From Rhododendron vialii (taxonomy: Eukaryota; Streptophyta; Magnoliopsida; Ericales; Ericaceae): 64,000 nucleotides of DNA. This document shows positions 1 through 64,000 of this stretch, one piece after another. Position 1 is the first letter of the stretch. Every line of letters starts with the position of its first letter. The notes under the pieces are model-generated. The model ran no database searches. It was not told the origin of the DNA and saw nothing but the letters and a program-made list of their open reading frames with translations. The stretch spans positions 1,235,001-1,299,000 of the forward strand of contig NC_080557.1 in assembly GCF_030253575.1 (NCBI RefSeq), read 5' to 3'. A program made the position numbers and the translations under genes.

Positions 1-100
1 GCAACACAGAATCATGAACTAGTTTTAGAGCTAATAATTAAACAATGTGGGACAAGCCCTAAAACTCCCCCACACGTTTGACCCCTGACTCCTAGGCTAA

Positions 101-370
101 GAAGCACGGATACAGGATATGAATACGATACGGATACGTGATTTTTTCAAAAAGAAGGATACGATACGTTGGGGGATACATTGAATATAAAAGTAAATAA
201 AAAATATATTATATATAATTTTTAATTCCTAAAATTTCATTAATGATTAAAGTTTTTTATTACGCAAGTTCACCATTTCACAAGCCGAGAGGGATATATT
301 CACGTATAGTTATATATATAATTGTGTCTATATAGTTATATATATATATATATATATTTATATACACACA

Positions 371-444
<74 letters not shown>

Positions 445-821
445 AAGGTTGTCAATAGAGGATATTGTTGATGTGTTTCTAGTGTCGATTGGTGGGGGAA
501 AAAGAAAAATATAGTCCTATTTGCAATTTTAACCCATATATTTTAAGTAATAACATATTTACCCTTGCGCGTATCCGAAACATATCCGAGCATATCCAAC
601 ACGTATCTGCGCGTATCCAAAACATATCGGATACATATCCAGATTGTATCCGAGAGTATCCGCGCGTATCTAAAACATATCGGGACCACCCAAAAATAAT
701 TCTAAAAGCAGGATACTTTAAAAAGCGTATCGGATACGTATCCGGAGAGTATCCGAGAGTATCGGTATCTGATACGGATACGATACATGATACGGAGGCC
801 AAAATAGAGTATCCGTGCTTC
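101..821. mobile_element. Foldback non-autonomous DNA element with GATAC-type subterminal repeats
   Basis: The ends are inverted copies: GAAGCACGGATAC at the left and GTATCCGTGCTTC at the right. Both flanks carry dense degenerate GGATACG/CGTATCC repeats (105-180 and 560-815), and the middle is TA/GA microsatellite. Terminal inverted repeats with subterminal motif arrays and an AT-rich core fit a hAT-type non-autonomous element. I could not find a clean 8-bp target duplication. It is nested inside the TRIM. The overlapping reading frames on both strands are translations of the repeat and not genes. Confidence 0.5.
335..439. repeat. TA and GA microsatellites
   Basis: A TA run (about 335-358) is followed by an almost uninterrupted GA run (about 371-439) in the centre of the foldback element. 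Confidence 0.95.
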
Positions 822-1051
822 ATAGCTCTTAGGTGTAGAGGCAAACAAAGAATCTATAACATAAGGGTCACAAAGAAATAAGGAGCAGTTAAGGAACAAA
901 CTATGGAACAAATAATCAATAGAGTCTTCTCCAAAAGCCTAACTATGATACCATGTTAAACCATACAACTCAAACCTAATTGAAAATAAGAGGAGAGGCC
1001 ACTTAGGCTCATATACTAGTTTTGGAGGTAATAGTTAATCAATATTGGACA

Positions 1052-2692
1052 ACCTCTAGCATCACGAAACTATTAATGCATTTTGTCATTGTTTTAAAAT
1101 AAATTCGATTTTAGGTTGGTGATGGAGACTTGATGGCAATGAATTACGTGTATCCATTTGAGGATGAAGCCTAATGTAGTAGTACGCAACCCCACGTAGG
1201 CAGATCAGTTGGAAAAGACCATGATTGGAAGATTTAGTTCACTGTTAGTCTGTTTGATTTGAGGGTTCTGATTTTGGACCTTAGTTCAATTGATACTTTT
1301 ACTATATTAGTTTCTGACAAAAAAAGAGATCCAGTCTCACATATATGAGGAAGAATGAAATATATCTCAGTGGAAGGTGTTAAGGGTCTTTGGTTGTTTC
1401 CTTGAGTCCCTGACTACTTGGCTACCATTTGTGACGAGGGAGTCGAACAAGATACGAAAAGCATAAATCCTATGCTAGACCATCGGACAAGACTATTATT
1501 GGGACTCTTCTATTCCACTAATGATTGATTGACCGATACAAGGGACTATTCCATGTTTGCACATTCCGGGCATGACTCAATATTTTATTTTTTATGCGGA
1601 GAACCCTGGCTACCTACGGTAAGTTGAAAGGATCATATAGGCTCACCAGCCAAAGCAGAGTAGGCAGCGAAGGAAGAATAGTGATAAACTGATAGTACTA
1701 AAGGATCAATCTTTGGTTAGGTCAAGACAAATTTTGTGATCAATTAGCGGCTAATGGTTCAAATTATTGGTTGGAGTGTGAGGATGAGCCAAAAGAAGAC
1801 TCTTCCCGCCAAGGAGAGCGGGCCAAGACTCCCCACCATCCAAGACACACCTGAGCTAGCTCTATGCCGTTATACACTTCCTAGAGGGCTTCAAACAGCC
1901 CTTTCAGCTGGAGATTTTATTGGCCCTTGGAAGACTGCTTCTTCAAGAGGTGAGACCAGGAAAAAAGCTCTTCGAGCAAATTGAAAATCTATGGCTTGTT
2001 AAAGCAAAAGCTAGCATCACTATCAAGCCTCAGATATCTTGCCTTAAGCCTTCTAAGAAACAGTAGTTTTGTGGTCTTAGTCTCTGCCTTTTGGGCTCGT
2101 GTAGCATTGTTTTTGCCTAGCCTCTTGAGTGGTGAGAGTTGCTTAGCTTAGGTATCTCTTGTGTTGTGACAGTTTACTCTTCCAACAACTTGTTTAGCCA
2201 CATGGGAGCATGTGTTATGCCTCTCATTACATATGCTTTAGCTTTCGGATAATATACACCACATGAATCCAAAAAAGAAGGTAACTTGGATCTCCAGAAA
2301 GCTGCAAAACATTGTCAATCAAACAAATTTACAAGCAAAACATTCTCTCCAGAAGCTATAAAAGTTGGAACAATTTATATGCTTGCATTTCATTGATTGA
2401 ATTACACGGTCAAGAACTGAAGTAAAAACTAACAAACTGATAGGAAAAGTACAATGTTCTTTAATCAATATGCTAATGGCAACCCCATCTGGTTTCCACA
2501 AACAAGCTTTCTGCAAAGCAAGAACAAACGACCCGTAATTTATCTATTTATCTTTTCCCTTTCTTTTCCATTGTTTTGTAGGAAACAAGCATTTTTCTTG
2601 TTCTTCCAAAACTTGGAGTCACTAGAGGGTTTGCCTGGTCGTAACTTCAGGGTCACGGAATGAGTTGAGGTGCCCGCAGTCTGGTTTGGGTT
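1052..2692. other. No gene recognised
   Basis: Moderately AT-rich DNA with only short open frames (for example 1754-1984 plus and 2319-2516 minus) that show no recognisable domain. Minus-strand exons belonging to the exon at 3354-3454 could lie here: two TTTGCAG acceptor-like sites occur on the minus strand (near 2516 and 2305). Joining either to that exon hits a stop within about 25 codons, so neither is accepted. Confidence 0.5.
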
Positions 2693-3156
2693 ATAAAAAA
2701 AAACTGGACCAGGCTCCCATTCAATCTCATTCCCTCTAGTCTGGTCTAGTTTGGGCCATTCGTGGGTCATCCCTAGGCCCATAACAATAATTGAAACCGT
2801 TCACTTTTTAGAGCTTGCCGAGAACATTGATCCGCCCAAAAATCACTTCGAATACCGTTTGATATATAAGATTGCAAAAAAAGAAAAAAAAAAGTGTGCA
2901 ACTAGATTTTTTATTTTGCCAATAATGTGCAAGACTAGATTGCAATCTATTTTTACAATTATATGAAGTTTAATACATTTTGATTCATATCAAACGGTAT
3001 CTAATCAATGTAATTTTGGGCGTGGTTGATGTACTCGGCAAATTCTAAAAAGTGAACGGTTTAGATTATTGTTGTGGTCCGGGCCCACAAATGATCCAAA
3101 CCGGAGGGAAAGTAAGACTGGACAGGAGCCTGGTCCACAAAAAACACGCATTTCGC
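2693..3156. mobile_element. Palindromic MITE-like element
   Basis: The two halves are inverted copies. The left arm contains TGGACCAGGCTCC (~2705), a CCGTTCACTTTTTAGA block (~2797) and a CGTTTGATAT block (~2862). The right arm carries the complement of each in reverse order (2980-3145). Arms are about 180 bp with a ~100 bp AT-rich loop. This is typical of a foldback MITE. It lies in what would be intron 1 of the gene starting at 3454. The open frame 2751-2966 is a by-product. Confidence 0.65.
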
Positions 3157-3353
3157 AACAATCAGTAGTATCCTAAAAGCAACCCATCTAATTCCCCGAA
3201 TACCAAAGACACCCGCATACAACCCCAAAACAGAGAAAACAGAAAACCCCTAATTTCTTCACTAAATTCATTTACTTCGTTTTCTGGAAAAATAAAATAA
3301 AATCAGATAGATAAAGAAACCCCCAAGAATTGGTGAAAAGAAAATGAACTTAC

Positions 3354-3454
3354 TTGAGGACTTTTGCAGAGTGATGATTTGAGAGGGATGAATGTGCGGC
3401 GCACAAGCTGAGGCCGCCACTGGTTATGGGTAGTGATGATGACGTGGCCGCCAT
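3354..3454 (-). CDS. First coding exon of a putative plastid-targeted protein (rest of gene not found)
   Basis: On the minus strand an ATG at 3454 opens 33 codons, MAATSSSLPITSGGLSLCAA and onward. The peptide is rich in Ser/Ala and lacks acidic residues, as in a chloroplast transit peptide (MA start). The frame ends at a strong plant 5' splice site, CAA^GTAAGTT (exon end 3354), followed by a T-rich intron-like stretch. Upstream on the minus strand is a GA-rich leader (3464-3483 is a CT run on the plus strand), common in plant 5' UTRs. The frame is too short to be found by ORF length. No matching exon 2 was found between 3353 and 1052, and a MITE sits in the presumed intron. It may be the truncated start of a gene or an exon copied with a duplication. 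The protein family is not recognised. Confidence 0.45.
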
Positions 3455-3752
3455 CTTTGAGTTGAGAGCTCTCTCTCTCTCCTCGTCGCTGATTCGCTGT
3501 CCAACGAACTAATGGGTGAACTTCTAGGGGTGGAGAAGGATCACGCGCTAGTGCGTGCCTCCTTTACTCAATTTTATTTTATGTTTTTAATTGGTTTGTA
3601 TTCGTTTCTTTCTTTTTAATTTCTTTTCGGCATTACCTTCCAAACATTTTTATGTTTTGTTATTCATCTAGATAAATCCAAATTGTAAAAGCTTTGGTCA
3701 ATGAATTTTTTATTTTTTTTTAAAAACGATCGCTACAGATAAAAATAAACTA
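3455..3752. other. Leader/promoter side of the 3454 exon, AT-rich
   Basis: This holds the CT/GA-rich leader next to the start codon and then AT-rich DNA. I see no convincing TATA box or other gene. Confidence 0.4.
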
Positions 3753-4171
3753 ACAAACCCATTTTATTCCCTCTTTTTATTGGAATTTTCTTCTCTAAGT
3801 TGTTATTATTATTATCATTATTTTTTTTTGTGTTTTTTGATGTTTCCAAAATTTGGTTCATAGTTTTTTATATGTTTAATTTCTTTTGATAAGACGAGTC
3901 AAAGATTAAATTTTTTGACCAATATTAGGAAAAATAATGCTACTACAAACAAAGTTAAAACACCAAAACAAACCCATTTTATTCCCTCTTTTTATTGGAA
4001 ATTTCTTCTCTAAGTTGTTATTATTATTATTTTTTTTGTGTTTTTTGATGTTTCCAAAATTTGGTTCATAGTTTTTTATATATTTAATTTCTTTTGATAA
4101 GACGAGTCAAAGATTAAATTTTTTGACCAATATTAGGAAAAATAATGCCACTACATATAAAGTTAAAACAC
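3753..4171. repeat. Direct tandem duplication, period about 215 bp
   Basis: The segment beginning ACAAACCCATTTTATTCCC at 3753 is repeated from 3968. The copies are nearly identical through to the shared end AAAGTTAAAACACC (3964 and 4171). Differences are a shorter TTA run in copy 2 and a few substitutions. Noncoding, and apparently a recent slippage or unequal exchange product. Confidence 0.9.
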
Positions 4172-4572
4172 CAAAAAAAAAAAAATGATAAATGTTAGTT
4201 CAAACTAATTAACCTTCTTTAAAGCCTTCATTCAAACTCAAAATTAAAGATTGGGGGGTGGATTGGTGTAGTGCAATGCTGCATCTTACCGCCCAAAAGT
4301 GTTTTGGACGGTCTAGATTTTAAAAATGCTAAACCATTGATTGTCGAAATGGACAAACATGATCAAACACTGCAACTTGCAGTGCGCTAGGGGGCGCTGC
4401 AGGGTCCCAAGGTCCCAAAGTTTGGGCATGGGAGGACCATAAGCGTTGGGTCTGCATTTAAGTCCAAGCGTAGCTGGCTAGACCCAACTCTTATGATATC
4501 GAAATCACACACAATCAAACTTGCCCTTCTTAGGGAACAACTTCATTTTGAGGGTATTTTACTATTACTCCA
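4172..4572. other. 3' flank of gene copy 1, no gene
   Basis: From about 4425 (GGGCATGGGAGGA) the DNA matches 27355-27420 beside gene copy 3, and 4530-4575 matches 16141-16190 beside copy 2. It is therefore part of the duplicated subfamily-A unit. I see no gene. Confidence 0.6.
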
Positions 4573-4715
4573 AGTTTTTTTTGGCTGATTTGAGATTTCA
4601 TTGAAACGAAGAACGATACAAGAGCTAAGGGGCGTACCCCGACACAAACAGCCAGTTACAAGGCTAGCTAGATTGATAACAACACCAGGTAAAACAACAA
4701 ACACTCGGATTTTCA
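4573..4715 (-). mobile_element. LINE-like retroelement 3' end with poly(A), copy beside gene 1
   Basis: On the minus strand the sequence runs through GGGGTACGCCCCTTAGCTC and TTTCAATGAAATCTC and ends in an A tract (4580-4573). This is the look of a 5'-truncated LINE 3' end. The same sequence lies in the same place and orientation downstream of gene copies 2 (16190-16400) and 3 (27604-27760), so the insertion predates those duplications. Without a library comparison the LINE assignment rests on poly(A) and shape only. Confidence 0.5.
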
Positions 4716-4917
4716 TCAGATTTTCTCAACTTCCTCCAGAAGTTGACGTTTGCTCGATCATCGGATTACCATCAGAGCTCTTACTTTGGAAAATAAGCCT
4801 ATACAGAATTAGCTTCAGCAAGAGATATATAACTTTTACAAAGAACAGCTTGACAAGCATAGGCTTCAAATTAGTACGACCTCTATCATTCCTTATCCTA
4901 CTAAACTCCCAGCTTCC

Positions 4918-5814
4918 TTAAAATTCAATCTCTTCACCGTGCGTTTTCTTGCACTGGAAATACAACACTGTGCAGCTCATGAAATAGACCATTCTCACCG
5001 TGCAACTAAAAATTGTCACGAAAAATCCGTAAATAATTTGCTTCCATACCTGTTTCTGATTTGGATTACCCCTGAAACTCATACAAATAATCACCGTTAC
5101 CATTGTGTCGGAAAAACTTAGTGCAAGCCCACGGAGCCTATTCCCTTTAACAAGCCCTCCGGCTTTTCCCAGTGCCTGAAGTCCACAACAACTCTTTTCA
5201 ATCACCGAAACCACCAAGGCGACATCCCAAATGAAGGCGAGGTACATCCAGAAAATGGAGGCTAACAAACCAAATGTAATGACGACGGGCATTAGGACAA
5301 GAGGGTGATCCATAGTTAATATCATTAGAGAAATCAGCAAAGCCGAGAAAAGGCCGATGTAACCTATTGTGAAAAGTATTAGATGGAATGACGTGACTAA
5401 AGTTCTTAAACACAACTTTGGGATTCTCGAAAGAAAATCCTCAAAAGACAAGTTCTTATCGCTGTAAGCTATGGCGGATGCCAGAATCATTGTGATCAAG
5501 GAAAAGAGGTAGATAGCCAAGGAAGGAAGCAAATATAGGAATTCAAATCCAATGATGATTTGAACATCTTTCTTGATATGTTCGAACGAATCAACTATAT
5601 TTGTGATATTGGAGTTTGAAAGAGAGAGAAGGGTTTCTTGGGTGAGTAGGTCGCTGATCGCGGTCTTGGTGGAGAAGAACTTCATGAACGAGAGGAAGGA
5701 GTTTAGGAAGATGGAGATTGTGGTTATGGTGGCTATGAGCTTCCCATTTTTGGATATAACCTTTATGCACTCCCTTAGAATTCCTAAGAAACCGAGAATC
5801 TCATAACCTTCCAT
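4918..5814 (-). CDS. Multi-pass membrane protein, array copy 1, C-terminus truncated
   Basis: Intronless frame of 298 residues. I chose the ATG at 5814 because MEGYEILGFLG aligns with the start of every other copy; an upstream in-frame ATG at 5838 adds eight unshared residues. Predicted membrane segments fall near residues 26-43, 85-116, 135-165, 170-205, 228-247 and 258-286. The conserved loop KAGGLVKGNR and the C-terminal YFQCKKTHGEEIE are present. The frame then stops (TAA, 4918-4920) where copies 2 and 3 continue with a Leu-Gln codon pair. A C-to-T change in CAA plus a neighbouring substitution accounts for it, and homology continues past the stop to about 4735. About 50-60 residues of subfamily-A tail are lost, but all membrane segments remain. 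Function unknown; it resembles uncharacterised plant six-TM membrane proteins. It may be functional or an early pseudogene. Confidence 0.8.
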   Translation of the reverse strand: MEGYEILGFLGILRECIKVISKNGKLIATITTISIFLNSFLSFMKFFSTKTAISDLLTQETLLSLSNSNITNIVDSFEHIKKDVQIIIGFEFLYLLPSLAIYLFSLITMILASAIAYSDKNLSFEDFLSRIPKLCLRTLVTSFHLILFTIGYIGLFSALLISLMILTMDHPLVLMPVVITFGLLASIFWMYLAFIWDVALVVSVIEKSCCGLQALGKAGGLVKGNRLRGLALSFSDTMVTVIICMSFRGNPNQKQVWKQIIYGFFVTIFSCTVRMVYFMSCTVLYFQCKKTHGEEIEF

Positions 5815-5908
5815 TGCACTTCTCAAAATTATCCGCACAAATATTGTACCGAAGTTCTTTTTTTGGGTCTATAAGTTGCTTTGTCTGTTAAAGAGAAGTG
5901 CCACACCA

Positions 5909-5917
5909 TTATATATA
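5909..5917 (-). promoter_or_regulatory. TATA box of gene copy 1
   Basis: TATATATAA on the minus strand, about 95 bp upstream of the ATG at 5814. It sits in a block (ATGGTGTGGCACTTCTC) conserved upstream of the other copies, so a 5' UTR of roughly 65 nt is likely. Confidence 0.6.
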
Positions 5918-6044
5918 GGAAATTGATTTTGGCAGTCTAGTTTTAGCCACTGACACATCACTTTGTGTCTTGATCATGTGAAACTATAAAATAAAAAGTA
6001 GAGTGTCACTGGCTAAAAGTAGAGTGTCAAAATCATACACACAC

Positions 6045-7552
6045 ATATATATTCTTCGCATTTTTTATTTACTTATGTTTCTAGTTTCATGGGCTAATGA
6101 TCGAGTTACTAAATTATCTTCCACAAATTCTCCATGATCTCTCTTTGCGTTCATTTCAGGAGATTCGGGCAAGTAATTCCAGCTGGTACCACAAACAAAA
6201 CTTTTAAAATACTACCATTGTGGAAAATGTTTTCATTGAATACAAGGTCAAGCATCTAATCTAAATTTTTAATTTTTTTTTTTTGGCTTGTATTGGAGTG
6301 TTCGCACAATTCAATAAATGGAATGTATTATCTATACAGGGTTTGGATGCTTAGTTTGTATTAATTAATTATTCAAAGCCCTTTGACAATGTAAGCACAT
6401 GGGGCAAAGAGTTGTTAAATGGCAGGTGAACAGGATTTATTGGGATTTGTATGGCTAACTACACGCTCTATCTCAATCAATATGTTAATTAACCAAATGC
6501 TGAAGTTGACAAGAATTTTTTTTTTACTTGATCATCAAGTTGACAAGAATATAGAACAAGAAAATGTGAACACAAAAGCTTTGATCAAAGAAATGTGAGA
6601 AATGTAAAATTTGGACGAATTTGATCGAAAGGGCTGCATATGAGAGTTTAATATCAATTGAGGGACTAAAAGAAGTGACAAATACCGAAGGTATAGTTTT
6701 GAAATTTCTTGAGTACATTTCAACGCTTATCGAATAAGGCGAACAAGAGTCTGCGACCTTCTCAAGTTTCGATGTACTACGAAGTATTCTACATAAATTT
6801 TGGTGATTATTTAGAAAATAGTACTTAATTTGATTCTTACAAGTTCTAAAAATGTATATCATTGTTTCCCTAGTTAGTAAAATGGTTTTATCTTAGCTAT
6901 ATTCAAACCATCAATAATTGGGTTTAAAAATTTTCTTAGTTTGAATTTTGCGTTTGCCACTATATACCTCTCTTTTTTTCACGATTTTTCATAGACAATT
7001 GGTATATAAACATATTTCCTAGGAATGCATTAAAGAGAGAGATTGATATCTAGAGGGGGAGAGGGAAAAAGATATATACTTCTTCTTTTTGCCAATCAAA
7101 TGAGTTAGTACTAAATCAAGAACATGTAGCAGCAAAGAAATAATTAATTGGAGTGCTCAAAATTTTTATTCTAGTTTAGCTAATTGCTTAGTCCACAATT
7201 CAGAGTAGTTCCCTTGAACACACACTGGTATTCCATAGGAAGGCCACACCCCCCACGAGAACTTTATTTGACTAGGCTTTTATTTTTTGGAACTCTATTT
7301 TTTCCGTCTACAAAACTACTAAGCTTAAGCTTGGCGGGTCGTTTCTGCTGGACATAACTCCAAGTGAATGTTTTCAGATCTTACAAAAGAGTTGGTTTCA
7401 CTGGAACTTACACTCCTTAAAAACGATGCTGTTCTTACCACAAGTTCAAACCCAACCGGTACACATCGACCAGTTAAACACAAAATTAACTAAACACTTG
7501 GTATTTACCAAATCTCATAGAAGAACAAAGTTCTAACTAAAAACACACAAAC
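6045..7552. repeat. Duplicated noncoding block X, copy 1
   Basis: Starts with TATTCTTCGCATT and ends at the orphan promoter at 7553. It matches 30195-32773 and 37735-38938 along its length, for example GGGCTAATGATCGAGTTAC, GACAATGTAAGCACATGGGG and GAAGTATTCTACATAAA. Only short frames are present (for example 6524-6862 minus), and they are not shared as open frames between copies. It therefore looks noncoding, or is the remains of something that has decayed. Confidence 0.75.
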
Positions 7553-7670
7553 TTGCACTTTTCAAAATTATCCACACAAATATTGTACTTAAGTTCCTTT
7601 TTTTTTTCTTTTTTGGCTATAAGTTGCTTTGTCTGTTAAAGAGAAGTTGCTACCGTTATATATATAGGGG
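7553..7670 (-). promoter_or_regulatory. Orphan copy of the array promoter, no gene attached (copy 1)
   Basis: From TTGCACTT at 7553 the sequence matches the DNA upstream of the family ATG (compare CATTGCACTTCTC at 5812). It includes the CACAAATATTGTACTT block, the GCTTTGTCTGTTAAAGAGAAG block and a TATA-like TATATATAA (7656-7664). Homology stops at the position of the start codon, and the coding region is replaced by block X. It may direct transcription into X or be inert. Confidence 0.7.
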
Positions 7671-8207
7671 AAAAACATTACATTGGAAAACTCACCCAGA
7701 ATGATGTTATTATGAAAATTATATTCACAATATATATCGCAATTACAAAGAGTTTGCCCACATTCTATTAAGCCCAAGGCACAACTGGACTGTTGTGAGC
7801 CTTCTTATATGGCATGCATCTCGAGCTCATTTGTTTGATCTGAACCGTTTTCTTTTTCTTTTGATCAGCAAAGAAAGTAGTATTTCATTGATTTAAATCG
7901 TTCATTTTGTTTGGCTCATTGGGTCTTTAATCCACATCAAGCATGAATTAAGTTGATCGGATATCGGTACAGACATAAACAAAGTGAATGATTCTGATCA
8001 ATTAAGCTATTGGGTTCGGGATGTGCACCATTGAAGCCTCACTACCGTCTTCTGGGCACAACAAAACCTCCTGTCTATTTTGACTTCCAGTGCATTCCTA
8101 TGTATGCTGCAACACTGGCCGATTGGAGAAGTCTGAGGTTATTGACGTTAGCCAGGTTAGACCAAGTTAAATTAGTACAGAGAAAAAAAAAGTTCTATGG
8201 CTCCATG
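7671..8207. repeat. Family 5' flank Y, copy 1
   Basis: Matches 24814-25500, 32881-33560 and 39051-39720, for example CTTCTTATATGGC and the stretch GCTGCAACACTGGCCGATTGG to ATTAGTACAG. More weakly it matches the 5' flanks of genes 5-7. The open frame at 8010-8210 is a chance reading of this repeat. Confidence 0.7.
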
Positions 8208-8543
8208 TAGGCCTGTCAAAGAACCGGATTCGATCCGAAAAATTCGATCCGAATTCAATAATGTCGATATGATAATCCGAATCCGGTAATCCAAATACGG
8301 ATCGGATTAAATCCCTTATCAATCCGATCTGAACTTTATTTTTTATTTTGAAAAAAAAAATGTTTAAGAAGTTGTATTTTTATTTTGAAGTAAAAAAGTT
8401 TTCGGATCGGATTCGGATTGTTGGATCGGATCCGAATTTTTTGGATTCGGATTACCATAATCGGATTCGAGTATTATTGGATTTGGATCGGATATATTCA
8501 AATTTGTTGGATCCGGATCAGATTTGGCCCATTAACAAGCATA
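8208..8543. mobile_element. Foldback element with GGATCGGAT-type repeats
   Basis: Begins TAGGCCTGTCAAAG and ends CATTAACAAGCATA, an imperfect inverted terminal pair. Inside are many GGATCGGATT/AATCCGATCC motifs on both sides of an AT-rich centre (8335-8395). It interrupts flank Y, which is continuous in the other copies. It probably is a hAT-type non-autonomous element; no clear target duplication is visible. Confidence 0.45.
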
Positions 8544-8660
8544 GACCCAAGCTTTTGAATTTTTAGTTTTTTTTTTTCGATCAGATGTTAGTTATTGGTA
8601 TAAGTTAGATTGCAAAGACAGCCAACCTCCTGCCCATATGAGTTGAACCCGTTCTCACGT

Positions 8661-10048
8661 TGATAGGCGCGTAAATTCTCACATTAGCGCTCCTTAATTT
8701 ATCATTACTAAGTCTATTTATTTTATTACTTGGTGATTTAATGCTTAATTGTTGTTTTGTAGGTATTTGAAGAGTTTGATACAAAAATATGCAAAGTTAA
8801 AATATTAAACGGTAAACGGTGATCGAAATTGGGCCGTTCGAATTCAAGCAAATGGAAGGTCTGGGCTGCAATTCGAGTAATAATTCGGAAGTAATTGGCG
8901 GAGGTTGGTTCAGGGAAAGTAAAGAATTGGACTTATATATGTGTATTAGATGGGCCCAGGTTATAAATTTTGGTTTGACTTAATGGTGGGCCAAGAAGGG
9001 AAAAAAAGGGGAGTCGGTGGAAGTAAATAAGAAAGAAAAGTAAATAGGTTTCTTTGGGGTGGACAATCTACAACTTATAAAAGGGCATCAGTACTCACGG
9101 ATGACCGGGACTTTTTCTGACAGATAAAATACAACTGGGGGCTGCCGAGATTACTTTTCGTAGGCCGGAAGAAAAAAAGTGCCGATCACTTTTTTTCCAA
9201 CTGCATACCGAAGAACGGGGCTGACATCAGGAGGTTTTGTTCTGAATATTATTATTATTTTTTTTGCAGTTTTAGATCTTACGTTGTTACTTCAGTTTCT
9301 ATTTTTTTTTAAGTTTTTAAAGTTATGTTCAATTACTCACATATTGGTAATTTGTTTTAATTTATGTTTTTAATTAAAGTTGTTCGTTGATTTTCAATTA
9401 TTTGTTATCTCTCGTTTATTCAATTTCTTTCTCCAGTATTAGAAGCATGATTCAAATTAGGGTTTTTTGTGTTTCTTGTTTAATGCATAGTGAGTAGTCG
9501 TTCAGGTAGGGTCGCGGGGTGATTAGCACATCGTGGCCAGTTCGGATACTGTTCCTATTTTCAAATGATTAAAAAAAAGTAATTTTAGATTGAAAAATAC
9601 TTCCCGTGGACGAACCCGGGCATTGTCGGAGCCCATGTGAACGGGAGAATGGGGGTCCAAAACCCATTCTTTGCTGCGCATGGGTATACGGCGACCCTAA
9701 GGTTTCGCATCTTGCGGGGTATCTTTTCAATCCAAAATTGAACGTTTTTAAGAACACCAAATGGAGCAGGTTGATCTGGACTGGTTACAAGTGCTAAGAA
9801 CCCTTCGACTGTACCTCATTTTAATTATCTGAAAAGTACAATAAATTTCTAGGTTTTAATTAATCTCAATCAAAACAATAAAGGGGTGGCTACCTAAGAG
9901 CTAACTTTAATACTAATCCGAGTTCCACAGCACACACTTCACCGTCCTTAGTGGATTCGACTCCGGTCTTACCGGATATTGTGCTACGTCGGTCTCCGCC
10001 CTACGCTTGGGGCAACCCATTATTTTAGGACTAGGAATCGGCCAAGCA
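8661..10048. mobile_element. Solo LTR, about 1.39 kb, with CACGT target duplication
   Basis: Starts TGATAGGCGCG and ends GGCCAAGCA, so it has TG...CA ends. It is bounded by a perfect 5-bp duplication CACGT (8656-8660 and 10049-10053). Paralogous flanks at 25793 and 33858 run from GTTGAACC to AAAGAGCG without it. A promoter-like TTATAAAAGG lies at about 9076. There is no pol inside. The length and the GTGGATTCGACTCCGG stretch (9951-9966) suggest a Ty3/gypsy element, but that lineage call is inference. It lies on its own between unique flanks, which points to LTR-LTR recombination. Confidence 0.75.
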
Positions 10049-10053
10049 CACGT

Positions 10054-10315
10054 CCCGAAAGAGCGTTGTACAAACCATTAGACCAAACTCAAGGTACAAA
10101 TCATCCAATCAGAAAATTACCGGCCGGTCTAGAATATCGCTCCTTAATTCCCATTAAGGAGTCGCGCGGTTTTTAAATATGCCCAAGTCTAGGGCTGAAC
10201 GTTCACTTTTGCCCTTGAGAGTTTGCAAAACTAGATATGATAGGTTCCATCGACGCCTCGTCGAAGGTCGTCCATTTTGGCTGTGGTCTCTCTTCGACGC
10301 CTTGTCGAAGGCCAT
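10054..10315. other. End of flank Y copy 1, then unassigned DNA
   Basis: 10054-10112 continues flank Y (GTACAAACCATTAGACC, CAAGGTACAAATC) and similarity then stops. The remainder up to the copia insertion site GCCAT has no recognisable gene. Confidence 0.5.
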
Positions 10316-10490
10316 TGTTAGATGATGGATCTATTTGTATCTAGTGTAATTATATGTCTTATCATGTAATTAGTTTAAGTATCTAGGACCGTAGTGCAAT
10401 TATTATACAGCTTGTATATATATTTTCTACGTTGAATGAAATTAACCCTAATGGGTTTTCTCCCTATTATGATTACCCTAAAACTGAACA
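10316..10490 (+). repeat. 5' LTR of copia A
   Basis: 175 bp, TGTTAG...GAACA, identical by eye to 15339-15513. Confidence 0.93.
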
Positions 10491-10502
10491 TGGTATCAAA
10501 GC
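10491..10502 (+). promoter_or_regulatory. Primer-binding site of copia A
   Basis: TGGTATCAAAGC immediately after the LTR. It matches the initiator-Met tRNA 3' end complement except for one base. Confidence 0.85.
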
Positions 10503-10864
10503 GATAGAACCTGGCGACCTACGACGTTCTTCTCGTCGCTGCGTGAACAGTACTTTTCGGGTGAACAGTGATCGTGAACAGTGCCGCGTGAACAGTGCCG
10601 TGAATAGTGATCGCGTGAACAGTGCTTTGTGAACAGTTCTTCGATCAGTCGGGGTTTGCCGTCACCGTCGATCAGATCTGTTCTCGCCGATCAAATCTAT
10701 TTTTTTTTCTTTTTCAACACTGTTTCAGTCAGATCCGAAGGTATTCAGTTGATTTTTTTTGAGGTTCTAGGGTTTTTGGAACCTTTATTTATTATTTTTT
10801 GGAGTTCTAAAGTTGCTGGGAACATTGTTTATTGTTTATTTGGCATTATTGTTCTGCTTTCAAG

Positions 10865-13300
10865 ATGTCAGAAGAGAAAAAACAGGCTTCCGCTAGTGGC
10901 AAGGATGAGTTGAGTCGTGTAGGGACTCTGGATAACTCTCCACTAGATATTTGTCCCATCAAACTGGATGACACAAATTATTTACTTTGGTCTCGTACTT
11001 TTACATTAGCCATTGAAGCTAAAGGGATGTCTGAGTTCATTGAAGGCCCTGTTACTGAGCCTACTACTAATGTTGAACTCAAGACGTTTAAGTCTCGTCG
11101 ATCTTTAGCCATGACTTGGTTGTTTAATTCTATGAAGGCTGATATTCGTAGTCCTTTCTTGCTTCTTAACACTCCATATCAGATTTGGACTATTGCCACA
11201 CAGACTTATTCTCAGCAGGGCAATGATGCTCAGTGTTTTGAGTTGCGAAAGCGACTTCGTACTATGGATCAACACAATCGATCTGTTGCTGTTTACTTTG
11301 CTGATCTTAGTGGGGCCTGGCAAGAATTTGATTATTATCAGGGGTTTCAAGCAGTCTGTTCCGTTGATGCTGGTGCTTGGTTAAAAAGAATAGAGAAAGA
11401 GCGTGTGTATGACTTTCTTGCTGGTCTTGATGTGGAGTATGATCCAATTAGAGTGCAGGTGTTGGGTCGTGTTCCGTTTCCATCTTTGGGCGAGGCCTAT
11501 GCCATTGTTCAACAGGAGGAGAGCAGAAGGGGTGCTATGTTACAAGCTCCTACTTCTGATCGTTCTGCATTGGTTGCTATTCCACAGGGACAGTTTGGGT
11601 CTGGCAGTGGAAAGTCTCAGTCTGGTACTACCAGTGGGATCATAGACCGTATGTCATTCCAGTGTGATTATTGCCACAACACTGGACATACCAAGGATTT
11701 CTGTTGGAAGTTACATGGTCGTCCTTCTCGTGGGCGAGGCAGTGGACGTGGAGGTCGAGGTCGTGGTCCCGGGTGTTCTCAGGCTCAGGCACATGTTTCA
11801 GAGTTTGCTACCTTGTCTGATTCTGGGTTCAATACAGGAGTTCAGTCACCTTCTGATTCTGTTGGCGGTTTCTCTCAGAGGGAGATGCAAGCTCTCAGGC
11901 GTCTTATGGCTCAGGCCGATTCTTCCTCTACTATAGCTCCTACTTCCACAGCAGCTCCTACTGCATCCTATTTTGCTCATTCAGGTATTCCAGCTAGTGC
12001 ATTTACTGCCTCCTCTGGTATTCCTTGGATTATCGATTTTGGTGCTTCAGATCATATGACAGGTTGTTCCTCTGTTTTTGATTCTTATTCCACTTGTTCT
12101 GGTAAGGATAAGGTTCGAATTGCCGATGGATCATTCTCTGCTATTTCAGGGAAAGGTTCCGTTCGCTATTCTCCCTCTATCTCTCTCTCTTCAGTCCTCC
12201 ATATTCCAAACTTTGCCACTAACCTTCTTTCAGTTAGTAGTTTTACACATTCTGCAAACTGTTCTGTGACATTTTTTCCTACTCACTGTATCTTTCAGGA
12301 ACTGGAAACGGGGAAGGTGATTGGCAGTGGTAAAGCACATGGTGGAATCTATTATCTGGAGCATGCACCTCATCCATCTCAGCCATCTTTATCATGTGGA
12401 CAAGCTCTACGGGCAGATATGAGTTCCACTCTTTCTTTGTTACATCGGTGGCACCGTAGATTGGGTCATCCCTCTTTTGGGATATTAGAGAAACTTTTTC
12501 CTACTTTAGTTAAACATTGTCCTAGGGATCAATTTTTTTGTGAAGCCTGTGAGTTTGGAAAACATAAACGCTCTTTTTATGCACCTATTAATAAACGAAG
12601 TGATTCTCCATTTATGGTTATCCATTCTGATGTTTGGGGTCCTTCTCCTGTTACTTCTTTAAAGGGCTATCGATGGTTTGTTACTTTTATTGATTGTTAT
12701 TCTCGTGCCACATGGGTGTACTTACTCCAGTCAAAAAATGAAGTATTTTCCTGCTTCAAATCTTTTCATAAGATGGTGTGCACTCAATTTGATACACATA
12801 TTAAAATTCTTCGGAGTGATAATGGGACTGAGTATATTGATAAGATTTTTCGGACATATCTAGATGATAATGGTATTATTTTTCAGACGACTTGCGTTGA
12901 CACTCCGCAACAAAATGGCGTCGCTGAGCGTAAAAATCGTCATCTTGCTGAGGTCGCTCGATCTCTTTTGTTCACTATGAATGTTCCCAAATATTTATGG
13001 GAAGAAGCTATTTTAACTGCTACATATCTTATCAACCGTATGCCATCAAGTGTCCTTAATTTTAAAATACCTATTGAGTGCCTGCCAAGCAGTTGTCGAG
13101 TTACGACTCTTCCACCTAGGGTGTTTGGTTGTGTGTGTTTTGTTCATGCCCCAAAACCTTCTGGGGGCAAGCTAGGACATAAAGCTCATAAGTGTATTTT
13201 TGTTGGGTACTCTCCTACCCAAAAAGGCTATAAGTGTTACGATCCTTATTCAAGGAAGATGTTTGTCTCTATGGATGTTACCTTTTGGGAAACAAAGGTT
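10865..13300 (+). pseudogene. Copia A gag-protease-integrase region
   Basis: One long open frame. I took the ATG at 10865 (MSEEKKQAS...) because the gag motif PIKLDDTNYLLWSRTF follows about 30 residues later; the frame is open from 10832. A CCHC zinc knuckle C-x2-C-x4-H-x4-C lies at 11663-11704. The protease site reads WIIDFGASDH, so the usual D-S/T-G is D-F-G (12035-12043) and proteolysis is probably lost. Integrase shows the HHCC zinc domain (~12443-12560) and the DDE core: HSDVWG (~12623), LRSDNGTEY (~12808) and QQNGVAERKN (~12909). Around 13295-13303 the reading frame shifts by one before the RT segment, although the wrong frame stays open to 13858. Confidence 0.85.
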
Positions 13301-14463
13301 TTTATTCTCCCTCTAAACCATCTCTTCAGGGGGAGCATCAACAGGAGGAAGAGATGTTTACCTTTTATAATCATAGTGAGGGGGAGAAATTTTTCTATGA
13401 TCATAGTGAAGGGGAGAAGGAAAACACTGGAGAGGAACCAGTATTTGTTGAAAGGGAAACACATGATATTGGTGGTGACATTGAGGAACAACTACCTGCA
13501 CGACAACGACTGCAGGGAGCTGGCTTACAGAGGTATGCTAGACGGAAAAATGGAAAGTCTTCATGTACGTTACCACTTTGTCAATCACAATCACCCAATC
13601 CAGTTCCAAATTCCTCAGCTGACTCTTCTGGTAATGATTCTTCTCTTATTGAACCTCCTCCTATGGATCCTGACAATCTTCCTATTGCTATTCGAAAAGG
13701 TGTTAGATCTTGTACTCAACATCCTATTTCACAGTTTGTTTCTTATGACCGTTTGTCTCCTTCGTACCATGCATTTGTCTCTTCTCTTTCTTCTATATCT
13801 ATTCCACAGAATTGGCAGGATGCATTCAAGATACCTAAGTGGAAAGGAGCTATGGTAGAAGAGATGACGGCTTTGAAAAAGAATGGCACCTGGGATCTAG
13901 TGTCACTTCCAGGAGGGAAGAAACCAGTGGGCTGCAAGTGGGTGTTCACTATTAAGCAAAAGGCTGATGGTACAGTTGAGAGATACAAGGCAAGGCTTGT
14001 TGCCAGAGGTTTTACTCAAACTTATGGTATTGACTATGAGGAGACGTTTGCTCCGGTAGCGAAGATGAATTCTGTGCGAGCTCTTCTCTCGTGTGCTGCC
14101 CACTTGAATTGGCCTCTTCAACAGTTTGATGTGAAAAATGCATTTCTCCATGGTGATTTAAAGGAGGAAGTTTATATGGATATTCCACCAGGTTTCTCTT
14201 CTCTTGCAAGTGAAGGAAAGGTGTGTAGATTAAAGAAGGCACTTTATGGGCTGAAGCAGTCACCTAGAGCCTGGTTTGGCAGGTTTTCTAAGGCTATGCT
14301 GAGTTTTGGTTACAAGCAGAGCCATGCAGATCATACGATGTTTATCCGGCTAAGTAATGGTAAGATTGCTGTCCTTATTGTTTATGTTGATGACATAATA
14401 ATGACAGGCAACGATGTGAGTGAGATTCATAACCTGAAGTCTCGTCTAAGAGTTCGAGATTAA
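13300..14463 (+). pseudogene. Copia A reverse transcriptase region
   Basis: Continues the polyprotein in another frame from about 13300. RT motifs include KWVFTIKQKADGTVERYKAR, DYEETFAPVAK, QFDVKNAFLHGDL, YGLKQSPRAW and the catalytic YVDD at 14383-14394. The frame ends at a TAA (14461-14463) where homology demands a frame change: the next conserved residues, IKDLGSLRYFLG, are read in the following segment. Both shifts must be bypassed for a full polyprotein, so this copy cannot make one. Confidence 0.85.
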
Positions 14464-15331
14464 GGACTTGGGATCATTGAGATACTTCCTTGGAATGGAA
14501 GTAGCGAGGTCTGATAGAGGTATCTTTATTTCCCAACGCAAGTATATACTTGATTTTTTGGAAGAGACAGGCATGTTGGGCTGTAGACCTGCAGATTCTC
14601 CTATTGAGGCGAATCATCATCTTAGTGGAGATGTGGGGGAGCGTACTGATAAAGAGAGGTATCAGCGACTTGTGGGTCGACTAATATACTTGGCCCACAC
14701 TCGACCAGATATTACTTATGCAGTAGGTGTTGTTAGTCAGTTTATGCATGATCCTCGTACTTCACATCTAGATGCAGTTTATCGTATTTTGAGGTATCTA
14801 AAATCAGCTCCAGGAAAAGGAATTTTGTTCTCTAATCATGGCCATTTGCGATTGGAGGCATTCACTGATGCTGACTGGGCTGGTTCTGTGGATGATAGGC
14901 GCTCTACTTCTGGCTATTGCACTTTCCTTGGGGGTAATCTGATTACCTGGCGAAGTAAGAAGCAATCGGTAGTCGCTAGGTCTAGCGCAGAAGCTGAATA
15001 TAGAGCTATGGCTAATGGTGTTTGTGAGCTCTTGTGGCTCCAAACTTTGTTACTTGATTTGGGGTTTGCTGATAGTGTTCCGATGAAACTTTACTGCGAC
15101 AATAAAGCTGCCATTAACATTGCTCATAATCCCGTTCAGCATGACAGAACGAAGCACATAGAGATTGATCGACACTTCATCAAGGAAAAATTGAACGAGG
15201 GTTTGATATGTATGCCGTTTGTGAGATCTGAAGATCAGTTAGCTGATATATTCACAAAAGGGCTGGGTAGCAAGAGTTTTCATCCTATTGTGTTCAAGTT
15301 GGGCTTGATTGATATCTTCGCACCAACTTGA
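14455..15331 (+). pseudogene. Copia A RT C-terminus and RNase H
   Basis: Frame from about 14455 (first Met codon at 14468) to TGA at 15331. It holds GSLRYFLGMEV, the YQRLVGRLIYLAHTRPDI block, and RNase H with TDADWAGSVDDRRSTSGYC, RSSAEAEYRA and LYCDNKAAINIA. It ends with the tether-like HIEIDRHFIKEKL and DIFTKGL motifs. The stop lies next to the polypurine tract at 15330-15338. Confidence 0.85.
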
Positions 15332-15338
15332 GGGGGAG

Positions 15339-15513
15339 TGTTAGATGATGGATCTATTTGTATCTAGTGTAATTATATGTCTTATCATGTAATTAGTTTA
15401 AGTATCTAGGACCGTAGTGCAATTATTATACAGCTTGTATATATATTTTCTACGTTGAATGAAATTAACCCTAATGGGTTTTCTCCCTATTATGATTACC
15501 CTAAAACTGAACA
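15339..15513 (+). repeat. 3' LTR of copia A
   Basis: Second copy of the 175-bp LTR. GCCAT (15514-15518) directly follows. Confidence 0.93.
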
Positions 15514-15515
15514 GC

Positions 15516-15519
<4 letters not shown>

Positions 15520-15565
<46 letters not shown>
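15520..15565. repeat. CT microsatellite
   Basis: Uninterrupted CT run next to the copia A target site, so the element landed at the edge of this run. Confidence 0.95.
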
Positions 15566-15570
<5 letters not shown>

Positions 15571-16189
15571 CTATACAATATCAGATATGATATGACCTAT
15601 CATATTTGATATTTCATTTGCTTGGAACTTGTGAATTTCACTATCTTCAAGTTTGTGAATTTTACTGAATTTCCAAACACAACTAGCTCTTTCAGAAGTA
15701 TGAAAGAACCACCGTGTGAATTTCATTACCTACCTCTTTCTCTCTCTACTTTTAGAGTTTCTATCTCTAAACTTTTCCTCACCACCACCACCACCCTTCG
15801 TCCGATGCTTGTTGGGCCAATCTGCTACTGGTGCAGATTTGAAGAAGAGATGGTTTGGCTTTGCTTATCCGGCAAATAAGCTGACGGATCCGATGCGGCG
15901 ACTTCTGATGATAGAGTTCTCGGCCGGATTTTTATTTTTCCTGTTTCTTTTTTGGTTCGGTTATTTTTAGATCATGTTGATTTGATTTTTCTCCCCTTTA
16001 TGGGAGTTTCTGGGTGTAGGGTTTCTGATCTTGGACCATGTGGTTGTTTTTGCCGCAGTTAAGGGTTTGCTGCTCTCTCTATTTGGAGGTCGGTCATAGC
16101 CGACTCGCTGGCAAAACTTGGTGCGAGGATCTATTTATCTTGTCCTTCTTATGGAACAACTTCATTTTGAGGGTATTTTACTATACTCC
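15566..16189. other. Unassigned DNA, then subfamily-A 3' flank
   Basis: 15566-16140 has a pyrimidine-rich, leader-like look with a CCA run (15780-15797) but no supported gene. From 16141 (CCTTCTTATGGAACAAC) it matches 4530-4575 beside gene 1. Confidence 0.5.
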
Positions 16190-16400
16190 AAGTTTTTTTT
16201 TTTGGCTGATTTGAGATTTCATTGAAACGGAGAATGATACAAGAGCTAAGGGGCATACCCCCGAGTCCCCGACACAATCAGCCAGGCACAAGGCTAGCTC
16301 GATTGATAACACTACCATGTCAAACAACAAACACCCTGGGAAACAACAAGGAATCAATATCACAAAGCACTCGGGAAAGAAGCAAAAATCAGAAACTAAA
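16190..16400 (-). mobile_element. LINE-like 3' end, copy beside gene 2
   Basis: Same minus-strand 3' end and A tract as at 4573-4715, extending further 5' (minus sense) as in the copy at 27604-27830. Confidence 0.5.
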
Positions 16401-16454
16401 AGTACTCAAAAAACCCTATGGGAAATATTCCCCATCTTGGCAAAACAATCTGTT

Positions 16455-16868
16455 TGTTGGAAATTGACTAGAATTCCTAAATTGACTAGGATTCCTATTC
16501 CTATTCGGTTTAGGTTTATTTAGTGCTTTCCTATAAATAAAGACCTTGGGGGTTCCTAGGGTTATGGTCTTTTTGTTCAAGGGCTTAGATATTAGGGTTT
16601 TGTTCATCTCTTAGGGTTCTACCAAGGGTTTGTGTCTCCCTTTTGGGTTCCACCAGAGATTTGTCCCTAGATATCTCTTTGGTGCTTCAAGTAGAGTTAC
16701 GGGTATAGCCGACTATTTGTTTCTCTCTCCGTTTATAGTGAATCCTCTTGCTCTTTTCCCCGTGGAGTACGTTCTTGCTTTGTGCTTGAACGGAACCATG
16801 TATATCATTGTATTCTTGTTTATCACTTGTTGATTTGTTATATTCTCAATTTCGTTTTCGCCACAACA
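16455..16868. mobile_element. Solo LTR, 414 bp, in the 3' flank of gene 2
   Basis: Starts TGTTGGAAATTG and ends CGCCACAACA. The duplicated target is CTGTT (16450-16454) and CTATT (16869-16873), with one mismatch. The flank of gene 3 at about 27855-27880 gives the empty site: CAAAACAACCTATTTTCATC. A TATA-like CCTATAAATA lies at about 16530. No internal region remains. The several open frames across it are not genes. Confidence 0.85.
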
Positions 16869-16887
16869 CTATTTTCATAAGATTTTC

Positions 16888-17977
16888 TTAACTTCCTCCA
16901 GAAGCTAACATCCGCTCGAACATCGGATTAGCATCAGAGCTCTTACTTTGGAAAATAAGCCTATACCTAATTTCCTTCAGCAAGTGATATATAACTTTTG
17001 CAACGAACAGCTTGACAAGCACATGCTTCAAATTAGCACCACCTCTATCATTCCTTATCCTACTATACTCCAAGCTTCCTTGCAATTCAATCTTTTCACT
17101 GTGCGTTTTCTTGCACTGAAAATACAACACTGTGCAGCTCATGAAATAGAACATTCTCACCGTGCAACTAAAAACCGTCGCGAAAAATCTGTAAATAATT
17201 TGCTTCCATACGTGTTTTTGATTTGGATTACCCCTGAAACTCATACAAATAATCACCGTTACCCATTGTGTAGGAAAAACTTAGTGCAAGCCCATGGAGC
17301 CTATTCCCTTTAACAAGCCCTCCGGCTTTTCCCAGTGCCTGAAGTCCATAACAATTCTTTTTCATCACCGAAATCACCAAGGTGACATCCCAAATGAAGG
17401 CGAAGTACATCCAGAAAATGGAGGCAAACAAACCAAATGTAATGACGACGGGTATTAGGACAAGAGGGTGATCCATAGTTAATATCATTAGAGAAATCAG
17501 CAAAGTCGAGAAAAGACCGATGTAACCTATTGTGAAAAGTATTAGATGGAACGACGTGACTAAAGTTCTTAAACACAACTTTGGGATTCTCGAAAGAAAA
17601 TCCTCAAAAGACAAGTTCTTATCGCTGTAGGCTATGGCGGATGCCAGAATCATTGTGACCAAGGAAAATAGGTAGATAGCCAAGGAAGGAAGCAAATATA
17701 GGAATTCAAATCCAATGATGACTTGAACATCTTTCTTGATATGTTCGAACGTATCAACGATATTTGTGATATTTGAGTTTGAAAGAGAGAGAAGGGTTTC
17801 TTGGGTGAGCAGATCATCGATCACAGTGTTGGTGGAGAAGGACTTTATGAACAAGAGGAAGGAGTTTAGGAGGATGGAGATTGTGGTTATGGTGGCTATG
17901 AGCTTCCCATTTTTGGATATAACCTTTATGCACTCCCTTAGAATTCCTAAGAAACCAAGAATCTCGTAACCTTCCAT
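16888..17977 (-). pseudogene. Multi-pass membrane protein, array copy 2, frameshifted
   Basis: The ATG at 17977 (MEGYEILGFLG) opens a frame matching copy 1 through all membrane segments up to the fifth. At 17262-17264 there are three C where copies 1 and 3 have two (GTTACC), and the frame is lost. The matching C-terminal part is open in the next frame to 16888. It holds MIICMSFRGNPNQKHVWKQI, YFQCKKTHSEKIELQ and a long tail ending LASGGS. With the extra C removed the copy would encode about 362 residues. Its promoter is also gone: copia B begins 125 bp upstream of the ATG, and the TATA region is not found there. A sequencing error could mimic the shift, but the promoter loss supports a pseudogene. 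Confidence 0.8.
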
Positions 17978-18102
17978 TGCACTTCTCAAAACTATCCACA
18001 CAAATATTGTACTTAAACTTAAGTTCGGATAGAACATTCAATGGTGTGCTGGACTGGTGGTGCGTGCGAAGTGCTAACATATACTAATCCAACAATATAT
18101 AC

Positions 18103-18603
18103 TGTTAGAAAAATGGGTCGGTTCAGACCGGACCCAACCCACATGGGTTATATCATTGGATTGATTAGAAGGATGAGACAGACTCATAATCTCTATCTGT
18201 TAGGAGAGTTCAAAAATAATAGATCATCTACATCAATTAGGAGACTTTGAACTCTTGGACTTTAATCTATAAATATAGTCCTACAGATATTTGGAGAGAT
18301 ACACAATAACAAAGAGTTAGAGTTTCATCTCTCCTCCTCTAGAAAGTATTCTTCTGTGAAATATCTTCTCTCTCTAGGGTTTCTATCTTAGAACCCTAGG
18401 ATTTGCAGTGTGAACATCAAGAGTAGACTCTAGTAGTCTCCTCTAATCGGCGTGAGGAAAAGAGGGGGCTTGTGTATGCAATCGGTGCTTGTAGAGTAGG
18501 CCTCAGATCGTGAAAAGCTTGAAGCAACTTAATTCCGCTGCGCTTCAATCGTACGTGTAAGTCTTATGTGATTTATGAGCTTTCAATCCTATAAAGTTTA
18601 ACA
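18103..18603 (+). repeat. 5' LTR of copia B
   Basis: 501 bp. Contains a TATA-like CTATAAATATAG (~18269) and is followed by the primer-binding site. Confidence 0.9.
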
Positions 18604-18604
18604 T

Positions 18605-18617
18605 TGGTATCAGAGCC
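18605..18617 (+). promoter_or_regulatory. Primer-binding site of copia B
   Basis: TGGTATCAGAGCC, the full initiator-Met tRNA complement, one base after the LTR. Confidence 0.88.
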
Positions 18618-19857
18618 ATTACAGATCGCTCCGGCATGAACGTGGTTTTTGTTTATTTTCTGTTTTATTTTTTTTGGATGCAAATACGAATATATGATAT
18701 TCTGTTAAATCAAGAAGAAAAACGGATGCAATAATGAGAAAGTAGAATCAGATGGGGTCTTGGCTTGATGTTCTGTGATGATTTATTAAGCCTCTGGTAA
18801 TTATGATTAAATCGGTTACGTGTGCGCCGATTGATGATGAGCAGTAGAGCACTGATGGGTGCTTATTCATGCACCGTTTTTGGCATCAAGAGTCTACTAC
18901 CAAGTGTTTTTTTATTCATATTAAAGAGTTAACCTTCGGCCCCATTTTTATTTGTTTAAGTTCCGTTTGCAAATTAAATAGAAAAAGAAAGGAATTTTGC
19001 AATCAGTTTTATTTTAATGGAACAAACTTGTTGGGCTTTGAAGGGTAATTCAACTGTTGGTCTTTGTTTCGATAAAGCTATGAAAAAAAAAACTTGGTTA
19101 GTGTGACTAATATGTTTGACGAAGCGACTCCAAATCTTTGTGATTTGGTGAAACCGAGTTAGAAGGCAAAGACTGCAAGACTGATTTTCCTTTCTCATTG
19201 CTTTGGATTGATATGGATTAGAATCTATATCCTACTGTATCTATTTTCTTTTCTAAAAAATATGTAGCGATCACCATGTAATTAAGTTTTCATGTATTGA
19301 TTGTTTATTGCTGCGTTACGGCGCAAACAATTGTATCCTTAGTGATTGGATTTCACCCATTTTCTTAGAGGAAGAGTGTGGTGGAACCATCCATACCTTT
19401 ACCCATTTAAGTGTTGTTGCATGTTGGCATGGATGGTTTATTGAAGGGATTAATATTTGTATGCGTTTGGAGATGAGCTCTCATTGATGATATAGACCGG
19501 AGACAAACTTATTATATGGAATAAGTGCAACACCCACATTTGTTTTTATTTGTAAGGGGGTGAATTTTTGCACTTATGTTTGTATAATATTTTTGCCTCC
19601 CATTCTTGCATAAAATATTAATTGGGGACTTAAAATAGCTAGTCCCATCCTCTTACTGTTATATTGATTCATTGGAAATTTTGTCTAAAAATCGATTAAG
19701 AAATAATAATTTACACCATGTGTTGGAGTGATGACTACGAGCATTGCGGATTTTCGATCTCTATCCATGGTTAAAATCATTATTTGCTTAATAGGGTTTT
19801 AGGATAAAATTATTGTAATGTGCTAAATATTTCCAATGCGCAAATAAATGTAGTGAA
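18618..19857. other. Leader of copia B
   Basis: About 1.2 kb between primer-binding site and gag. No coding signal seen. Confidence 0.6.
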
Positions 19858-20803
19858 ATGGCCTCGAAGACTATTGTTGCTGATCTTGTTAAGAGAGAGA
19901 AACTGGATGGGAAAAACTATGACATGTGGCACGAGAAAATTCAGTATCTTTTTAATGAGCAAGAAGTATTTGAAACCTTGACCAATACCATGACTGTCCA
20001 CGAAGAGGGGACCACTGCCGAAGACCGCCGAAACATGGAAACTTATCAAAATTGGGTCAAGAAAGACCGTTGTGCGCGCTTTACTATGTTAGCCAGCATG
20101 CACAATGATCTCATTGGCAAGTTTGAAAACTGCGCTACGGCCCAAGAAATGTGAAACTAGCTGAAAATTGCTTTTAGTGGCACAACGACAACTAGGTTGC
20201 GCGCGTTAACATTGAAGTTCGACAGTTATAAAATGAACCCCCAACATTCCATGCCTGAACATTTGAGGGTAATGTTGGCTATGATACGCGACCTTAGAAC
20301 TGCCGGTAACGTTCTGATTGATGAGCAGCAAATTCTCGCTGTGCTTAGGTCTTTGCCTGATGCGACATGGGACCATTTCAAGCTCACAATGACACACAAA
20401 GAAATGGTTAAAACCTTTAATGATTTGAAGTGTCATCTTGAGCTTGAAGCCGAGCGCCAAGATGCTAAGCGAGGCAATGAGGCTCTTGTGGTTGAACCTG
20501 GCCAGCACAAGACAATTGGGTCTAAGCGCAATTAAAGGCAAGGTGGCAAGGCTAAGCATGGAGAAGCTAGAGATAACGCGCCAAAAGAACATGTTAAACG
20601 CTATAGAGGCAAGAAGGATGAATCCAAAGTCACTTGCTACAACTGTCAAAAGATTGGACACTTCGCTCGTGATTGCACTAAGCCGAAGAAGGTACCATCT
20701 TACCCTATTTCTCGCATAGATTGCTTAGTTTGCTCTCATGTATTAGTTGCTCATACTGATCCTAATTGGATTGTTGACACAGGAGCGACAAAACATGTAG
20801 CAT
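19858..20803 (+). pseudogene. Copia B gag and start of protease
   Basis: The frame starts MASKTIVADLVKREKLDGKN, a gag N-terminus. A TGA at 20152 replaces what is usually a Trp codon after QEM, with a further stop close behind. The frame resumes to 20535 (stop) and, still in the same frame, gives a zinc knuckle C-x2-C-x4-H-x4-C at 20635-20676. The protease site WIVDTGATKH follows (~20768-20797) and ends in a TGA. Active-site D-T-G is kept, but the polyprotein is broken at least three times. Confidence 0.8.
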
Positions 20804-20915
20804 GAGATTGAGGAGGATTTATTGAGTATCGCCGGATTCCTGTCGGCAGCCATAGTGTCTTTATGGGGAATAGTTCAGCCAAAGATGTGTTAGGAGTTAG
20901 CACTTATCAGCTGAA

Positions 20916-22124
20916 GTGCAAAGTGATTGCACACTTATTCTCTATGATATACTTTATGCGTCTGGATTTCGACGTAACTTGATATCAGTTATAGCTTTAG
21001 TTGAGTTAGGATTTTCCTTTAATTTCAGCAAATGTGGTTTTTCCATCTACTTAGGTAATAAGTCATTTGGGCCTGAATCTATTTCTGGTGGTTTCTATGT
21101 TTTGGATTTGGATAGTTTGAATAATAATGCATTTATGGCTTTTCATGATAATGATGTTGTTTCTAGTTCTGTGAAATGGCATGCCAGGTTAGGCCATATT
21201 GGCCAAGATAGGATGACTAGGTTATCTAGAGAAAGCCTTTTAGGCCCACTTGCTAAAATCAACCTACCAATATGTGAGTCTTGCATGACAGGAAAAATGA
21301 TAAGAAAACCATTCGGTAAGGCAGTGAAAGTAATAAGTCCACTAGAGCTAGTATATTTAGACATTTGTGGGCCCATGAATGTTAGGGCACGACATGGTGG
21401 TACCTACTTTATCACATTTATAGATGATTATTCGCGATATGGATATGTCTATTTGATCTCTCATAAATCGGAAGCATTGGACTGCTTCATTCAATTTGTT
21501 AAAGAAGTTGAGAATAAAAAAGAAGGAACCCTAAAAGTTCTGAGAATAGATTGTGGATGTGAATACTTATCTGAGCAATTTAAAGGGCTCTGTGAGGATA
21601 AAAGTATCCAATGATAGTTAACAAATTCAGGTACTCCGCAACAAAATGGTATTGCAGAGAGAAGAAATCGTACGCTGTTAGATATGGTTAGGTCGATGAT
21701 GGCGCATGCTAATCTTCCAATTAGTTTATGGGGAGATGCTCTATTGAGTGCGGCCTACATCCTTAAATTTGTGCTAAGTAAATCAGTTTCTTCTACACCA
21801 TATGAGTTATGGACAAGCTGTAAGCCAGTCCTCGACCATTTGAGACCCTGGGGGGTCATTAGTTGTGTGCATTATGTTTTGATATGCGAACAACCTGATG
21901 GTGGATTGACTGAGATTAATGAGTCCAGAGATGTGAATTTCATTGAACATGAGTTTCCAAGCAAAGAAGATGTGAGGGGAGATCTTAACCTTTATGAGAT
22001 GTGTGAATCAGAGGAAGTTACACCTGTTCTTAGCGAGGGTGGGAGTTTAAATCCTCATCCTATGGTCGCTGAGAACAGTGGGTGTAGCTTGCCTCATAGT
22101 GGAAGTACTCCACTAGACTATTGA
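20916..22124 (+). pseudogene. Copia B integrase region
   Basis: Holds the HHCC zinc domain (WHARLGH ... CESCMTGK, 21177-21290). The core has LDICGPM (~21359), a second-Asp region LRIDCGCEYL (canonical S-D-x-G changed) and, after an in-frame stop at 21612-21614, [19 protein letters not shown] with the catalytic Glu. The frame continues to 22124 through a shortened C-terminal region. Confidence 0.8.
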
Positions 22125-22129
22125 TTCTG

Positions 22130-22683
22130 AAGATCCTCGGCCACGTAGGAGCCATCGTGAAAGTATTCCTCATCATCATTTTAAGATTGAAGGGGAATTG
22201 TTTATGTGTGCACCTCAAGAGGAAGATGATCCTAGTTCATATAATGAGGCTTTGTCTTCACCTGCTTGTAAGAAATGACTAGCTGCTATGGAGGATGAGT
22301 TTAGTTCTATGGGCAAATATCAGGCGTGGGAGTTGGTTGATCTTCTACTTAGGTGCAAGAACATTGGCAATAAATAGGTCTTAAAGGCTATTTGGTTGCG
22401 GAGATTCTTACATCGCCTTGACACAGGGCCTAGATCTAGTGGGCCTGTGACTCTATATTGTGATAGTACGACAGCTCTTGCTTATACTAAGGATCCTAAA
22501 TATCATGGAAAATCCAAACACATTGATATTCGGTTTCACTACATTCGAGACATGGTTGCACAAGGAGAGATAGTCCTAAAGCATATATCCATGACCAATA
22601 TGGTTGTTGATCCACTGACTAAGCCTATAGCGAGGGATGTCTTTCGGAGCCATGTTAGTAGTCTGGGACTTCGTAGTATTTGA
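22130..22683 (+). pseudogene. Copia B RT remnant fused to RNase H end
   Basis: A short stretch (AMEDEFSSMGKYQAWELVD, ~22286) is the start of RT. A few codons later, around 22375-22395, it is joined to the RNase H/C-terminal part: LYCDSTTALAYTKDP, KHIDIRFHYIRDMV and VVDPLTKPI. The palm with YVDD is absent, so several hundred codons were deleted. Confidence 0.78.
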
Positions 22684-23773
22684 GTTGTTTATGCTTTATT
22701 GAGACACCTTCAGATATTTCTTGTTTATGCACTGATTTTTATATTCGAGTTGATTGTGATAATAAAAATCACGTTGCATTTAAATTGTTATGCACTTACA
22801 ATTGTGTGTCAAAAGGCATAGGTTGACCATTTCACACGGTAACCTACCTTGGCGTTGATGGGCGAGCGAGATGAGACATAATTATACTCTTTATATGATG
22901 CTAATTTTAGCGTATTGTCCCCTTGGTTGGACCAAGATGAGGTCACTCTTGACCGAACACAGAGTCTGTGTAGCCTTTGATTGAGCCAGATGGAGACCTA
23001 AATAGGGCGTAGTGCATGCAACAAATTTGAGAGTATCGAGTAAGACGCTTTTAGTAGTGACTGTACTTATGTCTGTACGGTGTTTTTGGGAGTGACACAA
23101 TCTTTATGGATTACTCCACCGTAGCATGTGAATCATACCACATGTGCTGTAGTCGACCATACTTAGAGGAGTGATAGCGTGCATGGATCCCTTTCCTATC
23201 ACTATGTGAGCTCTAATAGTCATTTATATGACCACTCGTTACCCTTGACTTGAGACTATGTTATGAAGTAGAGATTTTGTGTTGCTACTCTAGCTTGACT
23301 ACCTAAGGCCACGAAATGTCAGGGTCACATGGAGCATGACTGGGAAAGTAGCAATGTTAACATGGATTGACATGAGGGCTCGAGGAAGACTTTCTGGTAT
23401 CACATTCGTTTGTACGGTTGGTTGTGCTTTGTGCTGGCACAAGTTATTATCTTTTTATATATAGTATATCAAAATGAAAAATAATTTTGAAATTGGAAGC
23501 ACACCAACGCAAGGGGGTTGAGCATAGCTCTGAGCTCGGACTCAAGAGGGATTGGAGATGCTCGATCCAATGTGGCTAGTGTTGTCTAGGGAAATGACGA
23601 GATCTTGTGGAGTGATGTGCCATGTTAGTTTGATGGAAGCTTAATATGGTACTCCTATTTTACTTGTTTCTTTCTCGTTGGTCGCACGCCTCATTTCCTG
23701 TATGAAGAGAGAATTGATAAGATTGACAAGGATGAGATTTTTTCCTTAAAGCCCAATGTGTATGAGTGGGAGA
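22684..23773. other. 3' noncoding part of copia B
   Basis: About 1.1 kb between the RNase H stop and the 3' LTR, long for a copia. It ends in a purine-rich GAGTGGGAGA. No coding support. Confidence 0.6.
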
Positions 23774-24290
23774 TGTTAGAAAAATGGGTCGGTTTAGACC
23801 GGACCCAACCCACATGGGTCGTCCACATGGATTATATGATTGGGTTGGTTAGAAGGATGAGACAGACTCCTAATCTCTATCTGTTAGGAGAGTTCAAAGA
23901 TAATAGATCATCTACATCTATTAGGAGACTTTGAACTCTTGGACTTTAATCTATAAATATAGTCCTACAGATATTTGGAGAGATACACAATAACAAAGAG
24001 TTAGAGTTTCATCTCTCCTTCTCCTCTAGAAAATATTCTCCTGTGAAATATCTTCTCTCTCTAGGGTTTTCATATAAGAACCCTAGGATTTGCGGTGTGG
24101 ACATCAAGAGTAGACTCTAGTTGTCTCCTTTAATCGGCGTTAGGAAAAGACGGTGCTTGTGTATGTAATCGGTGCTTGTAGAGCGAGCCTCAGATCATGA
24201 AAAGCTTGAAGCAACTTAATTCCGTTGCGCTTCAATCGTACATGTAAGTCTTATGTGATTTACGAGCTTTCAATCCTATAAAGTTTAACA
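23774..24290 (+). repeat. 3' LTR of copia B
   Basis: 517 bp. It has a 16-bp stretch near 23820 missing from the 5' LTR, plus scattered substitutions. Confidence 0.9.
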
Positions 24291-24403
24291 TATACTAATC
24301 TGTCTATGGTGGACTTGCGATTATTTTAATTTGTAGGGCGGAGAGAGAGAGGGGAGATTGTGCATTTTTTAATCAACTGAGAGAGGAAGCCGATTATATA
24401 TTT

Positions 24404-24406
<3 letters not shown>

Positions 24407-24459
<53 letters not shown>
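24407..24459. repeat. GA microsatellite
   Basis: Perfect GA run in what was the 5' flank of gene 2 before copia B inserted. Confidence 0.95.
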
Positions 24460-24461
<2 letters not shown>

Positions 24462-24750
24462 GACCTGATTAGTGAACACAGCAACCCAGAGAACATAGGA
24501 GAAATGCCTTGTCGCTAAACACAGGGAGAGAATAGAGTAAATGTCAAAGGCTCGGCTAAAAAATGCTAAAAATAGGTTGGTGACTTGGTGGGTTGGGTTA
24601 AACAAATAAATGGATTGGGTTAAAATTACTTGGACTAAATTTTTTATATATATATATTTATATATTTTTTGATTTTCTGAAATAGACCTAGGCTACAGTC
24701 AGCCCATGGTGGGTGTGTTTTCGCCCTAGTTACCTTAAGTTCTCTTTTTG

Positions 24751-24813
24751 GCTAAAAGTAGATTTTTTTTTCTTTTTCCCTTTGTCTATTAAAGAGAAGT
24801 GCCACACCATTAT
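24751..24813 (-). promoter_or_regulatory. Remnant of array promoter without gene (copy 2)
   Basis: TTTGTCTATTAAAGAGAAG and GTGCCACACCATTATGAG match the promoter core of the family, but the TATA is lost (TTATGAG). Sequence to the right continues as flank Y. It may be the displaced promoter of gene 2 or a fourth orphan promoter. Confidence 0.55.
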
Positions 24814-27105
24814 GAGTCTTGCTACAGAAACTGTCCACACAAACCCAACCAGGCGCACCGATGGCCACACGGGGCTCACTCCGAACCTTGCACGGATGAT
24901 TTGAGCCATTCAATTATAAAAAGTTTGCCGAAATTCTATTGTGCCCAAGGCACAAGTTGTGAGCCTTCTTATACGGCATACATCTCGAGTTCATTTGTTT
25001 GATCTCAACTGTTTTCTTTTTCTTTCGATCAACAAAGAAAGTAATATTTTATTGATCTGAATTGTTTATTTTGTTTGGCTCATTGGATTTCTAGTCCACA
25101 TTAAGCATGAAGTTGATTGGATATCGGTACAGACATGAACAAAGCAAAATTTTTCAAAGTATATTATGAATAAATCCATCGAAAAAATTTCACGACAAAT
25201 AAAATGAATGATGTCCGATCAGCTTTATTTAAATGTACTACATGACATTCGAACTTAATAAAATGAATGATTCTGATCAAGCTATATATTGGATTCGGGA
25301 TGTGAACCATTGAAGCCTTACTACCTTCTTCTGGGCACAACAGAACCTCCTGTACATTTTGACTTGCAGTGCATTCCTACGTATGCTGCAACCCTGGCCG
25401 ATTGGAAAAGTCTGAGGTCATTGACGTTAGCCAGGTTAGACGAAGTTAAATTAGTACAGATTGATATTTTCCTTGCAAGTTCTATGGCGGGGGAGGTGTT
25501 TTACGGCACTAAGTGCCATCTGAACTGTTGATCTCGGTAATCAACGGTCCGGATTGCACGGTGCTGTGCATAATTTCAACCGTCCAACCGTTTGGTAATT
25601 AGAACCGTTGATTGCCGAGATCAACAGTCCGGATGAGGGGCACAACACCAGGCCGCACAGCATCTCTCCGGGTTTTTCCATGGCCCCCTGACTTTTGAAT
25701 TTTTAGTTTTTTTTTTTTTTTTTGTGATCAGATTGTAGTTGTTGGTATAAACAAGAATACTAAAAGGGTCAACCTCCTGCCATATAAGTCGAACCTAAAG
25801 AGCGCTTGACAAATCATTGGGCCAAACCCAAGGTACAAATTATCCGATTAATCTCCTGACTCCTCAACAAGTTGACATCATTTTACGGCGTAATATTAGT
25901 CTATTTATCTATATGCTAAAATTAAACGTTAGGAAACAACCATCATCTACGCACAGAGGTCAACGGAAGAAGCCTGTTCATTTAAAAAAGTCATACCATA
26001 TTTACAGATTATCACCAAAATAGAGATCAAGCTATACGACATTTACAGATTCTCATCTGTATTCACCGGAATACAGATCAAACCATACGGCATTTACAAA
26101 TTCCCACCCGAATACAAAGACACAGACACAACCAAGCCCTAAAGAAAAGCAAAGAGACAGAGCTAATGTCTAGCACCTAAACAAGAGCCATCGCTCATTG
26201 CACACCGTTATTAACAAAGATCGGCTTACGTGAAGCTAGTACCACATACAATAGACGCCTCGGGATGGCGGAGCTCAATATCAAAAACAGCTTCAAAAAT
26301 TGATGGAAATCAACAACCCATACGACATAAATCCAGACAGAAATCGGACTAATCTGGACAGAAACCGGATTAAATCCGAACAAAAAAATAATATAAAATA
26401 TACACACCCCTCCGTCATTGAGCAATCCTTCTCTTGCCTAGCCCCTACCGATCAAAGCTCCCAAGCCGGCGACTCAAGAAGCCATCGGCGATCACGAGGC
26501 TGCAAACTCAGAAGCGGTGTGGCGGCGAACGACAAGCGGTTTGAGTGGAGAAAGAGAAGGGGAAACCAGATCTCAAGACAGAGATTGATTCCTCCCCTCC
26601 TACTATTGGGATTTGTCCCAACAGCCTCTCCACTCTTTGCCAATTGGTTTGGAGTTGGATGCTTTAACATGGTATTAGAGCTAGAGTTTTGGAGGCTTTT
26701 CCCCTTTGTTTGTGCCATAGTTGCACTTTATTTCATTGTGATTCATGTATTCCGAATCCTTTGTTGATCTCTCCACGTGCGAGTCAGGGGTCGCACATGC
26801 GGGGGAGTATTGGAATTTGTCCCAATATCGGTCAAATATCTCTTCCAAAACTAGTATATGAGCTTGGACAGTCTCTCCATTCTTTGCCAATTGGTTTGGA
26901 GTTGCATGCTTTAACACCTACCGCCCAAAGTTGGGTATAAATCCAAGGGGGAGGAAGGGGAAGAAGAGATAAAATTTGGTGGCTGTTTTAGGGTTAGAGA
27001 GACGCGCTCCCGTTTTTAGAGAGTTGGTAGGGCTGTAGGGTATCGGTCAACTACGAGTTTACAAATGCAAGAATAAAATTTAAAAAAAACCCGGCATTTA
27101 AAGTA
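24814..27105. repeat. Family 5' flank Y, copy 2
   Basis: Matches 32881-34800 and 39051-40980 in order: the AAGTTTGCC block, the ACTGGCCGATTGGAAA block, the paired CAACGGTCCGGATTG and GTCCAACCG motifs, ATCATCTACG, ATGGCGGAGCTC, TACCGCCCAAAGTT and finally TACGAGTTTACAAATGC. Read on the minus strand the 26200-27000 part is pyrimidine-rich and leader-like, but no frame is conserved between copies. It carries a TRIM insertion. Confidence 0.7.
26604..26916 (+). mobile_element. TRIM retrotransposon, 313 bp, target duplication CCTAC
   Basis: 5' LTR 26604-26669 (66 bp) and 3' LTR 26808-26916 (109 bp) share TATTGGRATTTGTCCCAA at the start and GCATGCTTTAACA or a near copy at the end. The 5' LTR lacks a ~43-bp middle piece. 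The primer-binding site TGGTATTAGAGC (26670-26681) directly follows the 5' LTR, and a GGGGGAG purine tract precedes the 3' LTR. CCTAC lies on both sides (26599-26603, 26917-26921). The paralogue at about 40783 is the empty site (CTCCTACCGCCC). The 138-bp interior is noncoding. Both LTRs begin TA instead of TG. Confidence 0.88.
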
Positions 27106-27603
27106 CTCCTATATCTGTTACAATTTCATTTTCATTGACTCCAAACTCAAACCAACAATGAAACATCCAAAATCGAAGGAAGAGAAATTCCACAACCAAG
27201 TTTATGTCAGCAAATAAGTCAAGACGTACGGTTCCACACAAAAGTTCTTCGAATAAGGTTGTAGCTCCTTTTCTTTGTTATTGGATGGAAATTGTAAGTG
27301 CCAAATGCCTTTTAATGAATGCAATATGTGCTTTTGTTTTAAAAAAAAGAAAGGTTGGGCATGGGAGGATCATAAGCGTTGGGTCTGCATTTAGGCCCAA
27401 GCGTAGACTGGTTAATCCCGAGCTCAAATCAAAATTACTAAATACCGCAACATACTCGATCGATTCGGGTCGACTAAAACAAGCCCGAGATCAATTGACA
27501 AGAATTGAACACGAGGCCAATTTCCAACTAATTCATGGACAAATCTTTGTCATCTTGGATTCGGGACGAAAATTGTACAAATCTCATCATCTTTGTCAAC
27601 TAA
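27106..27603. other. Subfamily-A 3' flank beside gene 3
   Basis: Contains the GGGCATGGGAGGATCATAAG block shared with 4425-4500. The open frame 27204-27629 spans repeat and flank and has no recognisable domain. Confidence 0.5.
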
Positions 27604-27830
27604 TTCTTTTTTTTTTTTGGGGGGGGTAATTAATTTAAGATTCCATTGAAACAAGAACAATACAAGATGAGGGGCATACCCCCGACACAAACGGTCAGGC
27701 ACAAGGCTAGCTAGATTGATAACAAAACAATGTAAAACATCAAACACCCGAGGAAACAACAAGACATCAATATCACAAAGTACGCTGGAAAGAAGCGAAA
27801 ATATCAGAAACTAAAAGTCCTAAAAAACCC
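27604..27830 (-). mobile_element. LINE-like 3' end, copy beside gene 3
   Basis: Minus strand reads GGGGGTATGCCCCTCATC, TTGTTTCAATGGAATC and then an A tract. It is the third copy of the element seen at 4573 and 16190, in the same place relative to the gene. Confidence 0.5.
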
Positions 27831-27917
27831 AACAGGAAATATTCCAATCTAGGCAAAACAACCTATTTTCATCAGATTTTCTCAACTTCCTCCTGAAGAA
27901 AACAGATCGGATTAGCA

Positions 27918-28970
27918 TCAGAGCTCTTTACTTTGTAAAATAAGCATATACCGGATTCCCTTCCACACCTCGAAGATAACCTCTGCAATGAACAGCTTGA
28001 CTAGCACACGCTTCCAATTAGTACCACCTCCATCATTCCTTATCGTACTACTATACTCCAAGCCTTCCTCTTGCAATTCAATCTCTTCACCGTGCGTTTT
28101 CTTGCACTGGAAATACAACACTGTGCAGCTCATGAAATAAAACATTCTCACCGTGCAATTGAAAACCGTCGCGAAAAATCCGCAAATAATTTGCGCCCAT
28201 ACCTGTTTCTGATTTGGATTACCCGTGAAACTCATGGAAATAATCACCGTTACCATTGTGTAGGAAAAATTTAGTGCAAGCCCATGGAGCCTATTCCCTT
28301 TAACTAGCCCTCCAGCTTTTCCCAGTGCCTGAAGTCCACAACAACTCTTTTCGATCACCGAAATCACCAAGGCAATATCCCAAATGAAGGCGAAGTACAT
28401 CCAGAAAATGAAGGCAAACAAACCAGATGCAAAGACAGCGGGTATTAGGACAATAAGGTGATCCATTGTTACTATCATTAGAGAAATCAACAAAGCTGAG
28501 AAAAGGCCGATGTAACCTGTCCTGAAAAGTATCAGATGGAACGAGGTGACTAAAGTTCTTAAACACAACTTTGGGATTCTCGACTCAAAATCCTCAACAG
28601 ACAAGTTCGTATCGGTATAAGCTATGGCAGATGCTAGAATCATTGTGACCAAGGAAAAGAGGTGGAAAGCCAAGGAAGGAAAAAAAAAAAATATGAATTC
28701 AAATCCAATGATGTTTTGAACATCTTTCTTGATATGTTCAAACGAATCAACCATATTTGTGATATTGGGGTTCGAAAGAGAGAGAAGGGTTTCTTGGGTG
28801 AGTAAGTCGCTGATCGCGGGCTTGGTGGAGGAGGTCTTAACGAACAAGAGGAGGGAGTTGAGGAGGATGGAGATCGTGGTTATGGTGACTATGAGCTTCC
28901 CATTTTTGGATATAACCTTTATGCACACCCTTAGAATTCCTAAGAAACCAAGAATCTCATAATCTTCCAT
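27918..28970 (-). CDS. Multi-pass membrane protein, array copy 3, intact
   Basis: Intronless frame of 350 residues from the ATG at 28970 (MEDYEILGFLGILRVCIKV). Six hydrophobic segments fall at the family positions, with an unusual run of Phe (IFFFFP) at the second, coded by an A-tract at 28680-28691 on the plus strand. The loop KAGGLVKGNR and the tail motif YFQCKKTHGEEIELQ are present. It keeps the full subfamily-A tail (about 50 residues beyond HGEEIE, ending ILQSKEL), lost in copy 1. Both ends and the loop suggest a membrane protein with a charged C-terminal tail. Substrate and compartment are not known. The promoter core is present upstream, but its TATA has become a TA/GA microsatellite. 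Confidence 0.85.
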   Translation of the reverse strand: MEDYEILGFLGILRVCIKVISKNGKLIVTITTISILLNSLLLFVKTSSTKPAISDLLTQETLLSLSNPNITNMVDSFEHIKKDVQNIIGFEFIFFFFPSLAFHLFSLVTMILASAIAYTDTNLSVEDFESRIPKLCLRTLVTSFHLILFRTGYIGLFSALLISLMIVTMDHLIVLIPAVFASGLFAFIFWMYFAFIWDIALVISVIEKSCCGLQALGKAGGLVKGNRLHGLALNFSYTMVTVIISMSFTGNPNQKQVWAQIICGFFATVFNCTVRMFYFMSCTVLYFQCKKTHGEEIELQEEGLEYSSTIRNDGGGTNWKRVLVKLFIAEVIFEVWKGIRYMLILQSKEL

Positions 28971-29063
28971 TGCACTTCTCAAAACTATCCACACAAATAT
29001 TGCTTAGGTTCTTTTTTTTTTTTTTTGGCTATACGTTGCTTTGTCTGTTAAAGAGAAGTGCCA

Positions 29064-29069
<6 letters not shown>

Positions 29070-29150
<81 letters not shown>
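29070..29150. repeat. TA then GA microsatellite at the TATA position of gene 3
   Basis: Directly after GCCACACC, where the other copies have a short TATA box, there is a TA run (29070-29105) followed by a GA run (29106-29150). Confidence 0.9.
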
Positions 29151-29152
<2 letters not shown>

Positions 29153-29527
29153 CGTTTCACATGAGAGGGTCGTCATTTTAGTTAAAATGCGGACCTCCCT
29201 ATTTCTCCCATTTTTCGATCGAATTTCGATGATCTGAGCTGCTTAATGTGATCAGAAGTGATTTTAATGGTAATTATGAGAAATCGGCAAAAAAAAAAAA
29301 GACCGGAAAGGGCTTGATTTGAGCAAATTTTATTTGAACCATTCAATAAAAACCTTTTCGGAACTGTTTGGATAAAGCCTTTTTCGGTCGTTTTTTTTTG
29401 CTGATTTCTTGTGCGGTACCCTTAAAATCACGTATTGAACATATTGAGCGGCTTAGATCATTGAAATTCGATCAAAAAATAGGGGTCCATAGTTTAAAAT
29501 GTGAACCCCCTCATTTGAAACAAACCG
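29151..29527. mobile_element. Palindromic MITE, family Q, copy 1
   Basis: Left arm TCCGTTTCACATGAGAGGG ... GAAATCGGCAAAAA. The right arm carries the complements in reverse order (TTTTTGCTGATTTC ... CCCCTCATTTGAAAC). Arms are about 170 bp. Shared internal blocks (GATGATCTGAG, CGATCGAATTTC) tie it to 29813 and 37373. Confidence 0.7.
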
Positions 29528-29535
29528 TGTATGTA

Positions 29536-29580
29536 TGTGTGTGTGTGTGTGTGTGTGTGTGATATACACACACACACACA
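29536..29580. repeat. GT run followed by CA run
   Basis: (GT)n to about 29561, GATATA, then (CA)n to 29580. This is itself a short palindrome. Confidence 0.9.
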
Positions 29581-29790
29581 CTGAGGATTGAGTTAGGATG
29601 CCCTGATTTAGTGTTAGGTCCAGACTTTTGCTCTAAGTCGTTGGATTGTGTTTTCAATAGTCTGGATCTACGAACAATTTGTTCGCGGGAACAAATTGTT
29701 GGGGCATCCAGACCATTGAAAACACAATCCAACGGCTCAAATCGTGGTCCGGACCTAACACAAAATCTGGACATCCTGACTGGATCTGAA
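29581..29790. mobile_element. Palindromic MITE, family P, copy 1
   Basis: Arms of about 100 bp: GTTAGGTCCAGAC and TTGGATTGTGTTTTCAATAG at the left, complements at the right (TTGAAAACACAATCCAACGG, GGTCCGGACCTAACAC). The centre is CGAACAATTTGTTCG. Flanked by CA runs on both sides. A second copy lies at 37126. Confidence 0.75.
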
Positions 29791-29812
29791 TATACACACA
29801 CACCAATCTTCT

Positions 29813-30170
29813 AATAAGGGCGCGCTTACCATATTACAGTAAAGATGTCCCTTTCCTGACCAATTTGCAATGATCCGAGCCGCTCAATGTGTTCAGAACG
29901 TGATTTTAAAGGTACTCGCGAGAAATCACCAAAAAAAAAAGACCGAAAAGGGCTTGATTTGAGTAGTTTTTGTATGTATTTTATCGAACGGTTCAAATAA
30001 AAACTGCTCAAATCAAGCCTTTCTCGGTCATTATTTTGCTGATTTCTCGCGACTACTTTTAAAATCACGTTTTGAACATATTGAGCGGTTTGGATCATCG
30101 AAATTTGGTCGGAAAATGGAAGAAAAGGGGAAGCCCTTAACGTCATACGGTAAGGACATCCTTATAAGGA
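29813..30170. mobile_element. Palindromic MITE, family Q, copy 2
   Basis: Ends AATAAGGGCGCGCTTACC ... GGTAAGGACATCCTTAT. Arms share GTGATTTTAAAGGTACTCGC and its complement, plus GAAATCACCAAAAA. The loop includes TTTTATCGAACGG. The internal part matches the other Q copies while the ends differ. Confidence 0.65.
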
Positions 30171-30546
30171 AATTTGTGTGTGTATATATATAAATATAAA
30201 TATTCTTCGCATTGTTGATTTATATATATTTCTAGTTTCCTGGGCTAATGATCGAGTTACCAATTTCTCCTCCACCAATTCTCCATGATCTCTTTGTGTG
30301 TTCATTTCAGGAGATTTGGGCTAGTAAATATTCCAGCTGGTGCCATAAACAGAACCTTGAAAATACAACCATTGTGGAAAATGTTTTTAATTGAAAACAA
30401 GGTCAAGCATCTAACCTAAAATTAATGTTTCTTTTTGCTTGTCTTGGAGTTGTTTACACAATTCAACAAATAGAATGTATTATCTATATAGGGTTTGGAT
30501 GCTTAGTTGCTATCAAATAATTATTCAAAGCCCTTTGACAATGTAA

Positions 30547-31708
30547 GAGCATCTCCAACAGAAGATGTCAAAACTGAGGTGGACATTCAAACGGTTAGTT
30601 TTAGCATTAAGTCGCCATCCAACCATGATGCCTTCTATCATGCCAAAAGCATAGTTGTTAATCCCGTACCGTACCGGCCGGTACGTACCGGATTTGAAGA
30701 AAACCGGTACCCTAACACCCCACCCCAATACCGTTCCGGACCAAATACCGGTCGGTACCCGTTTCGGGAAATACCGGCCGGAAAACGGTTACCGGAAATT
30801 CCGTCCGGAATTTTGCTGAGTTTTTTTTTTTTTTTTTTTTTCTGGAACGCTTAAAAAAATGTTTTTGTTCTTTTTTTTTGGTTCCCTGGACTTAAGAAAA
30901 AAATAATAATAATAAAAAGTTGCCGGTTTCAGAATTTTAGCAAAACGTGGGCTTAACCATAGTACGTGCGCGAGGCTTAAATCCCGGATTTGCACCCCCC
31001 TGCGCACGAATAACCTGTGACGCGCACCCGGTTAATTGGTTTCCGAATCAATTTTTCTAAATCGCCTTCGGCCACGGCACATTTTCCCGAGCGCGCGAGA
31101 CCTGTTATTGGGTTCACATTCACAAGATCACTAGTGTGCAAAATCATTTAAAGTGGAAAAGAATTTTGTAACTAAGCAATGTAGGACTAGAGAATCTCTA
31201 GTAGAGATATTTTATAATAAATTGTATGATATTGGGGATTTTTTTGAATTATAATTATATATAATTATTATATATATTGTAGTTGCGGTAAATCCGAAAC
31301 AGTACCCGGTACCTGACCGGTACCGGTACGTACCGTACCAGTAGGAAAACCGGTACTCTGTCCGAAACGGTATTCAGAACTATGGCCAAAAGTGACATGG
31401 CTTTGAAGGGAGGTGACGTGGCTTTGAAGGGAAGTCCCATCATGCCAACTTTGACAACCTACCCCTCGCCTGACAAATTTCAAAAAGTAACTGTTAGAAA
31501 AGTTTGAAAGCTTTTCGTGGAGATCAAACATGATTTTGCCGTACTGCCTTTCGAGTTTTTATTTCTTTTAAGTTTATGAGCTTTATTTTTGTTGACATAA
31601 GGATTGGAGAAAGAGAGCTGAATGTCAAATGGCAGATGTCAAAATGCCACATAAGCCTTCAAAATTTTTTTGACATCACTAACTTGACATCTCCGGTTGG
31701 TGATGCTC
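30547..31708. mobile_element. PIF/Harbinger (Tourist-like) non-autonomous element, TSD TAA
   Basis: Ends GAGCATCTCCAACAGAAGATG and, inverted, CATCTCCGGTTGGTGATGCTC. TAA lies on both sides (30544-30546 and 31709-31711). Empty sites exist at 38078 and 6395 (GACAATGTAAGCACATGG). The 3-bp TAA duplication and GAGCATC termini fit this superfamily. About 735 bp in the middle is a second, nested element. No transposase frame. Confidence 0.85.
30650..31384. mobile_element. hAT-type non-autonomous element nested in the Harbinger element, TSD GCCAAAAG
   Basis: Starts CATAGTTGTTAATCCCG and ends CGGTATTCAGAACTATG (inverted ends). GCCAAAAG is repeated at 30642-30649 and 31385-31392; an 8-bp duplication is typical of hAT. 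Both flanks carry arrays of GGTACCGG-type motifs, with AT-rich sequence between. The reading frames 30507-30854 and others are translations of these repeats. Confidence 0.85.
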
Positions 31709-32773
31709 TAAGCACATTGGGCAAAGAGTTGTTAAATGGCTGATGAATTGGATTTGTATGGCTAACTACACGCTCAATCTCAATCAAGTAACCAAATGCT
31801 GAAGTTGTTTACACAATTCAATAAATAAAATGTATTATCTATGTAGGGTTTGGATGCTTAATTAGTTGCTATCAAATTATTCAATGCCCTTTGACAATGT
31901 AAGCACATGGGGCAAAGAGTTGTTAAATGGCAGATGAATTGGATTTGTTTGTCTAACTACACGCTCAATCTCAATCAAGTAACCAAATGCTGAAGTTGAC
32001 AAGAATACATAACAAGAAAATGTGAACACAAAAGTTTTGATCAAAGAAATGTGAGAAGAAATGTAAATTAAATTTGGACGAATTTGGTCAAAAGGGTTAC
32101 ATATGAGAGTGTAATATCAATTGAGGGACTAAAAGAAGTGACAAAAACCATAGGTATAGTTTTGAAATTTCACGAGTGTACATTTCAATGCTTATCGAGG
32201 GGCAGCTAGAGGCAAGGCGAACAAGAGTTTGCGACCTTCTCAAGTTTTGATGTACTACGAAGTATTCTACATAAAATTTTGGTGAATATTTAGAAAATAG
32301 TACGTACTTAGACTCTTACAAATTCTAAAGAAGTACATCATTGTTTCCCTAGTCAGTAGAATAATTTTATCTTAGCTATTCAAACCATCAATAATTGGTT
32401 TAATTGAAAATTTTCTTAGTTTGAATTTTGCGTTTGCCACTATATACCTCTCTTTTTTTCAAAATTTTTTCATAGTCTGGTATACACAATTCCTAGGAAG
32501 CGTTAGGAACTCTATTTTTCCGTCTACACAACTACTAATTAGCTTAAGCTAGCTTGGTGGGTCGATTCCTCTCCTCATAACTCCAAGCGAATGTTCTCAG
32601 ATCTTACAAAAGAGTTGGTTTCACCGGAACTAACACTCCTTTATAACAATGCAGTTCTAATTACCACAAGTTCAAACCCAACCGGTACACATAGACCATT
32701 TAAACACAAACTTAACCATACAATATTTACCAAATCTCATGGAAGAACAAAACTCTAACTAAAACACACAAAC

Positions 32774-32880
32774 TTGCACTTCTCAAAACAATCTACACAA
32801 ATATTGTACTTAAAGTTTTTTTTTTGCTATAAGTTGCTTTGTCTGTTAAAGAGGAGTGCCACACCATTATTTGGGGGAAA
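32774..32880 (-). promoter_or_regulatory. Orphan copy of the array promoter (copy 3)
   Basis: From TTGCACTTCTCAAAAC the sequence follows the family promoter through GCTTTGTCTGTTAAAGAG and GTGCCACACCATTAT. The TATA box has changed to TTATTTGGGGG. No coding sequence follows on the minus strand; block X does. Confidence 0.7.
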
Positions 32881-34835
32881 ACATTACATTGGAAAACTCA
32901 CCCAGAATGACGATATTATGAAAGCTTCCATTTGAAAATTATATTCACAATATCGTAATTATAAAAAGTTTGCCCACACTCTATTGTGCCAAAGGCACAA
33001 GTTGTGAGCCTTCTTATATGGCTTACATCTCGAGTTCATTTGTTTGACCTCAACCGTTTTATTTTTCTTTCAATCAACAAAGAAAGTAATATTTCATTGA
33101 TTTGAATTTTTCATTTTGTTTGGCTCATTGATTTTTTGGGTCACATGCATTAAGCATGAAGTTTTGATTGGATATCGGTACAGACATGAACAAAGAACAA
33201 TTTTTCTAAGTGTATTATGAAGTCATATCCATCGAAAAAATTCACGACAAATATGTCTCGTTCATGCATGTATTGTACTGATGTCCGATCAGCTTTATTT
33301 TTTATATGTACTACATAATATTCGAACTAATGAATGATTCCGATCAAGCTATATATTGGGTTTGAAATGTGCACCATTGAAGCCTCGCTACTGTCTTCTG
33401 AGCACAACAGAAATTTTGACTTGCAGTGCATTCCAACTTATGCCGCAACACTGGCCGATTGGAAACGTCTGAGGTTATTGACGTTAGCTAGGTTAGACAA
33501 AGTTAAATTAGTACAGATTGATAATTTCCTTGCAAGTTCTATGGCGGGGAGGTGTTGTACTGCACCGCGTGTGCCACCTGGACTGTTGATCTCGGTAATT
33601 AACGGTCCGGATTGCACAGTATTGTGCATATAATCTCAACCGTCCAACCGTTCGGTAATCAGAACCGTTGATTCCTGAGATCAACGGTTCGGATGGGCAC
33701 AACACCATGCCGCATAGCACCTCCCCGGGTTTTTCCATGGCCTTGGACTTCTGAATTTTTAGTAATTTTTTTGCAATCAGATGTTAGTTGTTGGTATAAA
33801 CAAGAATACTAAGAGGGTCAACCTTCCGCCCATATAAACCTCCTACCCATATAAGTTGAACCTAAAGAGCGCTGGACCAATCAATGGGCCAAACCCAAGG
33901 TACAAATTATCCAACTAATCTCCCGACTCCTCAACAAGTTGACATCATTTTACGGCGTAATATTTAGTGTATTTATCTATATGCTAAAATTAAATGTTAG
34001 GAAACAACCATCATCTACAGTAGGTCAACGAAGGAAGCCTATTCATTTAAAAAAGTCATATCACATCTACAGATTATCATTGGAATACAGATCAAGCCGT
34101 ACGACATTTATAGATTCCCACCCGAATACAGAGATACAGACACAATCAAGCCCTAAAGAAAAGCAAAGAAACATAGCTAATGTCTAGCACCTAAGCAAGA
34201 GTCATCGCTCATTGCACACCGTTATCAACAAAGATCGGCTTACATGGAGCTAGTACCATAGACAACAGATGCCTTGGGATGGCGGAGCTCCATATCAAAG
34301 ATAGCATCAAAAATCGATGGAAATCGACAACCCATACAACATAAATCTGGACAGAAGTCGGACTAATCCGGACAAAAATTGGATTAAATCCTAACAAAAA
34401 CAAAATAATATAAAATATACACACTTCTCCGTTATTGAGCAGCCCTTCTCTTGCCTAGCCTCTACCGATCAAAACTCTCAAGCTGCTGACTCAAGAAGCC
34501 ACCGGCGACCACGCGGCTGCGAACTAAGAAGCAATGCGGCGGCAAACGACAAGCGGTTTGAGTGGAGAAAGGGAAGGGGAAACCAGATCTGAAGATAGTG
34601 ATTGATTCCTCTCCTCGTACCGCCCAAAGTTAGGTATAAACCCAAGGGAGGGGGAGGAGAAGAAGAGATAAAATCTGGCCGTTATTTTAGGGTTAGAGAG
34701 ACGTGCTCGCGTTTTTAGAGAGACTTAGTAGGGCCGTAGGGTATCGGTCAACTACGAGTTTACAAATGCAAGAATAAAATTTTAAAAAAAACCCGGCATT
34801 TAAAGTATATCTGTTACAATTTTATTATAATAATT
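32881..34835. repeat. Family 5' flank Y, copy 3
   Basis: Nearly identical to 39051-40980 and clearly related to 24814-27105 and 7671-8207. The open frame 33334-33633 is repeated word for word at 39499-39798, but only because the duplication is recent; the older copies do not preserve it. Not counted as a gene. Confidence 0.8.
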
Positions 34836-34921
34836 TTTGTAGTGCGTTGGACGTTAATGCATTTAAAGTATATCTGTTACAATTTTATTATAATATTTTT
34901 TGTAGTGCGTTGGACGTTAAT
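34799..34921. repeat. Direct duplication, period about 62 bp
   Basis: AAAGTATATCTGTTACAATT ... GCGTTGGACGTTAATG occurs twice in a row. The paralogue at 40970-41042 has one full copy and a stub. Confidence 0.85.
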
Positions 34922-35683
34922 GAAGTTAGGGCCTGTTTGGGAGCTTGATTATTGCATTTTACATTGTGTAGTTTTGCATTTCGAGCGTTTGGCAGCCAAA
35001 TTATCAAAGGCATTCTCAAAATTACACAATAGAGCTAGCCACAATCTGATAACCATCCTTCTATGAGGAGCTTTTGAATTTTCATTTTAAATTTTTTTTC
35101 CTAACACGAAAAGATAAAAATGCCCCTAACCATCTACAGGTATTTACCCAAAGAACCTGTTTTTTTTTTTGCCCATCTCTTCAAATTTTCTTTTTCAAAA
35201 ACCAGATAAAATAACAGCAGATGAGTGAGAACAAAGCCCAAGCCTCAAAGGGGGAATGCCGGAGACCGGCGATGGAGCAATGTCAACGTACAATAACATT
35301 GACGTTGATGCTATTAACGCCAAGATTATCTGAGTTCGAATAATAATAATAATAATAATATTGATGTTTTTTCGATGAGATTATTTATTCCTTCGCTAGG
35401 AGTCCCATTTAATAAACAGGCTATGCGGGTACAAATATCTCCAACCGTGGTTCTATGCGAAATCGTCCATCAAATTAAAGCAACAAATTCTGTTTGGAGA
35501 ATCATTTAAATGCGAATAGGCATCATCCTATATAAACTTTTTACTATTATACAATTCAATAACATTATTCGATGCATACATACATGTGCTACAATGCTAG
35601 GGCACACAAATTAAAAAGATAATACTACAATACATTTGAAGGGAAAAAGAGTAAAAGTAAGAAATCAAGCCAACAAATTAATA
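34922..35683. other. 3' flank of gene 4
   Basis: Shared with 41040-41796 (gene 5) and in part with 45100-45417 (gene 6) and 49400-49956 (gene 7), for example GAGATTATTTATTCCTTCGC. Includes an AAT run at 35338-35361. It probably contains the 3' UTR. No other gene. Confidence 0.6.
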
Positions 35684-36637
35684 TCACACACGAACAAGCC
35701 CTTGTGCAGCTTCTTTCTCAGGGATTTTACTATACTCTAAGCTTTCTTGCAATTCAACCTCTTCACCATGTGTTTCCTTGCACTGGAAATACAAAACTGT
35801 GTAGCTCAAGAGATAAACCATTGCCACCAGGCTATTAAAAGCCGTTGCGAAAAATCCACAGATGATCTGCATCGATACGGATTGTTGATTTGGTCTAACC
35901 TTAAAACTCTGACTAATAATCACCATTACTATTGTACTGAGAAGACTTAGTGTAAACCCATGTAGCCTCTTCCCCTTAACAAGCCCTTCAGCTTTTCCAA
36001 TTGCCTGAAGTCCATAACAGCTCTTCTCGATCACTGAAATCACCGAGGCCATCTTCCAAACGACAGCCAAGTATAAGTACAAAATCGAGGCGAAAATGCC
36101 AAGTGTGAAGATGATGGGTATTAGGACAAGAAGGTGACTGATACATAGAATCATTAGAGAAATCGACAAAATTAAGAAAAGGCCGAAGTAACCTGTCACG
36201 AGAAGTTTAAGGTGGAACAAAGTTACTAAAGTTCTAAAACACAACTTTGGGATTCTCCGAAGAAAATCCGCAAAAGACAGGTTCCTATCGGTGTAAGCTA
36301 CAACCGATGCCAGAACCATTGTGACAAAGGAAAAGAGGGAGATAGCCAAGGAAGGAAGCAAATACAGGAATTCATAGCTGATGATGATCTGAACATCTTT
36401 TGTGATACGTTGGAACGTGATATTTGTCGTATTGGAGTTCGAAAGAGAGAGAAGGGTATCTTGGGTGAGTAAGTCGCTGATCGCGGGCCTGGTGGAGGAG
36501 GACATCATGACCAAGAGGATGGACTTTAGGAGGATGGAGATTGTGGTTATGGTGGCTATGAGCTTCCCATTTTTGGATATAACCTTTATGCACTCCCTTA
36601 GAATTCCTAAGAAACCAAGAATCTCATAACCTTTCAT
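35684..36637 (-). CDS. Multi-pass membrane protein, array copy 4, intact (subfamily B)
   Basis: 317 residues from the ATG at 36637 (MKGYEILGFLGILRECIKV). An upstream in-frame ATG (36649) is unshared. Hydrophobic segments fall near 26-43, 83-114, 133-163, 168-203, 226-245 and 256-284. The first loop holds an N-x-T sequence (SNTTNITF) where N-glycosylation would be possible if it faces the lumen. The loop KAEGLVKGKR is present. The short subfamily-B tail is HGEEVELQESLEYSKIPEKE then AAQGLVRV. It is two residues shorter than copy 5 in the loop after N-x-T. The protein is almost identical to copy 5 from the second half onward. Function unknown. Confidence 0.87.
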   Translation of the reverse strand: MKGYEILGFLGILRECIKVISKNGKLIATITTISILLKSILLVMMSSSTRPAISDLLTQDTLLSLSNSNTTNITFQRITKDVQIIISYEFLYLLPSLAISLFSFVTMVLASVVAYTDRNLSFADFLRRIPKLCFRTLVTLFHLKLLVTGYFGLFLILSISLMILCISHLLVLIPIIFTLGIFASILYLYLAVVWKMASVISVIEKSCYGLQAIGKAEGLVKGKRLHGFTLSLLSTIVMVIISQSFKVRPNQQSVSMQIICGFFATAFNSLVAMVYLLSYTVLYFQCKETHGEEVELQESLEYSKIPEKEAAQGLVRV

Positions 36638-36717
36638 TGCACTTGTCAAAAACTATCTAGAGAAGTTCTGACTTATTTTAGCTCTTGTGTTGCTTTGTCT
36701 TGGGAAAAATGCCACCA

Positions 36718-36724
36718 TTATATA
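36718..36724 (-). promoter_or_regulatory. TATA box of gene copy 4
   Basis: TATATAA on the minus strand, about 80 bp upstream of the ATG, inside the conserved CTATATAATGGTGGCA block. Confidence 0.65.
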
Positions 36725-36770
36725 GGGGAAACACATTTAACCTGCACAATATATGGACCCAGCAGTCACC

Positions 36771-37125
36771 ACCCCATCTCTCTCTCTCTCTCTCTCATCA
36801 AAGCCTCTTCTCTGATTGTCCGGCCACAAACAGTCATCGCCCTTCCCAGTAAGTCACTCACCCGGAATCCACTATCCTCGGTAACATACTCTCTCGGTCT
36901 TTCTCTGATACGTAGTACTTTTTTTGTTTTGATTATCCTTTTCTCTATTTTCCTTTCTCTTTTCTAAAAATTTAATAGCTACATAAAAATTGAAGTAGTG
37001 TTTTTAGCCACTATCAAGATTCAAATGGTAATTTCAATTCCAATCGAGGTGTGTAGTGCCGTAGGCACGGGCCGGGGTGGGTAGTGCTGTAAGCACGGGT
37101 AAATACTAGTACACACACACACACA
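36771..37125. other. Unassigned DNA between gene 4 promoter and MITEs
   Basis: Similarity to the gene 5 flank ends near 36770. A CT run (36777-36796) and a CA run (37111-37125) are present. No gene supported. Confidence 0.5.
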
Positions 37126-37353
37126 CTGAGGATCGAGTCAGGACGCCCTGATTTAGTTTTAGGTCCAGACTTTGCTCTAAGCTGTTAGATTGTGTTTTCA
37201 ATGGTCCAGATTCGCGAAAAATTTGTTCGCTCGAACAGATATCTATATGCGCGGATAGATTGTCCGGACATCTGGACCATTGAAAACACAATCCAACAGC
37301 TGAGATCGTGGTCCGGACCTAACACAAAATCTGAACATCCTGATTGGATCAGA
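37126..37353. mobile_element. Palindromic MITE, family P, copy 2
   Basis: Closely related to 29581-29790, with the same arms (TTTTAGGTCCAGAC, GATTGTGTTTTCAATGG and complements) and a slightly longer centre. Flanked by CA and TA runs. Confidence 0.75.
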
Positions 37354-37372
37354 ACTATATATATATATATAT

Positions 37373-37730
37373 ACGGGGCGGTTCCGGGGACACCTAAAAA
37401 AACACCTCATAGTTTTCGATCAAATTTTGATGATCTGAGTCACTCAATGTGATCAGAATGTAATTTTAAGGGTACCCGTGAGAAATCAGCAAAAAAAATG
37501 ACCGGGAAGGACTTGATCCGAACAGTTTCGAACAATTTTTTATTGAACGGTTCAAATAAAAACTGCTTAAATCAAACCTTTCCTGGTCGTTTATTTTGCT
37601 AATTTCTTGTGTGCACACTTAAAATCACATTCTGCACACATTGAACGGTTCGGATCATAAACATTTGATCGGAAACTATGAGATTGAGATTATGGGTGTT
37701 TTTTTAGAATGTCCCTTGAACCGTTCCGTG
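37373..37730. mobile_element. Palindromic MITE, family Q, copy 3, in a TA run
   Basis: Ends ACGGGGCGGTTCCGGGGACA and, inverted, CACGGAACGGTTCAAGGGACA, with TATATA on both sides, consistent with a TA target. Arms of about 160 bp; the loop contains TTTTTTATTGAACGG. Confidence 0.75.
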
Positions 37731-37734
37731 TATA

Positions 37735-38938
37735 TATATATCGCATTGTTGATGTATTTATGTTTCTAGTTTCATGGGCTAATGATCGAGTTACCAAATT
37801 CTCCTCCACCAATTCTCCATGATCTCTTTGTGTGTTCATTTCAGGAGATTTGGGCAAGTAAATATTCCAGCTGGTGCCATAAACAGAACCTTGAAAATAC
37901 AACCATTGTGGAAAATGTTTTTAATTGAAAACATGGTCAAGCATCTAACCTAAAATTAATGTTTCTTTTTGCTTGTCTTGGAGTTGTTTACACAATTCAA
38001 TAAATAGAATGTATTATCTATATAGGGTTTGGATGCTTAGTTGCTATCAAATAATTATTCAAAGCCCTTTGACAATGTAAGCACATGGGGCAAAGAGTTT
38101 TTAAATGGCAGATGAATTGGATTTGTATGGCTAACTACACGCTCAATCTCAATCAAGTAACCAAATGTTGAAGTTGACAAGAATACATAACTAGAAAATG
38201 TGAACACAAAAGTTTTGATCAAAGAAATGTAAATTAAATTTGGACGAATTTGGTCAAAAGGGTTACATATGAGAGTGTGATATCAATTGAGGGACTAAAA
38301 GAAGTGACAAATACCAAAGATATAGTTTTGAAATTTCATGATTGTACATTTCAATGCTTATCGAGGGGCAGCCAAAGGCAAGGCAAACAAGAGTTTGCGA
38401 CCTTCTCAAGTTTCGATATATTACGAAGTATTCTACATAAAATTTTGGTGAATATTTAGAAAATAGTACGTACTTTGACTCTTACAAATTCTAAAGAAGT
38501 ACATCATTGTTTCCCTAGTCAGTAGAATAATTTTATCTTAGCTATTCAAACCATCAATAATTGGTTTAATTGAAAATTTTCTTAGTTTGAATTTTGCGTT
38601 TGCCACTATATACCTCTCTTTTTTTAAAATTTTTTTCATAGTCTGGTATACACAATTCCTAGGAAGCGTTAGGAACTCTATTTTTCCATCTACACAACTA
38701 CTACTAATTAGCTTAAGCTTGGTGGGTCGATTCCTCTCATCATAACTCCAAGCGAATGTTCTCAGATCTTACAAAAGAGTTGGTTTCACCGGAACTAACA
38801 CTCCTTTATAACAATGCTGTTCTAATTACCACAAGTTCAAACCCAACCGGTACACATAGACCATTTAAACACAAACTTAACCATACAATATTTACCAAAT
38901 CTCATGGAAGAACAAAACTCTAACTAAAACACACAAAC
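37735..38938. repeat. Duplicated noncoding block X, copy 3
   Basis: Near-identical to 30195-32773 without its insertions, which supplies the empty sites for them. No supported gene; frame 38250-38459 is not open in the other copies. Confidence 0.8.
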
Positions 38939-39050
38939 TTGCACTTCTCAAAACAATCTACACAAATATTGTACTTAAAGTTTTTTTTTTGCTATAAGTT
39001 GCTTTGTCTGTTAAAGAGGAGTGCCACACCATTATTTGGGGGAAAACATT
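38939..39050 (-). promoter_or_regulatory. Orphan copy of the array promoter (copy 4)
   Basis: Same as 32774-32880, starting TTGCACTTCTCAAAAC, with the same lost TATA. Confidence 0.7.
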
Positions 39051-41039
39051 ACATTGGAAAACTCACCCAGAATGACGTTATTATGAAAGCTTCCATTTGA
39101 AAATTATATTCACAATATCGTAATTATAAAAAGTTTGCCCACATTCTATTGTGCCAAAGGCACAAGTTGTGAGCCTTCTTATATGGCTTACATCTCGAGT
39201 TCATTTGTTTGACCTCAATCGTTTTATTTTTCTTTCAATCAACAAAGAAAGTAATATTTCATTGATCTGAATTTTTCATTTTGTTTGGCTCATTGATTTT
39301 TTGGGTCACATGCATTAAGCATGAAGTTTTGATTGGATATCGGTACAGACATGAACAAAGAACAATTTTTCTAAGTGTATTATGAAGTCATATCCATCGA
39401 AAAAATTCACGACAAATATGTCTCGTTCATGCATGTATTGTACTGATGTCCGATCAGCTTTATTTTTTATATGTACTACATAATATTCGAACTAATGAAT
39501 GATTCCGATCAAGCTATATATTGGGTTTGAAGTGTGCACCATTGAAGCCTCGCTACTGTCTTCTGAGCACAACAGAAATTTTGACTTGCAGTGCATTCCA
39601 ACTTATGCCGCAACACTGGCCGATTGGAAACGTCTGAGGTTATTGACGTTAGCTAGGTTAGACAAAGTTAAATTAGTACAGATTGATAATTTCCTTGCAA
39701 GTTCTATGGCGGGGAGGTGTTGTACTGCACCGCGTGTGCCACCTGGACTGTTGATCTCGGTAATTAACGGTCCGGATTGCACAGTATTGTGCATATAATC
39801 TCAACCGTCCAACCGTTCGGTAATCAGAACCGTTGATTCCTAAGATCAACGGTTCGGATGGGCACAGCACCATGTTGCATAGCACCTCCCCCGGGTTTTT
39901 CCATGGCCTTGGACTTCTGAATTTTTAGTAATTTTTTTGCAATCAGATGTTAGTTGTTGGTATAAACAAGAATAATAAGAGGGTCAACCTTCCGCCCATA
40001 TAAACCTCCTACCCATATAAGTCGAACCTAAAGAGCGCTGGACCAATCAATGGGCCAAACCCAAGGTACAAATTATCCAACTAATCTCCCGACTCCTCAA
40101 CAAGTTGACATCATTTTACGGCGTAATATTTAGTGTATTTATCTATATGCTAAAATTAAATGTTAGGAAACAACCATCATCTACAGTAGGTCAACGAAAG
40201 AAGCCAATTCATTTAAAAAAGTCATATCACATCTACAGATTATCATTGGAATACAGATCAAGCTGTACGGCATTTATAGATTCCCACCTGAATATAGAGA
40301 TACAGACACAACCAAGCCCTAAAGAAAAGGAAAGAAACATAGCTAATGTCTAGCACCTAAGCAAGAGTTATCGCTCATTGCACACTGTTATCAACAAAGA
40401 TCGGCTTACATGGAGCTAGTACCACAGACAACAAATGCCTTGGGATGGCGGAGCTCCATAACAAAGATAGCATCAAAAATCGATGGAAATCGACAACCCA
40501 TACAACATAAATCTCGACAGAAATCGGACTAATCCGGACAAAAACCGGATTAAATCCTAACAAAAACAAAATAATATAAAATATAAATACTTCTCCGTCA
40601 TTGAGCAGCCCTTCTCTTGCCTAGCCTCTACCGATCAAATCTCTCAAGCCGCTGACTCAAGAAGCCACGTGGCAACCACGCGGCTGCGAACTAAGAAGCA
40701 ATGCGGCGGCAAACGACAAGCGGTTTGAGCGGAGAAAGGGAAGGGGAAACCAGATCTGAAGATAGGAATTGATTCCTCCCCTCCTACCGCCCAAAGTTAG
40801 GTATAAACCCAAGGGAGGAGGAGGAGAAGAAGAGAGAAAATCTGACGGTTATTTTAGGGTTAGAGAGACGTGCTCCCGTTTTTAGAGAGACTTAGTAGGG
40901 CCGTAGGGTATCAGTCAACTACGAGTTTACAAATGCAAGAAAAAAATTTTTAAAAAAACCCGGCATTTAAAGTATATCTGTTTTAAAGTATATCTGTTAC
41001 AATTTTATTATAATATTTTTTGTAGTGCGTTGGACGTTA
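39051..41039. repeat. Family 5' flank Y, copy 4
   Basis: Near-identical to 32881-34835. Around 40783 it gives the empty site for the TRIM at 26604. Confidence 0.8.
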
Positions 41040-41796
41040 ATGAGTCAGGGGCTGTTTGGGAGCTTGATTATTGCATTTTGCATTGTGTAGTTTGCATTTC
41101 GAGCGTTTGGCAGCCAAATTATCAAAAGCATTCTCAAAATTACACAATAGAGCTAGCCACAATCTGATAATCTTCCTTCTATAAGGAGCTTTTGAATTTT
41201 CATTTTACACTTTTTTTCCTAACACGAAAAGAAAAAAATGCCCCTAACCATCTACAGGTATTTACCTAAAGAACCTGTTTTTTTTTTTTGCCCATCTCTT
41301 CAAATTTTCTTTTTCAAAAATCAGATAAAATAACAGCAGATGAGTGAGAACAAAGCCCAAGCCTCAGAGGGGGAACGCCGGAGACCGGCGATGGTGCAAT
41401 GTCAACAATAACATTGACATTGATGCTATTAACGCCAAGATTATTTGAGTTCGAATAATAATAATAATATTGATGTTTTTTCGATGAGATTATTTATTCC
41501 TTCGCTAAGAGTTCCATTTAATAAACAGGCTATGCGGGTACAAATATCTCCAACCCTGGATCTATGCGAAATCGTCCATCAAAGCAACAAATTCTGTTTG
41601 GAGATTCCATCTAAATGCTACAGTAATAGGCATCATCCTATATAAACTTTCTACTATTATACATATTCAATAACATTATTCGATGCAAACATACATGCAT
41701 GTGCTACAATGCTAGGGCACACAAATTAAAAAGATAATACTAATACATTTGAAGGGAAAAAGGGTAAAAGTAAGAAATCAAGCCAACAAATTAATA
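41040..41796. other. 3' flank of gene 5
   Basis: Same composition as 34922-35683, with a shorter AAT run (41455-41469). No other gene. Confidence 0.6.
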
Positions 41797-42756
41797 TCAC
41801 ACACGAACTTGCCCTTGTGCAGCTTCTTTCTCAGGGATTTTACTATACTCTAAGCTTTCTTGCAATTCAACCTCTTCACCATGTGTTTCCTTGCACTGGA
41901 AATACAAAACTGTGTAGCTCAAGAGATAAACCATTGCCACCAGGCTATTAAAAGCCGTTGCGAAAAATCCATTGATGATCTGCATCGATACGGATTGTTG
42001 ATTTGGTCTAACCTTAAAACTCTGACTAATAATCACCATTACTATTGTACTGAGAAGACTTAGTGTAAACCCATGTAGCCTCTTCCCCTTAACAAGCCCT
42101 TCAGCTTTTCCAACTGCCTGAAGTCCATAACAGCTCTTCTCGATCACTGAAATCACCAAGGCCATGTCCCAAACGACAGCCAAGTATAAGCACAAAATCG
42201 AGGCGAAAAAGCCAAGTGTGAAGATGATGGCTATTAGGACAAGAAAGTGACTGATACATAGAATCATTAGAGAAATCAACAAAATTAAGAACAGGCCGAA
42301 GTAACCTGTCGAGAGAAGTTTAAGGTGGAACAAAGTGACTAAAGTTCTAAAACACAACTTTGGGATTCTCGAAACAAAATCCCGAAAAGACAAGGTCCTA
42401 TCGCTGTAAGCTATGACGGATGCCAGAATCATTGCGACCGTGGAAAAAAGGGAGACAGCCAAGGAAGGAAGCAAATATAGGAATTCGAATCCAATGATGA
42501 TTTGAACATCTTTCTGGATATGTTTGAACGAGTCAACGATATTTGTGATATTGGAGTTCGAAAGAGAGAGAATGGTTTCTTGGGTGAGTAAGTTGCTGAT
42601 CGCGGGCCTGGTGGAGGAGGACTTGGTGAACAAGAGGAGGGAGTTTAGGAGGATGGAGATTGTGGTTATGGTGGCTATGAGCTTCCCATTTTTGGATATA
42701 ACCTTTATGCACTGCCTTAGAATTCCTAAGAAACCAAGAATCTCATAACCTTTCAT
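41797..42756 (-). CDS. Multi-pass membrane protein, array copy 5, intact (subfamily B)
   Basis: 319 residues from the ATG at 42756 (MKGYEILGFLGILRQCIKV); the upstream in-frame ATG at 42768 is not shared. I used it as reference for the family. Predicted membrane segments are 26-43, 85-116, 135-165, 170-205, 228-247 and 258-286. A polar loop 44-84 contains NIT (69-71). The conserved loop KAEGLVKGKR spans 217-226, between segments 4 and 5. A Cys (288) sits in YFQCKETHGEE, and the acidic tail ends QGQVRV. All codons are in one exon and no defects are visible. The family resembles uncharacterised plant six-TM proteins; no catalytic or transport motif is seen. Confidence 0.88.
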   Translation of the reverse strand: MKGYEILGFLGILRQCIKVISKNGKLIATITTISILLNSLLLFTKSSSTRPAISNLLTQETILSLSNSNITNIVDSFKHIQKDVQIIIGFEFLYLLPSLAVSLFSTVAMILASVIAYSDRTLSFRDFVSRIPKLCFRTLVTLFHLKLLSTGYFGLFLILLISLMILCISHFLVLIAIIFTLGFFASILCLYLAVVWDMALVISVIEKSCYGLQAVGKAEGLVKGKRLHGFTLSLLSTIVMVIISQSFKVRPNQQSVSMQIINGFFATAFNSLVAMVYLLSYTVLYFQCKETHGEEVELQESLEYSKIPEKEAAQGQVRV

Positions 42757-42836
42757 TGCACTTCTCAAAAACTATCTAGAGAAGTTCTCTGTTATTTTAG
42801 CTCTTGTGTTGCTTTGTCTAAGGAGAAATGGCACCA

Positions 42837-42843
42837 TTATATA
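42837..42843 (-). promoter_or_regulatory. TATA box of gene copy 5
   Basis: TATATAA on the minus strand, about 80 bp upstream of the ATG, in the conserved block. Confidence 0.65.
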
Positions 42844-45417
42844 GAGGAAAAACATTTAACCTGCACAATTTATCTATGGACCCAGTATGACGTTATCATG
42901 AAAGTTCTTCTATGAGAATAATAAGCACAATATTCAAATTATAGAAAGTTTGCCCAAATCCTATTGCGCCAAAGGCACAACAGGACTGTTGTGATGCATC
43001 TTACATGGCATGTATCTCGAGCTCATTGGTTTGATCACAACTGTTCATTTTGTTTGGCTCGTCGGATAATTTCTTTTACGGAAAACATGAAGTTGATCGG
43101 ATCTTAGGACATACAATTTTTTCCCCTAGAAATTCATGATATCCAAGAAAATTTGTCCAGAAAAACATGTCCTGTTTATATATGTACTGATTTCCGATCA
43201 ACATCATTTTTTTGGGGTGACCAACCAAAGGAACAACCCAAACAAAGTGAATGATTTGGATTAAACTACTGGGCTCCGGACGCAATACTATTGAAGGCTC
43301 ACAACAGCATACTAGGCACAGCAGAACCTCCGGTTCGTCTTGAATTAGTCTGTTCCAACGTATGGTGGGGGATTGGAAAAGTCTAAGGTTAGCCAGATTA
43401 GACCAAGTTGAATGGTACAGATTGATAGTAATTTCCTTGCCATTTCTGTATAGGCCCCAGCCAGGCCTCTGAGGCTCTGATTAGTTTGGAAATTAGCCAA
43501 TCTCCTCAACAACAAGTCTGCATCCAATTACGAGCTATTCATCTACGCGGTAACTTGTCAGGAAACAACAATCATCCGCACTGCAGGTCAACCCCACAAC
43601 CTCTTTGTTTATAACTCACTTGTTTTGATCAGGTTAAGCGCACCTCGTCTAATCTTATTCTGGTTGACCTATCTCACCGCCCATTTGCAGAAATCTCAAT
43701 TAAAGCAAGAGCAAAGCTTTGTATTGACAGTGCCCTAAAAGATTTGATAACAATTGTCAGGATTTGAATTTGAGAACTCATGAGAGAGCGTTAACCCCTA
43801 ACCTCTCATCTTTAAAATTGTAATGTCATAAAGCATTTTGCACCCAATATTTTTTATTTTGATCCGTCAATAAAACATCTAATCGGGCAAAACCTGTTTT
43901 TGTTTTTAAGTTTTAACCCCACAACCTGAAAAGCCTGACTTTGCCCCTGCAACTTAATTAGGGCTAGTTTCACTTTCCACTATATTTTTTTGTTGCATGT
44001 TATTAATAGTCAAGTTGTTTCTGCTAAATAGTATTTTTGTTGATGTATGTGAGGATAATGACCCGTTAGAAATCTGTAAATATTTGGGTTTTAGTCCATT
44101 TAAGAAATGCAATTTTTCGGGAGTCAAGAACTGAAAATTAGTTCTCTTTAATATGATTTGTTCATAGTCAAGGACTTAATTTTTGTAGCTATCGTAACCC
44201 TAGCATTATTGAAGTAGTGGCGGGACCCAAACAATCAAACACTTCAATTAATTGTGTAAGGCCGAAGGCAGTGGCGGAAGGTGCACGCTTAATTAGGACC
44301 TCTTCAGTTTTTCTCCGTCGAATAGTTAGCCGCTCAAAAGGGTTTTGTAAATGTATAGAAGTTATTGAGGCTTGGTCTACAAGTTCCCAGTTGATCGAGA
44401 AATATTCACTTCTTCTTCGTCAACTTACCATTAACTTGACATCTACTAGCAACTAAAATAATTCACCAATGATAAGTCCGGTCAAAATACAGAATTCCGT
44501 AACTAAAACCTTACGGCAACGCATCGAAACAAATATCTATGTTCAACATCAAAGTCCGGTCAAAATACAATGGCGCTCGAGAAGTACCGGCTTTGTTCTT
44601 TTTTCTCATCTCAAAGACTTAATACCTTTCAGCATACAAGCAGAAGGCCCATGTACCCCTATGCCGAAGTTGAGAATTACGACATCAAAAAATCCACTAC
44701 CTAAGGCCCTTTTTTTTTTTTTGCACATTCAATTACCAGGAAAGTTGTAGAATTCACATCTTTAACTGTCCCACTGGGGAATACTTTCCTGCAAAACAAG
44801 TCTTGCTTAAAGGAAGAAATTCTTGTTTTCCTGCAAGATTTCTTGTCAAGAGAATACATACAGGAAAATAAATTCCATTTTTCCTTTACTTCACCTCACT
44901 TAACTTTTCCTAGGATCCAATTTGCCACATAACATTCTCGACAACTGAATGGGCCCATAGTAACTTAAAAGCTTGGAAAATGCATTGGTCTCATAAGTTT
45001 GGACACAAATTCATATTATCATGTGTTCAGTCATCAAATGACTTCCAGTACTTACATGTGTGTGTGGCATGAGTTGGGTTGTACGGAGTATTATAATTTT
45101 GGTCAATATTTTTCGGTGAGATTATTTATTCTTTCGCTAGTAGTGATCCCATCAAATAAACAGGCTATTTGGATACAATATCTCCAACCCTGGTTCTATG
45201 TGAAATCGATCATGAAAGCAAAACAATTTTGGTAGTTGAAGGTCATGTTAATTACATTAAAAAGCTAATTAAGAGGTATCATTCTATATAAACTTTCTAT
45301 TATCCATATTAAATTACATTATTCGATGCATACCTACATGTGCTAGGGCACATGCACAAAAAAGAGACGGCATTTGAAGGAAAAAAGAGTAAAAGTAAGA
45401 CATCAAGCCAACAAATA
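42844..45417. other. 5' flank of gene 5 and 3' flank of gene 6
   Basis: 42896-44460 is related to flank Y (GGCATGTATCTCGAGCTCATTGG, here cut to the core ATCTCGAGCTCATTGG) and to 46480-47970 and 51000-52330. From about 45100 it is the 3' flank shared with genes 4, 5 and 7. The frames at 44217-44456 and 44469-44750 are not preserved in the paralogous flanks. No gene supported. Confidence 0.55.
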
Positions 45418-46377
45418 TCACACACGAACTTGCCCTTGTTGTGCAGCTTCTTTCTCGGGGATTTTACTATACTCTAAGCTTTCTTCCAATTCAACCTCTT
45501 CACCATGTGTTTCCTTGCACTGGAAATACAAAACTGCGTAGCTCAAGAAATAAACCGTTGCCACGAGGCAAATAAAAGCCGTTCCAAAAAATCCACGAAT
45601 GATCTGCGTCGATACGGATTGTTGATTCCGTCTAACCTTAAAACTCATATGAAAAATCTCCAATACTATTATACGGAGAAGTCTTAGTGTAAACCCATGT
45701 AGCCTCTTCCCCTTAACAAGCCCTTCAGCTTTTCCAAATGCCTCAAGTCCATAACAGCTCTTCTCGATCACTGAAATCACCAAGGCCATGTCCCAAATGA
45801 CAGCTACGTACATGTAGAAAATACAGGCCAAAATGACAAGTATTATGATGGCTATTAGGACAAGAGGGTGATCGATAGGTAGAATCGTTACAGAAAGCCT
45901 CAAAACCCAGAGAAGCCCGATGTCACCTGCTGTGTAAAGTCTAAAGTGGAACAAAGTGACTAAAGTTCGTAAACACAACTTTGGTATTCTCGAAAGAAAG
46001 TCCCCACAAGACATGTTCCTATTGCTGTAAGCTACGGCTGATCCCAGAATCACTATGACCAAGGAAAAGAGGTAGACAGCCTCACAAAGAAGGAAATATA
46101 GGAATTCAAATCCAATGGCGATTTGAACATCTTTCTTGATATGTTTGAACGAATCGACGATATTTGTGATATTGGACTTCAAAAGACAGAGAAGGGTTTC
46201 TTCGTTGAGTAAGTTGCTTATCCTGGGCTTGCTGGAGTAGAACTCGGTGAAAAAGAGGAGAGAGTTTAGGAGGATGGTGATTGTGGTTAAGGTGGCTATG
46301 AGCTTCCCATTTTTGGATATAACCTTTATGCACTCCCTTAGAATTCCTAAGAAACCAAGAATCTCATAACCTTTCAT
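45418..46377 (-). CDS. Multi-pass membrane protein, array copy 6, most diverged open subfamily-B copy
   Basis: 319 residues from the ATG at 46377 (MKGYEILGFLGILRECIKV), with no longer in-frame start. The family layout is kept: first membrane segment from residue 26, polar loop with N-x-T (SNITNIVDSF), KAEGLVKGKR loop, and tail YFQCKETHGEEVELEES ending QQGQVRV. Segments 2-4 have many substitutions compared with copies 4, 5 and 7 (for example AVAYSNRNMSCGDF and GDIGLLWVLRLSV). These include a Gly-Asp pair in a hydrophobic segment and extra Cys residues. It is open throughout, but relaxed constraint or divergence in role is possible. Its TATA is weakened (CTATATGATGG, minus strand, near 46446). 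Confidence 0.85.
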   Translation of the reverse strand: MKGYEILGFLGILRECIKVISKNGKLIATLTTITILLNSLLFFTEFYSSKPRISNLLNEETLLCLLKSNITNIVDSFKHIKKDVQIAIGFEFLYFLLCEAVYLFSLVIVILGSAVAYSNRNMSCGDFLSRIPKLCLRTLVTLFHFRLYTAGDIGLLWVLRLSVTILPIDHPLVLIAIIILVILACIFYMYVAVIWDMALVISVIEKSCYGLEAFGKAEGLVKGKRLHGFTLRLLRIIVLEIFHMSFKVRRNQQSVSTQIIRGFFGTAFICLVATVYFLSYAVLYFQCKETHGEEVELEESLEYSKIPEKEAAQQGQVRV

Positions 46378-48888
46378 TGCACTTCTCCAAGGAAGTTGTG
46401 AGTTATTTTAGCTCTTGTGTTGCTTTGTCCTAAGAGAAATGCCACCATCATATAGAGAGGAAAAACAATATATGGATCCAGTATGACGTTACTATGAAAG
46501 CTGCTCTATGAGAATTAAATGCACAACATTCTAATGGTTACCCACTTTTTATTGGGCACAAGGCACAACAGAACTATTGTGAGCTATCTTAAATGGCCGG
46601 CATGTATCTCGAGCTCATTGGTTTGATCTCAATTGTTCGTTTAGTTAATTTGGCTATCAACATGAAGTTGATCGGATGTTAGTACACACATTTAGTCAAA
46701 AAAGCCACAAATCTGGCCCTACGTACGTATGGTGGGGGGATTGGAAAAGTCTAAGATTATTGACGTTGGCCAGATCACGCCAAGTTGAATAGTACAGATA
46801 GATAACTTCCTTGTATAGGCCCCAGGCTGTTTAATTAATACTACTAGAAAACAAATTAGCCAATCTCCTCAACAAGTCTACGTCCAATTACTTCCTATTT
46901 AGGCTATTTATCTACGTGCTAACTTGTCCGGTCCCAATTAAACTTAGAGCAGAATTTAGTATGAACTGCTTCAAAAAAATTGATAGCACCTTACTAATTT
47001 CGAACTTAAGATCTTAAGAGAGAATAGTTATTTTGACCCGATGATATAACGTCTAATCTAACTTGGCCAACCCTTTTTAGCTTTTTGGAAGTTTTAAGCC
47101 CACGACCTGAAAGCCTCCTGAACCAGGAGGAGCAGGAGAGTATTTGATCGGGAAGGGTAGCCAACTATACTAGTACTGGCCCAACCGTCCTGCTTTCCTG
47201 TCTTCTTTTTGTGATTTTCTTGAAAGTTGAAACATAAATCAACTGGCTAATCAAATGAAGTATACTCTCCTTTAGCCATCTACTCTATCTACTAATGAGA
47301 GGTTGAGGAATCCAATTTTTCGGAAGTCAAGAATTGATAATTAGTTCTCCTGGATAAGAAAATTTGATTTGGGTTTTGAGAGAGATTTTTGAATAATGAG
47401 TGAAGAAAGATAGATAAAAATAAATAAAAGTAACAATTGAAAAGAAAACTTGTTGGAGATGGTGCGTAACAAAGAGGGTTTGAGTTTTGAGATCCAAAGC
47501 GAACACAGTCTTCGTACCTAGTCTAGGACTTTTTAGTTGTCGTAATCCTCACATAATTAATGTAGTGGCACGACTCGCACAATCGGACTCTGATTGTGCA
47601 AGGCGGAAGACTGTGTTCGCATTGGGTCCCAAAATGGTTTTGTACAACGAATAGTGAGCCGCTTAAAATGGTTTTGTAAAGTAAAGTTTTTTTTTTGGAA
47701 TTGAATCAAAAGTGAATTTTTATTTTGTATGGGGGAGCCCAGTCCCTCCGTAGCTCCACCTATGTGCCGCTTGTTATAATTATTTGAATGTAATCCTTCT
47801 AACTCATTTTTTTTTTAGAAAGGCAAAAAAATTTCATTTTTTTCTTAATTTCTTTGAAAGTAAAATCAAGAATGCAGGGTTATTGGGGCTTGGTCTACAG
47901 TCTAGTACTGCTTTCTCTACTTGAAAATTCACTTCTTCTTCGTCAACGCCGTTAACATCTAAAGTAGCAAACTAAAATAATTCACCAATGACAGGTCTGG
48001 TCAAAATCAATACAGAATTCCGTTGCTAAAACCTTACGGCACGCATCGATAAAAAAAATAAATACATATGCTTAATTCGACATCAAAGATTTATTCCAAT
48101 TTAAAAAATAATAATCAGAGCCGCTAGAGGAGTGGCTTTGTTCTTTTGCATGTCATCTCCATAAAACTTATCCTCAACGTACCGGTTGTGGAAGGCACCT
48201 TGTACTCTCATATATTTGGCTGAGGTTCAAATCTTACGAAGTACAGCTAACAGTAATAACTTTCGCTAAGAGAACAAAAAAAATTACTGCTTCGTCATTC
48301 TTTTTTTTTTCTCCTCTAGTGATTTTGATTTTGAAACTTAACAAATTATGTTTTAGTCTTCGGGTATATTGACCGCACCACTATCTAAAAAAGTAAAATG
48401 AAAATTAAAAACCTCTTAGAAAAAGTTTATTCAATAAAGTCAAATGGTCATTAAGTAAAGTCAAAGGTAGGCAATTTTTTTCGTTTTTAGTAAAACTTTT
48501 AATTTTTTTGTTGAGTTTCTGGGTGTGCCTAATCTAGATGTATTTATTAGAAATAATTTTTTGTTTGTTAAAAATTTGACTAAAGAAGAAAAAATACGCA
48601 ACTACCTCTATAACTTTTTTCCTTCAAAATTAAAAATACCCATGCATTTGGCTGAGAAACATGTTTGTTGCAGCTGCGAGATTATGAGAATTTTATTTAT
48701 TTCTGAAAACTTGTGTTGCAGAATTTCAAAAGCTACCCATACCCAGCTTTGGAATTTTGAGAATTTCTTTCCTTTTTCACATTCTCAGAATCTATAGATT
48801 CTAAAAGTCAGTTTTGTAGAATTTTGGAAAACATTCTAAACTGATTTTTAGCAAGAATCTAAAACTCTATCAAAATTGGTTTTCACAA
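46378..48888. other. 5' flank of gene 6
   Basis: Holds the weak promoter, then flank related to those of genes 5 and 7, up to at least 48620. The region 48437-48620 (CTGGGTGTGCCTAATCTAG, CAACTACCTCTATAAC) reappears at 59554-59745, on the far side of the palindrome array of gene 7. Frame 48525-48797 is not preserved there. No gene. Confidence 0.55.
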
Positions 48889-49059
48889 GAGAATAAGTTA
48901 TTTACACCGTCGGTGTAAACATTTGTTTCATCCAAATCAATTGCATTGCGACACGTGTCAAGACCATGGTCTCAATTAATAAAACATGGCGACGTGGTGC
49001 AATGCAATTGATTTGGAGGAAACAAATGTTTACACCGGTAGTGTAAATAATTTATTCTC
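48889..49059. mobile_element. MITE, 171 bp, with 9-bp target duplication TTTTCACAA
   Basis: Terminal inverted repeats of about 60 bp: GAGAATAAGTTATTTACACC ... GATTTGGAGG at either end, with about four mismatches. The 9-bp duplication TTTTCACAA is perfect at 48880-48888 and 49060-49068. A 9-bp duplication suggests the Mutator superfamily; that assignment is inference. Confidence 0.85.
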
Positions 49060-49705
49060 TTTTCACAAACACCCACTTAAACAAAAAAGAAAAAGAAAAT
49101 GCCGAAGTTGAGAATTAGGACACCAAAAAATACACTATAAAAGCGCACGTAAATAACTTCTTCTTTTTGTCATTCGTTAATCCTAACCTTCTCTAAATAG
49201 CTTAAAAAACTGGAAAATGCTTTGGCCTCACAAGTTTAGACACAAATTCAGATAAAGATGTGTTCAGTTGTTAGTGACTGTGATTCCAGTACTTGCATAT
49301 ATATTGTGATATTGTGTAGAACACACGTAGTATATGGTATAAAACACATCTATGTCTGAGGCTTGAGTTGGGTTGGGTTGGGTCGTATTATCAATTTGAA
49401 CGATATTTTTCGGTGAGATTATTTATTCCTTCGCTTGTAGTCCCATCAAATTAACATGCACATGCTCGTTGGGTACGTACAATATCTCCAGCCCTGGTTC
49501 AATGGAAGAAAAAAAACTCTGTTTGGTAGTGGAAGGTCATGTTAATTAATTAGTGGAGAATTCATTTAAAAGCTAATAGGCATCATCCTATAGAAATTTT
49601 CTATTATTCATATTCAATAACATTATTCGATACATAGATACATGTGCTAGGGCACGCACAAAAAATACTTACATTGGAAGGATAAAAGAGTACAAGGAGA
49701 AAAAA
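49060..49705. other. 3' flank of gene 7
   Basis: From about 49400 (GGTGAGATTATTTATTCC) it matches the 3' flanks of genes 4-6. No gene. Confidence 0.55.
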
Positions 49706-49931
49706 AATTTAAAGCTCCGCCGTGAATAGTCGTTTACGACGCTAATAACGGCCGTCTAAAAGTATTCTGAACGGTCTGAATGTTAATGAAACTTTCCCGT
49801 GGAAAATTTAAATTTTTTCCGAGAAAAGTCTTATTAAAATCAGGACTGTCCAGATCACTTTTGGACGATCGCAATTGGTTGCTGCTGTAAACAAGCTGTT
49901 CACGGCTAAGCCGTGAATAAGTTTCTAAATT
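49706..49931. mobile_element. MITE-like insertion in the 3' flank of gene 7
   Basis: AATTTAAAGCTCCGCCGTGA at the left and an imperfect inverted counterpart at the right (CCGTGAATAAGTTTCTAAATT shortened to its core GTGAATAAG ... AAATT). Genes 4-6 go straight from AAAAGAGTAAAAGTAAG to ATCAAGCC without it. It lies within ~25 bp of the stop codon, so it would be in the 3' UTR. Confidence 0.6.
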
Positions 49932-49956
49932 AAGTAAGACATCAAGCCAACAGATA

Positions 49957-50910
49957 TCACACACGAACTTGCCCTTGTGCTGCTTCTTTATCGGGGATTT
50001 TACTATACTCAAAGCTTTCTTCCAATTCAACCTCTTCACCATGTAATTCCTTGCACTGGAAATACAAAACTGTGTAGCTCAAGACATAAACCATTTCCAC
50101 CAGGCAATTGAAAGCTGTTGCGAAAAATCCACAAATGATCTGCATCGATACGGATTGTTGATTTGGTCTAACCTTAAAAATGTTACTAATAATCACCATT
50201 ACTATTGTACAGAGAAGACTTAGTGTAAACCCATGTAGTCTATTCCCCTTAACAAGCCCTTCAGCTTTTCCAAATGCCTGAATTCCATAACAGCTCTTCT
50301 CGATCACTGAAATCACCGAGGCCATGTCCCAGACGACAGCTAAGTACGTGAAGAAGATTAAGGCGAGAAAGCCAAGTGTGATGACGATGGGTATTCCGAC
50401 AAGAGGGTGATCGAAACATAGAATCACTAGAGAAATCAACAAAATTAAGAAAAGGCCAAAGTAACCTGTCCCGAGAAGTGTACAGTGGAACGAAGTAACT
50501 AAATTTCTAAGACACAACTTTGGGATTCTCCAAAGAAAATCCGCAAAAGACAGGTTCCTATCGCTGTAAGCTACGACCGATGCCAGAACCATTGTGACAA
50601 AGGAAAAGAGGGAGATAGCCAAGGAAGGAAGAAAATATAGGAATTCAAATCCGATGATGATTTGAACATCTTTCTTGATACGTTCGAACGTGATATATGT
50701 CGTATTGGGGTTCAAAAGAGGGCGAAGGGTTTCTTGGGTGAATAAGTCGCTGATTGCGGGCTGGGTGGAGGAGGACATGGTGACCAAGAGGAGGGAGTTT
50801 AGGAGGATGGAGATTGTGGTTATGATGGCTATGAGCTTCCCATTTTTGGATATAACCTTTATGCACTCCCTTAGAATTCCTAAGAAACCAAGAATCTCAT
50901 AACCTTTCAT
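49957..50910 (-). CDS. Multi-pass membrane protein, array copy 7, intact (subfamily B)
   Basis: 317 residues from the ATG at 50910 (MKGYEILGFLGILRECIKV), the only sensible start. Same layout as copy 4, including the two-residue-shorter loop (NTTYITFERIKKDVQIIIGF). It has six hydrophobic segments, the loop KAEGLVKGNR and the tail YFQCKELHGEEVELEES then FEYSKIPDKEAAQGQVRV. No defects are visible. The promoter and TATA are conserved. The ~7 kb palindrome array sits about 1.7 kb upstream. Confidence 0.87.
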   Translation of the reverse strand: MKGYEILGFLGILRECIKVISKNGKLIAIITTISILLNSLLLVTMSSSTQPAISDLFTQETLRPLLNPNTTYITFERIKKDVQIIIGFEFLYFLPSLAISLFSFVTMVLASVVAYSDRNLSFADFLWRIPKLCLRNLVTSFHCTLLGTGYFGLFLILLISLVILCFDHPLVGIPIVITLGFLALIFFTYLAVVWDMASVISVIEKSCYGIQAFGKAEGLVKGNRLHGFTLSLLCTIVMVIISNIFKVRPNQQSVSMQIICGFFATAFNCLVEMVYVLSYTVLYFQCKELHGEEVELEESFEYSKIPDKEAAQGQVRV

Positions 50911-50990
50911 TGCGCTTCTCCAAAACTATCCAGAGAAATTGTGAGTTATTGTAGCTCGTGTGTTGCTTTGTCCTAAGAGAAATGCCACCA

Positions 50991-50997
50991 TTATATA
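50991..50997 (-). promoter_or_regulatory. TATA box of gene copy 7
   Basis: TATATAA on the minus strand, about 80 bp upstream of the ATG at 50910, in the conserved block. Confidence 0.65.
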
Positions 50998-52594
50998 GAG
51001 GAAAAACATTCAACATGCACAATATATGTATCCAGTGTGACGTTATCATGAAAGCTCTTCTATGAGAATTATGCGCACAATATCCAATCATAGAAAGTTT
51101 GCCAAAATCCTATTTTGACCAAGGCACAACAGGACTGTTGTGAGACATCTTACATGGCATGGATCCTGAGCTCATCAGTTTGATCACAACTGTTCATTTT
51201 GTTTGGTTCGTCGGGTAATTTCTTTTAGGGAGAACACAAAGTTGATCGGATCTTAGTACGTACATTATTGACGTTATCCAGATTAGACCAAGTTAAATAG
51301 TACAGATTGATAATTTACTTGCAATTTCTATATAGGCCGGCCCGGGCCTTTGAATAGTTGAGAAATTAGCCAATCTCCTCAACAAGTCTGCATCCAATTA
51401 CGCCATATATATTTATCTACTTGGGAACTTGTCAGGAAACTTAACGTATCATCCACACTATAGGTCAACTACCCAACCTTTTTGTTTATAACTCACATGT
51501 TCGGTTTAACCTATGCACACCTCGCTTAATCCTGTCATCTAGGAGACCAATCTCACTGCCCGTTTGCAGGAATTCCAATTAAAGCTAGAGCAAAACTCTA
51601 TATGGATAGTGCCCGAAGGATTTGATACAACCTGAGAGGACTCTGCTCCTGCAATTTAGTGACCCAACTGTCCTGCTTTCCTCTCTTCTTTTTTGTATTA
51701 TTAATGCTTGCTTGTCTTCCTTGTTGTTGAAACAGAGATGAACTGGCCAATCGAAGGAAGCATGCTCTCTTTTAGACATTACCACACTTCTGCACTATCT
51801 ATTGAGAGGTTAAGGAATCCAATTTTTCGGAAGTCAAGAATTGATAATATTAGTTCTCCTGAATAAGAGAATTTGAGTTGGGTTTTTTTGAAAGGAAATT
51901 TTTTGAATAATGAGTGGAGAAAGATGGATACAAAAATAGAAACAACAATTTAAGAGAAAAATTGTTGGAGACTGTCCGTAGAGAGAGGAGTAGAGTTTTG
52001 AGACCCAAAACGAAAGTAAATTTTTTTATATTTTGTATGGGAAAGCCCACTCCATCGGTACCTCCGCCTCTTTGCCCCGTGATATAATTATTCAAATGTA
52101 ATCCTTCTAACACATGACGTCATAAATGTGTTTAACCTTGCATTCTTGAAAGCGAAATCAAGAATGTAGGGGAGGCTTGGCCTACGGTCTTTTTTTAACA
52201 CGGAATTAAAGATAATATATAGTAATTTCACTTATCATCTCCACTAGACTTGGTCTATAGTCTAGTACTGCTTTCTAGTTGAAAATTCACTTCCTCTTCG
52301 TCAACACCATGCATTAACATCTGAAGTAGCAACTAAAATAATTCACCAATGACAAAGTCTGGTCAAATAAAAGAATTCCGTTGCTAAAACCATACGGCAC
52401 GAAATGATACAAAAATACATATGCTTCAACATCAAAGATTCATTACCGATTTAAAAAGTAATAATCAAAGCAAGGGGCTGGAGGAGTGGCTGAGTAAAAA
52501 AGAACAAAATTACTGCTTCGTCATCCCTTTTTTTTTTTCTCTAGTGATTTTTGATTTTGAAAATTTGCAAATTATTTTTTACTTTTCTGGTATA
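50998..52594. other. 5' flank of gene 7
   Basis: Related to the 5' flanks of genes 5 and 6, for example GGCACAACAGGACTGTTGTGA, here only its core ACAGGACTGTTGTGA, and TTGAAAATTCACTTC. It is interrupted at 52594 by the palindrome array. No gene. Confidence 0.55.
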
Positions 52595-55500
52595 TTGAAA
52601 AATTGGTAGAAAGAACCACTACAAAAATCGTCAAGGCGACTAAGGCTAAAACAAGTTCTAAATTTCATTCGGTGATCAAATCCTTAGTTTGTAGATATAT
52701 CTTCATTGGTTAAGTGAATATCAATGAGTTTATAAAGCATTTACACTTCATCGAATCATAAGAAAAACTGTTTAATCATTCGCCAAAAGCGGGGCTTAGA
52801 TAGTTTCAAAGCCAATTTTTGAAAGTTACAACCACCAACACAATGTAAAAACTCTTTGAAATGGTTTCTCCTATGCTTCGATGAAATGTAGATGCTCTTT
52901 GAACTCTTTGAAACACTTAAGCAATGAAGATATACCTACAAACAAGGGATCTGATTACCGAATGAAATATAGAACGTGTTTTATCCTTGGTTGCCTTGAA
53001 TTAAGATTTTTGTAGTGGTCTTCTTTCTACCCAATTTTCATAAATGAAACTTGAATTTTTATGTGATTGTATTCCATCATCTCTTAGTACTTCAAAAACT
53101 CTATCTATTGATATATAATGGGTCTTTATCCGTTTTAAAATGAGCGACATACGAGCGTTTTACCGAAATAAATTATTTTTTGACCCACTGAGGGTAAAAT
53201 GGTCACATCTCTTGATATACAAATGATTTTTTATCCAAAATAATTGGGTTAGAAAGTAAATTGAACAAGCTTTTCAACGATTCAGACCATGCGCAAATCG
53301 GATTTCGAGAGTTCCTGTGTCAATCTTGCAAAGTTTGACTTGTTTTGGAATATGTAGGATGCGCCTGGGGCGCATTCAGGTGCGCCTGATGCGCATTGAA
53401 TTGCACCTTAGGAAAAATAAAGCATCAAAAGAGGTTAAACTTTGAAGGGTTGCCCTGGACACTCCCGAACTCTGATTTGCCCATAGTTTGAACCATTTAA
53501 AAGTTTGTTCAATTTTCTTTCTAACCCGAGTAGTTTGGAAAAAAAATCATTTGTATATCAAGAGATATGCCTATTTTACCCTCAATGGTTCAAAAAAAAA
53601 AATCCATTTCGAAAAATGCTCATATATATGTCCCTCATTTTAAATCGAATGGAGCCCATTATATATAAATAATTAGAGTTTTTAAAGTAATAAGAGATGT
53701 TGCAATCCAACCACAAAAATATTTAAATTTTGTTCGTGAAAATTCGGTAGAAATAAACAACTACAAAAATCGTTAAGGTGAATAAGGCTAAAACATGTTC
53801 TAAGTTTCATTCGGTGATCAAATCCTTAGTTCGTAGTTATTTCTTCGTTGGTTAAGAGAATTTCAAAGAGTTTATAAATAATTTTCACTTCATCGAATCG
53901 TAGAAAAAATTGTTTCGTCATTCGCCGAAAGCGGAGCTTATATAGTTTCGAAGCAAAATTTTGGAAGTTACGACTACCAACACAACATAAAAACTCTATG
54001 AAACGATTTCTCCCACACTTTGATTAAATGTAGACGCTCTATGAACTCTTTTAAACACTTAATCAATGAAGAAATACGTATGAACTAGGGATTTGATCAT
54101 CGAATGAAACCTAGGACGTGTTTTAGTCTTGGTGGCCTTGACGATTTTTTTAGTGGTCTTCTTTCTACCCAATTTTCATAAGAAAAACTTGAATTTTTTT
54201 TATGGTTGGATTCCATCATCTCTTTGTACCTCAAAAACTCTATCTGTTGATATATAATTGGTTTTGATCCGATTTAAAGTGAGGAACATACAAGCGTTTT
54301 ACCAAAATGGATTTTTTTTGAACCATTGAGGGTAAAATGGTCACATCTCTTGATATAGAAACGATTTTTTATCCAAACTTCTTGGATTAGAAAGAAAATT
54401 GAACAAGTTTTTAAACGGTTCAAACCACACGCAAATTGGAGTTCGGGAGTGTCCAGGGCAACCCTTTAAAGTTTGACGTCTTTTGAAGCTTTATTGCTCC
54501 TAAGATGCAATTCTATGTGCCCAGGCGCACTTAATATACGCCCCAGGCGCATCCTACGTTTCAAAACAAGTCAAACTTTGCGAGCTTGATATAGACACTC
54601 TTGAAATCCGATTTGCGTGTGGTTTGAATCATTGAAAAGCTTGTTCAATTTGCTTTCTAACCAAAGTAGTTTGGATTAAAATAAAAAAAAATCATTCGTA
54701 TATCAAGAGATGTGACCATTTTACCCTCAATGGGTGAAAAATAATTTATTTCGGTAAAATGCTCATACATCCCTCATTTTAAATCGGATGAAGACCCATT
54801 ATATATCAATAATTATAGTTTTTAAATTATTAAGAGATGGTGCAATCCAACCATAAAAAAAGTTTCATTAAAGAAAATTTGGTAGAAAGAACCACTTAAA
54901 AAACCCATCAAGGCAACTAAACCTAAAACACTTGTAAGTTTCATTCGGTGATCAAATACTTAGTTTGTTGGTATATATTCATTGGTTAAGTGAATATGAA
55001 AGAGTTTATAAAGCATTTACACTTCATTGAATCATAGGAAAAACTGTTTCGTCATTCGCCAAAAGCGGGGCTTAAATAGTTTTCGAAGCCAAATTTTGAA
55101 AGTTACAACCACCAACACAATGTAAAAACTCTTTGAAACTGTTTCTCCTACGCTTCGATGAAATGTAGATGCTCTTTGAACTCTTTGAAACACTTAAGCA
55201 ATGAATTAAGATATACGTACGAACATGGGATTTGATTACCAAATGAAACATAGAACGTATTTTATCCTTGGTTGCCTTGAAGATCATTTTTGTAGTGTTC
55301 TTTCTACCCAATTTTCGTAAACGAAACTTGAATTTTTTTATGATTGTGTTCCATCATCTCTTAATTAGTACTTCAAAAACTCTATCTATTAATATATAAT
55401 GGGCCTTGATCCGTTTTGAAATAAGGGACATACGAACGTTTTACCAAAATAAATTATTTTTTGACCCACTAAGGGTAAAATGGTCACATCTCTTGATATA

Positions 55501-58500
55501 CAAATGTTTTTTTATCCAAAATAATTGGGTTAGAAAGTAAATTGAACAAGCTTTGCAACGATTCAAACCATGCGCAAATTAAAGTTCGGGAGTTCCTGTA
55601 TCAAGCTTGTAAAGTTTGACTTGTTTTGGAATTTGGAGGATGTGTCTGGGGCGCATTCAAGTGCGCCTGAGGCGCATTGTATTGTGCCTCAGGAGCAATA
55701 AAGCTTCAAAATAGGTCAAACTTTGAAGGATTGCCCTAGACACTCCCAAACTTTGATTTGCACATAGTTTGAACCATTTAAAAACTTGTTCAAGTTTCTT
55801 TCTAACCCGTGTAGTTTGGATAAAAAAAAACATTTGTATATCAAAAGATAAGACTATTTTACCCTCAATGGTTCAAAAAAATAATCCATTTCGAAAAACG
55901 CTCATATGTCCCTCATTTTAAATCGAATCGAGCCCATTATATATAAATAATTAGAGTTTTTAAAGTAATAAAAGATGGGGCAATCCAACTATAAAAATAT
56001 TTAAATTTTGTTAATGAAAATTGGGTTGAAACAAACAACTAGTAAAATTGTCATGGCGACTAAGGCTAAAACATGTTCTAATCCGTTCCGGAACACGAAA
56101 TAAGTACTTATTTTTTATGAATGTAATTTTAAGCTAAAAAATGATGGATTTATTGAAATCTAAAAATCTTGTTTGAAAGATCTCATTGAGATCTTTAATA
56201 AGGTGCAAAAAAACTCAAAAAATTATTTTTCATTTATATTATTTTTTAGTTTGAAAATGTGAAATAAGTACTTATTTTTTAAGAAGGTGTTCTGGAACGA
56301 GCTCTCATTTTGGTGATCAAATCCTTAGTTCGTAGGTATATCTTCTTTGGTTAAGTGAATTTAAAAAAGTTTATAAATAATTTACACTTCATCGAACCAT
56401 AGGAAAAACTGTTTCGTCATTCAGTGAAAGCGGGGCTTATATAATTTCGAAGCAAAATTTTGGAATTTACGACTACCAACTCAATGTAAAAACTCTTTGA
56501 AACGATTTCTCCAACGCTTCGATGAAATGTAGACGCGCTATGAACTCTTTGAAACACTTAAGCAATGAAAAAATAAGTACGAACTAGTAATTTGATCATC
56601 CAATGAAACCTAGAACGTGTTTTAGTCTTTGTGGCATTGACGATTTTTGTAGTGGTCTTCTTTCTACCCAATTTTCATAAGCAAAATTTGAATTTTTTTA
56701 TGGTTGGATTCCATCATCTCTTTGTACCTCAAAAACTTTATCTGTTGATATATAATGGGTTTTGATCCCATTTAAAGTGAGTGAGAAACGATTGTTTTAC
56801 CGAGACGAATTATTTTTTTGAACCACTAAGCATAAAATGGTCACATCTCTTGATATACAAAAGATTTTTTATCTGAACTGCATGGGTTAGAAAGAAAATT
56901 GAACAAGCTTTTCAACGGTTCAAATCATGCGCAAATTTGGAGTTCGGTAGTGTCCAGGGCAACCCTTCAAAGTTTGACGTCTTTTGAAGCTTTATTGCTC
57001 CTGAGGGGCATTTCTATGCGCCCAGGCGCACATCAAATGCGCCCCAGGCGCATCCTACATTCCAAAAAAGTCAAATTTGCGAGCTTGATACTGACACTCC
57101 TGAAATCCGATTTGCGCGTAGTTTGAACTGTTGAAAAGCTTGTTCAATTTGCTTTCTAACCCAAGTAGTTTGGATAAAAAAAAAATCATTCGTATATCAA
57201 GAGATGTGACCATTTTACCCTCAGTGGGTCAAAAATAATTTATTTCAGTAAAACACTCATATGTCCCTCATTTTTAATCAGATCAAGACCCATTATATAT
57301 CAATAATTAGAGTTTTTAAATTATTAAGATGGTGCAATCCAACCATAAAGAAAAGTTTCATTAATGAAAATTGGGTAGAAAGAACCACTACAAAAATCGT
57401 CAAGGCGATTAAGGCTAAAACATGTTCTAAGTTTCATTCGGTGATCAAATCCATAGTTTGTAGGTATATCTTCATTGGTTAAGAGAATATCAAAGAGTTT
57501 ATAAAGCATTTACGCTTCATCAAATCATAGAAAAAACTGTTTCATCATTCACCGAAAGAGGGACTTAAATAGTTTCGAAGCCAAATTTTTGAAGTCTTTG
57601 AACTCTTTGAAACACTTAAGCAATGAAGATATACATATGAACGAGGGATTTGATTATCAAATGAAACATAGAACGTGTTTTATCCTTAGTTGCCTTGAAA
57701 TTTTTTGTCATGGTTTCTTTCTACCCAATTTTCGTAAACGAAACTTGAATTTTTTTATGATTGTATTCCATCATCTCTTAGTACTTCAAAAACTCTATCC
57801 ATTGATATATAATGGGTCATGATCCGTTTTAAAATGAGGGACATAAGAAAGTTTTACCGAAATAAATTATTTTTTGACCCACTGAGTGTAAAATGGTCAC
57901 ATCTCTTGATATACAAATGATTTTTTATCCAAAATAATTGGGTTAGAAAGTAAATTGAATAAGATTTTCAACGATTCAAACCATGCGCAAATCGGATTTC
58001 GAGAGTTCCTGTATCAAGCTTGCAAAGTTTGACTTGTTTTAGAATGTGGAGGATGCGCCTGGGCGCATTCAAGTGCGCCCGAGGTGCATTGAATTGCGCC
58101 TCAGGAGCAATAAAGCTTCAAAAGAGGTCAAACTTTGAAGGGTTCCCCTGGACACTCCCGAACAACAATTTGCACATAGTTTGAACTATTTAAAAGTTTG
58201 TTCAATTTTCTTTCTAACCCGAGTAGTTTGGAAAAAAAATCATTTGTTTATCAAGAGATATGACTATTTTACCCTCAATGGTTCAAAAAAATAATCCATT
58301 TCGAAAAACGCTCATATGTCCCTCATTTTAAATCGAATCGAGCCCATTATATATAAATAATTAGAGTTTATAAAGTAATTGTAGATGGTGCAACCCAATC
58401 ATAAAAATATTTAATTTTCGTTCATGAAATTGGGTAGAAATAAACAACTAAAAAAATCGTCAAGGCAACAAAGGCTAAAACATGTTCTAAGTTTCATTCG

Positions 58501-59553
58501 TTGATCAAATCCTTAGTTTGTAGGTATTTCTTTGTTGGTTAATTAAGTGAATTTCAAAGAGTCTAAAAATAATTTACACTTCATTGAACCGAAGGAAAAA
58601 CTATTTCGTCATTCGCCGAAAGCAGGGCTTATATAGTTTCGAAGCAAAATTTTAGAAGTTACGACTACCAACACAACGTAAAAACTCTTTGAATTGATTT
58701 CTCCTATGCTTCAATGAAATCTAGGCGCTCTATGAACTCTTGGAAACACTTAAGCAATGATGAAATATGTATGAACTAGTAATTTGATCATCGAATGAAA
58801 CGTAGAACGTGTTTTAGTTTTGGTGGTCTTGACGATTTTTGTAGCGGTCTTCTTTTTACCAAATTTTCTTAAGCAAAACTTGAATTTTTTTTTTTTTGTA
58901 GTTGGATTCCATCATCTCTTTGTACCTCAAAAACTCTATCTGTTGATATATAACGGGTTTTGATCCGATTTAAAGTGAGTGACATACGAGCGTTTTACCG
59001 AAATAGATTATTTTTTTGAACCATTGAGGGTAAAATGGTCACATCTCTTGATATAGAAACGATTTTTTTTATCTAAACTGCTTGGGTTAGAAAGAAAACT
59101 GAACAAGCTTTTCATATGTTCAAACCACGCGCAAATTGGAGTTCGGGAGTGTCCAAGGCAACCCTTCAAAGTTTGACGTCTTTTGAAGCCTTATTGCTCC
59201 TGAGGCGCAATTCTATGCGCCCAGGCGCACTTCAAATGCGGCCCAGGCGCATCCTACATTCCAAAAAAGTCAAACTTTGCGAGCTTGATACAGACACTCC
59301 TGAAATTCGATTTGCGCATGGTTTGAACCGTTGAAAAGCTTGTTCAATTTGCTTTCTAATCCCAGTAGTTTGGATTAAAAAAAATCATCCGTATATTAAG
59401 AGATGTGACCATTTGACCCTCAGTTGGTCAAAAATAATTTATTTCGGTAAAACGCTCATATGTCCCTCATTTTAAATCGGATATAGACCCATTATATATC
59501 AATAATTAGAGTTTTTAAATTATTAAGAGATGGTGCAATCCAACCATAAAGTC
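52595..59553. repeat. Array of six alternating long palindromes (A/B), ~7 kb insertion
   Basis: Six units of about 1.15 kb follow one another. Each has palindrome A (first copy 52595-53040) opening GAAAAATTGGTAGAAAG and closing CTTTCTACCCAATTTTC, arms ~185 bp, and palindrome B (first copy 53041-53738), arms ~330 bp around a GGCGCATT-rich centre. B centres lie near 53375, 54515, 55665, 57020, 58065 and 59215. The central sequence reads alternately forward (GCGCCTGGGGCGCATT) and reverse (GCCCCAGGCGC). The fifth A (57365-57740) has a deletion and the fourth A a MITE. The flanks on either side (52560-52594 and 59554-59745) correspond to one continuous stretch beside gene 6 (48340-48620), so the array is an insertion. 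No frame longer than ~80 codons; none is shared between all units. Confidence 0.8.
56081..56305. mobile_element. Small MITE inside the fourth palindrome A
   Basis: Ends CCGTTCCGGAACAC and, inverted, GTGTTCTGGAACGAG, both followed inwards by AAATAAGTACTTATTT. The other A palindromes run through TGTTCTAAGTTTCATTCGG without it. Target duplication unclear. Confidence 0.6.
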
Positions 59554-59884
59554 AAGTCAATGCTAGCCAATTTTTTTTATTTTTAGTAAACCTATAACTT
59601 CTTTTTTTTATTATCCGGGTGTGCCTGATTTAGATGTATTCAGAAAGGATTTTTTATTTTTTATTGTTAAAATGTTAAAAAAAAAAGATTGACTAAAGCA
59701 GAAAAAAAAAAAAAGCAACTACCTCTACAACTTGTTTTCCTTCAAAAAACTCATCTCGAATAACACAACTATGTTGCCAAAAGGCCTATCGATAGAACTC
59801 AAACATAATATAGTAGCCTACTAAGTTTCAAAGACTACATGAAAAAACCACGAGTCTCTAATCTACTAGGAATAAATTCGATGA
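59554..59884. other. Continuation of gene 7 5' flank beyond the array
   Basis: 59560-59745 matches 48437-48620 beside gene 6. No gene. Confidence 0.6.
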
Positions 59885-59886
59885 TA

Positions 59887-60232
59887 CTCCCTCCGTCCCA
59901 CTTTGTTATACCTTTGTTCCTTTTTGAGATATTCCAAAATAATGTGCTTGTTTCAAAAAAATTCATTTTTGAATATTCATTGTACCATTTACCCATTCAT
60001 TTTCTCTCTCCCATATTCAAGATTTAAACTTGATTTGACATGACAGGACTACTACTCGTGGATGTGGCTCCAATACCATAATTTGGGTTCAATTATTTTT
60101 ATTTTTTTACAAAACTATAATATTTTATCAAAGGGGTAAAATAGTAAAATTGACAAAAAATCAATATAATTATTATGTTTCCTTAAATTTTGGGAAAGTC
60201 AATATAGACAAAACAAATTAGGACAGAGGGAG
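59887..60232. mobile_element. Stowaway MITE with TA target duplication
   Basis: Begins CTCCCTCCGTCCCAC and ends GGACAGAGGGAG (inverted), flanked by TA (59885-59886 and 60233-60234). This is the classic Stowaway terminus (Tc1/mariner group). 346 bp, noncoding. Confidence 0.9.
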
Positions 60233-60234
60233 TA

Positions 60235-61588
60235 GTATATATATCGATGATATATACTATTTGGGTACCGCATCCTTTGATCATTTGTTTGGCACATAAC
60301 ATGACACTTTTACATCACCTGTAGTCAGGGACAGCTATAGAATTTTAATCAAGGGCTAAATGTATTAAATTTATGTTACATTTGAAGATGGGGATGGATT
60401 TTCGATGCTTCCTATGTTTTGTGCTCTCAAATAGAGGAAAACTTGCAATATTTGCTCTTTGATTTTGCAGTTTCTCCTACAACATATCACTGATATAGAG
60501 AAGGCCAGGTCTGGGATATAGAGTTGGACTGGGCTACTAGGTTCTGCCATGGTAAATCCTTCAAAATCCGCTTAGTCAAGATATCCGTTGCAGTAGCTGT
60601 GTAACAAGTATGGATTGAGCGTAAAATTGAATATGAAGCTATCGACCTAAATTAATTATCTGAAAGTGAAGAAAGGACTTGCGGCTTTAAGTTAATTGAA
60701 TGGAACTAGGTTTTCAATTGTAGTTTCGATTATAAGAAAACAACAGTAACTGACCGAAGGAAAGAGACCGAATCCTCCCTATTTTTGGCAGAAGAATGGT
60801 GGATGATCATAGCGTGTTCAACAGTATTGAAACCAATGTGAGGGCTAGAGTCATTTCCTGTAGAAAGTTTCCCAGAGGTGCGCTATACACAAAAGGGGTG
60901 TGGGTTACAGATTATATGTGGGAGTGTTGAGGTCTGCATCAGGTTCTGCGAGGGGTTTGAAATGGAGTGTTACCTGATTCAGGGGAGCTATGTTGTTTTC
61001 TACTTTGCTTGTTGTGAAGGCATATAACATTTCAGAATTCAGTGGCAAAGGAACTCCTCTGTATTGGGGGCATTTTGTTGGCCTTCGATTTTCTTCGTTC
61101 TTGCTGCCGGATTGTTGGAAACCTAACGGGTTGGTTTGGCGGCCAACGCTTGAGACTTGGTGATTTGGTTCCTCCTAGATCTTACGTCGGAAGTCTTGTA
61201 GCTACTATCCATGTGGTTAATTAGTTCATACGAGACTACATCTCAACTTTAATTAAAATACCGGACGACGAGATTAGACCCTTAGAGAAATTAATTGACA
61301 TTATTGAAGTGCTAGAGAAGTAAAAAAGGGAAATAAAGACAGTCACAAAAAATTTTTAATCACCTTAATTAATTAGAGTCAACTTTGAAACTCTTCTCTC
61401 CCTCCCTCTTTAACCACCTGCGTTTTTCTTAACTTCAATGTCTTACTGACAAATTAAATCCAAAATGACACCTCCACTAGCATCTAGTATCTACATATAG
61501 AGAATGTTTCCTCTTCTATAAGGAAAAGCTATAGCCAGTTCTAAACGAACACCTTGTTTGGTTGCCCGTTTTGAGACGAGCCATTTTG
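60235..61588. other. No gene recognised; upstream of copy 8
   Basis: Frame 61042-61224 has no recognisable domain. TATA-like CATATAGAG (~61495) and CTATAAGG (~61516) lie 70-95 bp upstream of the ATG of copy 8 and might be its promoter. Nothing else is supported. Confidence 0.45.
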
Positions 61589-62423
61589 ATGAAAAGTAAA
61601 GCAATAGTAGTTTCGAACAAGCGTTCGAATTTTCTTGATATTTTGATGAAATCTATCAAACTCCTATTCGAAAATCGGAAGCTTATAATTGTCACCATTG
61701 TTACAATTTCGTCCATCCTCCTCCACTCTCTTCTCTTGATTAGCACCATCACCTCTGCGAACCAGATCTTCACTCTCGCTCGCTTCTTTTGCTATCTTGC
61801 TACTAGCGATGGTTTTAGAACCGACCGCAGCACACCACGGGAAGACTTTCATGTCCGCTCTGCCTCTGCGGCTAATTTTTATGCGCTTGGCTTTTGTCTA
61901 CATTTTGTTCGCTATTTTTTCGACCCCTCTAATTGATCTTGTAATAAGCGTTGCTGATCCTTCCCTGGGTTTCGCGGTAATAATCCAAAGTGCCATTTTG
62001 TTTGGTGTTTTAGTATCAGGGTGTGTGTCGCTCTACTTACACGTTGTTTGGTATTTGGCCCTGGATATTTTCGGGGATGAAAGCAGTGGTTCCGAGATTA
62101 CGGCATGGCGGAAAGCTCAAAGCATTGTGAAGGGAAAGAGGCGGATAAGCTGGTTCGCTGTGAATTTTTCCATAGCACTGTTGCGTTTGTTTTTTGTTCA
62201 TCTCTTGAGCGGACGTAATGAATCGAGATTACCAGGCGAGATGATCGTAGGGTTTCTTCTGACTGTTTGTAGTTGTGGGACGGCATTGCTTCAACACTTG
62301 AGCTACATTTTGGCATGTTTCAAGAGGAAGAAGATGAGGCCTGGTGATTATGTTGAATTGGAATGGGGCTTGGCATACTGCAAAATATCCACCACACCAC
62401 TCCTCAGTGAAGACTTTCCATGA
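61589..62423 (+). pseudogene. Diverged copy 8 of the membrane protein family, opposite strand, broken
   Basis: The N-terminal part, from the ATG at 61589 (MKSKAIVVSNKRSNFLDILM), gives FENRKLIIVTIVTISSILLH, matching SKNGKLIATITTISILLN of the array. The frame is lost near 61790-61800 and resumes in another frame (from ~61797 to 62423) with LLAMVLEPTAAHHGK then LPLRLIF, which fits the region after membrane segment 2. The polar loop and most of segment 2 are missing. Downstream, LHVVWYLALDIFGDE, AWRKAQSIVKGKR, LSYILACFKRKK and DYVELEWGLAYCKIS match the corresponding array motifs. Compared with the array it is old, inverted and both deleted and frameshifted. A very short unrecognised intron could be an alternative explanation. 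Confidence 0.65.
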
Positions 62424-62507
62424 GCAGATCTAGTCACTTTGACATCTCTCTTTCCCTTTTTATTCACGCTAATCGTAAATGAGTAGATGCAGAAATAAAA
62501 CTACATG

Positions 62508-62530
62508 CTCCCTCCGTTTCGGGACGGAGG
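62508..62530. mobile_element. Stowaway-type remnant (termini only)
   Basis: CTCCCTCCG and its inverse CGGAGG are separated by only a few bases, like a Stowaway MITE that has lost its interior, or the end of one. Confidence 0.45.
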
Positions 62531-63966
62531 AAAATCAGTGGCTCGCGAGGAACGGAAAGAAACATACTCTCTATTTGAGCTCGAAGTCCTCCAAGGCCCG
62601 TTAGAGCTCTCTAGGAATGGCTTGCTCGATTCCACCTGTTCCAATCCCTGATGCACCTTCAATAAGCCACAATAACCACAAGCATAAAATTGTTTCATGC
62701 GGGAAAAATCTTTAATCCTGCTTTATAACAACAAACTACTGACCATTCGCATTTTCCATTTACTCGACAAATTACTCCTTCGCAAATCAAAATCGTTTCT
62801 CAACAAAGAATGCTCAGAGAGTTCATAATATATCCCAACGAATAATTATGCTGACAATTAAATGACTATTGGTTCAAAAGTAGGAGTAGCTTTATTTCAG
62901 CTACAGATCTCAGCAAGTTCATGATCGAAACAGAATCCACCGCTGTGGAACCAAAAAAAAAAGAAGAAGCATAATTCATAGCTACAGTAAAATTACAAGA
63001 ATCTTGCTTAAGGGACAGCCTTCTCATCACAACTTCTTAATACTCCGAATGCAACTACAAAATGAAGTCAGAATAATGACAATCAGAATAATAACTAGAA
63101 AGATGATAAAGAAGATTAAGATCCTCAAACAAATCGAAGTTCTCAACAGCCTTCATACTCCAATGGTGGATACCCAGAGAGACACATATGGATTTCCCAC
63201 GAAAATTGCAATCTTTCATTCCGTTAACTACAGAAAAGACAGGCCTCTCAAAAAAAAAAAAAACACCTGTGAAATGGATGAAATAACTAATTTTAAAGCT
63301 CGTTAGGTTTTCAAACCAAGCTCAAATAAACCGAAAATCTGCTTGTTCGGAGTATGATCTCGTGATCAACTCGTGGTCTGTTTGATTAAAGATCATTTGA
63401 GGTGGGCTTGCCTTGTAAACAAGCTACAGCTTGAACAATCAACTACTCGGCTCGTTTCTCACCTCCACCAATTGGCAACAAAGTGAAGCTAGCAAGGTAT
63501 TCACCGGTATGGGGTGAAGTCTTGCCGGTGAGTCCGTGACATGAATTCAACCAGTGACAACAGTGAGCTGCGGAGGTATACCAACCAAACAACAAAAGAG
63601 TTGAAATCACTGGTATTCAGGAATCTGGATAATGCTGGGATAAAAAAAACACAACGGCAGCTATTATGTCTTCAAAGCCAATAAAGGCACAATGAACTAA
63701 GAGCCAGTGAGAAATGCTAGAAACTTAAATCTAGACAGCCTTCCTAATTTTTCATAACTCTTTTCTTTGATCTAACACACAATTTCATTTGCCGTATTCG
63801 TAATAGCAGTAACTTAGCTTTACCTTTCATCACTTTTGATGGAGCATAACAAGGTGTAACTACATCTCCTATCTGCATTTTTCACAGCCCCAGGCCCCCA
63901 ACCAGTTCATAACAATCTCCGTAATTTGGGAAAATGACAGCCAAGGACGTGTTTTGATAATTAATA
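62531..63966. other. No gene recognised
   Basis: Only short frames (62501-62698 minus, 63004-63306 plus) without recognisable domains. Confidence 0.4.
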
Positions 63967-64000
63967 CTCCCTCCGTCCCAAAATAATTGTCTGGTCCGCA
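63967..64000. mobile_element. Left end of a Stowaway MITE, cut by window edge
   Basis: TA then CTCCCTCCGTCCCAAAATAA, the conserved Stowaway terminus. Confidence 0.75.

What the first reader, a model, noticed from the sequence alone, without database searches (positions are those of the whole stretch)
52595..59553. Seven-kilobase array in which two unrelated long palindromes alternate and each unit flips orientation
Six ~1.15 kb units each contain palindrome A (~450 bp) and palindrome B (~690 bp). The asymmetric GC-rich centre of B alternates forward and reverse along the array. Ordinary satellites run head to tail, whereas this looks like inverted dimers amplified as ~2.3 kb units, or a foldback element that grew by hairpin-mediated copying. 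A transcript across it would fold into long double-stranded RNA, so it may be an siRNA source near gene 7. The array is absent from the matching flank of gene 6, so it arrived as one block or grew in place after duplication.
Basis: seen in the sequence. Interest (0 to 1): 0.72.

Follow-up and report, generated by a model that had tools for sequence, protein, structure and literature searches.

The report
Plant satellite with alternating flipped cores
This is a short block of plant repetitive DNA built from a long mirror-image repeat that comes in two forms, normal and core-flipped, which were locked together as a pair and copied three times; it is an unusual repeat architecture, with no sign of a coded product or a selected RNA hairpin.

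Summary
The array is real, but its description needs correction. It is three tandem copies of a ~2.28 kb unit holding two ~1.14 kb repeats. A and B are not unrelated palindromes: each repeat is one long palindrome (arms ~490 bp, ~78% identical), and A is the junction between neighbours. Whole units do not flip. All six A cores point the same way; only the inner 170-475 bp of B is inverted in repeats 2, 4 and 6 (outer-arm sites keep sides 9 of 10, inner sites swap 9 of 9). Odd and even repeats form two clades (support 1.00), so a normal + core-inverted pair was amplified as one unit. The pair recurs on contig C2; arrays on C8 and C3 hold altered forms; C9 carries the core-inverted form alone. 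The 14 readable solo-type copies are core-normal, so inverted is probably derived. A paralogous flank keeps an approximate empty site: no target duplication, ~70 bp of target missing, block ends within ~16 bp of the same phase, as expected if a circle of three units integrated. Arm differences show no bias toward G-U pairing, so selection for an RNA hairpin is unsupported.

The parts
52595..59553 (+). whole block: three ~2.28 kb two-repeat units, circularly permuted, both ends in an even-type right arm
52780..52862 (+). A core 1 (asymmetric centre of palindrome A, + orientation; junction between neighbouring repeats)
52819..53909 (+). repeat B1, core-normal (centre 53356-53420, +)
53925..54005 (+). 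A core 2, + orientation
53961..55050 (+). repeat B2, core-inverted (centre 54491-54555, -)
55056..55138 (+). A core 3, + orientation (end approximate)
55096..56415 (+). repeat B3, core-normal (centre 55637-55701, +)
56081..56308 (.). 228 bp unrelated insertion inside the right arm of B3
   Evidence: gap in matches
56421..56502 (+). A core 4, + orientation
56460..57544 (+). repeat B4, core-inverted (centre 56992-57056, -)
57552..57600 (+). A core 5, + orientation, partly deleted (end approximate)
57595..58607 (+). repeat B5, core-normal (centre 58050-58113, +)
58616..58700 (+). A core 6, + orientation (end approximate)
58656..59546 (+). repeat B6, core-inverted (centre 59191-59255, -), right arm cut at the block end
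53152..53303 (+). interval in the left arm (B1 coordinates) that holds the left breakpoint of the core inversion seen in even repeats; left-right arm identity is highest here (87% at 53180-53229)
48269..48629 (+). approximate empty site in the flank of gene copy 6: 48269-48372 matches 52493-52598 and 48449-48629 matches 59545-59747; 76 bp between them has no match at the block

Best explanation
A moderately repeated, apparently non-coding ~1.1 kb long-palindrome repeat exists in two forms. The derived form has its inner core (170-475 bp) inverted, most likely by one recombination between the two arms of the palindrome, in the stretch where the arms are most alike. A normal and an inverted repeat lay side by side and were amplified together as a ~2.28 kb higher-order unit. 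A block of three such units then integrated in the window between two gene copies by end joining, probably from a circle of three units (integer phase, no target duplication, ~70 bp of target missing). Shown: orientation map, shared two-repeat unit, two clades, approximate empty site, phase. Inferred: arm-to-arm recombination as the cause of the inversion, and the circular intermediate.
For: Orientation map: in the window A cores are 6 of 6 '+', while B inner arms alternate. Diagnostic columns in 19 repeats (6 window, 8 C2, 5 C8, one of these partial): 46 of 625 columns; 9 keep sides, 10 swap, 24 uninformative, 3 unclear. All 9 'keep' sites lie at 52886-53152 and 9 of 10 'swap' sites at 53303-53342, with one exception at 52931 (Mann-Whitney p 0.0009, or 0.012 after thinning the swap sites to 5). 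Left-right arm identity peaks inside the breakpoint interval: 87% at 53180-53229 and 84% at 53230-53279, against 77-80% further out and 67% nearer the centre. Clades: support 1.00 for A and for B; with even cores turned back, window cores are 90.5-93.5% odd-odd, 89.7-91.6% even-even, 81.9-85.8% odd-even. Polarity: 14 of 14 solo-type copies with a readable left-inner, right-inner, A-core order are core-normal (the L015 probe source and close paralogues included); 19 of 19 complete C9 repeats are core-inverted. C9 is nearer to even than to odd repeats: left outer arm 87.2% against 79.8%, core 83.6% against 79.1%. Block: approximate empty site and phase within ~16 bp, about a 1.4% chance for random ends in a 2.28 kb phase (my arithmetic). 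[quoted passage not shown]
Against: One 'swap' site lies in the outer arm (52931), and swap sites are clumped, so independent events are few. The empty site is a paralogue only 74-83% alike, so the ~70 bp may have been lost or gained in either copy. A linear insertion of one pair followed by growth in place would also give integer phase. Window pairs are 90.0-90.8% alike and 88.7-90.0% like C2 pairs; they separate from C2 pairs with support 1.00 in the unrooted pair tree, but window even repeats mix with C8 ones in the even tree at 0.713, so it is unclear whether they were amplified here or arrived together. One C8 repeat (L046, 1195-1337) is a mosaic: solo-like left arm and core, even-like right outer arm. 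L018 has A cores in both orientations and L024 gave no clear order; neither was counted. Termini and target duplications of the solo repeat were not found.
Confidence: 0.72

Rival explanations
1. Head-to-head inverted dimers of the whole ~1.14 kb unit, amplified as ~2.3 kb units.
For: Odd and even repeats do form two clades and the B centre does alternate.
Against: A cores are six of six in the same orientation and 9 of 10 informative outer-arm sites keep their side.
Confidence: 0.07
2. The array grew in place from one inserted pair by unequal exchange; no three-unit circle was involved.
For: Integer phase is equally expected. Local amplification does occur in this family: a C2-specific insert adjoins pairs at five places, and C8 units carry the same ~786 bp segment; C2 pairs are 94-96% alike and C8 even repeats 94-96%.
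Against: A single inserted pair lacks overlapping ends for unequal exchange, leaving only odd-even similarity of about 80-86%; the window pairs are nearly as diverged from each other (90%) as from C2 pairs (89-90%).
Confidence: 0.35
3. A foldback-type DNA transposon that moved here as an element and carried its tandem units inside.
For: Long inverted arms and dispersed solo-type copies on many contigs; a foldback transposon gave rise to a satellite in Drosophila virilis (PMC4079207, abstract).
Against: No target duplication recognised at the block, no shared termini recognised among solo copies, no long coding frame in the arms.
Confidence: 0.15
4. A hairpin RNA / siRNA locus kept by selection and acting on the neighbouring gene copies.
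For: A transcript would fold into very stable hairpins; the block starts 1,685 bp upstream of the start codon of gene copy 7.
Against: Arm differences are balanced between G-U and A-C (27:31 and 19:24); no Rfam family matches; expression untested.
Confidence: 0.1

Closest known systems
Long-dyad satellites of Tribolium (T. brevicornis 1061 bp monomer with ~470 bp inverted segments; T. madens TmSat2 and macro-dyads; PMC13081366, passages)
   Same: tandem monomer that is itself one long imperfect palindrome (here ~1.14 kb with ~490 bp arms); higher-order organisation
   Different: plant genome, short blocks near genes, and alternation of the palindrome core alone rather than of monomers or subarrays
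Foldback-derived satellites such as Tetris / TIR-220 of Drosophila virilis (PMC4079207, abstract)
   Same: long inverted repeats associated with tandem arrays
   Different: no termini or target duplication found here; the whole palindrome is the repeat, not a sub-repeat of its arm
Plant satellite eccDNA as a vehicle of amplification (PMC2543021, abstract)
   Same: would explain integer multiples of a higher-order unit at a new site
   Different: no circle has been observed for this repeat
Inversion of the spacer between inverted repeats by homologous recombination (general knowledge, recalled)
   Same: flips the centre and leaves outer arms in place
   Different: here apparently one old event, then fixed inside a higher-order unit

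Membership tests
higher-order-repeat satellite DNA | head-to-tail tandem copies of one unit | tested here: met
   A cores six of six in + orientation at ~1.14 kb spacing apart from the insertion in B3
higher-order-repeat satellite DNA | multi-monomer unit: same-position monomers more alike than neighbours | tested here: met
   A units 87.0-90.9% within class, 82.4-86.0% between; support 1.00; re-oriented cores 89.7-93.5% against 81.9-85.8%
higher-order-repeat satellite DNA | long, abundant (heterochromatic) arrays | tested here: not met
   this block is 6.96 kb; the C9 repeats are more numerous but interrupted (L036 and L037 gave no probe match). Satellite-like, not a major satellite
foldback DNA transposon | long inverted repeats | tested here: met
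   arms of ~490 bp in the window and similar palindromes in solo copies
foldback DNA transposon | defined termini with target-site duplication | tested here: inconclusive
   none recognised in solo copies; none at the block
CACTA transposon | CACTA at the element ends | tested here: not met
   CACTACAAAAATC lies inside the arms and L015 reads CAACTACAAAAATC there
hairpin siRNA locus | selected base pairing of the transcript | tested here: not met
   no G-U over A-C excess
hairpin siRNA locus | small RNAs produced | not testable with these tools
   no RNA data

The most novel reading that the evidence does not exclude
A satellite whose higher-order structure is written in the orientation of a palindrome core: one arm-to-arm recombination created a mirror form of the monomer, the two forms were locked in alternation, and the pairs (and the mirror form alone, on C9) then spread through the genome as circles. 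Its ~1.14 kb palindromic monomer with ~490 bp arms would be on a par with the most prominent intra-monomer dyad that PMC13081366 cites (~470 bp segments).
Probability: 0.4. Interest if true: 0.5.

Novelty: new variant of a known kind. Interest (0 to 1): 0.36.

Why it matters
Long dyads inside satellite monomers are described as uncommon (PMC13081366, passages), and a higher-order unit defined by inversion of a palindrome's core gives a marker for arm-to-arm recombination and for how satellite blocks enter gene regions. The alternation holds in all 7 pairs examined (3 window, 4 C2), so the flip looks rare rather than a switch. Whether such blocks travel as circles is testable here, because the block ends and an approximate empty site are known.

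Tried and rejected
CACTA ends: rejected, the motif is internal and differs in the L015 solo copy. Coding content: no long frame in the arms of the window block or of L015 (the longest with a start codon, 130 residues on the minus strand of L015, was not searched in a library). Known RNA: none at Rfam gathering score. Solo-copy termini: similarity runs from about L015 2084 to 3295 and fades without a shared end or target duplication that I could recognise. RNA selection: unsupported. CpG observed/expected is 0.99 in the block against 0.66-0.71 in 1-52000, CHG 0.5 against 0.88: mixed, not interpreted. Species: guessed from 13 contigs and 532 Mb as a possible Rhododendron; recalled, not verified. 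Literature: searches listed no title or abstract start that describes a plant satellite with an alternating palindrome core, and one search returned nothing; several lists were capped and the library holds open-licence papers only. Inverted amplification through hairpin-capped DNA (PMC10766183, search listing only) would, as I understand it, flip A cores too, so it was set aside. The direct odd-even identity of B (79.2-81.5%) is lowered by the inversion itself; re-oriented cores and outer arms were therefore compared.

Full report
What is there. The window is C1:1235001-1299000 of a 13-contig, 532.6 Mb genome. The block at 52595-59553 is not reported as an array by Tandem Repeats Finder, which was limited to periods of 500 bases, but self-comparison shows direct matches at ~1.14 and ~2.28 kb spacing and inverted matches throughout. 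Mapping one half-repeat, from the A centre to the B centre, across the block gives an arm-core-arm pattern six times, with the GC-rich B centre on + - + - + -. The paired arms are about 490 bp and about 78% identical. A and B are not unrelated: they are the two centres of symmetry of one set of arms. A solo copy on C6 (L015) is a single imperfect palindrome of about 1.05 kb followed by a sequence like the A core. A arises where two repeats meet.

What flips. Probes for the left inner arm, right inner arm and A core give a clear map. In the window all six A cores are on the + strand, though core 5 is partly deleted. Only the inner part of B changes direction. I aligned both arms of 19 repeats (6 window, 8 from C2, 5 from C8; one C8 repeat is partial) and looked for columns where left and right arms of normal repeats differ consistently: 46 of 625 columns. 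In core-inverted repeats 9 of these keep sides, 10 swap, 24 are uninformative because both arms agree, and 3 are unclear. The 9 'keep' sites lie at 52886-53152; 9 of 10 'swap' sites lie at 53303-53342 and one at 52931. Mann-Whitney p is 0.0009, or 0.012 after thinning the swap sites to five. The left breakpoint is thus between 53152 and 53303; with the mirror position on the right the inverted segment is about 170-475 bp. Left-right arm identity peaks in that interval (87% at 53180-53229, 84% at 53230-53279, against 77-80% further out and 67% at 53280-53329), as expected for recombination between the arms. Recombination is inferred; template switching or cruciform resolution could leave the same picture.

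History of the two forms. Odd and even repeats form separate clades with support 1.00, for A and for B. Direct B identity is 90.4-91.5% odd-odd, 89.6-91.1% even-even and 79.2-81.5% odd-even, but the last figure is lowered by the inversion itself. With even cores turned back, window cores are 81.9-85.8% odd-even against 89.7-93.5% within class, and left outer arms 79.7-84.6% against 87.8-91.9%. The normal + inverted pair was therefore amplified as one unit. Four full pairs lie in the fetched C2 loci L030 and L031. An insert of ~400-425 bp with ends like AAGGGTCAT/ATGACCCTT adjoins C2 pairs at five places, and C2 pairs are 94-96% alike. In the two fetched stretches of the C8 array at 0.99-1.01 Mb, four of five repeats with both inner arms readable are core-inverted and the one at the left edge is core-normal. 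That one is a mosaic, solo-like in left arm and core, even-like in the right outer arm. A shared segment of ~786 bp sits between C8 repeats and, in pieces, in the C3 locus L045. One search lists even-type matches at ~2.2 kb spacing on C8, and further ones on C3 and at C8 32.8 Mb; these were not fetched whole. On C9, 19 of 19 repeats with a complete probe set are core-inverted, head to tail; two C9 stretches between them, L036 and L037, had no probe match. C9 is nearer to even than to odd repeats (left outer arm 87.2% against 79.8%, core 83.6% against 79.1%). Of solo-type copies, 14 have a complete probe order and 14 are core-normal. This count includes the L015 probe source, a near-identical pair (L022, L023) and several close paralogues; L018 (A cores in both orientations), L024 and copies without an A-core match were not counted. 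Core-inverted is thus probably derived, most simply once. Alternation is unbroken in 3 window and 4 C2 pairs, so the core does not seem to flip often.

How the block came here. The window carries seven tandem minus-strand frames of 269-358 residues for one membrane-like protein family (copy 7 has no Pfam match). The flank of copy 6 matches both sides of the block: 48269-48372 with 52493-52598 (83%) and 48449-48629 with 59545-59747 (74%). Between them 76 bp is present only in the copy-6 flank. Aligning the ends with internal junctions shows that the block starts and ends inside the same even-type arm, with about 16 bases missing between end and start; I recognise no target duplication, and 2-4 bp of microhomology is possible at both ends. 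The block is therefore three whole units. Random ends would fall this close in phase in about 1.4% of cases (my arithmetic). Integration of a three-unit circle by end joining fits best; insertion of one pair with later growth is a serious rival. [quoted passage not shown] The three window pairs are 90.0-90.8% alike and 88.7-90.0% like C2 pairs. They part from C2 pairs with support 1.00 in an unrooted tree, but window even repeats mix with C8 ones at 0.713. The block is thus fairly old and has been little homogenised.

Function. The block lies between copy 7 (minus strand, start codon at 50910, 1,685 bp away) and a plus-strand frame at 61797-62423. A transcript would fold strongly, but that follows from the palindromes. 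If RNA pairing were selected, arm differences that leave a G-U pair should exceed those that give A-C. They do not: 27 against 31 in the odd consensus (8 repeats) and 19 against 24 in the even consensus (11 repeats). No Rfam family reaches its gathering score. I see no evidence for a selected function; effects on neighbouring genes are untested.

Comparison with the known. The nearest kinds are long-dyad satellites of Tribolium beetles, where PMC13081366 (passages) calls the ~470 bp inverted segments of the T. brevicornis monomer the most prominent reported, and satellites that grew from a foldback transposon in Drosophila (PMC4079207, abstract). A review of transposon-derived satellites discusses MITE and Helitron routes (PMC12628747, passages). 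A study of Vaccinium satellites does not use the word palindrome in its main text (PMC7290377, term search). What seems new is a higher-order unit defined by the orientation of a palindrome core. The searches named in Tried and rejected did not show it in print, within an open-licence library and capped lists.

Noticed in passing
4918-5838, 17228-18037, 27918-28994, 35684-36649, 41797-42768, 45418-46377, 49957-50910 (all -): Seven tandem frames of 269-358 residues for one membrane-like protein family; copy 7 has no Pfam match. 31800-36762 and 37979-42885 are a ~5 kb duplication at 94%.
   Followed up: partly
10832-15331: Copia-type retrotransposon frames: integrase core, gag pre-integrase and related Pfam matches in the first frame; the two later frames were not scanned.
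   Followed up: no
56081-56308: 228 bp insertion with inverted ends GTTCCGGAACAC / GTGTTCTGGAAC and inner AAATAAGTACTTATTTTTT repeats, MITE-like, in the arm of repeat B3.
   Followed up: partly
L030 1729-2124 and 4406-4820; L031 3132-3539, 5811-6229 and 8502-8927 (C2): GGCCCGGGCC-rich insert with ends like AAGGGTCAT/ATGACCCTT next to pairs of the C2 array at five places, so it was probably amplified with them.
   Followed up: partly
L046 3480-4265; L047 1441-2225 and 3651-4432; L045 2201-2538 (inverted) and 3086-3397 (C8, C3): Unrelated ~786 bp segment co-amplified with the core-inverted repeat on C8 and present in pieces on C3.
   Followed up: partly
L046 967-1824 (C8): Mosaic repeat: left arm and core like solo copies, right outer arm like even repeats, perhaps a recombinant at the array edge.
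   Followed up: no
L018 1581-3281 (C8 5.28 Mb): Copy with A cores in both orientations, so nearly a fully symmetric element.
   Followed up: no
L011 738-4398 and 6360-10000 (C3): Inverted ~3.7 kb duplication at 95% that includes two solo palindromes.
   Followed up: no
window 52595-59553: CpG observed/expected is 0.99 in the block against 0.66-0.71 in 1-52000, while CHG is lower (0.5 against 0.88).
   Followed up: no
G000 contigs C1, C7, C10-C13: These contig lengths are exact multiples of 2,500 bases, perhaps a scaffolding or trimming artefact.
   Followed up: no
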